DNA of 64,000 nt from Mumia quercus (lineage in GTDB: Bacteria > Actinomycetota > Actinomycetes > Propionibacteriales > Nocardioidaceae). Below are positions 1 to 64,000 of this stretch, one piece after another (positions within the stretch are counted from its first letter, which is position 1; every line of letters begins with the position of its first letter). The notes under the pieces were generated by a model. It was not told where the DNA came from. It did no database searches and saw only the letters and a list, made by a program, of their open reading frames with translations. Where the stretch lies: contig NZ_JANZYO010000003.1 in NCBI RefSeq assembly GCF_025506335.1, positions 248,001 through 312,000 on the forward strand, in the 5' to 3' direction. The position numbers and the translations under genes were made by a program.

Positions 1-632
1 ACGGCGTCGCGACCTTCTACACGATGTACAAGCGTCGCGAGGTCGGTGAGCACCACGTCGGCGTCTGCACCAACACGCTGTGCGCGGTGATGGGCGGCGA
101 CGCGATCTTCGAGCGGCTGCGCGACCACCTCGGCATCGGCAACGACGAGCGCACCGCTGACGGCAAGGTGACGCTGGAGCACATCGAGTGCAACGCCGCG
201 TGCGACTACGCACCGGTGATGACCGTCAACTGGGAGTTCTTCGACAACCAGACCCCCGACTCCGCGGTGGAGCTCGTCGACGACCTCCGCGCGGGCAAGC
301 CGGTGACGGCCACCCGCGGTGCGCGCATCACCTCGTGGCGCGAGGCCGAGCGGGTGCTCGCCGGGTTCCCCGACGGACGCGCGGACGAGGGACCCGCCGC
401 GGGCGAGGCGTCCTTGGCGGGGCTGCGGCTGGCCCGTGAGAACGGGTGGACGGCGCCGGATGCGGACGCGTCTTCCTCGACGGACGCTCCCGAGGGCGCG
501 GGACCCACCGACGCCGGCTCGGCCGAGGCCGCCGTCGCGCAGGCGGACACCCAGCGCGCCGAGTCGGAGACCAAGGTCGACGACACCAAGACGCCGCCGG
601 CGCAGCGCGAGGAAGCGGAGGACTCCGAATGA
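1..632 (+). CDS. nuoE: NADH-quinone oxidoreductase subunit E (5' truncated by window edge)
   Basis: 24-kDa subunit of the NADH-oxidising module of complex I. The reading frame is already open at base 3 (GVATFYTMYKRR, a typical NuoE segment), so the true start lies before the window and the ATG at 24 is internal. The four [2Fe-2S] ligands are visible as CTNTLC (C-x4-C) and, about 40 residues on, CNAAC (C-x3-C). The last 70 or so residues form an Ala/Glu/Asp/Thr-rich tail beyond the usual fold, probably disordered. The stop overlaps the nuoF start (ATGA), showing tight operon packing. nuoA-D presumably lie just upstream. Confidence 0.96.
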   Translation, partial: GVATFYTMYKRREVGEHHVGVCTNTLCAVMGGDAIFERLRDHLGIGNDERTADGKVTLEHIECNAACDYAPVMTVNWEFFDNQTPDSAVELVDDLRAGKPVTATRGARITSWREAERVLAGFPDGRADEGPAAGEASLAGLRLARENGWTAPDADASSSTDAPEGAGPTDAGSAEAAVAQADTQRAESETKVDDTKTPPAQREEAEDSE

Positions 633-1948
633 GCGTGGCACCTCTCACTCCCGTCCTCACCCAGGACTGGGACCACGAACGCTCCTGGACTCTCGACTCG
701 TACGGCGACTACGCCGCCCTGCGCAGCGCCTTGCGCATGGAGCCCGACGCCGTCATCGACCTCGTCAAGGGGTCGGGCCTGCGCGGACGTGGAGGCGCAG
801 GCTTCCCGACGGGCATGAAGTGGGGCTTCATCCCGCAGGGCCCCGAGCCGGACGGCACGGTCAAGCCGCACTACCTGGTCGTCAACGCCGACGAGTCCGA
901 GCCGGGCACGTGCAAGGACATCCCGCTCATGATGGCCACGCCGCACACCCTGGTCGAGGGCGTCGCGATCACCTGCCACGCGATCCGCGCCAAGCAGGCG
1001 TTCATCTACGTCCGCGGTGAGGTTCTGCACGTCATCCGCAGGCTCCAGGCCGCGGTCGCCGAGGCGTACGAGGCCGGCCTGCTCGGCAAGGACGTCTTCG
1101 GGTCGGGCATCGACATCGACGTCGTCGTGCACGCCGGCGCCGGTGCGTACATCTGCGGCGAGGAGACCGCGCTCCTCGACTCGCTGGAGGGCCGTCGCGG
1201 ACAGCCGCGGCTGCGCCCGCCGTTCCCTGCGGTCGCGGGTCTGTACGCCGCGCCGACCGTGATCAACAACGTCGAGTCGATCGCGTCGGTGCCGTGCATC
1301 GTCGAGCGCGGTGCCGACTGGTTCGGCTCGATGGGCACCGAGAAGTCCAAGGGCATGACGATCTACTCACTGTCCGGGCACGTCAAGAACCCCGGCCAGT
1401 ACGAGGCGCCGCTGGGCATCACGCTGCGCGAGCTCCTGGAGCTGTCCGGCGGCATGCGCGAGGGCTCCGAGCTGAAGTTCTGGACGCCCGGCGGCTCGTC
1501 GACCCCGCTGCTGACGGCGGCTCACCTCGACGTCCCGCTGGACTACGAAGGCGTCGCCGGCGCGGGCTCGATGCTCGGCACCAAGGCGCTGCAGATCTTC
1601 GACCAGACGACGTCGGTGGTGCGGTGCGTGCTGCGCTGGACGGAGTTCTACAAGCACGAGTCCTGCGGCAAGTGCACCCCGTGCCGTGAGGGCACGTGGT
1701 GGCTGGTGCAGACGCTCGAGCGCCTCGAGGCCGGCAAGGGCACCGAGGGTGACATCGAGCTGCTGCTGGACCAGTGCGACAACATCCTCGGCCGGGCGTT
1801 CTGCGCGCTCGGCGACGGTGCGACCAGCCCGATCACGTCGGCGATCGAGCACTTCCGGGACGAGTTCGAGGCCGGGATGCACACCCCGGCGTGGGAGCTC
1901 TTCCCGTACGAGGCGTCGGTCGCCTGGACGAAGGGAGCCTCGGCATGA
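629..1948 (+). CDS. nuoF: NADH-quinone oxidoreductase subunit F
   Basis: 51-kDa subunit that binds NADH and FMN and passes electrons to cluster N3. The start is the ATG at 629 that overlaps the nuoE stop; an upstream in-frame ATG at 446 lies deep inside nuoE and is rejected. The protein is 439 aa, normal for the family. The glycine-rich nucleotide/FMN segment [13 protein letters not shown], the NADESEPGT motif and the [12 protein letters not shown] motif are present. The 4Fe-4S ligands are ESCGKCTPC plus a downstream Cys in [10 protein letters not shown]. It ends in a 4-nt overlap with nuoG. Confidence 0.98.
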
Positions 1949-4458
1949 CGGTCACCAAGGGCAACGACTCCGGTGCGACCGAGTCGCAGGAGATCAGCGT
2001 CGATCAGAACCTGGTCACGCTGACCATCGACGACGTCGAGGTCAGCGTCCCCGAGGGCACGCTCGTGATCCGGGCCGCCGAGCTGGTCGGGGTCGAGATC
2101 CCACGCTTCTGCGACCATCCGCTGCTCTCCCCGGTGGGGGCGTGCCGCCAGTGCCTGGTCGACGTCCCCGACGCCGGCAACGGCCGCGGCTTCCCGAAGC
2201 CGCAGGCGTCGTGCACCCTCCCGGTCTCGCCGGGCATGGTCGTGAAGACGCAGGTGACGTCGCCGGTCGCGGACAAGGCGCAGACGGGGATCATGGAGTT
2301 CCTCCTGATCAACCACCCGCTCGACTGCCCGATGTGCGACAAGGGCGGTGAGTGCCCGCTCCAGAACCAGGCGCTCAGCCACGGTCGCGGAGAGACCCGC
2401 TTCACGGAGGCGAAGCGCACCTACCCCAAGCCGCTGAGCATCTCGCCGCAGATCCTGCTCGACCGCGAGCGCTGCATCCTCTGCGCACGCTGCACCCGCT
2501 TCTCTGAGCAGATCGCGGGCGACCCGTTCATCGCGATGGCCGAGCGCGGTGCGCTCCAGCAGGTCGCGATCTACGAGAACGAGCCGTACTCGTCGTACTT
2601 CTCCGGCAACACCATCCAGATCTGCCCGGTGGGTGCCTTGACCAGCAGCGCGTACCGGTTCCGTTCGCGGCCGTTCGACCTCGTGTCGACGCCGTCGGTG
2701 GCCGAGCACGACGCCTGCGGTGCCGCGATCCGTGTGGACCACCGCCGTGGCAAGGTGCTGCGCCGGCTCGCCGGTGACGACCCCGAGGTCAACGAGGAGT
2801 GGATCAGCGACAAGGACCGCTTCGCGTTCACGTACGACCGCCAGCCGGACCGCCTGACCCGCCCGCTCGTCCGCGACCCCGAGACCGGGGCGCTGGAGCC
2901 GGCCTCCTGGCCCGCCGCCTTCGCGGCCGCCGCCCGTGGGCTGCTCGCGGCCGACGGTGGGGTCGGCGTGCTGACCGGCGGCCGGCTCCCGGTCGAGGAC
3001 GCGTACGCGTACGCCAAGCTCGCCCGGACGATCCTCGGCACCAACGACGTCGACTTCCGGTCGCGCCCGCACTCCGAGGAGGAGGCGGCCTTCCTGGCCC
3101 ACGCCGTCGCCGGCACCGGCCTCGGGGTCACCTACTCCGACCTCGAGGCGGCCCGCAAGGTCGTGCTCGTCGGCCTGGAGCCCGAGGACGAGGCGGCCAC
3201 GATCTTCCTGCGGCTGCGCAAGGCCTGGCGCCAGAACGGCACCGAGGTCGTCGCGCTCGCCAGCCACGCGACGCGCGCGCTCGACAAGATGGGCGGCCGA
3301 CTGGTCCGTACGGTCCCGGGCGACGAGGCCAAGGCGCTCGGTGAGGCCGGGCTCGAGGCCGGGACGATCGTGCTGCTCGGTGAGCGGCTCGCCCGCGTCC
3401 AGGGCGCGTTCTCCAGCGCACTCGCGACCGCGCGCCGCAGCGGTGCCCGGCTGGCGTGGGTCCCTCGCCGTGCGGGCGACCGGGGTGCCGTCGAGGCGGG
3501 CTGCCTTCCCAACCTCCTGCCGGGCGGACGCCCGGTGTCGGACCCCGAGGCGCGCGCCGACGTGGCTGCCGCGTGGGGGGTCACCGCCGTGCCGTCGACG
3601 CCCGGACGCAGCACCAGCGAGATGCTCGCGGCGGCCCGTGCCGGAGAGCTCGGCGCCCTGCTCGTGGCCGGTGTCGAGGTCGACGACCTCGCTGACCCGC
3701 AGGGCGCGATCGAGGCGCTCGACGCGGCCGGTTTCGTCGTGAGCCTCGAGGTGCGTACGAGCGCGGTGACCGAGCGTGCCGACGTGGTGCTCCCGGTCGC
3801 GGCGACGGCGGAGAAGGCTGGCTCGTTCGTCTCCTGGGAGGGCCGCCGCCGGCCGTTCGGCGCCGTCTTCGAGCGGCCGCACGCGCTGTCCGACACCCGC
3901 GTCCTCGCCGGCATCGCCGAGGCCGCCGGACGCGACCTCGGGTTCCGTACGAGCGTCGCGGCCGGTGCCGAGCTCGACGAGCTCGGCCTCTGGGACGGGG
4001 CGCGCGCCCCGCAGCCGGAGGTCGTCCCCGGGCGCGCCGCCCGTACCGACCCCAGCGAGGTCGTCCTCGACACCTGGCGCCGGCTGATCGACGACGGACG
4101 CGGCCAGGACGGCGACCGTCACTACCAGGCGACGGCACGGCCTTCCGTGGCGCTCGTGTCGGCCGCGACCGCGCGTGCGGTCGGGGTGCGCGACGGCGAC
4201 GAGGTCGTCCTCGGGACCGAGCGCGGGGCCGTCGCGGTCCCCGTCGCCGTGGCCGACATCGCCGACGGGGTGGTCTGGACGCCCACGAACTCCAACGGGC
4301 TGTCGTTGCCGCGCATCCTCGGCGCGGCGTACGCCGACGTCGTCACCCTGGAGCGCTCACCGCAGGCGAGGCCTGAGGGCCAGCCCGTGGTCGAGCCGGA
4401 AGCGACCGTCGACCCGTCGACGTCCCCGGGCCTGGAGAGCAAGGAGTCCGAGCTGTGA
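1945..4458 (+). CDS. nuoG: NADH-quinone oxidoreductase subunit G
   Basis: 75-kDa subunit carrying the electron wire out of the NADH module. The start at 1945 overlaps the nuoF stop, giving 837 aa. The N-terminal [2Fe-2S] domain shows [18 protein letters not shown] and a later SCTLPV. Then come the NuoG-type [16 protein letters not shown] segment and a 4Fe-4S set, RCILCARC plus QICPVG. The rest is the catalytically inactive molybdopterin-oxidoreductase-like domain with an Asp-decarboxylase-like C-terminal barrel. A Pro/Glu/Ser-rich tail of about 30 residues follows. The stop overlaps the GTG start of nuoH. Confidence 0.97.
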
Positions 4459-5711
4459 GCGAGTTCTTCGGCAACGAGCCCTGGTGGGTCGTCCTCATCA
4501 AGGCCCTGCTCATCTTCGTGGTGCTGGTCGTCTTCACGCTGTTCAACATCTGGTTCGAGCGCCGGGTCGTGGCCCGGATGCAGCACCGGGTCGGCCCCAA
4601 CGTGTGGGGTCCGTTCGGGCTGCTGCAGAGCCTCGCGGACGGTGTCAAGCTCGCGCTCAAGGAAGAGATCTTCCCCAAGAACGCCCACAAGGTCGTGTAC
4701 TTCCTCGCGCCGGTGATCGCGACCGTCCCGGCGTTCCTCGCCTGGGCGGTGATCCCGTTCGGACCCGAGGTGACGATCCCGTTCACCGACACGCAGACGC
4801 CGCTGCAGCTGACCGACATGCCGGTCGCGGTGCTCTACATCCTCGCCGTCACCTCGATCGGCGTGTACGGCATCGTGCTCGGCGGCTGGGCCTCCGGCTC
4901 CACGTACGCGCTGCTCGGCGGCGTCCGCTCCTCGGCGCAGATGATCTCGTACGAGGTCGCGATGGGGCTCTCGCTCGTCACGGTCTTCATCTACGCCGGC
5001 TCGATGTCGACGTCGGAGATCGTGGCGGCGCAGGCCGAGGACGGCTGGTTCGCGCTGCCGCTCCTGCCGTCGTTCATCATCTACATGATCGCCATGGTCG
5101 GAGAGACCAACCGTGCGCCGTTCGACCTCCCGGAGGCCGAGGGCGAGCTCGTCGGCGGCTTCCACACCGAGTACTCCTCGCTGAAGTTCGCGCTCTTCTT
5201 CCTCGCCGAGTACATCAACATGGTCACGGTCTCGGCGCTCGCGACGACGATGTTCCTCGGCGGCTGGCGTGCGCCGTGGGGCATCTCGCAGATCGAGGGC
5301 GCCAACGAGGGGTACTGGCCGGTGCTGTGGTTCCTCGGCAAGACCCTGCTCTTCATCTTCGTCTTCATCTGGCTGCGTGGCTCGCTCCCGCGGATGCGCT
5401 ACGACCAGTTCATGAAGTTCGGCTGGAAGGTCCTGATCCCGGTCTCGCTCGCGTGGATCGTTGTGGTCTGCGTGATGCGCCGCCTCATCACCGACGGTGA
5501 CCTCGACCCGACGATGATCCTCATCGTCGCCGGGGTGGTCGTCGCGGCCCTGCTGGTCGTCCAGTTCCTGCCCGAGCGCCGCGCACCCGAGGAGCCCGAG
5601 CCCTCGCGCGACGCGTTCGCGGGCGGATTCCCCGTACCCCCGATGCCGGGTGAGCAGCCGCCCACCACGACCGCTGTGCCCGCGGGCACGCGCGGCGAGA
5701 AGGAGGACTGA
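4455..5711 (+). CDS. nuoH: NADH-quinone oxidoreductase subunit H
   Basis: Membrane subunit at the junction with the peripheral arm, lining the quinone chamber. It starts at GTG 4455 overlapping the nuoG stop and is 418 aa, with about eight or nine hydrophobic segments. Conserved stretches include [15 protein letters not shown], the [11 protein letters not shown] loop and [19 protein letters not shown]. The last 50 residues are a Pro/Glu/Ala-rich cytoplasmic extension ([14 protein letters not shown] region) that the second NuoH copy in this window lacks. nuoI starts 5 nt after the stop. Confidence 0.97.
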
Positions 5712-5716
5712 TCGCG

Positions 5717-6277
5717 ATGGCGACGCTGAAGGAGCAGCTCTGGGACCCGATCGCCGGCTTCGGCGTGACGTTCCGGACGATGTTCAAGAAGCCGGTCACC
5801 GTGCAGTACCCGTTCGAGAAGCGGCCGACGGCGCCGCGCTTCCACGGCCGGCACCAGCTCAACCGGTGGCCGGACGGGCTCGAGAAGTGCATCGGGTGCG
5901 AGCTGTGCGCGTGGGCCTGCCCCGCGGACGCGATCCTCGTCGAGGGCGCGTCCAACACCGAGGACGAGCGCTTCTCCCCGGGCGAGCGGTACGGCCGCGT
6001 CTACCAGATCAACTACCTCCGCTGCATCCTGTGCGGACTGTGCATCGAGGCGTGCCCGACCCGCGCGCTGACGATGACCAACGAGTACGAGCTCGCCGAC
6101 GACAGCCGCGAGTCGTTGATCTACGAGAAGTCGGACCTCCTCGCCCCGCTGCTGCCGGGCATGGAGGCGCCGCCGCACCCGATGCGGCTCGGTGACACCG
6201 AGCGGGACTACTACCGCGGCGACGCCGCCGCCCGCGCGGTCGCCGACGGGTCCGCTGGGGCAGGAGGCGAGCGGTGA
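5717..6277 (+). CDS. nuoI: NADH-quinone oxidoreductase subunit I
   Basis: Ferredoxin-like 23-kDa subunit with clusters N6a and N6b, linking NuoG to NuoB. The protein is 186 aa from ATG 5717. Two 4Fe-4S motifs are complete: [12 protein letters not shown] and [12 protein letters not shown]. The N-terminal amphipathic segment ([20 protein letters not shown]) and the [16 protein letters not shown] stretch are typical of actinobacterial NuoI. Its stop overlaps the GTG start of nuoJ by 4 nt, keeping it inside the same translational unit. Confidence 0.97.
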
Positions 6278-7086
6278 CCGCCTTCTGGCTGCTGGCACCG
6301 ATCATGGTGCTGGCCGCGCTCGGTGTCGTGCTCGCGCGCAAGGCGGTGCACTCCGCGCTGCTGCTCGCGGTCGTGATGATCTGCCTGGCGATGATGTACG
6401 CGATGCAGGACGCCCCGTTCCTCTTCGCCGTGCAGATCATCGTCTACACCGGCGCGATCATGATGCTCTTCCTCTTCGTGCTGATGCTGGTCGGCGTCGA
6501 CAAGACCGACTCCCTCGTCGAGACGATCCGCGGCCAGCGCCTGGTCGCGGTCGGCGTCGGGGTGCTGTTCGGCTTCCTCCTCGTGACCGTGGTCGCGCAG
6601 ACGACCGTCGGTCCCGTGATCGGGCTGGGCGAGGCCAATGCGGACGGGAACGTGCACGGCCTCGCCCGGCTCCTCTTCAACCGCTACGTGTTCGCCTTCG
6701 AGGCCACCAGCGCGCTGCTCATCACTGCGGCCCTCGGGGCGATGGTGCTGGCGCACCGCGAGCGGCTCGAGCCGAAGCGCTCGCAGCGCGACCTGGCGCT
6801 GGAGCGGATGCAGCGGTACGCCGAGCACGGCGAGCACCCCGGCAACCTGCCGACCCCGGGCGTGTACGCGCGGCACAACGCCGTCGACGTGCCGGCCCTG
6901 CTGCCGGACGGTTCGCCGGCGGAGTCGTCCACGTCGAAGACGCTGCGCGAGCGCGGGGTCGTCCGCGAGGGCGCCTTCCAGAACGACGTGGCCGTGACCT
7001 TGCGCAAGCTCGAGGCCGACGGCTCCCCGCGTGAGCGCGGCGTGATCGAGACCGGCCGGTCCAACGGAGCGGAGGAGGACCAGTGA
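6274..7086 (+). CDS. nuoJ: NADH-quinone oxidoreductase subunit J
   Basis: Small membrane subunit next to NuoK and NuoA. It starts at GTG 6274 overlapping the nuoI stop. At 270 aa it is longer than the usual 170-200 because of a hydrophilic C-terminal tail of about 100 residues after the fifth transmembrane segment. The tail is Arg/Glu-rich and contains [20 protein letters not shown], a feature I associate with actinobacterial NuoJ. The membrane part carries the conserved [19 protein letters not shown] segment. The second NuoJ (29090-29593) lacks this tail. Confidence 0.96.
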
Positions 7087-7382
7087 GCGTCGAGCCCTTC
7101 ATCGGGCTGTCCGCCCTGCTGTTCACGATCGGCGCCGTCGGCGTCCTCGTGCGGCGCAACGCGATCGTCGTGTTCATGTGCGTCGAGCTGATGCTCAACG
7201 CCTGCAACCTCGCGTTCGTCACCTTCGCGCGGGCGCACGGCAACCTCGACGGCCAGGTCGCCGCCTTCTTCGTGATGGTGGTCGCTGCGGCCGAGGTCGT
7301 GGTCGGCCTCGCGATCATCGTGTCGATCTTCCGTACCCGTCGCTCGGCCTCGGTCGACGACGCCAGTCTGCTGAAGCTTTAG
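7083..7382 (+). CDS. nuoK: NADH-quinone oxidoreductase subunit K
   Basis: Antiporter-related small membrane subunit (MrpC-like) of 99 aa with three transmembrane segments. It starts at GTG 7083 overlapping the nuoJ stop. The family signature [14 protein letters not shown] carries the conserved membrane Glu, and the second Glu sits in [11 protein letters not shown]. An 11-nt gap with a purine-rich ribosome binding site follows before nuoL. Confidence 0.97.
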
Positions 7383-7393
7383 AGGGGGCGGGA

Positions 7394-9349
7394 ATGACGA
7401 GTCTCTCCAGCGTCGTGCTGGCGGCGAGCGAGCACGCCGAGGTCGTGCCGGTCGCTGCCGACGGCGTGTTCTCGTGGGTGTGGCTGGTGGTCGCGATCCC
7501 CGCGGTCAGCGCAGCGATCCTCCTGATCGGGGACGGGGCGGGCGACCACGGGCCGTTGGACCGCTTCGGGCACCTGCTCGGCACGGCCGCGTCGATCGCC
7601 TCGTTCGTCGTCGGCCTGGTCGCTTTCATCGCCCTCCTCGGACGTGACGCAGCGGAGCGTGCGATCACCCAGGACCTGTGGACCTGGATCCAGGTCGGCG
7701 GGTTCGACGTCACGATGAGCGTCTACTACGACCAGCTCGCGGCCCTGTTCGTCCTGCTGATCACCGGCGTCGGCTCCCTGATCCACGTCTACTCGATCGG
7801 CTACATGGCAGACGACCCGCGAAAGCGGCGCTTCTTCGGGTTCCTCAACCTGTTCGTCGCCGCGATGCTCGTGCTCGTCCTCGCCGGCGACTACCTCGTG
7901 CTGTTCCTCGGCTGGGAGGGCGTGGGTCTCGCTTCGTACCTGCTCATCGGGTTCTGGCAGGAGAAGCGCTCCGCGGCGGTGGCGGCCAAGAAGGCGTTCA
8001 TCGTCAACCGCGTCGGTGACCTCGGGCTCGCGCTCGGCATCATGCTGATGTTCGCGCAGTTCGGGACGACCAACATCCATGAGGTCGGCCTCAACGTCGC
8101 GAACGCGAGCCAGTCCGTCGCGACGGCCCTCGGCCTCCTGCTCCTCCTGGGCGCCTGCGGCAAGTCGGCGCAGGTCCCGCTCCAGAGCTGGCTCCTCGAC
8201 GCGATGGAGGGCCCGACCCCGGTCTCTGCCCTCATCCACGCGGCGACGATGGTCACTGCGGGCGTCTACCTCGTGGTCCGCTCGGCCGCGATCTACGACC
8301 TGTCCGAGGTCGCCCGTACGGCGGTGATGATCGTCGGTGCCGTGACGCTGCTGTTCGGTGCCTGGATCGGCTGCGCGAAGGACGACATCAAGAAGGCGCT
8401 GGCCGGCTCGACGATGAGCCAGATCGGCTACATGATGCTCGCCGCGGGCCTCGGCCCGGCCGGCTACGCGTTCGCGATCTTCCACCTGATCACGCACGGA
8501 TTCTTCAAGGCCAACATGTTCCTCGGCGCCGGCTCGGTCATGCACGGCATGAACGACGACGTGGACATGCGCCACTACGGCGCGCTGCGCAAGGTGATGC
8601 CGGTGACGTTCGTGACGTTCGCGATGGGATACCTCGCGATCATCGGGTTCCCCGGCTTCTCCGGGTTCTTCTCGAAGGACAAGATCATCGAGTCGGCGTT
8701 CGCGACGAACTTCTGGGCCGGCCTGGCCGCCCTGCTCGGCGCCGGCGTCACCGCGTTCTACATGACGCGCGTGATGATCCTGACCTTCTTCGGCGAGAAG
8801 CGCTGGCGCGACGACGTCCACCCGCACGAGTCGCCGAAGATCATGACGGTCCCGCTGATCGTGCTCGCCGCGCTCTCGGTGGGTGGTGGTGCGCTCCTGT
8901 TCTCGAGCTGGATCACCGACTGGCTGGCGCCGGTGACGGGGGAGGAGCACCACGAGCTCCCCGTCCCCGCGATCGTGATCACCGCGATCATCGTGCTGGT
9001 CGTCGCCGCCGGCGTCGCCCTCGCGTACGTGCTCTTCGCCCGGCGTGAGGTGCCCGACACCGCACCTCAGAACGTCTCGGTCTTCACCCGCGCCGGCCGT
9101 GCCGACCTGTACGGCGACGCGGTCAACGAAGCGCTGTTCATGCGGCCCGGCCAGTACCTCACCCGGTCGCTGGTCTACGTCGACGGCAGCGGGATCGACG
9201 GCGCGGTCAACGGCACGGCCGAGCTCGTCGGTGACGGTGCACGCGGGCTGCGCCGGCTCCAGACCGGATTCGTCCGGACGTACGCCGCCGAGATCTTCGG
9301 CGGGTCCCTCGTCCTCGTCCTGGCCCTCCTGGCGGTGAACCTCGCGTGA
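7394..9349 (+). CDS. nuoL: NADH-quinone oxidoreductase subunit L
   Basis: Distal proton-pumping, antiporter-like subunit of complex I. The start is ATG 7394 after a GGGGGCGGGA ribosome binding site; in-frame sequence upstream belongs to nuoK. The protein is 651 aa with about 16 membrane segments. Key pieces are [16 protein letters not shown] (the proton-channel Glu), [20 protein letters not shown] and the broken-helix Lys/His region [12 protein letters not shown]. The C-terminal part contains the lateral helix and a final transmembrane anchor. The stop overlaps the GTG start of nuoM. Confidence 0.97.
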
Positions 9350-10893
9350 ACGACATCTCCTTTCCCTGGCTGACCGTCCTCCTGGTCGTCCCCCTCGTCG
9401 GTGCGGCGGTGGTCGCGCTCCTGCCGCGCAGCCGCCCCGAGATGGCGAAGTGGTCGGCGCTCGGAGTGTCCCTCCTGACGCTGGCGATCTCGCTGGCGGT
9501 CCTCTCGCAGTACGACCTCGACGGCTCGGGCTACCAGCTCGGCGAGGAGCACGCGTGGATCGCGCCGCTGGGGGTGTTCTACTCCCTCGGCGTCGACGGC
9601 ATCGGGCTGACGCTCGTCCTGATGACGACGATCCTCGTGCCGATCGTGATCGTCGCGGGCTGGAACGACGCCGACGGCGCCCGCTGGAGCGTCAAGACGT
9701 TCTTCGCGCTGATGCTCGCGCTCGAGGGTCTCGTGCTCGGCGTCTTCATGGCGACCGACGTCTTCCTCTTCTACGTCCTGTTCGAGGCGGCCCTCGTCCC
9801 CGCGTACTTCCTCATCGGAGGCTTCGGGGGCGCACGGCGCTCCTACGCGGCGCTGAAGTTCCTCATGTTCTCCCTCGCCGGCGGCCTGCTCATGCTGGCC
9901 TCGGTGATCGGCATGTGGGTCATCTCCAGCAGCCAGGGCGACCCGTCGTTCCTGCTCGCGGACATGAAGGACCTCTCGGTCGGGACGGTCGAGGGCCGGT
10001 GGCTCTTCATGGGCTTCTTCCTCGCCTTCGCGGTGAAGGCCCCGATGGTGCCGCTGCACACCTGGCTCCCCGACGCCGCGTCGGCGGCCACGCCCGGCAC
10101 CTCCGTCCTGCTGGTCAGCGTCCTCGACAAGCTCGGCACGTTCGGCATGATCCGCTTCTGCCTGGGCCTGTTCCCCGAGGCCTCGCAGTGGGCCAGCCCG
10201 GTCGTCATCACGCTCGCGGTCGTGAGCATCCTGTACGGCGCGCTGCTCGCGATCGGCCAGGACCACATGATGCGCCTGATCGCGTTCACCTCGGTGTCGC
10301 ACTTCGGCTTCATCGTGCTCGGGATCTTCGCGCTGACCTCGCAGTCGGCGTCGGGCTCGACGTTCTACATGTTCAACCACGGGCTGTCCACGGCCGCACT
10401 GTTCCTCATCGCCGGGTTCCTGATCCAGCGGCGAGGCTCGGCTCGGATCTCCGACTTCGGCGGAGTGCAGAAGATCGCCCCGATCACCGCGGGCCTCTTC
10501 CTCATCGCCGGCCTGGCCTCGCTCTCGCTGCCGGGCCTGTCGACGTTCGTCGGAGAGTTCCTGGTGCTGGCGGGCACGTTCACGGTCTCGACGACGGCGG
10601 CGGTGTTCGCCACGCTGGGCATCGTCTTGGCCGCGCTGTACATCCTCCTCATGTACCAGCGGACCATGACGGGCCCGCTGCGTGACGACAACCGCGCGAT
10701 CACCGACATGGTGCCCCGCGAGATCATCGCGATCGCGCCCGTGGTGGTGCTGCTCATCGGGTTCGGTCTCTTCCCGCAGCCGATCCTCGACGTGGTCAAC
10801 CCGGCCGTGTCGGAGACGCTCGACCACGTCCAGGTCAGCGACCCCGAGCCTCAGACACCGTCCTTCCCGACCGCTGAGGGGAGCTCGAAGTGA
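9346..10893 (+). CDS. nuoM: NADH-quinone oxidoreductase subunit M
   Basis: Second antiporter-like pump subunit, 515 aa, from GTG 9346. The [20 protein letters not shown] segment carries the conserved Glu, and [20 protein letters not shown] the family signature. About 14 hydrophobic segments are apparent. It lies between nuoL and nuoN with 4-nt overlaps on both sides, as expected for the A-to-N operon. Confidence 0.97.
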
Positions 10894-12506
10894 GCGCCGT
10901 GTCCGTTCTCGCCGCGCCGATGGCGCCGTCGCCGATCGACGCGCCGGACATCGACTACGCGACGATCTCGCCGCTGCTGATCGTCCTCGGCGTCGCCGTC
11001 GCCGGCGTCCTCGTCGAGGCCTTCGTGCCGCGGGCGTACCGCTTCGTCACCCAGGTGGTCGTCGCGGTCGTGGGTCTCGTCGCGGCGTTCGGTGCGACCG
11101 TGTGGGTCGCCACCGACCTCCCCGAGGTCGGAGGCGACGTGCCGGCACGCGGCGGCCCGACCGCGATGGGCGCGCTGAGCGTCGACGGGCCGGCCGTGTT
11201 CACGTGGGGCATGCTGCTGCTGTTCGGCGTCCTCGGCGTCCTGCTGTTCGCCGAGCGTCGCCTCGACGGAGGCCTGAGCGCGTTCACGAGCCAGGCGTCG
11301 ACCCCGCCGGGCAGCACCGACGAGCGTCGGGCGACCCAGCTGCGCATCGAGCACAGCGAGGTCTTCCCCCTGGCCGTCTTCGCGCTCGGCGGCATGATGT
11401 TCTTCGCCACGGCCAACGACCTCCTCGCCATGTTCGTGGCACTCGAGGTCCTGAGCCTCCCGCTCTACCTGATGTGCGGGCTCGCTCGTCGCCGTCGCCT
11501 CCTGAGCCAGGAGGCCGCGATGAAGTACTTCCTCCTGGGGGCGTTCTCCTCGGCGTTCTTCCTCTACGGCATCGCGCTCACGTACGGGTACGCGGGCTCG
11601 TTCGACCTGGGCGAGATCTCCACCGCCGTCTCGAACCGGATCGGCGGCGAGAACCTCCTCCTGGCGGGCATGGCACTGATCATGGTCGGGTTGCTCTTCA
11701 AGGTGGCGGCCGTGCCGTTCCACGCGTGGACGCCCGACGTCTACCAGGGCGCGCCGACCCCGGTGACCGCGTTCATGGCCGCCGGGACGAAGGCCGCGGC
11801 GTTCGTCGCGATGCTCCGGATCTTCTACGTGGCCTTCGACGGCGCCCGCTGGGACTGGACGCCGGTCGTCTGGGGCGTGGCGATCGTGACCATGCTGTTC
11901 GGCGCGGTCGTGTCGATCGCGCAGACCGACGTCAAGCGGATGCTGGCGTACTCGTCGATCGCCCACGCGGGCTTCGTGCTCGTGGGCCTGGCCGGTGTCG
12001 TCACGGGCACCGGGCTGACGAGCCTGTCGGCGATCCTCTTCTACCTCCTGGCGTACGGCGTCGCCGTCATCGGCGCGTTCGCGGTCGTCATGCTGGTCCG
12101 CGACGCGGGCGGCGAGACGACCCACCTCGGCAGGTGGGCGGGGCTCGGCAAGGAGTCGCCTCTCCTGGCGATCGCCTTCACGCTCTTCCTGCTGTCCTTC
12201 GCGGGCATCCCGCTGACCGGCGGCTTCATCAGCAAGTGGTCGGTGTTCGCGGCGGCCTGGGAGGGTGGCGCCTGGCCGCTCGTCGTGGTCGGTGTGGTGG
12301 CCTCGGCGATCGCGCTGTTCTTCTACGTCCGCGTGGTCGTGCTGCTGTTCTTCGCCGCCCCGCAGGGCGACGGTCCCACGGTCGCTGTGCCCAGTCCGTT
12401 GACCTCGTCGGTCGTGGTCGTCGCGGCGGCTGTCACAATCGTCCTGGGGGTTCTCCCCGGCCCGGTGCTCGAGCTCGTGCAGCAGGTCGGGGCGTTCGTC
12501 CGTTGA
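10890..12506 (+). CDS. nuoN: NADH-quinone oxidoreductase subunit N
   Basis: Third antiporter-like pump subunit, 538 aa, from GTG 10890 overlapping the nuoM stop. Diagnostic stretches are FVALEVLSLPLYLMCGLARR with the conserved Glu and KVAAVPFHAWTPDVYQGAPT with the conserved Lys. The loop between the second and third membrane segments is long and hydrophilic (TPPGSTDERRATQLRIEHSE region), as is usual in actinobacterial NuoN. It closes the complex I part of the operon; the next gene starts 30 nt later. Confidence 0.97.
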   Translation: MSAVSVLAAPMAPSPIDAPDIDYATISPLLIVLGVAVAGVLVEAFVPRAYRFVTQVVVAVVGLVAAFGATVWVATDLPEVGGDVPARGGPTAMGALSVDGPAVFTWGMLLLFGVLGVLLFAERRLDGGLSAFTSQASTPPGSTDERRATQLRIEHSEVFPLAVFALGGMMFFATANDLLAMFVALEVLSLPLYLMCGLARRRRLLSQEAAMKYFLLGAFSSAFFLYGIALTYGYAGSFDLGEISTAVSNRIGGENLLLAGMALIMVGLLFKVAAVPFHAWTPDVYQGAPTPVTAFMAAGTKAAAFVAMLRIFYVAFDGARWDWTPVVWGVAIVTMLFGAVVSIAQTDVKRMLAYSSIAHAGFVLVGLAGVVTGTGLTSLSAILFYLLAYGVAVIGAFAVVMLVRDAGGETTHLGRWAGLGKESPLLAIAFTLFLLSFAGIPLTGGFISKWSVFAAAWEGGAWPLVVVGVVASAIALFFYVRVVVLLFFAAPQGDGPTVAVPSPLTSSVVVVAAAVTIVLGVLPGPVLELVQQVGAFVR

Positions 12507-12535
12507 CCTGCCGCACGACCGAGGGAGCAGCAGCC

Positions 12536-13534
12536 GTGGCGTCAAGCGCCTGGGGCATCGCCGAGTCCGACCCGGCCCTGGAAGCCCGTGTCCGCGACCG
12601 CATGGACGAGGTCGAGAAGCAGCTCGCTTCGGCCGTGCACGACGACGACGGGTTCGTCGGCGAGGCGGCGAGCCACCTCCTGGCGGCGGGAGGCAAACGC
12701 TTCCGTCCGCTCCTCGTCCTGCTCGCCTCCGAGTTCGGCGACAACCCGGGCTCGGACCAGATCCCTCCCGCTGCGGTCGTCATCGAGCTGACCCACCTGG
12801 CGACGCTCTACCACGACGACGTGATGGACGAGGCTGCCGTACGCCGCGGTGCGGCCTCGGCCAACGCCCGCTGGGACAACTCGATCGCCATCCTCACCGG
12901 CGACTACCTGTTCGCCGTGGCCTCTCGCGTCGTGGCCGGGCTGGGCACCGACGCCGTCCGGATCCAGGCGGAGACGTTCCAGCGTCTCGTCCACGGCCAG
13001 ATCCACGAGACGATCGGCCCGCGCGAGGGCGACGACCCGCTCCAGCACTACCTCGGCGTGGTCGCCGACAAGACGGGCTCGCTGATCGCCACGGCCGCGC
13101 GCTTCGGCGGGATGATGAGCGGCGCGGACGAGGAGACGATCGCGGTCCTCACCGAGTTCGGCGAGCGGATCGGCTCGGTCTTCCAGCTCGCCGACGACGT
13201 CATCGACATCGCCAGCGACACCGACGACTCCGGCAAGACGCCTGGCACGGACCTGCGCGAGGGCGTCCCGACCCTGCCGACGTTGCTCGTCCAGCAGGCC
13301 GCTCGCGAGGAGGACGCGCGCCTCCGGGAGCTGCTCTCCGGACCGATCAGCGCCGATGCGGACGTCGAGGAGGCGCTCGCGCTGCTGCGGGTCAACCCGG
13401 CCCTGGAGGAGGCCCGCGCGCTCGTCCACCGTGACGCCGAGGCGGCGCGCGCGCTGCTCGAGCGGCTCCCGGACAACGCCGCACGGCAGGCTCTCCACGG
13501 TCTGTGCGACCGCGTGGTGACGCGCGTGGGCTGA
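12536..13534 (+). CDS. trans-polyprenyl diphosphate synthase
   Basis: Elongates allylic diphosphates with isopentenyl diphosphate. It is probably the all-trans long-chain enzyme that makes the menaquinone side chain, which fits its place at the end of a complex I operon (inference). The start is GTG 12536, preceded by GAGGGAG at an 8-nt spacing. An upstream TTG at 12503 is possible but overlaps the nuoN stop and has no ribosome site. The protein is 332 aa. The first Asp-rich motif is HDDVMDEA (D94-D98) and the second is LADDVIDIASD (D220 onward). GGKRFRP and KTG motifs are also present. Product chain length cannot be read from sequence. Confidence 0.92.
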   Translation: MASSAWGIAESDPALEARVRDRMDEVEKQLASAVHDDDGFVGEAASHLLAAGGKRFRPLLVLLASEFGDNPGSDQIPPAAVVIELTHLATLYHDDVMDEAAVRRGAASANARWDNSIAILTGDYLFAVASRVVAGLGTDAVRIQAETFQRLVHGQIHETIGPREGDDPLQHYLGVVADKTGSLIATAARFGGMMSGADEETIAVLTEFGERIGSVFQLADDVIDIASDTDDSGKTPGTDLREGVPTLPTLLVQQAAREEDARLRELLSGPISADADVEEALALLRVNPALEEARALVHRDAEAARALLERLPDNAARQALHGLCDRVVTRVG

Positions 13535-13543
13535 CGCCGGACG

Positions 13544-13570
13544 CATACTGGCATCACACGGCGTGGAGGT
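13544..13570 (+). promoter_or_regulatory. Candidate -10 box and ribosome binding site of the PP2C regulator gene
   Basis: CATACT at 13544-13549 fits an nAnnnT -10 hexamer just after the polyprenyl synthase stop. GGAGGT at 13565-13570 sits 5 nt before GTG 13576 and decides that start over the in-frame ATG at 13504, which lies inside the preceding gene. No convincing -35 is seen. Confidence 0.45.
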
Positions 13571-13575
13571 CCCGG

Positions 13576-16290
13576 GTGAGCAGGCACAGGTCGAACACAG
13601 GTCTGGCGCTGCTCTCCGTCCTGGCGCTGGTGGCGTCGGCCGGCCTGGCCGCGTACGCCGCCTTCGTCGACCTGGGGCCGGAGTCGATGCTCCCGCTCGC
13701 CTGCCTGCCCGTCCTCGTGCTCGCGGTCGCTGCTGCTGAGACGTACCAGATCGCCGTCAGCGGGCCGACGAGCCCGGCCCGGTTCACCTTGGTCACGGCG
13801 ACGATCGCGCCGCTGATCTACGGCTACGACGTGGCGACGGTCGTCGGCGCCGTCGCCCTCGGGCACGTGCCGTCGCTGCTGTCTCGGTCGCACCCGAGGC
13901 TGCGCGGCCTGAGCCTGATGGCCCGGTGGACCTTCAGCGCCGCGGTCGGCGCCGTCGTGGCCGAGACCCTCGGGGTGGACGCGCGGCTCACGGGTTCCGT
14001 CGCCGGAGGGCTCGTCGTCAGCCTCGCGGTGATCACTCTGGTCAACTTCGGGTGGCTGGTCGTCGAGGGCGCGATCACCGATCCCGTGTCGTGGCCGTAC
14101 GCCGTGCGCAAGCCGGTCTTCCTCGCCGTCGTGGCCGCCGCGCACTGGGCGATCAACACGCTGTTCGGGCTGCTGTTCGTCTTCGCGCTGGCGGGCAGCC
14201 CGCTTGGTGTGCTGCTCGTCCCTGTCCCGCTCCTGCTCATCTTCTTCACCGCGCGGCTCTACACCGACGCGTACGCCGACCGTGGCCGCGTCGAGACGCT
14301 CAGCGAGGCGAGCCGGATCCTGTCGGAGCCGGTCGACCCGATGACGGCGGTCCGTCCGTTCCTCGAGGAGATCCGCGAGCGCTTCGGCGCCAGCACGGCC
14401 GTGCTGGTGATGGTGAGCGAGGACAACCGTCCGACGGCTTTCCGGTGGTCCGCGGACGGGACGTACGAGGACGAGGTGCCCGTCAACCCTCTCGAGCGGC
14501 GCCTGGTCAAACGTGGCGTCCTCACCCGGGTCGGTGCCAACGACAACTCCGCGCTGGCGCGTCTGCTGCGTGAGGACGGCCGGATGTCGTGCGTCTCGGC
14601 GCCGATGCAGCTGGGTCCTCGCGTCGTCGGCGTGATCGTGCTGTACGACCTCCCGGGCCCCACGCCGTACGCCGAGCACTACCAGGTGTCGGTGCTCGAG
14701 ACGCTGGCGCGGCAGACCGTGCACACGCTCAGCCGGGGCTGGGCGATCTCGAAGGTCGTCGAGAACGAGCGCTCGCTGGCCGAGATCCTCCAGAGCACCT
14801 CCGACGGCATCTTCACCATCGACGCCACCGGGGCGATCTCGACTTGGAACCCAGCGTGCGAGAGGATCACCGGGCTCTCGGCGACCGAGGTCCGTGGCCG
14901 CCGGGACGCGCTGCCGCGGCTGCGGGCCCGTACGGCGGCGGGGCGACCCGTCGACCTCGTCAACTGGCGGGAGGTCGCGGAGTTCCCGGGCGAGATGCTC
15001 ATCACCGCGACCAGCGGCGAGCAGCGCCAGCTGGCCTGCTCGTTCACCCGGGCCGAGAACAGCGACGGCACACGCCGGCTGGTTGTCGTCGCCCGTGACA
15101 TCACCCCCGCGACGGAGTTCCACGAGCTGCGCGAGCAGTTCGCGCGGCTGGTCGAGATGCAGGCCGCCCAGCGTCTCGTGGTGGACCACCTCCAGCAGGC
15201 GGTGGCGCCGGAGCCACCGGGGATGGAGGGCATCGACATCGCCGTCGCCTACGTCGCCTCCGACCCGACCGCGCCCACGGGCGGCGACCTGTTCGACTGG
15301 CACGAGCTGCCGACCGGTGAGCTGCACGTGGCCGTCGTCGACGTGCTGGGGCACGGCGTGACGGCCACCCGCGACGCGCTGACCGTGATCCACACCCTGC
15401 GGCACGTCGCGGTCGAGGGGACACCGCTCGAGGACGTGGTCGCCCGCGCCGACACCCTGCTCGACGCCCAGGACTCCGAGCTCGTGGCCACGGTCGTGGT
15501 CGCGCGGTTCAACCCCCGCACCGGTGACCTACGGGTGGCCTCGGGCGGTCATCCGCCGGCGATCATCGTCGCGCCCGACGGCACCGTACGCCAGGTGGCC
15601 GGCAGCGGCGGCGCGATCGGCTGGCCCGGGGTGGGGAGCAGCGGCATCGCGGTGACGCAGCTGGCCGAGGGGGAGTCGCTGATCCTCTACACCGACGGCC
15701 TCGTCGAGGCACGTCGCGACATCATCGCCGGGATGGAGCAGCTGCAGCAGATCGCGGGCGAGATCGCCGGGCTGCCCGCGCAGGAGCTCTCGGACACCCT
15801 CGTCCAGCGCTCCCTGGAGGGGGCGGAGCGTCACGACGACGCGCTCGCGCTGGTGGTGCGCAGGGCGTCGAAGCCCGCGCTGGCCTCGTTCGCGCGCTGG
15901 GAGCTGTCGCCTCAGGCCACGTACCTGCTCAGCCGCGTGCGGCGCGAGCTGCGCGAGTGGATGGCGGCGCACGAGATCGTGAGCGAGGACGCGCTCCTGG
16001 TCGCCGACGAGCTCCTCGCCAACGCCCTCGACGCCGCGCGGACCCGTGCGGTCCTCTCGGTCGAGGTCACCGACCGGACTCTCACCATCGAGGCCACCGA
16101 CGACGGGCGTGGCGACCCGCTCCTCAACGAGCACGGCCGGACCCGGCCGTCTGACGGTCGTGAACGCGGCCGAGGGCTCTACATCGTGCGGCGGCTCTCG
16201 CGAGAGGTGCAGGCGCTGAGCACGACGGAGGGCTCGGTCGTACGGGCGCAGGTGGTCGCGGGGCCCCGTGCGGACGCCTCGGTGGGCTGA
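13576..16290 (+). CDS. Membrane GAF-PAS-PP2C (SpoIIE-like) phosphatase with C-terminal HATPase domain
   Basis: 904 aa. Residues 1-240 hold about seven hydrophobic segments (a membrane sensor region). A GAF-like domain follows (about 260-390), then a PAS domain (about 395-510, with SDGIFTIDATGAISTWNP). A SpoIIE-type PP2C phosphatase covers about 560-765, with metal-binding GGDLFDWHE and VVDVLGHGV. The C-terminal 120 residues form a GHKL ATPase like anti-sigma kinases, with DELLANALDAA (N box), EATDDGRGDP (G1) and GRERGRGLYIVRRL (G2). Such proteins usually dephosphorylate an anti-anti-sigma factor. Having both phosphatase and kinase-like domains suggests a self-contained partner-switch node. 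No STAS partner is in the window, so the target is unknown. Confidence 0.9.
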   Translation: MSRHRSNTGLALLSVLALVASAGLAAYAAFVDLGPESMLPLACLPVLVLAVAAAETYQIAVSGPTSPARFTLVTATIAPLIYGYDVATVVGAVALGHVPSLLSRSHPRLRGLSLMARWTFSAAVGAVVAETLGVDARLTGSVAGGLVVSLAVITLVNFGWLVVEGAITDPVSWPYAVRKPVFLAVVAAAHWAINTLFGLLFVFALAGSPLGVLLVPVPLLLIFFTARLYTDAYADRGRVETLSEASRILSEPVDPMTAVRPFLEEIRERFGASTAVLVMVSEDNRPTAFRWSADGTYEDEVPVNPLERRLVKRGVLTRVGANDNSALARLLREDGRMSCVSAPMQLGPRVVGVIVLYDLPGPTPYAEHYQVSVLETLARQTVHTLSRGWAISKVVENERSLAEILQSTSDGIFTIDATGAISTWNPACERITGLSATEVRGRRDALPRLRARTAAGRPVDLVNWREVAEFPGEMLITATSGEQRQLACSFTRAENSDGTRRLVVVARDITPATEFHELREQFARLVEMQAAQRLVVDHLQQAVAPEPPGMEGIDIAVAYVASDPTAPTGGDLFDWHELPTGELHVAVVDVLGHGVTATRDALTVIHTLRHVAVEGTPLEDVVARADTLLDAQDSELVATVVVARFNPRTGDLRVASGGHPPAIIVAPDGTVRQVAGSGGAIGWPGVGSSGIAVTQLAEGESLILYTDGLVEARRDIIAGMEQLQQIAGEIAGLPAQELSDTLVQRSLEGAERHDDALALVVRRASKPALASFARWELSPQATYLLSRVRRELREWMAAHEIVSEDALLVADELLANALDAARTRAVLSVEVTDRTLTIEATDDGRGDPLLNEHGRTRPSDGRERGRGLYIVRRLSREVQALSTTEGSVVRAQVVAGPRADASVG

Positions 16291-16300
16291 GGGGCCTCAG
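16287..16300. terminator. Palindrome holding both convergent stop codons
   Basis: CTGAGGGGCCTCAG is a near-perfect palindrome. It contains the TGA of the phosphatase gene (16288-16290) and, on the other strand, the TGA of rarD (16297-16299). It may act as a weak bidirectional terminator; there is no T tract, so function is inference. Confidence 0.35.
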
Positions 16301-17217
16301 ACGACGTTCTCGGCGGCGGCCTTGAGCGTACGACGGCGGTGGCGGGCGGCCTCCACGGTGATGATGACCAGCGCGAGCCAGACGAGCGCGAACCCGATCC
16401 AGCGCCCGGGGGACATCTCCTCCTTGAACAGCAGGACGCCGAACGCGAACTGCAGGATCGGGGCGAGGTACTGGAGCAGGCCGAGGGCGGTGAGCGACAG
16501 GCGGGTGGCGGCGGCGCCGAAGAGCAGCAGCGGGAGCGCGGTCACCAGTCCGGTGGAAGCGAGGAGGAGCGCGTGGCCGACACCGTCGGTGCCGAAGGTC
16601 GAGGCGCCGGTGGCCGCGAGGAAGACGAGGTAGCCGAGCGCGAACGGGGCGATGGTCGCGGTCTCGACGGCGAGTCCCTCGATCGAGCCGACGTCCGCCT
16701 TCTTCTTCATCAACCCGTACACCCCGAAGGTCAGGGCGAGCGTGAGGGCGATGAACGGCACGCGGCCGTACTCCCACGTGAGCTCCACGACGGCCGCCGC
16801 CGCGATCGCGAGGGCCAGCCACTGGACGGGACGTGGGCGCTCGCGGAGGAAGAGCACCCCGAACGCGATGGTCACGAGCGGGTTGATGAAGTAGCCGAGC
16901 GAGGACTCCACGACGTGGCCGGTGTTGACCGCATAGATGTAGGTGCCCCAGTTGAGCGCCACGACGGCGCCACCCACAGCCAGGTACGCGAGGCGGCGCC
17001 GGTCGCGTACGACCTGCAGTGCCTGGCCGACCCGCCGCGTGAGCAGGAGCAGCACGACGACGGTCAGCAGCGACCAGACGATCCGGTGCGCGAGGATCTC
17101 CGCCGGGGAGGACGGCTCGAGCAGCGGCCAGTAGAGCGGGAACAGCCCCCACAGCAGGTACGCGCCGGCGCCGAGCGCGAGCCCGTCGGCGGAGTCGGGG
17201 CGACAGTCGGTCCTCAC
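16297..17217 (-). CDS. rarD: RarD-type EamA-family permease
   Basis: Inner-membrane transporter of the drug/metabolite superfamily, 306 aa with about ten transmembrane segments. The N-terminal GAGAYLLWGLFPLYWPLL and AHRIVWSLL segments are typical of the RarD subgroup (chloramphenicol-sensitive protein RarD). The substrate is unknown. The start is GTG 17217, with a -10-like TAACCT 6 nt upstream and no ribosome site, suggesting a leaderless message. The 3' end converges with the PP2C gene with a 6-nt gap. Confidence 0.9.
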   Translation of the reverse strand: MRTDCRPDSADGLALGAGAYLLWGLFPLYWPLLEPSSPAEILAHRIVWSLLTVVVLLLLTRRVGQALQVVRDRRRLAYLAVGGAVVALNWGTYIYAVNTGHVVESSLGYFINPLVTIAFGVLFLRERPRPVQWLALAIAAAAVVELTWEYGRVPFIALTLALTFGVYGLMKKKADVGSIEGLAVETATIAPFALGYLVFLAATGASTFGTDGVGHALLLASTGLVTALPLLLFGAAATRLSLTALGLLQYLAPILQFAFGVLLFKEEMSPGRWIGFALVWLALVIITVEAARHRRRTLKAAAENVV

Positions 17218-17223
17218 CAGGGA

Positions 17224-17229
17224 AGGTTA
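17224..17229 (-). promoter_or_regulatory. Leaderless -10 box of rarD
   Basis: Minus-strand TAACCT (17229 to 17224) ends 6 nt before GTG 17217. With a normal transcription start, the mRNA would begin at or within a base or so of the start codon. Confidence 0.5.
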
Positions 17230-17247
17230 CGCGGCCCCGGGACGCGA

Positions 17248-17277
17248 ACGGGCCCCCGGCGTGCGCCGAGGGCCCGT
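17248..17277 (-). terminator. Hairpin downstream of korAB
   Basis: Outer stem ACGGGCCC (17248-17255) pairs with GGGCCCGT (17270-17277). An inner CGGCG/CGCCG stem (17257-17261 with 17264-17268) extends it, with one internal mismatch. It lies 13 nt past the korB stop. There is no T tract, as is common in high-GC actinobacteria. Confidence 0.6.
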
Positions 17278-17290
17278 GCTCACGCCTGCG

Positions 17291-18363
17291 TCAGGCGATG
17301 GTCCAGGTGTCGCTGCCGGTGAGGAGCTTCTGGAGGTCGCCGGGGCCCTGCGCCTCGGCGGCTGCGGCGAGCTGTGCCCGCGCCTGGTCGTCGTACGTCG
17401 GCCGCTCGACCTGGCGGAAGATGCCGATCGGCGCGCGGTCGAGGTAACCGCCGTCGGTGAGGCGGCTGATCGCGAACGCGAGCGACGGGTCCTGGGCGTG
17501 GGCGTCGTGGACGAGGAGGGCGTCACGGTTCGTGTCGTCGACCTCCACCACAGAGACCGCGCCCGACGCGGGGTCGCGGACGAGACCGTGCTCGCCCTGG
17601 GGTCCGAAGGTGATCGGCTTGCCGTGCTCCAGCCGGATGACGGCGTGGTCCTTGGTCGCGGGGTCCTTGATCGCGTCGAACGCGCCGTCGTTGAAGATCG
17701 GGCAGTTCTGGTAGATCTCGACCAGCGCCGTGCCTCGGTGCGCCGCCGCCTGGCGCAGCACCTCCGTGAGGTGCTTGCGGTCGGTGTCGATGGTCCGCGC
17801 GACGAACGACGCCTCGGCGCCCAGCGCCAGGCTGATCGGGTTGAACGGCGTGTCGAGCGAGCCCATCGGCGTGGACTTGGTGACCTTGCCGGGCTCCGAC
17901 GTGGGGGAGTACTGGCCCTTGGTGAGGCCGTAGATCCGGTTGTTGAACAGCAGGATCGTCATGTTCACGTTGCGGCGCAGCGCGTGGATCAGGTGGTTGC
18001 CGCCGATGGAGAGCGCGTCTCCGTCGCCGGTCACGACCCACACCGACAGGTCCTCGCGCGACGTCGCGAGGCCGGTCGCGATCGCGGGCGCGCGGCCGTG
18101 GATCGAGTGCATGCCGTACGTGTCGAGGTAGTACGGGAAGCGCGACGAGCAGCCGATGCCGGAGACGAAGACGATGTTCTCGCGCTTGAGCCCGAGGTCG
18201 GGCAGGAACCCCTGGACGGCCTTCAGGACGGCGTAGTCGCCGCAACCGGGGCACCAGCGGACCTCCTGGTCGCTCGTGAAGTCCTTGCCGGTCTGCTTGA
18301 GGTCGGTGGACGGGATCCCCGCGAGGCCGTCGCGGGCCAGCGTGGGTGCGGGAAGGTCGATGC

Positions 18364-18367
<4 letters not shown>
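17291..18367 (-). CDS. korB: 2-oxoacid:ferredoxin oxidoreductase beta subunit
   Basis: Thiamine-diphosphate subunit of the CoA-dependent 2-oxoglutarate:ferredoxin oxidoreductase, 358 aa. The start ATG 18367 overlaps the korA stop (ATGA), so the two are translationally coupled. RWCPGCGDY near residue 38 carries 4Fe-4S ligands. The TPP-binding stretch is VTGDGDALSIGGNH (around residue 112) with LLFNNRIYGLTKGQYSPT following. Together with KorA it would reduce ferredoxin while oxidising 2-oxoglutarate to succinyl-CoA. Other 2-oxoacids cannot be excluded. Confidence 0.93.
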
Positions 18368-20262
<1,895 letters not shown>

Positions 20263-20297
20263 GGCTTGGCCCTTCTGTGCGTTGATGCGTTGAATCA

Positions 20298-20303
20298 AGC
20301 CTA
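20298..20303 (-). promoter_or_regulatory. -10 box of korAB
   Basis: Minus-strand TAGGCT fits TAnnnT. It would start transcription near 20291, giving a leader of about 29 nt with the AGAAGG ribosome site before TTG 20262. No clear -35 is visible. Confidence 0.45.
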
Positions 20304-20369
20304 GGCGATGACTTTGGAATGCCGTTGCGACTCCGGGATTTGGACCCTCCGGCCGCCCGTGCCTGCTGC

Positions 20370-21416
20370 TCAGCGCACCCGCAGGCGCAAGGTCTTGGAG
20401 CTCGGGGCGAACCCGGCAGAGGGCCTGTAGCTGACCCGGATCTTGGTCCGTCCGCGCTTCTTCACCGTGAACTTCACGGTCGTCGTCCCGGTCGGCTTCA
20501 GCCCGACGCGACGGGTCTTGCCGCGGTAGGTCACCGCCGCCGTGCCCGTGGGCGTCGCTCCCGAGGCGGCGACGCGGAGCCTGACGGTCACCTTCGCGCC
20601 GCGCTTGACGGAGCGCTTCGCCTTCGCGGCCATCCAGGTGGCGGCCGGGACGACGGCCTCGGTGGGCGCCGACGCCGCGGACCCGACCTCGTGGCCCTCC
20701 TTGATCCCCGAGACACGCAGGCCGAGCCGAGCGCCGACGTCGGCGGGCGAGAGCCGGTACGACGGACCGTCCGCGCCGTCGATCGGGACGCCGTCGCGCT
20801 GCCACTCGTACGAGGCAGTCGTCCCCGGGACGTCCCAGGAGGTGGGTTCGGCGGTCAGGACGGCGCCCACCCGGGGCGACCCGCCGATGCGTGGCTCCTC
20901 GGCGGCCACCGGTGCCGGCTTGGCGGCGACCTCGACCGTTGCGGCTCCGAGGGCGGACTCGGTCGTGGAGCCGTCGTCGGTGGTGACCGCCTCGAACGAC
21001 GACGCCTCGACCGCTGCGCGACCCGGCTTGAGCGTGCGGAAGGTGGCGGTCGCGAGCACAGCCTCCCCGCTGAGCGGCGCGGCGCCGGCGAGGGCGGTGT
21101 GGACCACGTGCACCCTGCCCTCGGCCGCGATGCCGAACGTCTTCCCGCCGGCCGGAGCAGAGGCGGAGTCGTCGACGTACGCCAGCTGCTCCTCGTCGTA
21201 CGCGAGCGCGAGGTCGTACGCCTGGACCCCGCGAAGCCCCTGGGCGGCGACGGTCACCGTCACCGTGTCGCCGAGGGTGAGCGAGGCCGCCGACGTGGCG
21301 ACCGAGTAGGCGGTCTCGTCTTCGCTGGACGCCCCCACCGCCAGGCTCGCGGCCACCAGGCTGACGGTGGCCAGTCCCGCCGCGGCGCCGAGCCACGCCT
21401 TCTTGTGGTGCGTCAT
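20370..21416 (-). CDS. Secreted cohesin-like and Ig-like domain protein
   Basis: 348 aa from ATG 21416 (GGAG upstream). An in-frame ATG 57 nt earlier would put a hydrophilic stretch ahead of the signal peptide and is rejected. Residues 1-32 look like a Sec signal peptide (KKAW then an Ala/Leu/Val core). A cohesin-like beta domain follows (about 35-160; LGDTVTVTVAAQGLRGVQAYDLAL region). Next is an actinobacterial repeat module (PRVGAVLTAEPTSWDVPGT, YEWQRDGVPIDGADGPSYRL). The C-terminal 90 residues form an Ig-like domain ending KTLRLRVR. The module pair resembles the C-terminus of the subtilase at 23824-25803. The function is unknown; a cell-surface binding role is inference. Confidence 0.8.
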   Translation of the reverse strand: MTHHKKAWLGAAAGLATVSLVAASLAVGASSEDETAYSVATSAASLTLGDTVTVTVAAQGLRGVQAYDLALAYDEEQLAYVDDSASAPAGGKTFGIAAEGRVHVVHTALAGAAPLSGEAVLATATFRTLKPGRAAVEASSFEAVTTDDGSTTESALGAATVEVAAKPAPVAAEEPRIGGSPRVGAVLTAEPTSWDVPGTTASYEWQRDGVPIDGADGPSYRLSPADVGARLGLRVSGIKEGHEVGSAASAPTEAVVPAATWMAAKAKRSVKRGAKVTVRLRVAASGATPTGTAAVTYRGKTRRVGLKPTGTTTVKFTVKKRGRTKIRVSYRPSAGFAPSSKTLRLRVR

Positions 21417-21473
21417 GTCAGGCGGCTCCGAGAAGTGGGTGGTCGGTCCGGTCCTCGTCATTGTCCTGGACAC

Positions 21474-21501
21474 CGCCCGGGACCGTGTCCGGTCCCGGGC
21501 G
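21474..21501 (-). terminator. Perfect 11-bp hairpin after the M28 peptidase gene
   Basis: CGCCCGGGACC (21474-21484) pairs with GGTCCCGGGCG (21491-21501) around a 6-nt loop. It begins 23 nt past the M28 stop on the minus strand and separates that gene from the cohesin-like gene. Confidence 0.7.
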
Positions 21502-21524
21502 ATGACCCGCGAGGATGCGTGTGC

Positions 21525-23147
21525 TCAGCGGATGGCGCGGTGGAACGGCCCACCGTGCCCGAGTCCGTGCCCGTGCCCCTTGCCGGGACGCGGACGCTGC
21601 GGAGGCTCGACGCCGTTGACGGTCGACGTGTCCTGCGCGAACGTCCACGTCGCCGCCGCGACGGCGTCGGCGTTCACGTCGAGCGCGTGCGTGTTGACGT
21701 TGCCCACCAGCCGGTAGTCCTGACGCAGCTGGTCGTACAGCGCCTGGTCCTGCCCGTCGCCGCGGAGGTTGTCGCAGAACTCGTGGTAGCACGGGTCGTA
21801 CGAGGCGCCGGCGACGCCGCCGTAGAGCGCGGCCTCCTCCGCCGTCTTCACCCCCTCGGCCCCGGTGAACAGACCACCGGCCGGGATACCGACGGCGATG
21901 AACGGACCATAGTCGGAGCGGCCCGAGAACTCGGTGTCCTGGAAGGGCTCGCCCCGGTCGGCGTAGAACTTCTCGAACACGTCCTCGATGGCGTCGGACC
22001 CCGCCGGGATGGTGGCCGGGTCGGCCGTCCCGCTCGAGTTGTCGCCGTCGTACACGCCGAAGAAGTAGTTCGGGGAGCCGATCATGTCGAAGTTCAGGTA
22101 GAGCGCGATCTGGTCACGCTCCTCCTGCGACAGACCAGCGACGTACGCCTCGGACCCGAGCAGGCCCGACTCCTCCGCGCCCCACCACGCGAAGCGCACG
22201 GTGTTGTTCACCTTGGCGTTGCGCATCTGGATCGCGGTCTCGAGCAGCGCCGCGCTGCCGGTGCCGTTGTCGTTGATCCCCGCGCCCTCCTGCACGGAGT
22301 CGAGGTGTGCGCCCGCCATCACCACGTTGGAGTCGTCACCCCTGCGGGTCTCGGCGAGGACGTTGTACGCGGTGCGGGTCTCGGCGACGTAGTCGACGGT
22401 CACTGTGACGGTCGCTCCGGGGACCGAGGCCAGGTCCTCGCCGGCCGCCGAGGTGGCGAAGACGGTCGGGATGGTGAGGCCGGTCGCGTCACCGATCATG
22501 TTGATCAGGGCCGTACGGCCGGGCTGTCCCTCGTTCATGATGATGACGCCACCGGCGCCGGCGGCCTGGGCGTTGAGCGCCTTCTCGGCGAAGCCGCACG
22601 TGCCGCGCTGCATGAGGGCGATCGCGCCGGGCTGGAGCCCCGCGAAGTCCGCGGCCTCACACCCGCTGGTGTTGCTGTTCGGGGGGAGCCCGGCGGCCGG
22701 GACGACGAGGTCGATCGGCGTCAGCGGCCCGGTCACGGTGCCCTCGGGGCTGCCGGTGTCGAAGGCGTTGCGGAGGAAGTCCGTGCCCTCCTCGTACGTC
22801 CGCGGCTGCGGGCTGACCCGGATGAGCTCGGAGTTCTCCTCGGTGTACTCGAACGGGAACTCCTGGACCTGCGGGTCGTAGCCGGCCCGGCGCAGCTGCT
22901 TGACGACGTAGTCCACCGAGGCGGCGTAGCCGGGACGTCCGGCCGCGCGGTCGCCGTTCTCGTCGGCGACCTCCTGGAGCTCCTCGAGGTGGTCGAGCAC
23001 TGCCTTGAGCTTGACGGCGTGGGTGATCTTCTTGGTCGACTGGTCGTCGTGGTGAGGTGACCCGGCGCTGGCCGGCGCGGCGCCGGCGGCGACGAGGGTC
23101 GCGATCGCGAACCCCGCGCAGATGGTCGTCATCGACTTGCGTGACAC
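21525..23147 (-). CDS. Secreted M28-family zinc aminopeptidase with PA domain
   Basis: 540 aa from GTG 23147, chosen because an AGGAAGG ribosome site lies upstream and the first residues (SRKSMTT, then a hydrophobic core ending APASA) form a signal peptide. A protease-associated (PA) insert lies around residues 165-280 (GAIALMQRGTCGFAEKA). The M28 zinc ligands are visible: AGAHLDSVQEGAGINDNGTG (His, Asp), WWGAEESGLLGS (Glu pair), LNFDMIGSPN (Asp) and CYHEFCDN (His). It is likely an extracellular aminopeptidase of the Streptomyces griseus/leucyl aminopeptidase type. The C-terminal tail is rich in Gly/His/Arg. Confidence 0.93.
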   Translation of the reverse strand: MSRKSMTTICAGFAIATLVAAGAAPASAGSPHHDDQSTKKITHAVKLKAVLDHLEELQEVADENGDRAAGRPGYAASVDYVVKQLRRAGYDPQVQEFPFEYTEENSELIRVSPQPRTYEEGTDFLRNAFDTGSPEGTVTGPLTPIDLVVPAAGLPPNSNTSGCEAADFAGLQPGAIALMQRGTCGFAEKALNAQAAGAGGVIIMNEGQPGRTALINMIGDATGLTIPTVFATSAAGEDLASVPGATVTVTVDYVAETRTAYNVLAETRRGDDSNVVMAGAHLDSVQEGAGINDNGTGSAALLETAIQMRNAKVNNTVRFAWWGAEESGLLGSEAYVAGLSQEERDQIALYLNFDMIGSPNYFFGVYDGDNSSGTADPATIPAGSDAIEDVFEKFYADRGEPFQDTEFSGRSDYGPFIAVGIPAGGLFTGAEGVKTAEEAALYGGVAGASYDPCYHEFCDNLRGDGQDQALYDQLRQDYRLVGNVNTHALDVNADAVAAATWTFAQDTSTVNGVEPPQRPRPGKGHGHGLGHGGPFHRAIR

Positions 23148-23250
23148 GTGAACGAGCCCTTCCTGTGAAGTGCTCGGCCCCTGCCCGAGACCGCCGAACG
23201 GCATGAGCGTATGCCGAACGTGGCCCGTCCGCTGACCGTTTGAACCCCCC

Positions 23251-23754
23251 TCAGGCGTGAGGGGCGGACGCCCGCGCCGTCCTGTCACGGGCGGCGATCA
23301 TCGCCTGCACGCCCTCGAGCGACTCGCGGATGGTGGTGCCGTAGCCGTCGTGCGGGAGGACGTCGATGCGTGCCGCGGCGTGCTCGGCGTGGCGGCTCGC
23401 CTCGTCGAAACGGCCGAGCCTGCGCAGCACGTCGGCGAGGTTGAGGTGCAGCGACGGGAAGAAGCCGGCGATCGCCAGCGACGCGTGGTAGGACCGGGCG
23501 CGTTCGTCGGTCGTCTCGTGCGCTGCCGCGAGGGCCCGCTCGTCCCACACGAGCTCTTCCTCGGTCTCAGGCGTGACGTCGGCCAGGTAGTGGGCGATCA
23601 CGCAGCGGTGGAAAGCGTCGCCGCCGTCGCCGACCTCCTCCCAGAGGGTGAGGAGCTGGGCGCGCGCCGCCTCGGGGTCGCCCTCGTGCCCTCGCGTCAC
23701 CGCCTCGGTGACACGCTGCATGACGGGGTCGGGAGCGGGGGTGACATCAGCCAT
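23251..23754 (-). CDS. TPR-like helical protein of unknown function
   Basis: 167 aa, cytoplasmic, with no signal peptide. The sequence looks all-helical with tetratricopeptide-like pairs (FHRCVIAHYLADV; SLHLNLADVLRRLGRFDEASRHAEHA). Similar small proteins are common in actinobacteria without known function. The start ATG 23754 has TACGCT 6 nt upstream and no ribosome site, so it looks leaderless. It lies between two secreted peptidases, but nothing ties it to them functionally. Confidence 0.8.
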   Translation of the reverse strand: MADVTPAPDPVMQRVTEAVTRGHEGDPEAARAQLLTLWEEVGDGGDAFHRCVIAHYLADVTPETEEELVWDERALAAAHETTDERARSYHASLAIAGFFPSLHLNLADVLRRLGRFDEASRHAEHAAARIDVLPHDGYGTTIRESLEGVQAMIAARDRTARASAPHA

Positions 23755-23760
23755 GCGCCG

Positions 23761-23766
23761 AGCGTA
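23761..23766 (-). promoter_or_regulatory. Leaderless -10 box of the TPR-like gene
   Basis: Minus-strand TACGCT (23766 to 23761) ends 6 nt before ATG 23754 and fits TAnnnT. Confidence 0.5.
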
Positions 23767-23769
23767 CGA

Positions 23770-23803
23770 GAGGGCGCGGACACGATCGTGCGTCCGCGCC
23801 CTC
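23770..23803 (-). terminator. Perfect 12-bp hairpin after the subtilase gene
   Basis: GAGGGCGCGGAC (23770-23781) pairs with GTCCGCGCCCTC (23792-23803). The loop itself contains the palindrome ACGATCGT. It lies 20 nt past the subtilase stop and directly upstream of the next gene's -10 box. Confidence 0.7.
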
Positions 23804-23823
23804 GCGACGGGGCTCGCTACCGG

Positions 23824-25803
23824 TCAGCGGACCCGCAGCGTGATCGGCCTGGAGACCGAGCGCTTGTACGCGGGGTGCTTGGCCACGTACGTCGCCGTGA
23901 TCTTGTGCTTGCCGCGCTTGAGCTTCGTGGCCGACAGCTTGAGGACGGCCTTGCCCTTCTTGACCTTGACGGTCTTGATCTTCTTCTTGCCGTCACGGAA
24001 GACGACCTTGCCCTTGAGCGGGCCGGCCGCGACCTTGACCCTGGCGACGAGCTTGGCGCCCGACCGCCCGTAGCGCGTCTTCTTCGGCGTGACCTTCAGG
24101 CGGACGCTCGTGGCGACCTTCGGGACCCGGACCCCGTTGGTGCTCCGCCAGAGCGCGGGCGAGCCGGCCCCCTTGCGTCCGGCGACCTGGGCCTGGACGA
24201 GCGCCCCGCCGTCGGCCGTGCCGATGCGGTACGACGCCGCGGTGGCGCCGGGGATCGGCTTGCCGTTGCGCAGCCAGCGGTACGAGAAGGACGTCGGGCT
24301 TCTCGTCCACGTGCCGTTCGTCGTGGTGAGCACGGCACCGCGCACGCCGGAGCCCTTCATCACCGGCGCCGCCGTGGCGAGCGACAGCTTCGACACGTCG
24401 AGGATGCCCGTGCCGCAGTCGGCGGGGACGCAGTTGGTCCGGCCGTTGGACAGGCGCGGGAACGGCTTGACGGCCCACCGCAGCGCGTGCTCGACGGTGG
24501 CTGGGCTGTAGGAGCCGTGCGACAGGATCAGCGCGGCGGCCCCGGCGACGGCGGGGGAGGCCATGCTGGTGCCTGCCTGCTCGCCCCAGGTCGCCGCGGC
24601 CGGCGTCGTCGCGCCGGTGTTGAGCGTCGAGAAGACCTGGCTGCCGACGACGGCGTCGCCGCCGGCGGCCGAGAGGTCGAGCGCCGTGCCGTAGTTCGAG
24701 TACGGCGTCCAGACGCTGCCGGAGGCGGTGTTGGCGACCTGGCCGAGCTTGTTGGTGGCACCGACGGTGATGACGCCGGCACAGTTGGCCGGGGCGAAGC
24801 CCCAGGCGTTGCGGTTGGCGTTGCCGGCGGCCACGACCACGACGGTGCCGCGGGAACGGGCCACGCGGATGGCGTCGCTGAGCACCGCCGGGCAGCTGGA
24901 TGCCGCGCCGGCGATCGACAGGTTGAGGACGCGGGCAGGCGTCGCGTTGCGCGGGAGACCGGGGACCTTCGCGCCCGAGCCCCAGCGCACGGCGGCGGCG
25001 ACGTCGGACATCGAGCCGCCGCAGCGCCCCAGCACCCGCAGGTGCTGGAGGCGGACACCGGGGGCGTTGCCCGCGACGCCGTAGCCGTCGTTGGCGCGGG
25101 CGCCGGCGATCCCGGCGACGTGCGTGCCGTGCCAGGTGCTGCGGTTGGCGGGGATGCCGGCCCCGCACTCGCCGGCCGCCGCCCAGTCTCCCTGGTCGGC
25201 GGGGTTGCCGTCGCGCCCGTGGCCGTCGCGGGCCCGCCACGCGCTGCTGATGAAGTCCATCCCGGCGACGGTCTTGCTGTCGAGGTCGGGGTGGCTGGTC
25301 CGGCCGGTGTCGACGATCCCGACGACGACGCTGCCCGCCGTCGACGGCCACGCCGCGAAGGACTTGGAGCCGTACTCGCCGTGGATGTTCCACTGGCGCG
25401 ACCACTGCGGGTCGTTCGGCGTGGCCGCGGGCAGCACGAGCAGGTCGGGCTCGACGCCGGCGACCCCCGGCAGGGCGGCGAGCTCGGCGGCGGCCTTCTC
25501 GGCCTCGGCGAGCGTGGTCGGCTCGGCGAAGGCGAGCGCGTCGACGCCGTCGGCGACCGGCGTCGTCGTGGGGGCGGTCTCGACGCCCTCGTCCGCGACG
25601 ACGCTGCGCGCCGCGGTGAGCGACGGACGGGCGCCGTCCTCGTAGGTGACGACGAGGCCGGCCGCGCGAGGCGTCGGCGAGCTCGAGGCCGGGTCGGTGG
25701 GGCCCTCGGTGCGGGGCGAGTCGGAGGCGGCGGCCGGTGCGACGGCGGCGAGCACGAGGCTGGCTCCGGCGACCAGCGCGCACGCGCGGGAAAGTCGTGA
25801 CAT
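23824..25803 (-). CDS. Secreted S8 subtilisin-like serine protease with Ig-like C-terminus
   Basis: 659 aa from ATG 25803. An N-terminal signal peptide (Ala/Leu-rich to about residue 27) is followed by an inhibitor-like propeptide and the peptidase domain. The catalytic triad is visible: GIVDTGRTSHPDL (Asp, about 164), WHGTHVAGIAGA (His, about 223) and GTSMASPAVAGAA (Ser, about 412). The C-terminal 180 residues contain one repeat module (FSYRWLRNGKPIPGATAASY) and a Lys-rich Ig-like domain ending PITLRVR. The same module pair ends the cohesin-like protein at 20370-21416. The gene is divergent from nuoA2 with a 78-bp shared control region. Confidence 0.95.
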   Translation of the reverse strand: MSRLSRACALVAGASLVLAAVAPAAASDSPRTEGPTDPASSSPTPRAAGLVVTYEDGARPSLTAARSVVADEGVETAPTTTPVADGVDALAFAEPTTLAEAEKAAAELAALPGVAGVEPDLLVLPAATPNDPQWSRQWNIHGEYGSKSFAAWPSTAGSVVVGIVDTGRTSHPDLDSKTVAGMDFISSAWRARDGHGRDGNPADQGDWAAAGECGAGIPANRSTWHGTHVAGIAGARANDGYGVAGNAPGVRLQHLRVLGRCGGSMSDVAAAVRWGSGAKVPGLPRNATPARVLNLSIAGAASSCPAVLSDAIRVARSRGTVVVVAAGNANRNAWGFAPANCAGVITVGATNKLGQVANTASGSVWTPYSNYGTALDLSAAGGDAVVGSQVFSTLNTGATTPAAATWGEQAGTSMASPAVAGAAALILSHGSYSPATVEHALRWAVKPFPRLSNGRTNCVPADCGTGILDVSKLSLATAAPVMKGSGVRGAVLTTTNGTWTRSPTSFSYRWLRNGKPIPGATAASYRIGTADGGALVQAQVAGRKGAGSPALWRSTNGVRVPKVATSVRLKVTPKKTRYGRSGAKLVARVKVAAGPLKGKVVFRDGKKKIKTVKVKKGKAVLKLSATKLKRGKHKITATYVAKHPAYKRSVSRPITLRVR

Positions 25804-25810
25804 GCGCCCT

Positions 25811-25816
25811 AGTCTG
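25811..25816 (-). promoter_or_regulatory. Leaderless -10 box of the subtilase gene
   Basis: Minus-strand CAGACT (25816 to 25811) ends 7 nt before ATG 25803. It mirrors TAGACT ahead of nuoA2 on the other strand at the same 7-nt spacing. Confidence 0.5.
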
Positions 25817-25868
25817 GAGGGTGCAGGGGTCGCGCCGTACGGGCCCCACGAAGGGGCTGGTGACCCCC

Positions 25869-25874
25869 TAGACT
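25869..25874 (+). promoter_or_regulatory. Leaderless -10 box of the second nuo operon
   Basis: TAGACT ends 7 nt before ATG 25882, with no ribosome binding site between. The whole ten-gene nuo operon probably starts from a leaderless message at this point. Confidence 0.55.
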
Positions 25875-25881
25875 CAGCCGC

Positions 25882-26256
25882 ATGTCCGACTACGCCGACT
25901 ACCTCGCGTCGTACGCCTCGGTGGCCGCGATCCTGGTCGTCGGCGTGCTCGTCGCGGCCGGGATGCTGGGTGCCAACCGGCTCCTGCGACCCGTCGTCGC
26001 CGACCCGGCCAAGCTGCTGACGTACGAGTCCGGTGTCGACCCGGTCGGGTCAGGCTGGGCGCAGAGCAACGTGCGCTACTACGTCTACGCGTTCCTCTAC
26101 GTGATCTTCGCGGTCGACGCCGTCTTCCTCTTCCCCTGGGCGGTGGTCTTCGCCGCGATCGGGTGGCAGGCCGCCGTCGAGATGGCCGTCTTCCTCGGCT
26201 TCATCGCGGTCGGGCTGGTGTACGCCTGGCGCAAGGGGGTGCTCACATGGACGTGA
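25882..26256 (+). CDS. nuoA: Complex I subunit A, second copy
   Basis: 124 aa with three transmembrane segments. Typical NuoA stretches are [17 protein letters not shown] and [22 protein letters not shown] (quoted in part). The loop after the first helix contacts NuoD/NuoH in known complexes. It is the first gene of the second, ten-gene complex I operon. Its stop lies 10 nt inside nuoB2. Confidence 0.95.
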
Positions 26257-26852
26257 CCCGTCCGTCGGTCGACCTGGGGGTCCCGACGATCCAGCGTCTC
26301 GACGCTCCCGAGCTCGGCGTCGGGTCCGCGCTCGCGCCGCGCCCGGTCCGCTACCTCCTCAACTGGGGCCGTCGTTACTCCCTCTGGGTGTTCAACTTTG
26401 GCCTTGCCTGCTGCGCCATCGAGTTCATGGCGGCGTCGATGGCCCGGCACGACTTCATCCGTCTCGGGGTCATCCCCTTCGCGCCGGGCCCGCGCCAGGC
26501 CGACCTGATGATCGTCTCGGGCACGGTGACCGACAAGATGGCGCCCGCGATCGAGCGGCTGTACGCCCAGATGCCGGACCCGAAGTACGTCATCTCGTTC
26601 GGTTCTTGCGCGAACTCGGGCGGCCCCTACTGGGACTCCTACTGCGTCACCAAGGGCGTCGACCAGATCATCCCCGTCGACGTGTACGTGCCGGGGTGCC
26701 CGCCGCGCCCCGAGGCACTCCTGCAAGGGATCGTCACCCTCCAGGACAAGATCGCCGGCGAGGACCTCGCGCAGCGGTACGGGCGGACGGGGCTGCGCCG
26801 TTCGCTCTCCTCGCTCCTCCGCCCGCCCGTCACGCCTGAGCAGGACGGGTAG
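26247..26852 (+). CDS. nuoB: Complex I subunit B, second copy
   Basis: Carries terminal cluster N2 that reduces quinone. It is 201 aa from ATG 26247 (the longer in-frame opening upstream lies within nuoA2). All four cluster ligands are present: [10 protein letters not shown] (adjacent Cys pair), [10 protein letters not shown] and [11 protein letters not shown]. The chain from NuoI to quinone is therefore intact in this copy even though the NADH module genes are missing. Confidence 0.95.
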
Positions 26853-26857
26853 CCGGC

Positions 26858-27613
26858 GTGGGATGGGCCGAGGACGTCGCCGACCTCGGGCGCGCGGTCG
26901 CGGGAGACCGGGTCACGATGGCGCAGGAGTTCGGGCAGCACACGCTCACGGTTCCCGCGGGGTGGTGGCGACCGGTCGTGACCGCGCTCCGTGACCAGGG
27001 GCAGTGCCAGTTCTTCGACTGGCTCAGCGCGGTCGACGAGGCCGGTTCGCCGAGCCCGTACCCCGACGAGCCCGACCTCGCCGGCGGGCTGCGCGTGGTG
27101 TGCCACCTCGCGTCGCTCTCGCCCGGCGTCGGCCGCACGGCCGTGCGCCACCTCCTCGTCCAGACCCACGTGCCCCGTGCCGAGCCCGTCCTCGACTCGG
27201 TCGTCGACGTGTACGCGGGCGCGGCGTGGCACGAGCGCGAGACGCACGAGATGTTCGGCGTCGACTTCCGCGGCGGCGTGCCGCTGGAGACGTTGCTGCT
27301 TCCCGACGCCTTCGAGGGTCACCCGCTGCGCAAGGAGTTCGTGCTGGCGTCGCGGGTCGTGAAGGCCTGGCCCGGGGCGAAGGAGCCGGGGGAGTCCGAC
27401 CACGACGTCGCCGCCGCGGACTCCTCTCCCGGACGCCGTCGCATGCGTCCGCCGGGGGTGCCCGACGCCGAGCAGTGGGGTCCCCGCGAGCCGGGGTCGC
27501 CGGCCCCCGACCCGCTCGGCCACGCGACCGCCGGGCCAGCGGCGCGGCCCGCCCGTCCGCGGCGCAACCGGCGCGCCACACCGCCCGACAGCCCGCCGGA
27601 GGAGGGGACGTGA
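26858..27613 (+). CDS. nuoC: Complex I subunit C, second copy, with Pro-rich tail
   Basis: 30-kDa subunit, 251 aa from GTG 26858. The core (residues 1-165) shows [12 protein letters not shown] and [11 protein letters not shown], the family signature. The last 85 residues are Pro/Arg/Ala-rich, low complexity and unrelated to NuoD, so this is not a NuoCD fusion. In standard operons nuoD follows at this point; here the next gene is nuoH2, whose GTG overlaps this stop by 4 nt. There is therefore no space in which nuoD could hide. Confidence 0.92.
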
Positions 27614-28560
27614 TCGACGTCGTCGACCTCCTGCGCTGCCTGCTGGTGCTCGCGGCGTTCCTGGTGCTGCCGCTGGCCGTGGGTCAGCTCGAGCACAAGA
27701 CCATGGCGCACATGCAGTCGCGTGTCGGCCCGATGTACGCCGGCGGCTTCCACGGGTGGGCCCAGCTGGTCGCCGACGGCGTGAAGTTCGCGCAGAAGGA
27801 GGACGTGGTCCCGCGGGCCGCCGACCGTCCCGTCTTCGCGCTCGCGCCGGCGGTCGCCCTCGTGCCGTACCTGGTGGTCCTCTTCGTGATCCCGCTCGGC
27901 CCGAGCATGGTCGGCGCCGACCTCGACCTGGGACTCTTCTTCGCGCTGGCGGTGATGAGCGTCGGCGTCCTCGGGACGCTCATGGGCGGCTGGGCGAGCG
28001 CCAACAAGTACTCCCTCCTGGGCGGCCTGCGCACGGCGTCGCAGCTGATGAGCTACGAGCTGCCGATGGTCCTCGCCGCGGTCTCGGCGGCGATGATGGC
28101 GGGCTCCCTCTCGCTGGTCGCGATCGTGCAGGCCTGGGAGTGGTCGTGGCTCCTCTGGCAGCTGCCCGCGCTGTGCGTGTTCGTGGTGGCGGGGCTCGCC
28201 GAGCTGCAGCGGCCTCCGTTCGACATGCCGATCGCCGACGCCGAGGTGATCCTCGGCCCCTACACCGAGTACGGAGGCATGCGCTTCGCGATGTTCCTCC
28301 TCGCGGAGTACGCCGGCATCGTCGTGCTCGCGGCGCTCACGACGACCCTCTTCCTCGGCGGGTGGCGCGGCCCGTCCTCCGAGGAGCTGGGATGGTTGTG
28401 GGCCCTCCTCAAGACGTTCGCGGTGGCGTTCTGCGTGGTGTGGTTCCGGGTCGCGTGGCCGCGGCTGCGCGAGGACCAGCTCAACGCCCTCGCCTGGAAG
28501 CTGCTGGTGCCCGTCACGCTCGGGCAGCTGGCCCTGACGACGGTGGTGGTGCTCGCATGA
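27610..28560 (+). CDS. nuoH: Complex I subunit H, second copy
   Basis: Quinone-chamber membrane subunit, 316 aa from GTG 27610 overlapping the nuoC2 stop. Conserved parts are [30 protein letters not shown] and [19 protein letters not shown]. It lacks the hydrophilic C-terminal extension of the first NuoH (4455-5711). The gene directly follows nuoC2, with nuoD, E, F and G absent. Confidence 0.95.
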
Positions 28561-29093
28561 AGGGTCTCCTCAAGGGTCTGCGCGTCACGTGGCACAACCT
28601 CACCCGCCGTGCAGTGACCCAGCAGTATCCCGACGTCCTCCCGCAGCTGCCTCCGCGCAGCCGCGGAGTCATCGCGCTGCAGGAGGAGAACTGCACGTCC
28701 TGCATGCTGTGCGCGCGCGAGTGCCCCGCGTGGTGCATCTACATCGACTCGCACAAGGAGACGGCGCCGCCGGCGACCGAGGGCGGGCGCGAGCGGTCGT
28801 TCAACGTCCTCGACCGCTTCGACATCGACTACTCGTTGTGCATGTACTGCGGCATCTGTGTCGAGGTCTGCCCCTTCGACGCGCTGCACTGGTCGCCCGA
28901 GTTCGAGTACGCCGAGCTCGACATCCGCGACCTGACGCATGACAAGGACCGCCTCCGCGAGTGGATGTGGACCGTCCCGCCCCCTCAGCCGCTCGATCCC
29001 GCGGCCGAGCCGCCGAAGGAGATCGGGGTGGCGGAGAGGGCGGCCGAGCGTGAGGCAGCGAAGGCGCAGGATCCCCCGGAGCCTCCCGCATGA
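28557..29093 (+). CDS. nuoI: Complex I subunit I, second copy
   Basis: 178 aa from ATG 28557 (ATGA overlap with nuoH2). Both 4Fe-4S motifs are complete: [12 protein letters not shown] and [13 protein letters not shown] Pro/Ala/Glu-rich tail follows [15 protein letters not shown]. With the NADH module genes absent, these two clusters are the exposed entry point for electrons, where ferredoxin docks in chloroplast-type and methanogen-type complexes (family knowledge; docking here is inference). Confidence 0.95.
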
Positions 29094-29593
29094 CAGCCGT
29101 CACGGTGGTGTTCGCGGCCCTCGGTCTCGTCACGCTGGTGTCGGCCTTCCTGGTCGTCACCAGCGACCAGATCGTGCACGCGGCGCTCTGGCTGGTCGTG
29201 ACGCTGGGCGCCCTCGCCGCGCTGTACGTCCTGCTCGCCGCGGAGCTGGTGGCGTGGGTCCAGGTGCTCATCTACGTCGGCTCGGTCGTCGTCCTCCTGC
29301 TCTTCGCGCTGATGCTGACCCGGGCTCCGACCGGCAGCGGCTCCGCCACGGCGACGGCGAACCAGCCGCTGGCCGGCGTGGTCGCCGCGGCGGTGACCGT
29401 CGCGCTCGGTGCGGTGATGTGGGCCGGGTTCGGCGGAGAGGTGATCGACGAGGACGCCATCCGGATCGGCACCGCCGAGCGCCTCGGCGACGCGGTTTTC
29501 CGTACCTGGGTGCTGCCGTTCGAGGTCCTCTCGGTCGTGCTGCTCGCGGCGCTGGTCGGCGCCATCGTGCTCACGCGCAGGGGGGATCGCTGA
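29090..29593 (+). CDS. nuoJ: Complex I subunit J, second copy
   Basis: 167 aa, five transmembrane segments, from ATG 29090 (ATGA overlap). The [20 protein letters not shown] segment is the family signature. It ends right after the last membrane helix (LTRRGDR), without the roughly 100-residue tail of the first NuoJ. Confidence 0.94.
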
Positions 29594-29925
29594 TGCCCCT
29601 GATGCTCCCGTTGACCGTCTCCTGCGGACTGTTCGGTCTGGGCCTGTACGCGGTGCTGGCCCGCCGGCACGCCGTGATGGTGCTGCTGGGCGTCGAGCTG
29701 ATGCTGAACGCCGTCAACCTCAACCTGGTCGCCTTCGACACCTGGTGGGCCGACACGCTGCACACCGGCCAGTCGCTCACCCTGTTCGTGATCGCGCTCG
29801 CCGCCGCCGAGATCGGCCTGGGCCTCGCGATCGTGCTCGTGATGTTCCGTACGGTCGGCAGCGCCGACGTCGACGGGCAGGCACGTCTGCCCGACGTGCT
29901 CCCGGACGGGGGTGACGAGCTGTGA
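29593..29925 (+). CDS. nuoK: Complex I subunit K, second copy
   Basis: 110 aa with three transmembrane segments from ATG 29593 (TGATG overlap with nuoJ2). [20 protein letters not shown] carries the conserved membrane Glu and [17 protein letters not shown] the second. A 15-residue hydrophilic tail precedes the stop, which overlaps the nuoL2 GTG. Confidence 0.95.
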
Positions 29926-31691
29926 GGCGACGCGAGTCCGCGCCTGCCGTCGCGATCACGGCGCTGCTGGCGCTCTGCGCGGCGGTCGTCGCGTTCCCGC
30001 GGCTGGGGGAGCGCACCGGGCCGTACGGGGAGCCGGCCGGCATCCGTACGACGCTCGTCGACGGCGGCGACCTGCTCGGAGTGTCGGTGACGTTCTTCGT
30101 CGACCACCTCAGCGCGGTGATGCTGCTCCTCGCCGCCGGGGTCGGACTGCTGGTCCAGATCTACTCCGTCGCCTACCTGGCCGGCGACGCGCGCTACCGC
30201 GCATACACGACGATCATCCAGCTCTTCCTCGTCGCGATGGCCACGGTCGTTGTCGCCGACAACTTGTGGATGCTCCTGGTCGGCTGGGAGGTGATGGGCC
30301 TGTGCTCGTACCTGCTCATCAGCCACCACTGGGAGCTCGGGCCGGCGCGGGCGGGGGCGGTGAAGGCCTTCCTGCTGACCCGCATCGGCGACCTCGGCCT
30401 GCTGGTCGCGATCTTCGCGATCGGGCAGACCTTCGGCACGTACGAGATCAGCGAGGTCCTCAGCGCGATGGCGTCGCCGGACGCACCCGACGGGCTCACC
30501 TGGATCGGTCTGCTGCTGGTCCTCGCGGTCGTCGGCAAGTCCGCGCAGTTCCCGCTGCACACGTGGCTGGCCGACGCGATGCCGGGCCCGACGCCGATCA
30601 GCGCCCTCATCCACGCCGCGACGATGGTGGCGGCGGGCGTCTTCCTGGTCGCGCGGCTCTACCCGGTGCTCGCGGCCTCCGCGGTGACGATGACCGTGCT
30701 CGCGGTGATCGCGTGCGTGACGATGCTGCTGGCCGCGATGTTCGCGCTGACCTCCCACGACCTCAAGCGTGTGCTCGCGTGGTCGACGGTGAGCCAGCTG
30801 GCGTACATGTTCGCGGCGTTGTCGGTCGGCGGGTACGACGCCGGCATCGACCACCTGCTGTCCCACGGCGCGTTCAAGGCGCTGCTCTTCCTCGCGGCCG
30901 GGTCGGTCGCGCACGCGGTCGGGTCCACGGCGCTCGCAGAGCTGGGAGGCCTGCGCGCGGTGATGCCGTGGACCTTCGCCACCGCGACGATCGGGTTCGC
31001 CGCGCTCGCGGGCGTCGTGCCGACCGTCGGGTTCTTCAGCAAGGACGCGGTGATCGAGGCCGCGTGGCACGGGATCGGCCACGACGCGCCCGTCGCGCCG
31101 GTCGTCGCCGCGCTCGTGCTGGTGGTCGGGCTCGTCACCGCCGTCGTGACGGTCGCGTACGCGTTCCGGACCTGGTGGAAGGTGTTCTTCGCCGCAGATC
31201 CGGCGGCCGCGGCGAGGCTCGCCGAGGCGCGCAGCGCCACCGGTCGCTCGTACGAGGCGCCGCCGCTGATGGTCGGTCCGCTGGTCGTCCTCGCGGCAGC
31301 GAGCATCCTCCTGAGCCTCGCGATGCCGCTGCACCCGCTGACCGGCCTGGTGACCACGGTCCTGGTCGCCGCTGCCGGGTGGTTCACCTGGCAGACGATG
31401 GCCGCGGGCCGCGACCCGGCCGACCTGCTCGGGCCCGCCCGCCGCGCGTTCGACCGCGAGCTCGCGATGGACGTCGCGTACGACCGCGCGGGCACCGCCG
31501 CCCGGGGGGCGGGCGACGTCGTCGTCGCGACCGACCGCGACATCCTCGGGTTCTACCCGCGCGCGACGGCCTGGGTCGCGGTGACGCTCTCGAAGGGGTT
31601 CACCAAGGCGCAGTCCGGTAACGCCCAGACGTACGTCACCGTCCTCGCGGTCGGTGCGCTCCTCCTCGCAGGCCTGGTGGTGGTCCGGTGA
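29922..31691 (+). CDS. nuoL: Complex I subunit L, second copy
   Basis: Antiporter-like pump subunit, 589 aa from GTG 29922. Conserved pieces are [17 protein letters not shown] (channel Glu), [20 protein letters not shown] and [12 protein letters not shown]. The region after residue 500 keeps an amphipathic stretch and a final membrane helix ([18 protein letters not shown]), so the lateral helix is probably retained. All residues I can recognise as essential for pumping are in place. Confidence 0.95.
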
Positions 31692-33199
31692 ACGGCCTCG
31701 TCGTCGCGCTCGTCGTCCCCGCGCTCACCGCTGTGCTGCTGGGGGGCCTGCGGGGCATGGTGACCGACCGGGTCGCGGCGCGGGCCGGTGTGGCGGCCTC
31801 CGTGGTCTCGGGTGTCTTCATCCTGGCCGCCTGGCTGCTGCACGACGGCGGCGGCTACGCGGCCGAGATCGACGCCGTGTGGGTCCGGGTCCTCGGGCTG
31901 CACTTCCACCTCGGGATGGACGGAATCTCCTTCCCGCTGCTGCTGATGACGACCGTGCTCTCCGCCCTGGTCTGCTGGGCCCTCGTGGACGACCCGCCGG
32001 CGGGTGACAACGCCACACCCGCCCTGGTGGCGCTGATCATGGTGGTGCTCTCCGCGGCGCTCGGCGTCTTCGCGTCGCTCGACCTTCTCCTCTTCTTCGT
32101 GTTCTTCGAGCTGGCCCTGATCCCGATGTGGTTCGTGATCGCTCGGTGGGGCGATCCGCACGACCCGGTGGGCCGGCGCGTCGCCGCGACGCGCTTCCTG
32201 CTCTACACCGTCATCGGGTCCGCGTTCATGCTGGTCGGATTCGTCACGGTCTGGGCGTTGAGCGGCACGTTGCAGATCCCCGAGCTCGCCGCCCGCTCCG
32301 AGGTCCTCGACGGCGGGTGGGCGCTCTTCGCCGCCGCGATGATCGCCGTCGGCCTCGCGGTGAAGACGCCGATCTGGCCTTTCCACCTGTGGCTGCCCGA
32401 CGCCCACGCGAAGGCGCCGACGGTGGGCTCGGTGCTGCTGGCGGCGGTCTTCCTCAAGCTCGGGACGTACGGGCTCCTGCGGGTGCTCGTCTCGGTCCTC
32501 CCCGGGCCCGCCCGCGACCTGGCCCCGTGGCTGGGCGCCCTCGGCGTGATCGGGATCGTCCTCGCGGCACTCGCGTGTCTGCGGCAGAGCGACCTCAAGC
32601 GCCTCATCGCGTACTCGAGCGTCGGCCACATGGGCTTCGTCGTCCTCGGCATCGCGACCCTCACCGAGATCGGGGTGGCCGCCGCGGTGTTCGCCAGCGT
32701 CGCCCACGGTGTCGTGACGGGGCTGCTGTTCTTCAACGCCGGATCCCTCAAGCGGCGCTTCGGCAGCGCGGAGATGGCGGTGCTCGGGCGAGGCCTCTAC
32801 GCGCGGATGCCGGCGCTGGCCGTGGTGCTGGCGTTCGCCGCGTTCGCCAGCCTCGGACTTCCCGGCCTGGCGGGCTTCTGGGGAGAGATGATGGCGCTGC
32901 GCAGCGCGTACGAGTCGGCGGTGGACTCCGGTGCAGGGCTGGTCCCGGCCGTGGCGACCGTGCTGCTGGTGGCCGCGCTCGTCGGTGTGCTCCTGACCTC
33001 GGCGTACTTCCTCCGGCTCCTGCGGTGCACGCTCCAAGGCGTCCCCACCCCGCACGACGCAGACGTCGACCTCGTCGGCTCCGAGCGGGGGATCGCGGCT
33101 GTGCTCGTCGTCGCCGTGCTCCTCCTCGGGCTCGCGCCCGGCCTGGTGGTGGGGGTCGTGGAGCCGAGCATCCCCGCGATCCTGGGGAGTGCCCGATGA
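31688..33199 (+). CDS. nuoM: Complex I subunit M, second copy
   Basis: 503 aa pump subunit from GTG 31688 overlapping the nuoL2 stop. FFVFFELALIPMWFVIARWG carries the conserved Glu and KTPIWPFHLWLPDAHAKAPT the family Lys/His motif. About 14 hydrophobic segments are seen. The stop overlaps ATG of nuoN2. Confidence 0.95.
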   Translation: MNGLVVALVVPALTAVLLGGLRGMVTDRVAARAGVAASVVSGVFILAAWLLHDGGGYAAEIDAVWVRVLGLHFHLGMDGISFPLLLMTTVLSALVCWALVDDPPAGDNATPALVALIMVVLSAALGVFASLDLLLFFVFFELALIPMWFVIARWGDPHDPVGRRVAATRFLLYTVIGSAFMLVGFVTVWALSGTLQIPELAARSEVLDGGWALFAAAMIAVGLAVKTPIWPFHLWLPDAHAKAPTVGSVLLAAVFLKLGTYGLLRVLVSVLPGPARDLAPWLGALGVIGIVLAALACLRQSDLKRLIAYSSVGHMGFVVLGIATLTEIGVAAAVFASVAHGVVTGLLFFNAGSLKRRFGSAEMAVLGRGLYARMPALAVVLAFAAFASLGLPGLAGFWGEMMALRSAYESAVDSGAGLVPAVATVLLVAALVGVLLTSAYFLRLLRCTLQGVPTPHDADVDLVGSERGIAAVLVVAVLLLGLAPGLVVGVVEPSIPAILGSAR

Positions 33200-34620
33200 A
33201 CCCCGAGGCGGTGGACTGGGCATCGGTCGGCGTCCCGCTCCTGGTCGCGGTCGGCGCGATCGCGGCGCTCCTCGTGGACGCGTTCTGGCCCGGGGGAGGG
33301 TGGCGCCGTCAGGGCGTCGTCGCCGTCGCAGGGCTGGTCGCTGCCGGTGCCTGGCTGGCCGAGACGGGCTCGCACGGTCCGCTCGTCGCCGGCTTCTCGT
33401 GGGTGATCCTCGTCGCCGCTCTGGTCGTGGTGGTCCTCACCCAGTCGCTGGAGGACGACCCCGCGATGCCGCCGGGGGAGTCGACGTTCCTCCTGCTGTC
33501 GGCCACCGCGGGTGCGCTGACCCTCGCCGCGGCCCGGGACTTCGTCACCCTCGTCGTCGCGCTCGAGCTGCTCTCGCTGCCCTCCATCGCGCTCGTCGCC
33601 CTGCGCCGCGACCGGCGCGAGTCCGTGAGCGCGGCATGGACGTTCTTCCTCGCCTCGGCCACCGCGACCGCCGTCACGCTGATGGGGTTGTCGCTGCTCT
33701 ACGGCCTCACCGGCACGCTCACGTACGCCGGGGTCAACGAGGCGCTGCAGACGTCGGAGGCGCCCGTACGCGTGATGGCGGCCGTGGTCGTGATGGTCCT
33801 GGTCGGTCTGGTCTTCAAGGTGGGCGCCGTGCCGTTCCACCTGTGGATCCCCGACGCGTACCGCGGTGCGCCCATCCCCGTGGCGGCGTTCCTCTCGGTC
33901 GTCTCCAAGGGCGGTGCGCTCGCCGCGCTGCTGGTCGTGCTCGCGTACCCGCTGCTGCCGCTGCAGCCGCGGTGGGACGTCTTCGTGGCCGTCGTCGCCG
34001 GGTTGTCGATGACGCTCGGCAACATCGGCGCGCTGGTCCAGCGCGAGATGGTCGGGATGCTCGCCTGGTCCTCGATCGCCCAAGGTGGCTTCGTCGTGGC
34101 GCCGATGGTCGCGCTCGCCGTCCAGGCCGACCTCGTGCTGACGGCGCCGCTGCGCTACCTCGCCGTCTACGCGATGGCCAACCTGACCGTCTTCGCGGTC
34201 GCCGTCGTCGCCGCGCGCAGGTTCGGCGGCACGACGTACGCGCATCTCGCCGGCGTCGGGCGCCGCGACCCGCTCCTCGGCGCCGCGCTCGTCCTCGGGC
34301 TCCTCACCCTCGCGGGGTTCCCGCCGGCGGTGATCGGGCTCCTCGCGAAGTACCTCGTCCTCCAGCCGGTGGTCGTCGGAGGGTACGCGTGGCTGGCGGG
34401 CGTGATGGCGGTCAACGTCGCCCTGGGCCTCGTCTACTACCTGCGGCTGGTCGTCGTCGCGTACGCCCCGGCGGACCGGGTCGGCAACGGCGTGCCGCCG
34501 GTCACCAGCGTCCGCGAGGGCCGCGGAGCCCGGCTCGCGTACGCGGTGGTGGTCGTCGGCGCGGTCGCCCTCGCGGCGACCTCGGTCGCGCCGACGCTGC
34601 TGCTCGGGGCGCTGCCCTGA
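33196..34620 (+). CDS. nuoN: Complex I subunit N, second copy
   Basis: 474 aa, last gene of the second complex I operon, from ATG 33196. VVALELLSLPSIALVALRRD holds the conserved Glu and KVGAVPFHLWIPDAYRGAPI the family motif, with SVVSKGGALAALLVV following. It is shorter than the first NuoN because the long inter-helix loop is missing. rnhA follows after 29 nt with its own promoter. Confidence 0.95.
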   Translation: MNPEAVDWASVGVPLLVAVGAIAALLVDAFWPGGGWRRQGVVAVAGLVAAGAWLAETGSHGPLVAGFSWVILVAALVVVVLTQSLEDDPAMPPGESTFLLLSATAGALTLAAARDFVTLVVALELLSLPSIALVALRRDRRESVSAAWTFFLASATATAVTLMGLSLLYGLTGTLTYAGVNEALQTSEAPVRVMAAVVVMVLVGLVFKVGAVPFHLWIPDAYRGAPIPVAAFLSVVSKGGALAALLVVLAYPLLPLQPRWDVFVAVVAGLSMTLGNIGALVQREMVGMLAWSSIAQGGFVVAPMVALAVQADLVLTAPLRYLAVYAMANLTVFAVAVVAARRFGGTTYAHLAGVGRRDPLLGAALVLGLLTLAGFPPAVIGLLAKYLVLQPVVVGGYAWLAGVMAVNVALGLVYYLRLVVVAYAPADRVGNGVPPVTSVREGRGARLAYAVVVVGAVALAATSVAPTLLLGALP

Positions 34621-34637
34621 CGCCCGACCGCGCGGTC

Positions 34638-34643
34638 TAGCCT
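34638..34643 (+). promoter_or_regulatory. Leaderless -10 box of rnhA
   Basis: TAGCCT ends 6 nt before GTG 34650. The 29-nt gap after nuoN2 has no ribosome binding site, so rnhA is likely read from its own leaderless message. Confidence 0.5.
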
Positions 34644-34649
34644 TCGTCC

Positions 34650-35102
34650 GTGCCTGACGACGTGAGCGTGACCATCCACACCGACGGTGCCTGCCTCGGC
34701 AACCCGGGGCCGGGCGGCTGGGGCGCCGTGCTCCGGTACGGCGACCACGTGAAGGAGCTGTACGGGGGAGACCCCGCGACGACGAACAACCGCATGGAGC
34801 TGATGGCGGCCATCTCGGCGCTCGAGGCCCTGACCCGCCCTGCGGTGGTCGACCTCCACACCGACAGCAGCTACGTCCGCAACGGGATCATGAGCTGGGT
34901 CGCGAAGTGGAAGGGCAACGGCTGGCGTACCGCTGCCAAGCAGCCCGTCAAGAACGAGGACCTCTGGAGGCGCCTCGACGAGGCCGCGCAGGTGCACGAG
35001 GTCCGGTGGCACTGGGTCAAGGGCCACGCAGGCGATCCCGGCAACGAGCGCGCCGACGCCCTCGCCGGCATCGGGGCGCTCGAGGCGAAAGCCCAGCGCT
35101 AA
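34650..35102 (+). CDS. rnhA: Ribonuclease HI
   Basis: Cleaves the RNA strand of RNA-DNA hybrids. 150 aa from GTG 34650. The catalytic DEDD set is visible: D12 ([16 protein letters not shown]), E50 (NNRMELMAA), D72 (HTDSSYV) and D136 (NERADALA), with the accessory His at 126 (KGHAGD). The length and the WKGNGWRT basic region are those of the type 1 bacterial enzyme. Confidence 0.96.
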
Positions 35103-35132
35103 CCGCCCCTCCCGCGTCCCCCGCCCGGTCCG

Positions 35133-35187
35133 CGGCGGTGAGCTGGGTCCCACCGCGGCGCTTCGCGTGGGACCTGACTCACCGCCG
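35133..35187 (+). terminator. Large nested hairpin after rnhA
   Basis: Outer stem CGGCGGTGAG (35133-35142) pairs perfectly with CTCACCGCCG (35178-35187). Inside it GTCCCAC (35147-35153) pairs with GTGGGAC (35167-35173) around a 13-nt loop. This two-stage hairpin is larger than needed for a simple terminator. It is most likely the transcription stop for nuo2/rnhA, but a structured RNA is possible. The rest of the 190-nt gap (35188-35292) holds an A-rich patch and the lipoprotein's ribosome site TTGGAGG. Confidence 0.55.
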
Positions 35188-35292
35188 GGCCCGCACGGCC
35201 GGCAGCCTGATTGCGACAAAACGACCAAAACGGGATGCGGTGCGTTCCAGACTGGACGGCAGCCCCCTCGCTCGTCTTGGAGGTCGGTCGCC

Positions 35293-35841
35293 ATGAAGCT
35301 CCCTCTCGGGGTCCTTGCCGTCGTACTCGGTCTGCTCACCGCCTGCAGCGCCACCGACGCGAAGGACGCGCTCGAGTCGAGCCCAGCCTCGACCAGGACC
35401 ACAGCGACGGAGGATCCGTGGGCCGAAGAGCTCGCGGACGCGACAACGGCGTCACGAAGCGCGTGCGCCGCGGTCTTCTCCGATCTGCTCAGCACCCTCG
35501 AGGAGCTCGGCTCACGGCTCGGTGTCGGCCTGCGCGTCGCGGAGTACGGCACCGAGGTGGGCGACATCCGGGTCGCCTACGACCAGGCAGCGAAGGAGGC
35601 GCCCACTCTCGATGACAGCTGTCTCGCCGCCGTCGGGCTCAAGCTCGAGCGCGCGCTGAACCACTACGTGAAGGCCAACCGCCTCTGGTCCGAGTGCGCT
35701 ACCGACTTCGACTGCGACATGGACGACGTCGACCCGTTGCTGCAGGAGCGGTGGCGCAAGGCCCGCGCCGCGGTCGACGAGGCCGCGACCGCGATCGAGT
35801 CGTACGCGCTCCGCGAGGACGACCAACCCGCGCGGTCGTAG
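35293..35841 (+). CDS. Small lipoprotein of unknown function
   Basis: 182 aa from ATG 35293 with TTGGAGG upstream. The signal sequence ends in the lipobox LLTAC, with the lipidated Cys at residue 18. The mature part is helical, acidic at the end, with four further Cys residues that could form disulfides. No family is recognised. It is convergent with yajQ, 23 nt between stops. Confidence 0.8.
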   Translation: MKLPLGVLAVVLGLLTACSATDAKDALESSPASTRTTATEDPWAEELADATTASRSACAAVFSDLLSTLEELGSRLGVGLRVAEYGTEVGDIRVAYDQAAKEAPTLDDSCLAAVGLKLERALNHYVKANRLWSECATDFDCDMDDVDPLLQERWRKARAAVDEAATAIESYALREDDQPARS

Positions 35842-35864
35842 GGCGACCGGCTCGGCGGCACGGC

Positions 35865-36359
35865 TCAGCGGTAATTCACGAACTGCACGGCGAAGTCGAG
35901 GTCGGCGCCCTTCACCAGTGCGATGACCTCCTGCAGGTCGTCGCGCTTCTTGCCCGAGACTCGCAGCTCCTCGCCCTGGATCTGCACCTTGACGCCCTTG
36001 GGTCCCTCGTCGCGGATCAGCTTGGAGACCTTCTTGGCCTGCTCCTGGGTGATCCCTTCGGAGAACGTCCCGTTGATGACCGACTCCTTGCCGGACTGCT
36101 TCGGGTCGCTCGCCTCCAGGGTCTTGAGGGAGACCCCACGCTTGACCAGCTTGTCCTTGAGCACGTCGAGCACCGCCAGCGCCCGCTCGTCGGCGTTGGC
36201 CTTGATGACGACGGCCGTCGAGCCGCTCTTCTCGATCGAGGCGCCGGTGTTCTTGAAGTCGTAGCGGGTCGAGATCTCGCGCGCCGCCTGATTGATCGCG
36301 TTGTCGATCTCGGCGTGGTCGAGCTTGCTCACGATGTCGAACGACGAGTCCGCGGCCAT
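35865..36359 (-). CDS. yajQ: YajQ-family nucleotide-binding protein
   Basis: 164 aa. The start [20 protein letters not shown] and the end VQFVNYR are characteristic of the YajQ/DUF520 family, along with [12 protein letters not shown] and the [11 protein letters not shown] stretch. Family members bind nucleotides; some bind cyclic di-GMP and some RNA. A role in this organism is not known. The start ATG 36359 has GAGAGG upstream. Confidence 0.95.
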
Positions 36360-36395
36360 GATGATCCTCTCGGTAGGTCAGCAGGGTCACCCGAT

Positions 36396-36425
36396 TTCGG
36401 GTGCGCCGGACTGCTGCGCTAAAGT
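36396..36425 (+). promoter_or_regulatory. Promoter of tRNA-Tyr
   Basis: -35 TTCGGG (36396-36401), 18-nt spacer, -10 TAAAGT (36420-36425). The -35 sits in the context CACCCGATTTCGGG, shared with the tRNA-Thr and rplJ promoters. Transcription would start about 25 nt before the tRNA. Confidence 0.6.
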
Positions 36426-36457
36426 CGTGCTGTTGCTCGCGCAGAGTAACAATCCCT

Positions 36458-36539
36458 GGCAGGTTGCCCGAGCGGCCAATGGGAGCTGACTGTAAATCAG
36501 CCGGCAATGCCTTCGCAGGTTCGAATCCTGCACCTGCCA
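36458..36539 (+). tRNA. tRNA-Tyr (GTA)
   Basis: Type II tRNA. Acceptor GGCAGGT/ACCTGCC, anticodon arm GCTGA-CTGTAAA-TCAGC with anticodon GTA, long variable arm CGGCAATGCCTTC, and T arm GCAGG-TTCGAAT-CCTGC. The 3' CCA is not encoded (A then CGT follows). Confidence 0.96.
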
Positions 36540-36544
36540 CGTCC

Positions 36545-36582
36545 GACGAGCCCGGTCCCGCCTGCGCGGGGCCGGGCTCGTC
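36545..36582. terminator. Bidirectional hairpin between tRNA-Tyr and the beta-lactamase gene
   Basis: GACGAGCCCGG (36545-36555) pairs perfectly with CCGGGCTCGTC (36572-36582). It lies 5 nt past tRNA-Tyr and 23 nt past the stop of the convergent beta-lactamase gene, serving both. Confidence 0.7.
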
Positions 36583-36605
36583 CGCGTCCGGAGTACGGGG
36601 CGCGC

Positions 36606-37778
36606 TCAGCGCCGGGCGTCGAGCACCGCGCGTGTGAAGGTGTCGGGGGAGACCGCCTGCGGGTCGCGCGGGACGGCCCCCATCCGTACGGCCACGATCC
36701 CTTCCGACGGCACCACGGCGACGACCTGGTTGCCCAGGCCGAGCGCCCAGAAGGCGTCCTTGGGGACGCGCGGCGCGAGCCGCCCCTCGGGGGACGAGGA
36801 GGCCGCCGCGCCGCCACCGGTCGCCGTCCGCGTCCCGAGGACGGGGCCCTTGCGGTTGACCCACCACAGGAGCCCGTACGCCGCGTTGAGCCGCGACGAC
36901 GAGCGTCCGGTGGCCTGCTCCACGTACGAGGGGGAGACGATCTGGCGGTCTCCCCAGCGACCGTCGCGCATCATCAGCAACCCGAGCCGTGCCAGGTCCA
37001 GGCACGAGGAGTTCACGCCCGAGAACATCGTCGTGTTGCCCGCGGGGTCCTCTCCCCAGTACGTCCGCGACATGCCGAGCGGGTCCAGGAGCTTCTCGCG
37101 GGCGTACTCCCGCGGCGTTCGACCCGTCGCGACCGTCAGCACCTCGTCGAGCGTCTGGATAGCGGCGTTGTTGTAGCGCCAGACGGTGCCGGGCCTGGCG
37201 TCCTGCGCGAGCCCGACGGCGAAGGCCGTCTTGTCGCGCGCGGCGAGCGCCATCTGCTGGTAGTCGGTGACGAAGTCCCAGTGCCGGCCGGAGACGTTGG
37301 CGAGGAGGTCGCGGATCGTGACGCGCGCCGCGGGGGTGCCCTTCCAGGCGCGGACGTACCGAGAGGCGCGGTCGTCCAGGTCGAGCAGCCCTTCGTCGGC
37401 CGCGATGCCCACCAGCACCGACGTGAGCGACTTCGTGACCGAGAACGCGGGTCCCATCGTGGTGCTGTCGGCGTCGCCGAACGATGCCTCGTGCACCAGC
37501 TCGCCGTCGCGCACCACGGCGACGCACGACGACCGGGACGCTTCGAGCTCGGCGTCGAGGGCGCGCAGCGCGGCGGGGTCGAACCCGGCGGCCTCCGGGT
37601 CCGTACGGGCCCAGTCGTCGCCAGGCACGGGCTCGGTCGGCGACACGCTGGGTGCTGCTGCGGAGGATGGTGGCGACGCCTCCGAGGTCGCGTCGTCCGC
37701 GGGCTCGCTGCCTGCGGAGCTGCAGGCGCTGAGCGCCAGGAGGCTCGCGGCCACGAGTGCCGTACGACGGGTGCGCAT
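36606..37778 (-). CDS. Serine beta-lactamase-like hydrolase, lipoprotein
   Basis: 390 aa. The signal peptide ends in a lipobox (LLALSAC), followed by a Ser/Glu/Pro linker. The active-site motif is FSVTKSL (SxxK Ser about 113) and the second motif is YNN (about 201). The family includes class C beta-lactamases, esterases and 6-aminohexanoate-dimer hydrolases. The WWVNRKG and WALGLGNQ regions fit the last group, so a substrate other than beta-lactams is likely. The start ATG 37778 has CACAAT 6 nt upstream (leaderless). Confidence 0.9.
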   Translation of the reverse strand: MRTRRTALVAASLLALSACSSAGSEPADDATSEASPPSSAAAPSVSPTEPVPGDDWARTDPEAAGFDPAALRALDAELEASRSSCVAVVRDGELVHEASFGDADSTTMGPAFSVTKSLTSVLVGIAADEGLLDLDDRASRYVRAWKGTPAARVTIRDLLANVSGRHWDFVTDYQQMALAARDKTAFAVGLAQDARPGTVWRYNNAAIQTLDEVLTVATGRTPREYAREKLLDPLGMSRTYWGEDPAGNTTMFSGVNSSCLDLARLGLLMMRDGRWGDRQIVSPSYVEQATGRSSSRLNAAYGLLWWVNRKGPVLGTRTATGGGAAASSSPEGRLAPRVPKDAFWALGLGNQVVAVVPSEGIVAVRMGAVPRDPQAVSPDTFTRAVLDARR

Positions 37779-37784
37779 GGTCGT

Positions 37785-37790
37785 ATTGTG
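37785..37790 (-). promoter_or_regulatory. Leaderless -10 box of the beta-lactamase-like gene
   Basis: Minus-strand CACAAT (37790 to 37785) ends 6 nt before ATG 37778 and fits nAnnnT. Confidence 0.45.
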
Positions 37791-37822
37791 GCGCGCAGGT
37801 GGGTGCCAGGACCGGGCCGGAG

Positions 37823-37836
37823 GTGACCGAGGTCAC
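37823..37836. repeat. Perfect 6-bp inverted repeat upstream of tRNA-Thr
   Basis: GTGACC-GA-GGTCAC forms a dyad 17 nt before the candidate tRNA-Thr -35. It could be an operator or chance; no known regulator site is matched. Confidence 0.3.
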
Positions 37837-37852
37837 GGGGGCGACCCCCGAT

Positions 37853-37881
37853 TTCGGTTCGTCGCAGGGGCCGTGTATCTT
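37853..37881 (+). promoter_or_regulatory. Promoter of the tRNA-Thr/tRNA-Met/rpmG unit
   Basis: -35 TTCGGT (37853-37858), 17-nt spacer, -10 TATCTT (37876-37881). The -35 context CCCCCGATTTCGG matches the tRNA-Tyr promoter. The start would fall about 15 nt before tRNA-Thr. Confidence 0.55.
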
Positions 37882-37902
37882 TGCTTCTCGGTTCGCCGAT
37901 AC

Positions 37903-37975
37903 GCCCCTTTAGCTCAGTCGGCAGAGCGTCTCCATGGTAAGGAGAAGGTCTACGGTTCGATTCCGTAAAGGGGCT
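37903..37975 (+). tRNA. tRNA-Thr (GGT)
   Basis: Acceptor GCCCCTT/AAGGGGC with discriminator T, D arm GCTCAGTCGGCAGAGC, anticodon arm TCTCC-ATGGTAA-GGAGA with anticodon GGT, and T arm TACGG-TTCGATT-CCGTA. CCA is not encoded. Confidence 0.97.
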
Positions 37976-38028
37976 CTGAGTCTCACCCGCTCCCTCCGCC
38001 CGGTGCAGAGGGCGGCGGGATGACGCAT

Positions 38029-38102
38029 GGCGGGGTAGCTCAGGTGGTTAGAGCACACGGCTCATAATCGTGGTGTCGCGGGTTCGAGTCCCGCCCCCGC
38101 TA
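38029..38102 (+). tRNA. tRNA-Met (CAT), elongator type
   Basis: Acceptor GGCGGGG/CCCCGCT (a G-T pair at the end), D arm GCTCAGGTGGTTAGAGC, anticodon arm CACGG-CTCATAA-TCGTG with anticodon CAT, and T arm GCGGG-TTCGAGT-CCCGC. It lacks the unpaired 1-72 position and the GGG/CCC anticodon stem of initiator tRNAs. The tRNA-Thr/tRNA-Met/rpmG order is typical for elongator Met in actinobacteria. Confidence 0.94.
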
Positions 38103-38145
38103 CAAAAGACGACAGAAGCAGTTCCACCGAAGAAGAGGCAGACTC

Positions 38146-38316
38146 GTGGCCAGCAAGAGCTCTGACATCCGCCCCAAGATCACCTTGGCGTGCACCGAGT
38201 GCAAGCGACGCAACTACATCACCAAGAAGAACCGTCGCAACGACCCCGATCGCCTCGACCTCAAGAAGTTCTGCCCGCACGAGCGTCGTCACACGGTCCA
38301 CCGCGAGACCCGCTGA
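38146..38316 (+). CDS. rpmG: 50S ribosomal protein L33
   Basis: 56 aa, from GTG 38146 with AAGAAGAGG upstream, 43 nt after tRNA-Met. The translation begins [20 protein letters not shown] and ends [12 protein letters not shown]. The zinc-ribbon half C16-x2-C19 is kept and a third Cys is at 43 (CPHERRH). The fourth Cys of the C+ form is missing, so zinc binding, if any, would need a His. The position after tRNA-Thr and tRNA-Met is the conserved actinobacterial arrangement. Confidence 0.95.
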
Positions 38317-38350
38317 CCCACCTCGTACGACTTCCCACGTACACACCGTT

Positions 38351-38386
38351 CACCGGGGTCCCGCCGAGCAGGCGCGGACCCCGGTG
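38351..38386 (+). terminator. Perfect 11-bp hairpin between rpmG and murB
   Basis: CACCGGGGTCC (38351-38361) pairs with GGACCCCGGTG (38376-38386) around a 14-nt loop. It may end the tRNA/rpmG unit or attenuate read-through into murB. It abuts the ATG at 38389, which argues for murB starting at 38407 instead. Confidence 0.65.
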
Positions 38387-38406
38387 TCATGTTGGGAGCC
38401 CTCTCG

Positions 38407-39438
38407 ATGCGTGACCTGACCGTCCTCGCCCCGCTCACCACGCTGCGGATCGGCGGCCCCGCCCGCGACATCGTCGAGGTGACGGACGCCGACGACCTCG
38501 TCGACACCGTCCGCGCGCTCGACGAGGCCGGCGAGCCCGTCCTCCTCCTCGGGGGCGGCAGCAACGTCGTGGTCTCCGACGAGGGCTTCGACGGCACCGT
38601 CGTCCTCATCCGTACGCGAGGCCTGGTGGCCGACGTCGACCGCTGCAGCGGGGCGACGCTGACGGTCGCGGCCGGCGAGGTGTGGGACGACTTCGTGGCG
38701 CACGCGGTCGACGAGGAGTGGGTGGGCGTCGAGACGCTCTCCGGCATCCCGGGTCGGGTCGGGGCGACGCCGATCCAGAACGTCGGCGCGTACGGCCAGG
38801 ACGTCGCTCAGACGATCGCCCGCGTCCGGACGTACGACCGGCGCGACAAGCGCGTCGTCACGTACTCCGCGGTCGACTGCCGCTTCGGCTACCGCACGAG
38901 CCGGTTCAAGGCCGAGCCTGGCCGCCACGTGGTCCTGGAGGTCACGTTCCAGCTCGAGCTCGGCTCGCTGAGCGCGCCGGTCCGCTACGCCGAGCTGGCC
39001 CGGACCCTGGGCATCTCCGTCGGTGACCGCGCTCCGCTCGGTGACGTCCGCGAGGCCGTCCTCGGCCTGCGCGCAGGCAAGGGCATGGTGCTCGACCCGG
39101 ACGACCACGACACGTGGAGCGCGGGCTCGTTCTTCACCAACCCGGTGCTCTCGGCCGAGGCCGCGAGCGCGCTGCCGGCCGACGCCCCCCGTTTCGCCCA
39201 GCCCGACGGCCAGGTCAAGACGAGCGCGGCGTGGCTGATCGAGCACGCGGGCTTCGGCAAAGGGTACGGCCGGACGGCGGCGCGCGTCTCGTCCAAGCAC
39301 AGCCTCGCCCTCACGAACCGTGGCGGCGCCACCGGCTACGAGCTCCTGGCCCTCGCCCGCGAGATCCGCGACGGGGTCGAGGCGAAGTTCGGCGTACGCC
39401 TCGAGAACGAGCCCGTCCTCGTCGGCGCCGAGCTCTGA
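38407..39438 (+). CDS. murB: UDP-N-acetylenolpyruvoylglucosamine reductase
   Basis: FAD-dependent reductase making UDP-N-acetylmuramate for peptidoglycan. 343 aa from ATG 38407, chosen because GGGAG lies 8 nt upstream; ATG 38389 adds six residues but has no ribosome site. Motifs are TTLRIGGPARD, LLLGGGSNVVVSDEGFDG (FAD-binding), SGIPGRVGATPIQNVGAYGQ, CRFGYRTSRFK, the SAGSFFTNPVL active-site Ser region and KHSLALTN. It is the type I length. Confidence 0.95.
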   Translation: MRDLTVLAPLTTLRIGGPARDIVEVTDADDLVDTVRALDEAGEPVLLLGGGSNVVVSDEGFDGTVVLIRTRGLVADVDRCSGATLTVAAGEVWDDFVAHAVDEEWVGVETLSGIPGRVGATPIQNVGAYGQDVAQTIARVRTYDRRDKRVVTYSAVDCRFGYRTSRFKAEPGRHVVLEVTFQLELGSLSAPVRYAELARTLGISVGDRAPLGDVREAVLGLRAGKGMVLDPDDHDTWSAGSFFTNPVLSAEAASALPADAPRFAQPDGQVKTSAAWLIEHAGFGKGYGRTAARVSSKHSLALTNRGGATGYELLALAREIRDGVEAKFGVRLENEPVLVGAEL

Positions 39439-39453
39439 GCCTGCCCTCGGCTG

Positions 39454-39528
39454 GGCTGGCTCGCCGCCAGCCGTCCACACTCAGCGACGGTTCGACCCTC
39501 ACGACGTCCTGGACGAACCGTCGCTGAG
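39454..39528. terminator. Two hairpins between murB and the DUF559 gene
   Basis: GGCTGGC (39454-39460) pairs with GCCAGCC (39466-39472). A perfect 15-bp stem CTCAGCGACGGTTCG (39480-39494) pairs with CGAACCGTCGCTGAG (39514-39528). The second overlaps the last ten codons and the stop of the minus-strand gene. Together they probably stop transcription from both sides. Confidence 0.65.
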
Positions 39529-40537
39529 GTGGCCGTACAGTCGCTGCGCCCGAACGAGCTCCCGCCGCAGGCGCGCTGCCGTACGCTCGGCGTTCTCGGG
39601 AGCCAGGTCAGCCCAGGTCAGTCGGAGCACGTGGTAGCCGAGATCGCGGATCTTCAGCTCGCGTGTCTTCTCGGCCCAGACGCTCGCTCCGGTCTGCTCG
39701 CCGCTGCCGTCGTACTTGACGCGACCGTCGAACTCGACGACAAGTCGCTGCTCTGGCCAGAGGAAGTCGACCTCCGCCCGACGGCCCTCAGGTAGCGCGA
39801 GCTCGTACTGCGTCTCAGGGCGAGGGAGGGAGAAGCGCCAGCACAAAACGAGGACCCGCACCTCGGCAGGGCTCTCGCACCGACCGTCCGCGATCGTCAC
39901 CGCGTCCGCGGCGGTCCGGCTCCCCGGCCGGCTGCCGAGCGACGCCAGGACCTCGCGGAGCTCGGCTTTCGCGTCGTCCTGCGAGAACCACTCCAGGCAG
40001 CCCCGACGGCGTGCGTCGGACATGAGCTGGGAGATCCACGACGAGACGAGCACGGCGCCGGTGTCGATCTCGGACGTCGTCGCAGCCTGTGCGACGGCCA
40101 GGGGAGGACGAACGGTGGGGATCCCCTCGACGTCGACCACGTCGCTCGCCCGAAGGGCGTCACGGTGGCGCACGATGCCGTTGCGCGTACGGCTGGTGGT
40201 GCCGCCGACTCGGGCCACGTGAACAACGTCGAGATCCAGGCCGTACGTGCTGAGGTCGTGCGCGGCGGCCGCGCTGTCGTGGGACAGCGCGTACCCGGGC
40301 CCGAGCTGGGCGAGGACGGCGCGCGGTCACCAGATGTCTCTCCCTCGGAGACCACGTGACGTGGTCCTCCGCGAACGCGAACGCGCCGCGTCGCAGTCGG
40401 ACCAGCACCTTGCGTTCGACGAGCCTGCCGAGCTCGGAGTGCGGGTAGCCGCAGTCTTTGCCGTCCTGACGCGTGAGGTAGCCGCCCTGCTCTCGCGCGA
40501 CCCGCTGCAATCGTTCCACCCGAGCACTGTGGTCCAC
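39499..40537 (-). pseudogene. AbiEi-type winged-helix plus DUF559 nuclease-like protein, broken by a frameshift
   Basis: From GTG 40537 one frame encodes an AbiEi-antitoxin-like N-terminal domain (GGYLTRQDGKDCGYPHSELG, VRLRRGAFAFAEDHVTW). Sense is lost after RHLVTAR. In the +1 frame the expected continuation appears at once (AVLAQLGPGYALSHDSAAAA, then ARVGGTTSRTRNGIVRH). It runs to the stop at 39499 with a DUF559/Vsr-like domain (RRAEVDFLWPEQRLVVEFDG, LGYHVLRLTWADL). The whole span is 346 codons plus one base, i.e. one extra base near 40321-40326 in a GCGCGC run. The 3' part alone could be read from GTG 40218. It is a recent pseudogene or a sequencing error. Intact relatives are common in Nocardioidaceae; function unknown. 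Confidence 0.75.
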
Positions 40538-40609
40538 TGCGGTCGATCCCTGCAGCGAGCAGGCCGACGGCCTGTGGACAACCGACGGCGAAGTGGTGCT
40601 GAGCGGGGC

Positions 40610-41641
40610 TCAGTCCGGGTCGGCGGAGAGCCAGGCGTCGACCGCGGCCAGGGCGGTCTCGCGCAGGTCGTCGGGGGCGTACGAGGCGCGCAGCGACATC
40701 CGGGCGAGCTCGGCCAGCTCGGCGTCGCTGAAGTCCTGGGCGGCCCGCAGCGCGGCGTACTGGCCCGAGAGGCGTGCTCCGAACAGCAGCGGGTCGTCCG
40801 CGCCGAGGGCGACGCCGACGCCGGCCTCGGTCAGGGTGCGCACCGGCACCTCCTCGAAGGTGTCGTACACGCCCAGCGCCACGTTCGACGACGGGCAGAC
40901 CTCGAGCGTCAGCCCCGCGCGGGCGACGGCGTCGAGCACGGCGGGATCCTCGACGCAGCGCACGCCGTGCCCGATCCGGTCGGGGGAGAGGTGCTCGAGG
41001 ACGGCCCTGACGCTCTGCGGCCCTCGCAGCTCGCCGCCGTGCGGCATGCTGCGCAGCCCTGCGCGGCGGGCGATCGCGAAGGCCGGGGCGAACGTCGCGG
41101 TCTCACCGCGCCGCTCGTCGTTGGACAGCCCGAACCCCACGACGCCGCGGTCGGCGTACTGAGCGGCCAGACGCGCGAGCGTACGGGCGTCGAGCGGGTG
41201 CCGCGTGCGGTTCGAGGCGATGATCACCGCCATCCCGATCCCGTACGTGGCGCTGGCGTCGCGCACGCAGTCGAGCACGAGGTCGGTGAACGCCGTGATG
41301 CCCCCGAACTTCGCGGCGTAGCCGGAGGGGTCCACCTGGATCTCCGTCCAGACCGAGCCCTCGGCCGCGTCGTCCTCGGCGACCTCGTGGACCAGGCGCC
41401 GGACGTCGTCGGGGGTGCGCAGCACCGAGCGTGCGGTGTCGTACAGGCGCTGGAAGCGGAACCAGCCCTTCTCGTCGGTCGCGCGCAGCTGCGGGGGCCA
41501 CTCCTCGACGAGCGCCGGCGGGAGCCGGACACCGTCGCGCTCGGCCAGCTCGACGAGCGTGGTGTGCCTCATCGACCCCGTGAAATGCAGGTGCAGATGG
41601 GCCTTCGGGAGACGATCGATCGAGCGCATCGCTTCGGCCAT
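40610..41641 (-). CDS. add: Adenosine deaminase
   Basis: Zinc hydrolase converting adenosine to inosine in purine salvage. 343 aa. The metal site [10 protein letters not shown] (H17, H19), the substrate/metal loop PHGGE, the HGVR catalytic His and the [11 protein letters not shown] Asp pair are all present. The FTG after the HxH (usually LDG or LEG) is a variant I associate with actinobacterial members. The start ATG 41641 has CACGAT 6 nt upstream and no ribosome site. The stop lies about 70 nt from the DUF559 gene's start on the same strand. Confidence 0.92.
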
Positions 41642-41647
41642 GCGGTC

Positions 41648-41653
41648 ATCGTG
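41648..41653 (-). promoter_or_regulatory. Leaderless -10 box of add
   Basis: Minus-strand CACGAT (41653 to 41648) ends 6 nt before ATG 41641 and fits nAnnnT. Confidence 0.4.
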
Positions 41654-41686
41654 CCAGCCGGTTCGACTCCGTGCCGGGGCACCCCG

Positions 41687-41692
41687 TACACT
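41687..41692 (+). promoter_or_regulatory. Candidate -10 box for tRNA-Trp/secE/nusG
   Basis: TACACT fits TAnnnT; a TTCGAC lies 19 nt upstream. The leader to tRNA-Trp is about 85 nt and includes a small GTGGA/TCCAC hairpin. Support is moderate because the spacing is long. Confidence 0.4.
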
Positions 41693-41782
41693 TGACGACC
41701 GGTGGATGTTTCCACTGTGTCGTCATGCCCATGAGCCACCCCAACGGCTTGCGGTGACGAGGCAGCGGAGGCGCACATCGAA

Positions 41783-41854
41783 GGGCAGTAGCTCAACTGG
41801 CAGAGCATCGGTCTCCAAAACCGAAGGTTGGGGGTTCAAGTCCCTCCTGCCCTG
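41783..41854 (+). tRNA. tRNA-Trp (CCA)
   Basis: Acceptor AGGGCAG/CTGCCCT with discriminator G, D arm GCTCAACTGGCAGAGC, anticodon arm TCGGT-CTCCAAA-ACCGA with anticodon CCA, and T arm GGGGG-TTCAAGT-CCCTC. The 3' CCA is not encoded. Its position just before secE is conserved in actinobacteria. Confidence 0.97.
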
Positions 41855-41919
41855 CAATGGCCTGGTCCGTCCCGACGGCGGACCGATGACAGGCACCACG
41901 ATCGAAGGGAACGGTCACC

Positions 41920-42147
41920 ATGAGCGAGACGTCAAGCGCTCCGACCGAGAGCACCCGCTCCGGCCGCACGTCTCCGATGACCTTCTACCGTCAGGTCGTC
42001 GCGGAGCTCCGCAAGGTGGTGTGGCCGACCCGTTCGCAGGTCGCCAACTACTTCGTGGTCGTGCTCTTCTTCGTGCTGGTCATGATGGCCTTCGTGGCGG
42101 GCCTGGACTACGGCTTCGGCAAGCTGATGTTCTGGGTCTTCGCCTGA
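41920..42147 (+). CDS. secE: Preprotein translocase subunit SecE
   Basis: 75 aa. The conserved amphipathic stretch [20 protein letters not shown] is followed by a single transmembrane helix ([19 protein letters not shown]), the minimal one-helix SecE of most bacteria. It stabilises SecY in the Sec channel. It lies between tRNA-Trp and nusG as expected. Confidence 0.97.
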
Positions 42148-42182
42148 CCCCAGGGTCAAGACGAGACGAGGAAAGAGGCGCT

Positions 42183-43157
42183 GTGTCCCAGCCGTATGAC
42201 GAGTTCGACGACGCCCTGCGTGACGCCGTCGCTCCTGCGGGCAACCGTGCGCCGTTGGACGACGACGAGCAGGAGCTCGAGGTCGAGGAGGTCCAGGAGG
42301 GTCTCGACGCCGCGGCCGACGAGGCCGAGCAGGACGACCCCGAGCCGCTGACGCCGTTCGAGGACCTCTCCGAGTCCGACGTGGAGCGCGCGGACGCCGA
42401 GGCGGCCGACGCCGAGGGCGAGGACGAGGCGGAGGCTGAGGTCGAGGACCTCGCCGAGCAGGTCTTCGAGGAGGCGCAGGAGATCGCCGACGCCGCCGGC
42501 ACCACCGAGGACGTGCTCGAGGCGGTCGCCGCCGAGAGCGACCCGCTCGCCGAGTTCCGTGAGCAGCTCCAGAACCAGTTCGGTGACTGGTACGTCGTGC
42601 ACACCTACTCCGGCATGGAGAACAGGGTCAAGTCCAACCTGGAGAACCGCATCACCTCCATGCACATGGAGGACTACATCTTCGAGGTCGTCGTCCCGAC
42701 CGAAGAGGTGGCCGAGATCAAGAACGGTCAGCGCAAGCTCGTCAAGCGCACCGTGCTCCCCGGCTACGTCCTCGTCCGGATGGACCTCACCGACGAGTCC
42801 TGGTCGACGGTGCGCAACACGCCGTCGGTCACCGGCTTCGTGGGCAACGCCCACCAGCCCGTGCCGCTCACCCTGGCCGAGGTCGAGAGCATGCTCGCTC
42901 CCGCCGTCGAGGCCCAGGTCGCGGTCGAGCAGCCGGCAGCGGCCTCGTCCGCAACGGCGCAGTCGCAGGCGCCGAAGGTCGAGTTCACCGACTTCTCCGT
43001 CGGCGACTCGGTCATGGTCGTGGACGGTCCGTTCGCGACGCTGCACGCCACGATCACCGAGATCAACATCGACGCCCAGCGTGTCCGGGCGCTCGTCGAG
43101 ATCTTCGGTCGGGAGACCCCCGTCGAGCTCAGCTTCGCGCAGATCCAGAGGGTCTGA
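42183..43157 (+). CDS. nusG: Transcription termination/antitermination factor NusG with long acidic N-terminus
   Basis: 324 aa from GTG 42183 (AAAGAGG upstream). Residues 1-135 are strongly acidic (long Glu/Asp/Ala runs such as [20 protein letters not shown]), an extension common in actinobacteria but absent from the 180-aa E. coli protein. The NGN domain follows ([31 protein letters not shown]). The C-terminal KOW domain ([19 protein letters not shown]) would contact S10 or Rho. Confidence 0.96.
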
Positions 43158-43246
43158 GCACGCCAGGTACGCTCGACAGGGCTTCCGCGCAACACCAGTG
43201 GGAGGGCCGAGGCAGGCCCACCGAGACCACGAGAAGGAAAAGAGAT

Positions 43247-43675
43247 ATGCCTCCGAAGAAGAAGATCGCTGCCCTCGTCAAGGTGCAGCTGCAGGCCGGT
43301 GCCGCCACCCCGGCCCCGCCGGTCGGTACCGCGCTCGGTCCGCACGGCGTCAACATCATGGAGTTCTGCAAGGCGTACAACGCCTCGACGGAGTCCATGC
43401 GCGGCAACATCGTCCCGGTCGAGATCACGATCTACGAGGACCGGTCGTTCACCTTCATCACCAAGACGCCGCCGGCTGCGGAGATGATCAAGAAGGCCGC
43501 GGGCCTGCAGAAGGGCTCCGCCGTCCCGCACAAGGACAAGGTCGGATCCATCAGCAAGGACCAGGTCCGCGAGATCGCGCAGACCAAGCTCCCCGACCTC
43601 AACGCGAACGACATCGAGTCCGCGATGGAGATCATCGCCGGCACCGCCCGTTCCATGGGCGTCACCGTCGACTGA
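43247..43675 (+). CDS. rplK: 50S ribosomal protein L11
   Basis: 142 aa. [20 protein letters not shown] and the Pro-rich hinge followed by [18 protein letters not shown] are the family signature; the C-terminal rRNA-binding domain is complete ([11 protein letters not shown] end). It binds the GTPase-associated centre of 23S rRNA. GAAGGAAAAGAG lies just upstream of ATG 43247. Confidence 0.98.
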
Positions 43676-43752
43676 CCTAGACCGACCGACCGGACCTGTG
43701 GCAGGGCCAGCTGGGCCCGACGACCACGACTGGTAGAGAGAGAAGAACCAGA

Positions 43753-44466
43753 ATGCCTCAGCACAGCAAGGCGTACCGCAACGCCGCCCAGAAGATCGAC
43801 AAGGACGCGCTCTACACGCCGCTCCAGGCGATGGAGCTGGCCAAGGAGTCGGGCTCGAAGAACTTCGACTCGACCGTCGACGTCTCGATGCGCCTCGGTG
43901 TCGACCCGCGCAAGGCCGACCAGATGGTGCGCGGCACCGTCAACCTGCCGAACGGCACCGGTAAGACCGCTCGCGTCCTCGTGTTCGCGACCGGCCCGAA
44001 CGCCGACGCCGCGCGTGAGGCCGGGGCCGACTACGTCGGTGCCGACGACCTCGTCGAGAAGATCTCGGGCGGCTGGCTCGACTTCGACGCCGTCGTCGCC
44101 ACGCCGGACATGATGGGCAAGGTGGGTCGCCTGGGTCGCGTGCTCGGCCCCCGCAACCTCATGCCGAACCCCAAGACCGGCACGGTGACCCCGGACGTCG
44201 CGAAGGCTGTCTCGGACATCAAGGGCGGCAAGATCGAGTTCCGCATCGATCGCCACGCCAACCTCCACTTCGTGATCGGCAAGGCCTCGTTCAGCGCTTC
44301 CGCGCTGGCCGAGAACTACGCCGCCGCGCTCGAGGAGATCCTGCGTCTGAAGCCGGCCAGCTCGAAGGGCCGCTACATCAAGAAGATCACCGTCTCCACG
44401 ACGATGGGCCCGGGTGTGCCGGTCGACCCGAACCGCACCCGCAACGTCGCCTCCGACGACGAGTGA
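43753..44466 (+). CDS. rplA: 50S ribosomal protein L1
   Basis: 237 aa. [39 protein letters not shown] and [19 protein letters not shown] are typical L1 stretches. It binds the L1 stalk of 23S rRNA and in many bacteria represses its own operon. It follows rplK after 77 nt. Confidence 0.98.
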
Positions 44467-44467
44467 C

Positions 44468-44533
44468 CTCGCGCGTACGCCCGTACGCGTGACGCGAGCC
44501 GACGGACGCCGTCTCCCTCCCGGGGGGCGGCGT
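44468..44533 (+). terminator. Tandem hairpins after rplA
   Basis: CTCGCG (44468-44473) pairs with CGCGAG (44493-44498), with a CGTACG inner repeat. ACGCCG (44506-44511) pairs with CGGCGT (44528-44533) with a C-run/G-run inside. They follow the rplA stop directly and separate it from the lipoprotein gene. Confidence 0.5.
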
Positions 44534-44561
44534 TCGCGCGTTCGCGGACCCACCCACCGGG

Positions 44562-44567
44562 TAGCGT
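44562..44567 (+). promoter_or_regulatory. Leaderless -10 box of the LprG/LppX-like lipoprotein gene
   Basis: TAGCGT ends 7 nt before ATG 44575. A GGAGG stretch lies in between but only 2 nt from the ATG, too close for normal ribosome binding. Confidence 0.45.
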
Positions 44568-44574
44568 GGAGGTC

Positions 44575-45387
44575 ATGCGCATCCGAACGATCCCGACCGC
44601 ACTCGCGGCCCTTGCCCTTGCTCTCACCGCAGGCTGCGGGAGCAGTGCCGACCTCGCCGACGGCGACGGTGGCGATGCCTCGACGGCGTCGTCGCAGACC
44701 GGCGCGAAGGGCGGCACGACCGACGAGGGAGCAACGAAGCTCACCTCGTCCAACTTCGCCGAGGTGCTCGCCGGCGCCCAGGTCGAAGCACAGACCGCGC
44801 ACATGACGATGTCGATCGGGGCCGGCGGCCAGAAGATCGCCGCGGAGGCCGACGTGGCCACCGACCCGGACCCCGACAAGACCGCGATGCGCATGACGAT
44901 GGACATGGGCGGCCAGGACCTCGAGATGATCCTCGTCGACGGCACCATCTACACGAAGGCGCCGGGCATGTCGGGCGACAAGTGGATGAAGATCTCGCTG
45001 GACGAGGCGAAGGGCGCCGCGGCGGAGTCGTTCGCCCAGATGCGCGACTCGATGGACCCGGCCAAGAGCATCGAGAGCCTGAAGGCGGCGCTCAAGGACG
45101 TCAAGAAGACCGGTGAGACCGAGACCATCGACGGGGTGGAGGCCACCCGCTACGACGTCGTGGTCGACACCTCCAAGATCGAAGGCATGGAGGGGGCCGC
45201 TGCGGCGCAGCTGCCCAAGGAGCTCACGTACCAGTACTGGGTCGGTCCGGACGACCTCCCGCGCAAGGTCGTCGTGGACATGCCGCAGATGCCGATCGAG
45301 ATGGCCTTCACCAAGTGGGGCGAGGACCTCGAGATCAAGGCGCCGCCGGCCGGCGAGGTCGTCGACGGCAGCTCGATGATGGGCTGA
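44575..45387 (+). CDS. LppX/LprAFG-like lipoprotein
   Basis: 270 aa from ATG 44575. The signal sequence ends in the lipobox LTAGC (Cys 21), followed by a Ser/Asp/Gly/Thr linker. The mature domain (HMTMSIGAGGQKIAAEADVA, YTKAPGMSGDKWMKISLDE, DGVEATRYDVVVDTSKIEG) has the alternating pattern of the LppX/LprG fold, which carries lipids in mycobacteria. Its position between ribosomal genes is odd. A lipid-shuttle role is inference, though a mce lipid importer lies 3 kb away. Confidence 0.78.
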   Translation: MRIRTIPTALAALALALTAGCGSSADLADGDGGDASTASSQTGAKGGTTDEGATKLTSSNFAEVLAGAQVEAQTAHMTMSIGAGGQKIAAEADVATDPDPDKTAMRMTMDMGGQDLEMILVDGTIYTKAPGMSGDKWMKISLDEAKGAAAESFAQMRDSMDPAKSIESLKAALKDVKKTGETETIDGVEATRYDVVVDTSKIEGMEGAAAAQLPKELTYQYWVGPDDLPRKVVVDMPQMPIEMAFTKWGEDLEIKAPPAGEVVDGSSMMG

Positions 45388-45398
45388 CGCCACCCGAT

Positions 45399-45428
45399 TT
45401 GGATCTGCGCGGGTCGTTCACGTAGTCT
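45399..45428 (+). promoter_or_regulatory. Promoter of rplJL
   Basis: -35 TTGGAT (45399-45404), 18-nt spacer, -10 TAGTCT (45423-45428). The -35 context CACCCGATTTGG matches the tRNA-Tyr and tRNA-Thr promoters. Confidence 0.65.
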
Positions 45429-45659
45429 GGACGACGCCGAAGACCGCCGGTCGTCCGTGACCCTCTCAGGAGAGTCTCGGATCGAAGGTCCCGCACTCCG
45501 CGGGCGGCCCGCGCAGGTTCACCGAGTTCTACGCACTCTCCCGTGCGTCGCGCCCCGTGCCCTGCGCCGGGGCGTTCGTCGTTTCACGACCAGATGCGCC
45601 GGTGGCCTTCGTACGTTCCAGGTGCTCGCCGTTCGGCGGGTACGACACGAAGGAGAACC
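45429..45659 (+). promoter_or_regulatory. rplJ 5' leader, likely L10 autoregulatory leader
   Basis: About 225 nt without a gene between promoter and rplJ. Visible hairpins are GGACGAC/GTCGTCC (45429-45435 with 45450-45456), CTCTC/GAGAG (45463-45474) and CGCCCCG/CGGGGCG (45551-45557 with 45568-45574, followed by TTCGTCGTTTC). L10-L12 binding to such leaders represses rplJL in many bacteria. I could not match the consensus fold base by base. Confidence 0.5.
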
Positions 45660-46265
45660 ATGGCGCGACCGGACAAGGCCGCAGCGGTTGCCGAGCTGGC
45701 GGACGAGTTCCGCAGCTCGAACGGCGCTGTGCTGACCGAGTACCGCGGTCTCACCGTGAAGCAGCTGCAGGAACTGCGCCGCTCGCTCGGTGAGAACGTC
45801 AACTACGCCGTGGCCAAGAACACGCTGACCAAGATCGCGGCTCGTGACGCCGGCGTCGACGGTGTCGACGACCTGCTCAACGGGCCGACTGCCATCGCCT
45901 TCATCAAGGGCGATCCGGTCGAGGTCGCCAAGGGTCTGCGTGACTTCGCCAAGGCGAACAACAAGCTCGTCATCAAGGGTGGGTTCCTCGAGGGGAAGCC
46001 GCTCGACGCTGCCGAGATCACGAAGCTTGCCGACCTCGAGTCGCGCGAGGTCCTCCTCGCCAAGCTCGCGGGCGGCATGAAGGCGAACCTCTCGAAGGCC
46101 GCCGCTCTGTTCCAGGCACCGCTCGCTCAGGCGGCGCGTGCCGTGGGCGCCCTGCAGACCAAGGTCGAGCAGGATCCGTCCGCAGCCTCGGCTCCGGCCG
46201 AGGACACCTCGGCTCAGACCGAGACCGAAGAAGCCCCGGCCGCGGCCGAGGGCTCCGAGGGCTAG
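45660..46265 (+). CDS. rplJ: 50S ribosomal protein L10
   Basis: 201 aa from ATG 45660 with AAGGAG upstream. [37 protein letters not shown] and [14 protein letters not shown] are typical L10. The C-terminal 35 residues are an Ala/Glu/Thr-rich extension. L10 forms the base of the L12 stalk. rplL follows after 55 nt. Confidence 0.97.
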
Positions 46266-46320
46266 GGCCCGATCACGTATCCGACCCCCCTCGGGGTCCC
46301 CAGATAGGAAGGACGCCAAC

Positions 46321-46713
46321 ATGGCGAAGCTCAGCACCGAGGACCTGCTCGACGCTTTCAAGGAGATGACCCTCCTGGAGCTCAGCGAGTTCGTCAAGCA
46401 GTTCGAGGAGACCTTCGACGTCACCGCCGCCGCTCCGGTCGCGGTTGCCGCCGCTCCTGCCGCCGGTGGCGGCGCGGCTGACGCCGGCGCTGCCGAGGAG
46501 AAGGACGAGTTCGACGTCGTCCTCGAGTCGGCCGGCGACAAGAAGATCCAGGTCATCAAGGAGGTGCGCGGTCTCACGAGCCTCGGCCTGAAGGAGGCCA
46601 AGGACCTCGTCGAGGGCGCGCCCAAGCCGATCCTCGAGGGTGTCAACAAGGAGGCCGCGGACAAGGCCAAGGAGGCCCTCGAGGCCGCCGGCGCCACCGT
46701 CACCCTCAAGTGA
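46321..46713 (+). CDS. rplL: 50S ribosomal protein L7/L12
   Basis: 130 aa from ATG 46321 with AGGAAGGA upstream. The N-terminal dimerisation domain ([20 protein letters not shown]), the Ala-rich hinge and the factor-binding domain ([20 protein letters not shown]) are complete. In most relatives rpoB follows; here 13 kb of envelope genes intervene. Confidence 0.98.
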
Positions 46714-46739
46714 CGCGTCCCGCGCTCTGACGCACCCGT

Positions 46740-46779
46740 ACGAACGGGCACTCCTCCTCCGGGAGGGGTGCCCGTTCGT
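46740..46779 (+). terminator. Perfect 12-bp hairpin after rplL
   Basis: ACGAACGGGCAC (46740-46751) pairs with GTGCCCGTTCGT (46768-46779); the 16-nt interior can extend the stem. It is the clear end of the rplJL unit. Confidence 0.8.
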
Positions 46780-46858
46780 CATTCCCGGGTGCCATCGGAG
46801 GAGTAGGCTGACCCTCGAACCGAGTGTGACGAGCCTCACCGTGGGTACCCCTCGCCGT

Positions 46859-46915
46859 GACCTGTTTGGGACCTGTTGTGGGTTGTGTCACAGTGAAAAT
46901 GTGGGTTACAGTCAC
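46859..46915 (+). promoter_or_regulatory. Promoter with direct repeats ahead of the LPATG protein gene
   Basis: Two repeats: GACCTGTT at 46859 and 46870 (11-nt period), and GTGGGTT followed by TCAC at 46878-46891 and 46901-46915 (23-nt period). The second copy overlaps a -10-like TACAGT (46907-46912) with TTGTGT 18 nt upstream. The stretch is richer in A/T than its surroundings. It looks like a regulated promoter, but the regulator is unknown. The rest of the 271-nt gap holds the rplL terminator and a GGGAGGGAG ribosome site. Confidence 0.5.
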
Positions 46916-46984
46916 GTTTGTTACCTGGGAGTAGCGGACTGCTGCGCTTCCGGCCGCTGAGGTTCGCTTGGGAGGGAGAACCGT

Positions 46985-48040
46985 ATGCGCGTGAGCGCTC
47001 TCGCACGTCTTCATGACGGTCTGGTCCACGGTGGTCTGCGTCGGGGCGTCGGCCTCGCCGCCGCCGCAGGGATGGCCGTCGGGGGAGTGCAGGTGGGTCT
47101 GGCGCCGTCGGCCAGCGCTGCGCAGTCGGCCTCGATCAACCAGGTGGGCTACACCTGCGAGTCGGACAACGAGATCATCAACACCTCTCTGGGTGGCCCG
47201 CAGCAGTTCCTCGTGAACGCGCGCACGTCGCTCCCCGACCAGGTGAACGGTGGCGACACCATCGCCGAGACGGCGGCCGAGCTCGACCTGATCCTCCCCG
47301 CCACGCTCGTCACCCGCATCCGCGACATCATGAAGGTGACGAAGGTCGGTGGCGGCGCGACCTCGACGGTGCTTCTCCAGGGCGTGGTGCCCGGGGGAGA
47401 GGTCGCCGCCACTCTCGAGCCCCAGGTCCGCGGACTCAGCTCGCCGATGGTCCCCGTGCCCTCCTCGGGCTCACTCCTCATCCCCGCCAAGGGCACGGTC
47501 GACGCCATCACGGTTCCCGCGCTGCCCGACGGGGTGACCGGCGCCCTCATCTACGTGCAGATGCCCAAGACGTTCAAGATCCAGGCGAAGCTCGACCCGC
47601 CCGTGCTGGGAGCGATCGCCGAGACCGAGCTCAACTGCGTCCGTAACCTCGACAGCCGTGCCGCGCGCGTGATCGGGACGATCCCCGTCGGCGACGGATG
47701 CGAGGAGGCCGAGTGCCCGCTGCCGGCCGCCGGCGGGTCGGGTGGTGGCGGCAACGGCGGCGGGAACGGCGGAGGCAACAACGGCGGAGGCGGCGAAGAC
47801 CCGCCGGTGATCGACCCGCCCAGCAACCCCGACACCACCACGCCGGGGGGCAACGGCGGATCCGACGGCAACGGCAACGGCAACGGAGGGGGCGGCTCGG
47901 ACGTCGCGCCGTACACGACGACCAGCCTGCCGGCGACCGGCTCGCCGGTCGGTGTCGGCCTCCTCGGGCTGTTCGGCCTGGTGGCTCTCGGCCGCCTCGC
48001 CCTCGCCGTCCGGACCCGTCGTCGGGCCGACAACGCCTGA
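46985..48040 (+). CDS. LPATG cell-wall-anchored secreted protein
   Basis: 351 aa from ATG 46985. A long signal peptide ends around SASAAQ (residue 46). A beta-rich domain with three Cys residues follows (VGYTCESDNEI, ETELNCVRN; residues 50-235). A Gly/Asn linker covers about 250-310. The C-terminal sorting signal is TSLPATGSPVG, then a hydrophobic helix and RTRRRADNA. It should be linked to peptidoglycan by a sortase. A convergent sortase gene lies at 58820-59533. The folded domain is not recognised with certainty; its YTC start resembles uncharacterised actinobacterial wall proteins. Confidence 0.85.
   Translation: MRVSALARLHDGLVHGGLRRGVGLAAAAGMAVGGVQVGLAPSASAAQSASINQVGYTCESDNEIINTSLGGPQQFLVNARTSLPDQVNGGDTIAETAAELDLILPATLVTRIRDIMKVTKVGGGATSTVLLQGVVPGGEVAATLEPQVRGLSSPMVPVPSSGSLLIPAKGTVDAITVPALPDGVTGALIYVQMPKTFKIQAKLDPPVLGAIAETELNCVRNLDSRAARVIGTIPVGDGCEEAECPLPAAGGSGGGGNGGGNGGGNNGGGGEDPPVIDPPSNPDTTTPGGNGGSDGNGNGNGGGGSDVAPYTTTSLPATGSPVGVGLLGLFGLVALGRLALAVRTRRRADNA
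47734..47905 (+). repeat. Gly/Asn-rich low-complexity coding repeat
   Basis: Degenerate GGCGGCAACGGC-type units encode the flexible Gly/Asn/Asp/Pro linker that spans the wall in the LPATG protein. It is not a mobile or CRISPR repeat. Confidence 0.7.
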
Positions 48041-48065
48041 CGCGGGGCCTCTGGTCCCTCCGTGG

Positions 48066-48084
48066 CGCCTCACCGTCTGAGGCG
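48066..48084 (+). terminator. Hairpin between the LPATG gene and the mce ATPase
   Basis: CGCCTCA (48066-48072) pairs with TGAGGCG (48078-48084) around a 5-nt loop, followed by a C-run. It may partly separate the LPATG gene from the mce operon. The ATPase ribosome site GAAGGAG lies 12 nt further on. Confidence 0.5.
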
Positions 48085-48110
48085 TCTGTCCCCCCGAAGG
48101 AGTCCCGCCC

Positions 48111-49100
48111 ATGGGAGTCGAGGTACGCGTCGAAGGTCTGACGAAGTCCTTCGGCAAGCAGACGATCTGGCGCGACGTGTCGCTCACCCTGCCCGCAGGT
48201 GAGATCAGCGTCATGCTCGGACCGTCCGGCACCGGCAAGTCCGTCTTCCTCAAGGCCCTGATCGGCCTGCTGAAGCCCGACGAGGGCCACGTGTTCATCG
48301 AGGGCACGGACATCGCGACGTGCAGCGAGCGTGACTTGTACGAGATCCGCAAGCTGTTCGGGGTGCTGTTCCAGGACGGCGCGATGTTCGGCTCGATGAC
48401 GCTGTTCGACAACGTGGCGTTCCCCCTGCGCGAGCACACCCGCAAGACCGAGACCGAGATCCGCGAGATCGTCATGGAGAAGATGACGATGGTCGGTCTC
48501 GTGGGTGCCGAGGGCAAGCTGCCGGGCGAGATCTCCGGCGGCATGCGCAAGCGCGCGGGCCTCGCACGCGCGCTGGTGCTCGAGCCTGAGATCGTCCTCT
48601 TCGACGAGCCCGACTCCGGCCTGGACCCCGTACGAACGGCCTTCATCAACCAGCTGATCGTCGACCTCAACGCCCAGATCGAGGCGACCTTCCTCATCGT
48701 CACGCACGACATCAACACCGCGCGGACGGTCCCGGACAACATCGGCCTGCTGTTCCACAGGCACCTGGCGATGTTCGGCCCCCGCGAGATGCTGCTGTCG
48801 AGCGAGGAGCCCGCGGTCCGTCAGTTCCTCAACGCCCAGACTGTCGGACCGATCGGGATGAGCGAGGAGAAGGACGCCGACGAGCTGGCGCTGGAGGACC
48901 ACAGCACGCTGCCTCCGCTTCCGCCGATCCCGCTCCAGCTGCTTCCGTCCGACGGACAGCCGCGGCCGACCCAGGCGCCTCCGGGTGCGTGGTGCGCCGC
49001 CAACGGTGTGGTCCCTCCGCCCGGATCCTTCCAGGACGACCCGCTCGTGCCCCGACCGCTGCGCGTTCCCGACACGTACTCGTCCGGGGGTGTTGCGTGA
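48111..49100 (+). CDS. mkl: Mce lipid-import ABC transporter ATPase
   Basis: 329 aa from ATG 48111. Walker A is GPSGTGKS (37-44), signature ISGGMRKR (about 142) and Walker B VLFDEPDSGLDP, with the SGLD form typical of MlaF/MceG ATPases, and an H-loop in IVTHDINTA. After the ATPase core (about 250) comes an 80-residue Pro/Leu-rich tail. It energises the YrbE permease pair encoded next. The stop overlaps the GTG of the first yrbE gene. Confidence 0.93.
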   Translation: MGVEVRVEGLTKSFGKQTIWRDVSLTLPAGEISVMLGPSGTGKSVFLKALIGLLKPDEGHVFIEGTDIATCSERDLYEIRKLFGVLFQDGAMFGSMTLFDNVAFPLREHTRKTETEIREIVMEKMTMVGLVGAEGKLPGEISGGMRKRAGLARALVLEPEIVLFDEPDSGLDPVRTAFINQLIVDLNAQIEATFLIVTHDINTARTVPDNIGLLFHRHLAMFGPREMLLSSEEPAVRQFLNAQTVGPIGMSEEKDADELALEDHSTLPPLPPIPLQLLPSDGQPRPTQAPPGAWCAANGVVPPPGSFQDDPLVPRPLRVPDTYSSGGVA

Positions 49101-49876
49101 GCGCGGTCGCCGTCCTGACGACGCCGCTCGCGACCATCGGCAAGCTGTTCGCCTTCGGGGCGGACGTGGTGGTGGGGGTGTTCCGGCGCCCGTTCCAGGT
49201 GCGGGAGTTCATCCAGCAGGCGTGGTTCATCGCCTCGGTGACGATCATCCCGACCGCCCTGGTCGCGATCCCGTTCGGCGCGGTGATCGCACTGCAGGCG
49301 GGAAGCCTCATCCAGCAGTTCGGCGCGCAGTCGTTCACCGGGTCCGCGGCCGTGCTCGCGGTGGTCCGCGAGGCTGGCCCGATCGCCACCGCGCTGCTGG
49401 TCGCCGGCGCCGGCGGGTCTGCGATCGCCGCCGACCTCGGGGCGCGCAAGATCCGCGAAGAGCTCGACGCGATGATGGTGTTGGGCATCGACCCGATCCA
49501 ACGACTCGTCGTCCCGCGGGTCCTGGCCTGCATGCTCGTGGCGGTCTTCTTGAACGGCCTGGTCAGCGTCGTCGGTGTGCTCGGCGGCTACTTCTTCAAC
49601 GTGGTGCTGCAGGGCGGCACGCCGGGCGCGTACCTCGCCTCGTTCACGGCGCTGGCCCAGCTGCCCGACCTGTGGCAGGGGATGGCGAAGGCCCTCGTGT
49701 TCGGGTTCATCGCCGCGATCGTCGCCTCGTACAAGGGCATGCATGCCGACGGCGGCCCGCGCGGCGTCGGTCAGGCCGTCAACGAGTCGGTCGTCATCAC
49801 GTTCCTGCTCCTGTTCCTCGCGAACTTCGTGATGAGCGCCCTCTACATCCAGCTCGTCCCGGCGAAGGCGTTGTGA
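49097..49876 (+). CDS. yrbEA: MlaE/YrbE-family permease, first copy
   Basis: 259 aa from GTG 49097 overlapping the ATPase stop. Five or six membrane segments; family stretches are VREAGPIATALLVAGAGGSA and IREELDAMMVLGIDPIQRLV (coupling helix region). With the second YrbE it forms the heterodimeric membrane core of the Mce importer. Confidence 0.95.
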   Translation: MSAVAVLTTPLATIGKLFAFGADVVVGVFRRPFQVREFIQQAWFIASVTIIPTALVAIPFGAVIALQAGSLIQQFGAQSFTGSAAVLAVVREAGPIATALLVAGAGGSAIAADLGARKIREELDAMMVLGIDPIQRLVVPRVLACMLVAVFLNGLVSVVGVLGGYFFNVVLQGGTPGAYLASFTALAQLPDLWQGMAKALVFGFIAAIVASYKGMHADGGPRGVGQAVNESVVITFLLLFLANFVMSALYIQLVPAKAL

Positions 49877-49877
49877 C

Positions 49878-50705
49878 ATGGCGGACGTGAAGGAGCTCTA
49901 CCGCCGCCCGGTCGGCGGGATCGACGCGCTCGGCCGCCATCTCGCGTTCTACCTCCGGGTCCTCGCGTGGGTCCCGCGCACGCTCGTCCACTACCCCCGC
50001 GAGATCTTGCGGCTCCTGTCCGAGGTGACGTTCGGGCAGGGCGCGCTGGCCGTCATCGGCGGGACCGTCGGCGTCATCACCGCGATGTCGTTCTTCACCG
50101 GCACGGAGGTGGGGCTCCAGGGCTTCACCGCCCTCGAGCAGCTAGACACCAGCGCGTTCGCGGGGTTCTTCTCCGCGTACTTCAACACGCGGGAGATCGC
50201 TCCGCTGGTCGCCGGGATCGCCCTCGCCGCCACGGTCGGTTGCGGCTTCACCGCCCAGCTGGGCGCCATGCGCATCTCGGAGGAGGTCGACGCCCTCGAG
50301 GTCATGGCGATCCCGTCGCTGCCGTACCTGGTGACGACCCGGGTCATCGCCGGGCTGGCGGCGATCATCCCGCTGTACGTGGTCGGCCTGCTCGCCTCGT
50401 ACTTCGCGACCCGGTTGACCGTCACCTGGGTCTTCGGGCAGAGCACCGGCACGTACGACCACTACTTCACGCTGTTCCTCCCGCCCGAGGACGTGCTCTG
50501 GTCGTTCGTGAAGGTGATGGTGTTCGCGGTCGTCGTCATCCTGATCCACTGCTACTACGGCTACTACGCCTCCGGCGGCCCGGTCGGCGTCGGCGTGGCT
50601 GTGGGCCGCGCGGTACGGACGTCGATCGTCATGATCAACGTCGTCGACCTGCTGATGTCGATGGCGATCTGGGGCACCACGACGACGGTGAGGTTGGCCG
50701 GCTAA
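49878..50705 (+). CDS. yrbEB: MlaE/YrbE-family permease, second copy
   Basis: 275 aa from ATG 49878, one base after the yrbEA stop. Family stretches are REIAPLVAGIALAATVGCGF and ISEEVDALEVMAIPSLPYLV. Partner of yrbEA in the permease heterodimer. Its TAA stop shares an A with the ATG of mceA. Confidence 0.95.
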   Translation: MADVKELYRRPVGGIDALGRHLAFYLRVLAWVPRTLVHYPREILRLLSEVTFGQGALAVIGGTVGVITAMSFFTGTEVGLQGFTALEQLDTSAFAGFFSAYFNTREIAPLVAGIALAATVGCGFTAQLGAMRISEEVDALEVMAIPSLPYLVTTRVIAGLAAIIPLYVVGLLASYFATRLTVTWVFGQSTGTYDHYFTLFLPPEDVLWSFVKVMVFAVVVILIHCYYGYYASGGPVGVGVAVGRAVRTSIVMINVVDLLMSMAIWGTTTTVRLAG

Positions 50706-52021
50706 TGGCGCGCACCCCGACTCTCGAACGTCCCGGCATCGTCCGTGTCCTCGGCGTCCTCATGCTCGTGCTGATGCTGGCGGCGGTCTACCTGACGTAC
50801 GCGGTCTTCACCAAGAAGTTCTCCGGGGACGTCCCGGTGACCGTCCGCAGCCAGAGCGCCGGCCTCCAGCTCAACCGCAACTCCGACGTGAAGCTGCGCG
50901 GCGTGATCGTCGGCCGGGTCGAGAAGATCACCTCCGAGTCCGGCCTCGCGTCGATCCACCTGCGGATCGACCCCGACTACCAGCCGTTGATCCCCTCGGA
51001 CGTGGAAGCCCTGATCGTGCCCAAGACGCTCTTCGGCGAGAAGTACGTCGACCTGCAGCCGGTCGCCGAGTCGGCGGGGACGCCGATCGAGGCCGGAGAC
51101 GTCATCGCGCAGGCGGACCTGCCGACCGACGTCGAGAACCTGCTCATCGACCTCGACCCGATCCTGACCGCCCTCAACCCGGTCGACCTCTCGTACACGC
51201 TCACGGCCCTGTCGGAGGCGCTCGACGGGCAGGGCGAGGCCTTGGGCGAGAGCCTCGAGACGCTCGAGGGCTACCTGCAGAAGATCACGCCGCTGGCCCC
51301 GCGCATCGTCGAGGACATCACGCTGCTCGGCGAGGCTGCCGAGACGTACGCCGACGTCATGCCGGAGATCGGTGAGACGCTGCGCAACGCCGTCGTCACC
51401 GGGAACACGCTGACCGGCCGCAAGGCGCAGCTGCAGGCGCTCTTCACCGAGACGGCCGCATTCGCGACCACGGCCGACGCCTTCCTCGACCGCACAGGGG
51501 AGGACTTCATCACCCTGTCGCGCCAGTCGCGCCCGACGCTGGAGCTGCTCGCGGACCACGCGCCGACGATCGGTTGCGTCCTCAAGGGTGTCGACCGGCT
51601 GGTGCCCCGGCTCGACTCGGCCTTCCGCGACAACCGCGCCCACATCACCGTCGAGTTCGCGGCGCGCTCGCCGCGGGCGTACGACGGTGGTGACGCCGCC
51701 GACCTCCCGCCCGCGAGCGGGGGCGGCAGCGCGCTCGACCCCACGTGCGCGAGCCTCCCGTCGACGTCGTACGACGCGACGCGACCGGCGCCGGGCATGA
51801 GCAAGGCGCTGCTGCGCGAGCTCGGGATCGGAGGCCCGCTGGGCAAGGAGCGCCCGCTGGCGTCGCCGGCCGCGGCGAGCCCTGCGGGGTCACCGACCGA
51901 GAAGGCGCAGATCGAGGCGCTGATGGCCGCAGCGTTGGGTGTCGCGCCCGACGAGGTGCCGTCCGTCGCTCAGGCGCTGGCCGGTCCCGTCCTCCGTGGG
52001 GCGGAGGTGACGCTCGGATGA
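50705..52021 (+). CDS. mceA: Mce-family substrate-binding protein A
   Basis: 438 aa from ATG 50705. One N-terminal membrane helix (VLGVLMLVLMLAAVYLTYAV), then the MCE/MlaD beta domain (VTVRSQSAGLQLNRNSDVKL, GRVEKI, TLFGEKYVDLQP). A long coiled-coil-like helical region and a disordered Ala/Ser/Pro-rich tail follow. Mce proteins form the extracytoplasmic hexamer or tunnel carrying lipid or sterol to the permease. Confidence 0.93.
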   Translation: MARTPTLERPGIVRVLGVLMLVLMLAAVYLTYAVFTKKFSGDVPVTVRSQSAGLQLNRNSDVKLRGVIVGRVEKITSESGLASIHLRIDPDYQPLIPSDVEALIVPKTLFGEKYVDLQPVAESAGTPIEAGDVIAQADLPTDVENLLIDLDPILTALNPVDLSYTLTALSEALDGQGEALGESLETLEGYLQKITPLAPRIVEDITLLGEAAETYADVMPEIGETLRNAVVTGNTLTGRKAQLQALFTETAAFATTADAFLDRTGEDFITLSRQSRPTLELLADHAPTIGCVLKGVDRLVPRLDSAFRDNRAHITVEFAARSPRAYDGGDAADLPPASGGGSALDPTCASLPSTSYDATRPAPGMSKALLRELGIGGPLGKERPLASPAAASPAGSPTEKAQIEALMAAALGVAPDEVPSVAQALAGPVLRGAEVTLG

Positions 52022-53124
52022 CCAGGCGCCGACGCAGGCTCGACCCCCGGCTGGACCGCCGGACGGCCGGAGCGCTCAGCAAGCTGTTGCTCTTCCTCGT
52101 GGTGACCGGCACGCTCACGGCGATCCTGGCTGTCATCATCGGCAACGTCTCGTTCCTCACGACGCACACCTACAAGGCGGTCTTCTCCGACGTGACGAGC
52201 CTCGTGAAGGGCGACGACGTCCGGATCGCCGGCGTGCGCGTCGGCAACGTCTCCGACGTGCGGGTGGACTCCGACGCCACCGCGGAGGTGACGTTCACCG
52301 TCGACGCGGACGTGACACTGACCCAGAGCACGCTCGCCTCGCTGCGCTACCGGAACATGATCGGTCAGCGCTACCTGGCACTCTCCGAAGGCGCCGAGGG
52401 CTCCTCGGCGCGGCTCGAGCCCGGTGCGACGATCCCGCTGTCGCGGACGCAGCCGGCGCTCGACCTCACCGTGTTGTTCGCCGGGTTCAAGCCGCTCTTC
52501 CAGGCCCTGTCGCCGGAGGACACCAACCAGCTGGCGTACGAGCTGATCCAGGTCTTCCAGGGCGAGAGCGGCACCGTCGAGTCGCTCCTCGGTCACACCG
52601 CCTCGCTCACGCAGACCCTCGCCGACCGCGACGACCTCATCGGGTCGGTCATCTCCAACCTCACCGTGGTCCTCACGTCGTTCAACGAGCGCGACACCGA
52701 GCTGTCGTCGACGATCACGACGCTCCAGCAGCTGATCTCCGGCCTGAAGGACGACCGCGGCGTGCTGACCGGGTCGCTCGACGACATCGCCACGCTGAGC
52801 ACCGAGACGGCAGGCCTGCTCACCGAGATCCGGCCCGACCTGAGCGCCGACATCGCGCACCTGCGCGAGCTCACCGCCGAGATCGGCACCAAGAAGGCAC
52901 GCAAGGCCCTCGACCGGACGCTGACGATCCTGCCGATCAAGATCGACCGGATCGGGCGGACGACGGAGTACGGGTCGTTCTTCAACTTCTACGTCTGCGA
53001 CGTGGGCATCGACGGGCGTCTTCCGTCGCTCAGCGGTGTCCCTGGCTGGGAGAACGCCCGGCCCTTCAAGACGACGAAGCGCGTCACCGTCATGGGGGCA
53101 GGAGTGAGCCGATGCGCACGATGA
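52018..53124 (+). CDS. mceB: Mce-family protein B
   Basis: 368 aa from ATG 52018 (ATGA overlap). A basic N-terminus (MTRRRRRLDPRLDRR), one membrane helix, and an MCE domain with SLVKGDDVRIAGVRVGNVSD and NMIGQRYLALSEG. Helical region, then YGSFFNFYVCDVG near the C-terminus, a signature of MceB/C proteins. It overlaps mceC by 13 nt. Confidence 0.93.
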   Translation: MTRRRRRLDPRLDRRTAGALSKLLLFLVVTGTLTAILAVIIGNVSFLTTHTYKAVFSDVTSLVKGDDVRIAGVRVGNVSDVRVDSDATAEVTFTVDADVTLTQSTLASLRYRNMIGQRYLALSEGAEGSSARLEPGATIPLSRTQPALDLTVLFAGFKPLFQALSPEDTNQLAYELIQVFQGESGTVESLLGHTASLTQTLADRDDLIGSVISNLTVVLTSFNERDTELSSTITTLQQLISGLKDDRGVLTGSLDDIATLSTETAGLLTEIRPDLSADIAHLRELTAEIGTKKARKALDRTLTILPIKIDRIGRTTEYGSFFNFYVCDVGIDGRLPSLSGVPGWENARPFKTTKRVTVMGAGVSRCAR

Positions 53125-54095
53125 AGCCGTTCCGCGAGCGCAACCCCGTCGCCGTCGGCGCCGTCGGCGTGCTCCTCATCGCGCTCGTCATGGTGCTGGC
53201 CAGCCAGGCGAGCTCGCTCCCGCTCGTCGGCAGCGGGCCCTCGTACGCCGCTGAGTTCACCGAGGTGGGCGGGTTGGCCAAGGGCGACGACGTCCGCCTC
53301 GCCGGAGTGCGCGTCGGCGAGGTCGAGCGCCTCGAGCTGCGGGGCGACAAGGTCCGTGTCGTCTTCCGGGTCAAGGACGAGAACGAGCGTCTGGGCAAGC
53401 AGACCGGGGCGTCGGTGCGCATCAAGACGCTGCTCGGCGCGATGTACCTGAGCCTGGAGCCCGAGGGGCCTGGCACCCTCGAAGAGGGCGCGGTGATCCC
53501 GGCCTCGCGCACGACACCCCCGTACGACATCGTCCAGGCGTTCTCCGGGCTCACCGAGACGACGCAGGAGATCGACACCGACCAGCTCGCCTACGCGATG
53601 AAGACCTTGGGCGAGGTCACGGCCAAGACGCCCGAGGAGTTCCAGAAGGCGGTCAAGGGCGTCACCGAGCTCTCCGAGAACCTCGCGGCCCGCGACGCGC
53701 AGATCAAGACCCTCCTCAAGAACATCGACGGCATCTCGGGCGTCCTCGCCGACCGCAACGCCGAGGTCGTGTCGCTGTTCGAGGACGGCGGGGTCCTGTT
53801 CGACGCACTCACCGCCCGCCGCGAGGCGATCCACGACGTCCTGGTCGGGGTCACCCGGATGTCCGACGAGATCGAGACGCTCGTCGCCGACACCCGCGCG
53901 GACCTCAAGCCCGCGCTCGACAGGCTCGCCGGGGTCGTCAAGGTCCTCCAGCGCAACGAGGACAACATCCAGGCGGCGCTCGAGCAGCTCCCGGCGTACT
54001 ACGCCGCCGTGGCCACCAACAGCGGCAACGGCCCCTGGCTGGAGGGCTTCGTCTACAACCTGCTGAGCATCCTCGGACTGGAGGAGGGACTGTGA
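53112..54095 (+). CDS. mceC: Mce-family protein C
   Basis: 327 aa from ATG 53112. Membrane helix (VAVGAVGVLLIALVMVLAS), MCE domain with GLAKGDDVRLAGVRVGEVER and LLGAMYLSLEP, then a long helical stretch. It ends YNLLSILGLEEGL without the extended tails of the other members. The stop overlaps the GTG of mceD. Confidence 0.92.
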   Translation: MRTMKPFRERNPVAVGAVGVLLIALVMVLASQASSLPLVGSGPSYAAEFTEVGGLAKGDDVRLAGVRVGEVERLELRGDKVRVVFRVKDENERLGKQTGASVRIKTLLGAMYLSLEPEGPGTLEEGAVIPASRTTPPYDIVQAFSGLTETTQEIDTDQLAYAMKTLGEVTAKTPEEFQKAVKGVTELSENLAARDAQIKTLLKNIDGISGVLADRNAEVVSLFEDGGVLFDALTARREAIHDVLVGVTRMSDEIETLVADTRADLKPALDRLAGVVKVLQRNEDNIQAALEQLPAYYAAVATNSGNGPWLEGFVYNLLSILGLEEGL

Positions 54096-55276
54096 CCGCC
54101 CATGTCGAGCGGGGGCCGAAGGTCTCTCGCCGCGCGGCCGAGATCCTGGTCGGCGTGCTCGTCGTCGGACTCGTCGCTGCCCTCGTCGTGGTGCTGCTGC
54201 CGCGCTCGGAGAAGCACACGCTGACCGTCGACTTCGACCGTACGGTGTCGCTGTACGAGGGCTCGACGGTCCGGATCCTCGGGGTCGACGTCGGGACGGT
54301 CGACTCCATCACGCCACGGGGGACGAAGGTCCGTGTGCGGCTCTCGTGGGACGCCGAGCACCCGGTGCCGGCCGACGTCTCGGCCGTCATCGTCTCCCCG
54401 TCGGTCGTCGGAGACCGCTTCGTCCAGCTCACGCCGGCGTACTCGGGCGGCCCGAAGCTGGCCGACGGCGCGTACCTCGACCAGAGCCGGACGGCCACCC
54501 CCACCGAGCTGGACGAGACGTTCGCGGCGCTCGACCGGGTCGCGACCGCGCTCGGGCCCGACGGCGCCAACGCTGATGGTGCCCTGGGCGACCTGCTGGC
54601 GACCTCTGCGGACAACCTCGACGGCAAGGGGGCCGAGATCAGGCGCAGCATCGAGGCCCTGTCGAAGCTCACGACCACGGCCGACGAGTCCAAGGACGAG
54701 CTCTTCTCGTCGATGGACAAGATCGCGACCTTCGTCGAGGCGCTGGAAAAGAACGACGCCTCGGTGCGCGCGTTCAACAGCAGCCTCGCCTCGGTCTCCG
54801 GAGTGCTCGCCGGTGAGCGCGAGGACCTGCAGTCCGCGCTGCGTGAGCTCGCCGGCGCGCTGACGGCGGTCCAGGGCTATGTCGCCGAGAACCGGACGAG
54901 CCTGCGCAAGAACGTCGACGGGCTCGCCGAGGTGACGGAGTCGCTGGCGAAGGAGCGCAAGAACCTCGCGAAGATCCTCGACCGCGGTCCGCAGGCGCTG
55001 GCCAACCTCGCCACCGCGTACAACCCGACGACCGGCACGCTCGACACGCGCGCCACGATCAAGGGCAAGCGCGACGGCAAGTTCCGTACGCTCACCGACG
55101 CCGCGTACGTCTCGGCGTACTGCGGCCTGGCCGCCAACCAGAACCCGAAGTACCGCGAGGCTTGCTACGCGCTCGGCGAGGTCGTGTCATGGATGGAGAA
55201 GCAGGCCAAGGGGACCGGATCGGCGTCCACGCCGCCGGCCGACGGCCTCGCCTCGCTGATGGGGGTGGCGTCATGA
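54092..55276 (+). CDS. mceD: Mce-family protein D
   Basis: 394 aa from GTG 54092. Membrane helix (ILVGVLVVGLVAALVVVLLP), MCE domain with VSLYEGSTVRILGVDVGTVD and VVGDRFVQLTP. A long helical region with Lys/Glu heptads follows (about 170-310). The C-terminal part has a Cys pair (AYCGLA, REACYALGE). The stop overlaps ATG of mceE. Confidence 0.92.
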   Translation: MTAHVERGPKVSRRAAEILVGVLVVGLVAALVVVLLPRSEKHTLTVDFDRTVSLYEGSTVRILGVDVGTVDSITPRGTKVRVRLSWDAEHPVPADVSAVIVSPSVVGDRFVQLTPAYSGGPKLADGAYLDQSRTATPTELDETFAALDRVATALGPDGANADGALGDLLATSADNLDGKGAEIRRSIEALSKLTTTADESKDELFSSMDKIATFVEALEKNDASVRAFNSSLASVSGVLAGEREDLQSALRELAGALTAVQGYVAENRTSLRKNVDGLAEVTESLAKERKNLAKILDRGPQALANLATAYNPTTGTLDTRATIKGKRDGKFRTLTDAAYVSAYCGLAANQNPKYREACYALGEVVSWMEKQAKGTGSASTPPADGLASLMGVAS

Positions 55277-56379
55277 CGTCGCGCAGCCACCGGCTGACCG
55301 CCGCGGTCGCGACCTTGACCGGCTTCGCCCTCCTGACGGGGTGCGGGCGGGGCAACGTCGGAGACCTTCCGCTGCCCGGAGGGGCCGATCTCGGAGACTC
55401 TCCGTTCACGGTCGTGGTCGAGTTCGAGGACGTCATGGACCTCGTGCCGCAGAGCGCGGTGAAGGTGAACGACGTCTCCGTCGGACGTGTCACCCGCGTC
55501 TCGCTGGACGGCTGGAAGGCTAAGGTCGAGCTCCAGGTCAACGATGCCGTGGAGCTTCCCGACAACGCCCTGGCGTCCATCCGGCAGACGAGCATCCTGG
55601 GCGAGAAGTTCGTCTCGCTGGCGCCGCCGCCGACCGGCGCGACGGGCCGGCTGTCCGACGGCGACCGCATCCCGCTCGCCCGTACGGGGCATACCCCGGA
55701 GGTCGAGCAGGTGCTCGGCGCGCTCTCGCTCGTGCTCAACGGAGGCGCGGTCGACAAGGTGCAGGTCATCGCGCGCGAGCTGAACCACGCGATGTCCGGC
55801 CGCGAGGCGAACATGCGGACGCTCGTGCGTCGCCTCGACGAGTTCGTCGGGACGGCCGAGGAGTCCAAGGCGGAGATCGTTACGGCGATCGAGCAGGTCG
55901 ACCGTCTCGCGAAGGCGACGAGGGTGCAGCAGAAGGCGATCGAGGGCGCGCTCGACGACATGCCGGAGGCGCTGCGGACGGTGAACGCGCAGCGGGCCAA
56001 CCTCGTCCGCATGCTCGAGGCCCTCACCGACCTCGGCACCGTCGGGACGGACGTGATCGTCCGCTCCAAGAAGGCCGTCGTCGCCGACCTCGCGGCGCTG
56101 GAGCCTGTGCTGGACAACCTCGCGTCGGCAGGCGACGCCCTGGTCACCTCGCTCGAGGTGCTCCCGACCTTCCCCTTCCCCGACTCCTTGCTGGGTGACA
56201 CCCCGCGGGAGGCAGCGTCCTACCAGATGGGCGACTACACCAACGTGTCGCTCGACTTCACCACCGACTTCACCAAGACGATCGGGCTGATGTCGCCGGC
56301 AGAGCTGAAGTCGCTCAAGGAGGCCCTGCGTGGAGACGGCGTCGGTGCGGTCATGGCCGAGAGCGTGGTGACGCCGTGA
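55273..56379 (+). CDS. mceE: Mce-family protein E, lipoprotein
   Basis: 368 aa from ATG 55273. Unlike its neighbours it starts with a lipoprotein signal ending ALLTGC (Cys 24), as MceE (LprK-type) proteins do. MCE domain with DLVPQSAVKVNDVSVGRVTR and ILGEKFVSLAP, then a helical region. The lipid anchor probably tethers the Mce assembly on the outer face of the membrane. Confidence 0.93.
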   Translation: MTSRSHRLTAAVATLTGFALLTGCGRGNVGDLPLPGGADLGDSPFTVVVEFEDVMDLVPQSAVKVNDVSVGRVTRVSLDGWKAKVELQVNDAVELPDNALASIRQTSILGEKFVSLAPPPTGATGRLSDGDRIPLARTGHTPEVEQVLGALSLVLNGGAVDKVQVIARELNHAMSGREANMRTLVRRLDEFVGTAEESKAEIVTAIEQVDRLAKATRVQQKAIEGALDDMPEALRTVNAQRANLVRMLEALTDLGTVGTDVIVRSKKAVVADLAALEPVLDNLASAGDALVTSLEVLPTFPFPDSLLGDTPREAASYQMGDYTNVSLDFTTDFTKTIGLMSPAELKSLKEALRGDGVGAVMAESVVTP

Positions 56380-57650
56380 TCACCCGACGGATGCGTGTCC
56401 AGCTGGTCCTCTTCCTCGTCCTGACCCTCGTCGGCGTGTCGTTCGTGGGCGCCAAGTACGCCCGCATCGACCGGCTCTTCGGCGGCGGTGGCTACCCGGT
56501 GGTGGTCCAGATGGCCGAGTCGGGCGGCATCTTCACCGGCGCCGACGTGACCTACCGAGGCGTCAGCGTCGGACGGGTCACCGACATGTGGCTGACCCGT
56601 GACGGTGTCGACGTCGAGGTGCAGATCGATGACTCCTCGCCCGACATCCCGGCCGACACACAGGTGGTCGTCGCCAACAAGTCGGCGGTGGGGGAGCAGT
56701 ACCTCGACTTCCAGCCCGCGTCCGACGACGGGCCGTTCCTCCAGGCAGACGACGTCGTCGCCCGTGAGCGTACGCAGGTGCCGATTGACACCCGGACGCT
56801 GCTGACCGACGTCAACGCGCTCCTCACCTCCGTCGACGCCGACGACCTCAGCACGGTCATCACCGAGCTCGGCGACGCGTTCGAGGGCTCGGCGGGGGAC
56901 CTCCGCACCCTCATCGACACGTCGCGCTCGTTCATCACGACGGCCGACCAGAAGTACGCGATGACCGCCGAGCTGATCAGGGACTCACGCCAGGTGCTCC
57001 AGACCCAGGTCGACTCGCAGGACGACATCGCCGAGTTCGCCACGAACCTGCGCGACCTCACGACGGCGATGCGCACCTCCGACGCCGACCTGCGCACGGT
57101 CCTCGACGTCGGCGCCCCGACGGCGGCGACGCTGCGTGCGGTCGTTGCGGAGAACGCCGACGACCTCGCGACGCTCCTCGACGCCGCGATCACGGTCAAC
57201 AAGGTGGTCGTCTCGCGCCTGGACGGGGTCCGGGACGTCCTCGTCATCGCCCCGTACGGCGTTGAGAGCGCGTTCTCGATCATCGCCAGGGACGGACGCA
57301 CGGGACAGTACGCCGCGCGGCTCAGCCTGTCGCTGCAGCCGGACAACGCGCCCTGCCTCAAGGGCTACGTGCCCGGCGCCCGGCAGCGGACGCCGTTCGA
57401 CCGGACCCCTGAGGTGTGGGACCGGGCGCGCCGGTGCCTGGAGTCGCAGCCGCGGGGCGCCTCGGCCGCCGGCGGCGGGTCGGCAGCAGCGACGGTCTCG
57501 AGCTCCGCGGACGACGGGGGATCCGCGGTCGGAACGTACGATGTGGCGACGAAGCAGGTGTCGGTGACGGGGTCGACGATCCCGGACGCACCTGATCTCG
57601 GGAAGGAGTCCTGGAAGTGGATGCTGCTCGGACCGGCGGTCGCGCGCTGA
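56376..57650 (+). CDS. mceF: Mce-family protein F
   Basis: 424 aa from GTG 56376. Membrane helix (VQLVLFLVLTLVGVSFVGA), MCE domain with GIFTGADVTYRGVSVGRVTD and AVGEQYLDFQP, then a long helical domain. The tail is Ser/Ala/Gly-rich with a final GKESWKWMLLGP. It completes the standard six-protein A-to-F set. Confidence 0.93.
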   Translation: MITRRMRVQLVLFLVLTLVGVSFVGAKYARIDRLFGGGGYPVVVQMAESGGIFTGADVTYRGVSVGRVTDMWLTRDGVDVEVQIDDSSPDIPADTQVVVANKSAVGEQYLDFQPASDDGPFLQADDVVARERTQVPIDTRTLLTDVNALLTSVDADDLSTVITELGDAFEGSAGDLRTLIDTSRSFITTADQKYAMTAELIRDSRQVLQTQVDSQDDIAEFATNLRDLTTAMRTSDADLRTVLDVGAPTAATLRAVVAENADDLATLLDAAITVNKVVVSRLDGVRDVLVIAPYGVESAFSIIARDGRTGQYAARLSLSLQPDNAPCLKGYVPGARQRTPFDRTPEVWDRARRCLESQPRGASAAGGGSAAATVSSSADDGGSAVGTYDVATKQVSVTGSTIPDAPDLGKESWKWMLLGPAVAR

Positions 57651-58174
57651 CCCGCGTGCGGCTGCTCGCGCTGGTGCTCGCCCTGGTGGCGGTCGCCGGC
57701 GTCGCGGTCGGCGCGTTCACACTCGCCCGAGGGCCCCAGGTCCCCGCGTACGCCGACGCGTCGACGCAGGCCGACGTGCGGGCCGCCGCGGAGAAGTTCG
57801 CGACCAGCGTGAACACCTACGACGTCAAGGACCTCGACCCGTACGTCGCGCGTGTGCGGCCGCTGCTCACCGACGACCTCGCCACGCAGTTCGAGGCCTC
57901 GACGAAGGACCTGCTCTCGAAGTTCGAGAAGGCCGGGATCGTGTCCAAGGGCATCGTCAAGCAGGTCGCCGTCGACAGCCTCGACGACGACAGCGCCGAG
58001 GTCCTCGCGGCGATCGACGTCGCCACGGAGCCTGCGGACGTCCAGGTCGGCCAACCCCGGCTGCGCTGGCGCATCGCGCTGGTGCGCGACGGCGACGACT
58101 GGTTGGTGGACAGCTTCGCCAACATCCCGGTGGAGGACCAGGCGCCGAAGCAGGGCGAGGAGGACGGCTCGTGA
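57617..58174 (+). CDS. Mce-associated membrane protein, first
   Basis: 185 aa from GTG 57617, which overlaps mceF by 34 nt. AAGGAG 8 nt upstream supports this start over GTG 57656. One N-terminal membrane helix, then an NTF2-like small domain (AAAEKFATSVNTYDVKDLDP, WLVDSFANIPVED). Such Mas proteins are encoded at the end of actinobacterial mce operons and stabilise the transporter. Confidence 0.85.
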   Translation: MDAARTGGRALTRVRLLALVLALVAVAGVAVGAFTLARGPQVPAYADASTQADVRAAAEKFATSVNTYDVKDLDPYVARVRPLLTDDLATQFEASTKDLLSKFEKAGIVSKGIVKQVAVDSLDDDSAEVLAAIDVATEPADVQVGQPRLRWRIALVRDGDDWLVDSFANIPVEDQAPKQGEEDGS

Positions 58175-58815
58175 GCAACCGACGACCCCGGATCGCGGGG
58201 GAGCGGCGTCGGCCGACGGAGCCGGCGCACACGCCCGGGGCTTCCGAGCCCGAGGTTGCCGCGCCCGAGGCTGCGGAGCCCAGCGCGGAGCCCGCTCCGG
58301 AGCGCCCCACGCTGTCGCGACGGGCACGGCTCGTGCTCGCAGGACTCGCGCTGCTCGCGGTCGCCGCGGTCGCGTTCGCCGTCGTCGCGGTGCTCGCGGT
58401 CCGCCAGGTCGAGGGCGACGCCGACCGCCAGGTCGCGGCGCAGGACCAGGCGGCGAAGGAGGCGACGACCGCCCTCGACACGATGCTGAGCTACCGCCAC
58501 GCCAGCGTCGCTGAGGACCTCGAGGCGGCGACCGATTTGATGACGGACGACTTCGCCGCGGAGTACGAGCAGCTCGCTCCCCAGGTCGCCTCGGCGGCCG
58601 AGCAGCGCAAGATCGACGTCACCGCGTCCGTACGCGCGATCGCTCCGCTCGGCTGCGGGCAGGAGTGCTCGACCTCGAGCGTGCGGCTCCTCGCCTTCGT
58701 CGACCAGTACCGTACGGTCGCCGGCAAGGCCGGTTCGCCTGCGGCCCTTTCCGCGGTGGTGCGGATGGAGAAGGTCGACGGCCGGTGGCTCGTCGCCGAG
58801 CTGACGACGACCTGA
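58171..58815 (+). CDS. Mce-associated membrane protein, second
   Basis: 214 aa from GTG 58171 (4-nt overlap). A Pro/Glu/Ala-rich cytoplasmic N-terminus of about 48 residues precedes the membrane helix (LVLAGLALLAVAAVAFAVVA). An NTF2-like domain with one Cys pair (GCGQECS) ends MEKVDGRWLVAELTTT. Last gene of the mce operon; its stop is only 4 nt from the stop of the convergent sortase gene. Confidence 0.85.
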   Translation: MSNRRPRIAGERRRPTEPAHTPGASEPEVAAPEAAEPSAEPAPERPTLSRRARLVLAGLALLAVAAVAFAVVAVLAVRQVEGDADRQVAAQDQAAKEATTALDTMLSYRHASVAEDLEAATDLMTDDFAAEYEQLAPQVASAAEQRKIDVTASVRAIAPLGCGQECSTSSVRLLAFVDQYRTVAGKAGSPAALSAVVRMEKVDGRWLVAELTTT

Positions 58816-58819
58816 CCGC

Positions 58820-59533
58820 TCAGGCGTGCTCGGTGGCGACCAGTTCGCCGAAGACGACCGAGCGGTTGTCGGTGTGGAAGATCTCCGAGCAGGTCGTCAG
58901 CGTGATGAGCGCGGTGCGAGGCTTCGACCGCGAGCGCCCGTCGCGGCGTTCCTTGGCCTCGTCCGGCACCGGTTGGATCACCCAGATGTCGGAGAAGTCG
59001 ACGATCGTGTCGGTCCCGGAGCCCTTCAGCTCGTACGTGTAGACGTGGGTCCGGGTCTCCACGTACACCTTGTCGCCTGCCTGCAGGTCCGGGAAGTCCT
59101 TGAACGGCTGGCCGTTGGTGATGCGGTGGCCCGCGACGGCGAAGTTGCCCAGCTGCCCGGGACGTTGGGTGTCGGGGAAGTGGCCCACCCCGGAGGTGAG
59201 GGCCGAGTCGTCGATCCCCTCGACCACTGGGACCTCGAAGTCCTTGCCGAAGCGCGGGATCCGCAGGACGGCCATCGCCTCGCCGACCGCGATCTCGTCG
59301 TTCGTGGCGTCGCCCTGGCGGTTGCCGCGCCAGTCGTCGGCCAGGGCGACTGCCATCTCACCCTGGCGCTGCTTGGCGACGATGTTGGTGCCGACGTACT
59401 TCCAGGCCAGCCAACCCGCGCCCACGACGAGGACCAGCGTGAGCAGCGTCGCCAGCATCCGAACCGGTCGCAGGTGCGGGGTGGGCTTGAGCTCGGGGCG
59501 CTCGCGTCGCGGGGGGACGATCTGCGTCGGCAC
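58820..59533 (-). CDS. Class E-like sortase
   Basis: 237 aa from GTG 59533 (GAGGAGGA upstream). An N-terminal membrane helix (MLATLLTLVLVVGAGWLAW) anchors a sortase barrel. The catalytic His is H136 (VAGHRITNG), Cys is C215 (ITLTTCSEIF) and Arg is R224 (TDNRSVVFGEL). The single-helix topology and the TLTTC motif fit the actinobacterial housekeeping class E. The LPATG protein at 46985-48040 is the obvious candidate substrate nearby; the mce operon lies between. Confidence 0.93.
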   Translation of the reverse strand: MPTQIVPPRRERPELKPTPHLRPVRMLATLLTLVLVVGAGWLAWKYVGTNIVAKQRQGEMAVALADDWRGNRQGDATNDEIAVGEAMAVLRIPRFGKDFEVPVVEGIDDSALTSGVGHFPDTQRPGQLGNFAVAGHRITNGQPFKDFPDLQAGDKVYVETRTHVYTYELKGSGTDTIVDFSDIWVIQPVPDEAKERRDGRSRSKPRTALITLTTCSEIFHTDNRSVVFGELVATEHA

Positions 59534-59873
59534 GAGTCCTCCTCTCGGGTCCAGGCCCGGGCTGGGGCGGCGTAACGAGTGTCACATCCAGGGTGGCACG
59601 GGCGCGTCGACAGGCGGCTGTCGGCCCGAGTTCTCGGGCCGACGGTGCGAGAAAACCTGTGCCGCACCGCCCGGCTGCTTGACCTGAGCCCCAGATGCCT
59701 TCATCATCGACGGCGAAGGCTTGACTCCCTGGGTTGAAATCTGCCCGGGTTGACGTCTAGACTCATTCTTTGCGCTGCCTGCACTCTGCCCACTCACCCT
59801 TGACTTGGGTGATTTGGCATGGGTTCGGTCGGTGCCGCAACCCGGGAACTGCGAGCCTTCGGAAGGACCCCTC
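59534..59873 (+). promoter_or_regulatory. 340-nt sortase-rpoB intergenic region with rpoB promoter
   Basis: Divergent control region without a gene. The best promoter is TTGAAA (59734-59739), an 18-nt spacer and TAGACT (59758-59763), giving an rpoB leader of about 105 nt. Other TTGAC elements at 59721 and 59750 may add starts. The sortase ribosome site is at the left end. GGAAGGA at 59861-59867 is the rpoB ribosome site. I see nothing else in it. Confidence 0.6.

Positions 59874-64000
<4,127 letters not shown>

Follow-up and report, generated by a model that had tools for sequence, protein, structure and literature searches.

Organization of the second complex I operon

The window analysed here, a stretch of 64,000 nucleotides from Mumia quercus, carries a second complex I operon (nuo2) that encodes none of NuoD, NuoE, NuoF and NuoG. 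It therefore raises two questions: which NuoD completes the enzyme, and what delivers its electrons. The identity of a second nuo operon and the location of its NuoD form an annotation question in many actinobacteria including Streptomyces, which the present analysis answers. The genes concerned in and next to the window are as follows.

24..12506, plus strand: first complex I operon from nuoE1 onward, with nuoA1-D1 immediately upstream of the window
G000:C7:246567-247820, just upstream of the window: nuoD1
25882..26256, plus strand: nuoA2, 124 aa (PF00507, E 3.4e-32)
26247..26852, plus strand: nuoB2, 201 aa (PF01058, E 1.1e-29), four N2 ligand Cys kept
26858..27613, plus strand: nuoC2, 251 aa, GTG start (PF00329, E 6.5e-29)
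27610..28560, plus strand: nuoH2, 316 aa (PF00146, E 3.6e-100)
28557..29093, plus strand: nuoI2, 178 aa (Fer4 models), two C..C..C...C motifs (N6a, N6b)
29090..29593, plus strand: nuoJ2, 167 aa (PF00499, E 3.6e-34)
29593..29925, plus strand: nuoK2, 110 aa (PF00420, E 8.4e-24)
29922..31691, plus strand: nuoL2, 589 aa (PF00361, E 2.9e-65, and PF00662)
31688..33199, plus strand: nuoM2, 503 aa (PF00361, E 1.9e-69; TIGR01972 above cut-off)
33196..34620, plus strand: nuoN2, 474 aa (PF00361, E 1.3e-47)

All ten nuo2 proteins scored above the curated Pfam cut-offs of their own families, NuoI2 through the Fer4 models; NuoI2 also matched TIGR01971, below the cut-off of that model. Coordinates and Pfam assignments thus agree with the ten genes of the original prediction at 25882-34620 on the plus strand. 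NuoC2 ends in a long Pro/Arg-rich C-terminal tail. The operon had been described as continuously overlapping with no room for other genes; neighbouring genes overlap by 1-10 bases with the single exception of nuoB2 and nuoC2, which are separated by a 5-base gap, and therefore no space for an extra gene is left.

In the translations, NuoB2 contains the four N2 cysteines (C-C, G-S-C-A and P-G-C-P-P) and NuoI2 both of its cysteine motifs. We compared the membrane subunits with E. coli K-12 complex I at residues that we take to be functionally important. Every tested residue of NuoL2, M2, N2, K2 and J2 is conserved, whereas NuoH2 retains four of six, with E216 replaced by Ile208 and E218 by Asp210. 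The claim that cysteines and pump residues are kept is therefore true for N2, N6a, N6b and the antiporter subunits, and not for the whole NuoH loop. With its ligands and antiporter residues in place and no NuoE, F or G, nuo2 is an intact complex I operon lacking an NADH module of its own, as had been proposed.

A detached nuoD completes the gene set

NuoD had been regarded as missing, so that either a hybrid with the NuoD of the first operon or an unknown partner seemed to be needed. The gene is absent from the operon and present in the genome, on the same contig and 177 kb from nuoA2:

G000:C7:95262-96488, minus strand: nuoD2, 408 aa

The phylogeny of this second nuoD matches: NuoD2 clusters in the tree with in-operon orthologues, separate from NuoD1. 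In all 17 loci from other actinobacterial classes (L105-L121), nuoD2 is part of the operon itself, flanked by nuoC and nuoH. Because nuoD2 is in the genome and has in-operon orthologues in other classes, nuo2 is a split set, complete at eleven subunits with A, B, C, H, I, J, K, L, M and N in the operon. NuoD2 is almost certainly the partner of these ten. The NuoD puzzle is thereby solved for this genome; a detached nuoD2 is already in print, the accessible text of two Streptomyces papers reporting one (PMC3765725, PMC8388888).

Distribution among genomes is consistent with this pairing. NuoD2 (at least 76% identity) occurs in 20 of 30 relatives, and NuoH2 (at least 70%) in 19 of those 20 and in none of the other ten; the one genome with NuoD2 in which NuoH2 was not found (G007) keeps NuoB2, C2 and I2. 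A class sample of 18 has NuoD2 in 11 and NuoH2 in 10. As a point against the model, genome G089 keeps NuoD2 and the methyltransferase described below even though its nuoH2 is broken and nuoJ-N were not found nearby. A hybrid of the ten Nuo2 subunits with NuoD1 could draw on a protein encoded in the same genome. However, NuoD1 and NuoD2 are 39% identical over the larger matched stretch, their marker positions are Thr/Tyr and Arg/Trp, respectively, and all 19 relatives with NuoH2 also have NuoD2. The finding of nuoD2 and its in-operon orthologues led us to reject the hybrid, which we regard as extremely improbable.

When the ten operon proteins were searched against 80 NuoD2 loci by tblastn, there were zero matches, which confirms the detachment. 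The gene seems to have left the operon in at least two events, since a single relocation for all detached rows together was rejected (p 0.002), while one relocation shared by the class of the window genome and another detached lineage, f17, was not (p 0.60). These p values are weakened because the groups were chosen after an earlier tree had been viewed, and the tree is a quick one without a mixture model that carries a long-branch warning, with the remnants described below among the long branches.

Probable absence of a dedicated NADH module

The genome contains a single NuoF-family match, which lies within the first operon, so a second NADH module elsewhere in the genome was rejected and the reported lack of NuoE, F and G in nuo2 is borne out. 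This search was genome-wide for NuoF and covered the window and 40 loci for NuoE and NuoG. Nuo2 is thus very probably without an NADH module of its own.

The same single match would also fit an NADH-driven isozyme that uses NuoEFG of the first operon, two complexes having one common NADH module. Subunit swapping (NuoL/NuoM) has been suggested for Streptomyces in the accessible part of PMC3765725, and in one locus (L221) nuo2 has as its neighbour a first operon that includes E, F and G. Against this, NuoE/F/G matches occur in only two of the 40 loci searched: L215 is an Arg/Tyr-type set, and the match of L221 sits in its first operon. Furthermore, a sister family retains NuoB-C-I beside korAB without a membrane arm. 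We consider the shared module unlikely and keep to an enzyme fed by another donor.

Substitutions in the quinone region

The usual quinone site of complex I is formed with a His and a Tyr of NuoD, and the Tyr is held to bind the quinone headgroup. NuoD2 departs from this arrangement: His55 is retained and, in comparison with solved chains, Trp104 replaces the Tyr in 118 of 118 NuoD2 rows. The ten-residue loop of NuoH2 also differs from that of NuoH1, one loop Glu being Ile/Val. On the basis of these residues, we call Nuo2 a quinone-site variant; in the sources consulted, the eleven-subunit class is not defined by this Tyr. In two pump-free remnants that we checked, NuoD lacks the quinone-site His as well, and remnant function may therefore be a poor guide to that of Nuo2. 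A natural Trp-for-Tyr complex I beside an ordinary one in the same cell offers a ready test of the role of this residue.

A methyltransferase gene near nuoD2

About 5 kb from nuoD2 lies a gene for a PF02636 methyltransferase (76.4 bits for the protein and 72.9 in the genome scan, against a gathering threshold of 23.3), to which the NCBIfam models gave no name. Among the 30 relatives, PF02636 is found in the same 20 genomes as NuoD2 and in G019, where a diverged NuoD2 adjoins the PF02636 gene; in the class sample, the two occur in the same 11 genomes and are both absent from the other seven. The methyltransferase gene lies at most about 6 kb from nuoD2 in 68 of 80 named loci, and also near it in the other detached lineages (within 7 kb in seven of eight f17 loci and within 1 kb in both f16 loci). 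Given the co-occurrence in relatives and class sample and the 68 loci, chance pairing was rejected.

The profile of the protein matches 5ztz, the NDUFAF7 homologue from Dictyostelium, and also PDB entries 4f3n and 1zkd. In a Foldseek search against pdb, for which the query was the predicted structure of the Aeromicrobium orthologue (L011; pLDDT 94) instead of the window genome's protein, these three fell in the top six (query TM-scores of 0.70-0.80), and among the rows listed none of the remaining 44 exceeded 0.43. Profile, fold and the HRG target motif in NuoD2 are thus like those of the NDUFAF7/MidA family (5ztz, with the relatives 4g67, 4f3n and 1zkd), although identity to the Dictyostelium structure is 16% and the gene lies near a paralogous nuoD, away from the main nuo operon.

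Human NDUFAF7 methylates an Arg of the mitochondrial counterpart of NuoD, and this residue, Arg81 of the HRG motif, is present in 118 of 118 NuoD2 rows. Judging from the conserved target and the neighbouring gene, Arg81 is probably methylated. The enzyme would dimethylate it symmetrically, which may aid assembly and tune N2. Of the 73 genomes whose NuoD carries the Arg/Trp pair, 20 have no PF02636 match, in a tally covering 91 of 125 NuoD-positive genomes, so the enzyme is not strictly required; conversely, nine of the 62 genomes with PF02636 fall outside the Arg/Trp type (five Arg/Tyr, one Thr/Tyr and three outside the table). The available text of PMC3750175 states that the equivalent Arg is left unmethylated in E. 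coli, and the title of the structural paper on MidA mentions a proteobacterial origin. The pairing seen here points to complex I arginine methylation outside the proteobacterial line.

korAB and the putative electron donor

Two further genes of the window encode putative chains of a 2-oxoacid:ferredoxin oxidoreductase:

17291..18367, minus strand: korB-like, beta chain (PF02775 above cut-off; the NCBIfam models for this chain reach E 1.5e-78 at best, all short of their cut-offs)
18364..20277 (5' end approximate), minus strand: korA-like, alpha chain (TIGR03710 above cut-off; PF01855, PF01558)

The korA-like gene is transcribed away from nuo2. A korA match was present in 30 of 30 relatives, including the 11 without detected NuoH2 (G007 among them), and in seven of the ten genomes lacking both NuoH2 and NuoD2 (at least 76%) korA is no more than 30 kb away from nuoH1. 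Since korA does not track nuo2, korAB as a gene set following nuo2 was rejected. korA and nuo2 are head-to-head in all 17 genomes that have both on one contig, although all are relatives of one another and nuoH2 is 1.9-21 kb away. In the sister family, NuoH2 was not found among 78 genomes, and the surviving nuoB-C-I is head-to-head with korAB in 17 of 22 loci read.

These gene-order hints make ferredoxin, as had been suggested, a likely kind of electron donor for Nuo2, and the korAB-like pair is a possible supplier of it in reduced form. That the donor itself is KorAB, or the ferredoxin it reduces, we would put at even chances. The window pair looks like alpha and beta chains of the superfamily that includes Mycobacterium tuberculosis KorAB, a 2-oxoglutarate:ferredoxin oxidoreductase in the accessible description of PMC2773412, from which the sister-family korAB differs in being mostly head-to-head with a nuoB-C-I remnant; among the matching papers listed, titles and abstract openings gave no report of that arrangement. 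korAB provides a genetic handle on what feeds enzymes lacking the N module.

Nuo2 might also run in reverse, spending proton motive force to pass electrons from quinol to ferredoxin for a carboxylating KorAB or other ferredoxin users. The intact antiporter residues would allow this, and the altered quinone site could suit a different driving force. However, most organisms with nuo2 are expected to be aerobic heterotrophs, and the remnant beside korAB has no pump and therefore could not run on proton motive force; we judge reverse use improbable. Less probable still is a role as F420H2 dehydrogenase in the manner of archaeal Fpo, for which the FpoF-like input subunit would be encoded elsewhere. 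Many actinobacteria make F420 and Fpo models match several Nuo2 subunits, yet each match is below cut-off and the operon lacks an FpoF-like gene.

Model of Nuo2 and comparison with known systems

Taken together, we lean slightly towards Nuo2 as an eleven-subunit complex I with no NADH module and a methylated NuoD2, its donor being either ferredoxin or KorAB. The NuoD2 gene would have left the operon long ago, its product still assembling with the ten operon subunits. NuoI2 may be the entry point for electrons, delivered by a low-potential ferredoxin or by KorAB itself; from there they would pass via N6a/N6b and N2 to menaquinone, whose reduction would power proton pumping. A broader proposal, which we hold only tentatively and think rather doubtful, is that of a distinct actinobacterial complex I class (Tyr to Trp, NuoH Glu to Ile/Val) with its own NDUFAF7-type methyltransferase and fed by KorAB; the sister family would have shed the pump, its KorAB keeping a soluble NuoB-C-D-I wire that needs no quinone site. 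If so, 2-oxoacid oxidation would enter the respiratory chain without NADH.

Nuo2 resembles eleven-subunit complex I, for example that of Desulfitobacterium hafniense as given in the accessible text of PMC11238625, in the absence of the NADH-oxidising module. It differs in the split-off nuoD and the NDUFAF7-type gene with nuoD2, and may differ in the Trp and Ile/Val of its quinone region. The available portions of PMC12361115 and PMC4859585 contain nothing on the Nuo2 variant.

The nearest described system is Streptomyces nuo2, likewise a second operon lacking the N module with nuoD2 outside, in the accessible text of PMC3765725 and PMC8388888, where neither a methyltransferase nor an altered quinone site nor an association with korAB is mentioned. 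Data in PMC3765725 suggest a single operon transcript. As described in these parts of the two papers, with nuoJ written differently in PMC8388888, Streptomyces nuo2 comprises A2, B2, D2 and H2-N2 without C2, whereas nuoC2 is present both here and in a genome of the same class (L211).

The detached nuoD2 gene of the second complex I operon

The second complex I operon (nuo2) occupies window positions 25882-34620 on the forward strand in the order NuoA2, B2, C2, H2, I2, J2, K2, L2, M2 and N2, exactly as in the original prediction of a ten-gene operon (NuoA, B, C and H to N). With the start codons chosen from sequence reading (NuoB2 at 26247, NuoK2 at 29593), adjacent genes overlap by 1-10 bases, as predicted, the sole exception being a 5-base gap at B2/C2. 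NuoC2 (window 26858-27613) has a Pro/Arg-rich tail of about 85 residues past the family domain. Judged from its sequence, the operon is without decay, since the N2 and N6a/b cysteines are present and every tested residue of NuoL, M, N, K and J is conserved relative to E. coli. The earlier view that the pump residues are kept does not extend fully to NuoH2, where 4 of 6 tested residues match E. coli. NuoE, F and G are missing from the operon, as predicted; the single NuoF-family match in the genome is located in the first operon.

NuoD had been considered missing as well, and a search of the genome for extra nuoD copies had been proposed. That search overturned the claim. Besides NuoD1, immediately upstream of the window, it found another nuoD gene on the contig, 177 kb from the start of nuoA2 (contig position 273882):

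G000:C7:95262-96488, minus strand, nuoD2, 408 aa

NuoD1 and NuoD2 are 39% identical across residues 31-333. In Streptomyces, according to PMC3765725 and PMC8388888, nuoD2 sits away from the other nuo2 genes, so the detached arrangement itself is already known, in print for that genus. The puzzle is solved. The remaining interest lies in the gene company of nuoD2, its altered quinone site and a remnant beside korAB, the genes for the alpha and beta chains of a 2-oxoacid:ferredoxin oxidoreductase. We covered open-licence literature (titles and abstract starts) on nuoD2, actinobacterial complex I and NuoEFG, SCO4608/nuo, bacterial complex I, NDUFAF7-NDUFS2, korAB with complex I, quinone residues, NDUFAF7/MidA in Streptomyces and actinobacteria, and MidA, and among the matches listed there none linked nuoD2 to an NDUFAF7/MidA-family methyltransferase, to the Trp change described below or to korAB.

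NuoD2 as the probable partner of nuo2

NuoD2 (76-100% identity) was found in 20 of 30 relatives. NuoH2 (70-100% identity) was present in 19 of these and in none of the remaining 10. The one NuoD2 genome without it, G007, is assembled in 520 contigs and carries NuoB2, C2 and I2. In one genome the nuoD2 match (G020:C1:3683086-3684277) is split in two pieces in different frames, reflecting a frameshift or a sequencing error. A phylum sample of 197 genomes gave NuoD matches with E of 1e-66 or lower in 125, although many at the weak end are NuoD proteins of other kinds. Among the best 29 new NuoD loci, nuoD2 was detached in 12 (10 of the class of the window organism and 2 of family f17) and was part of the operon, with nuoC on one side and nuoH on the other, in the remaining 17 (L105-L121). 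The full order A-B-C-D-H-I-J-K-L-M-N was read in the longer stretches L204-L207, L214, L218, L219 and L222, while L208 starts at C.

In a FastTree of 190 NuoD rows, a branch with support 0.99 set off the 157 Trp-type rows, and another, with support 1.0, the 15 Thr-type rows. A single exit of nuoD from the operon was rejected across all detached rows (p 0.002, from a quick tree without a mixture model and with long-branch warnings, and weakened by groups picked after an earlier tree). Considering this rejection, nuoD would have left the operon at least twice, in the class of the window organism (perhaps together with f17) and in family f16.

The surroundings of nuoD2 also recur, with clusters that we take, by motif, to be folK, folP, folE and ftsH each present in 26-45 of 80 loci (L011-L090). 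In one genome (G089) the nuo2 operon is decaying: the stretch G089:C1:444000-463000 (L230) holds nuoA2-B2-C2, nuoH2 in two short pieces and nuoI2, with no match to nuoJ-N. Despite this, nuoD2 and the methyltransferase gene are retained (L213).

Altered quinone site

Trp104 of NuoD2 replaces the Tyr of mitochondrial and Thermus NuoD (R-x-D-Y), which we take to be the headgroup-binding Tyr, Y144 in Yarrowia. The change is directly visible in comparison with solved chains. Trp occupies this position in all 118 rows of three NuoD2 groups and in 39 of 57 further rows, with Tyr in the 15 NuoD1 rows. Yarrowia Y144 is discussed in PMC8042128. NuoH1 has a 10-residue loop whose first Glu is replaced in NuoH2: all 36 NuoH2-type rows, which represent 32 different genes because four loci are repeated, have Ile or Val there. 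The three other NuoH rows retain the Glu; they come from L215, from the first operon of L221 and from that of the window. When 40 loci were searched for NuoE, F and G, matches occurred only in L215 and the L221 first operon, two of the Glu-type sets, so the Trp and Ile/Val changes mark the class lacking the N-module.

A methyltransferase gene beside nuoD2

A METHYLTRANSFERASE travels with NuoD2. The gene (PF02636) lies 5 kb from nuoD2:

G000:C7:101418-102335, minus strand, NDUFAF7/MidA-like methyltransferase gene

Human NDUFAF7 dimethylates NDUFS2 Arg85 (PMC3829151). This Arg lies within the HRGXE motif near cluster N2; Paracoccus carries it in dimethylated form, E. coli leaves it unmodified, and Thermus has Thr instead (PMC8042128, PMC3750175). 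The equivalent Arg81 was found in 118 of 118 NuoD2 rows (93 of the class of the window organism, 17 in-operon and 8 of f17), and Thr in 15 of 15 NuoD1-grouped rows. Of these 15, 14 were NuoD1 by their retrieval, while L146, from G118, was assigned to the group for its Thr.

PF02636 was present in 21 of 30 relatives, namely the 20 with NuoD2 and G019, where it adjoins a diverged NuoD2. In a class sample of 18 genomes, PF02636 and NuoD2 co-occurred in the same 11. Among named genomes, the gene was within about 6 kb of nuoD2 in 68 of 80 loci, several of the other 12 ending early. Where nuoD is detached in other families, it was within 7 kb in 7 of 8 f17 genomes (on a separate contig in G132) and within 1 kb in both f16 genomes. 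In a further f17 genome, G051, with NuoH2, neither a NuoD2-level match nor PF02636 was found. In some genomes that retain nuoD within the operon, a methyltransferase-like gene directly follows nuoN on the same strand in L204, L205, L206, L208 and L218, and PF02636 is also next after nuoN, by match position, in L207. In G001 (contigs C1 and C8), nuoD2 and the methyltransferase gene each occur twice with equal scores, perhaps because the region is duplicated or the assembly faulty.

A profile from 49 such proteins matched PDB 4f3n, 1zkd and 5ztz, the last named an NDUFAF7 homologue. The predicted structure of the Aeromicrobium orthologue (pLDDT 94) gave 4g67, 4f3n, 1zkd (two chains) and MidA 5zu0/5ztz as its six best PDB matches, with TM on query of 0.70-0.80 versus at most 0.43 for the other 44 PDB rows among the matches listed. 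One result counts against the methyltransferase link. When 91 genomes with NuoD from the phylum sample were classed by the residues at the Arg and Tyr positions, PF02636 was present in 53 of 73 Arg/Trp genomes and absent from 20, and it was also present in 5 of 17 Arg/Tyr genomes and in the single Thr/Tyr genome; 3 of the 62 PF02636 genomes fall outside this table. Family f43 had two PF02636 matches in G118 and six in G198. G118 has a single strong NuoD match, a Thr/Tyr one, so a different substrate is possible for its PF02636 genes.

korAB and a pump-free remnant

The korA-korB pair, whose putative substrate, from its name, is 2-oxoglutarate, sits between the two nuo operons and faces away from nuo2:

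window 17291-20277 (korA 5' end approximate), minus strand, korA and korB

All 30 relatives have korA, and in 7 of the 10 that lack both NuoD2 (at 76% identity or more) and NuoH2 it sits no more than 30 kb from nuoH1, so its presence is uninformative about nuo2. nuoH2 and korA were head-to-head, 1.9-21 kb apart, in all 17 genomes with both on one contig.

A nuoB-C-I remnant beside korAB is a stronger hint. In 78 genomes of the family of G019 and G022, no NuoH2 was found; every NuoH match had at most 45% identity to NuoH2, with one gene each and one weak extra in G263. A shortened NuoB2-like gene scored above the NuoB1 level in 37 of the 78 (a hand count, with G231 ambiguous). All 22 of these loci that were read (L228, L229, L244-L263) retained the order nuoB-C-I, both NuoI cluster motifs and the NuoB Cys-Cys; the third NuoB Cys (G-x-C-A) was seen by eye in all 22, and 20 also have the fourth, the two remaining matches stopping short of it. 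In 17 loci the remnant and korA stand head-to-head at no more than 0.85 kb, and in one at 3.4 kb; in the other four the fetched stretch contained no korA. Of three genomes examined for NuoD, G027 had neither a NuoD2-like nor a NuoB2-like gene, and G019 and G022 had a NuoD2-like gene that retained the Arg and Trp and had lost the quinone-site His, the only 2 of 190 rows to do so. The remnant, which has no membrane arm, appears to be a soluble offshoot of complex I, minus pump and quinone site, with the wire kept beside KorAB. This retained wire is the best available pointer, though not proof, that KorAB, or a ferredoxin reduced by it, could be the donor to Nuo2.
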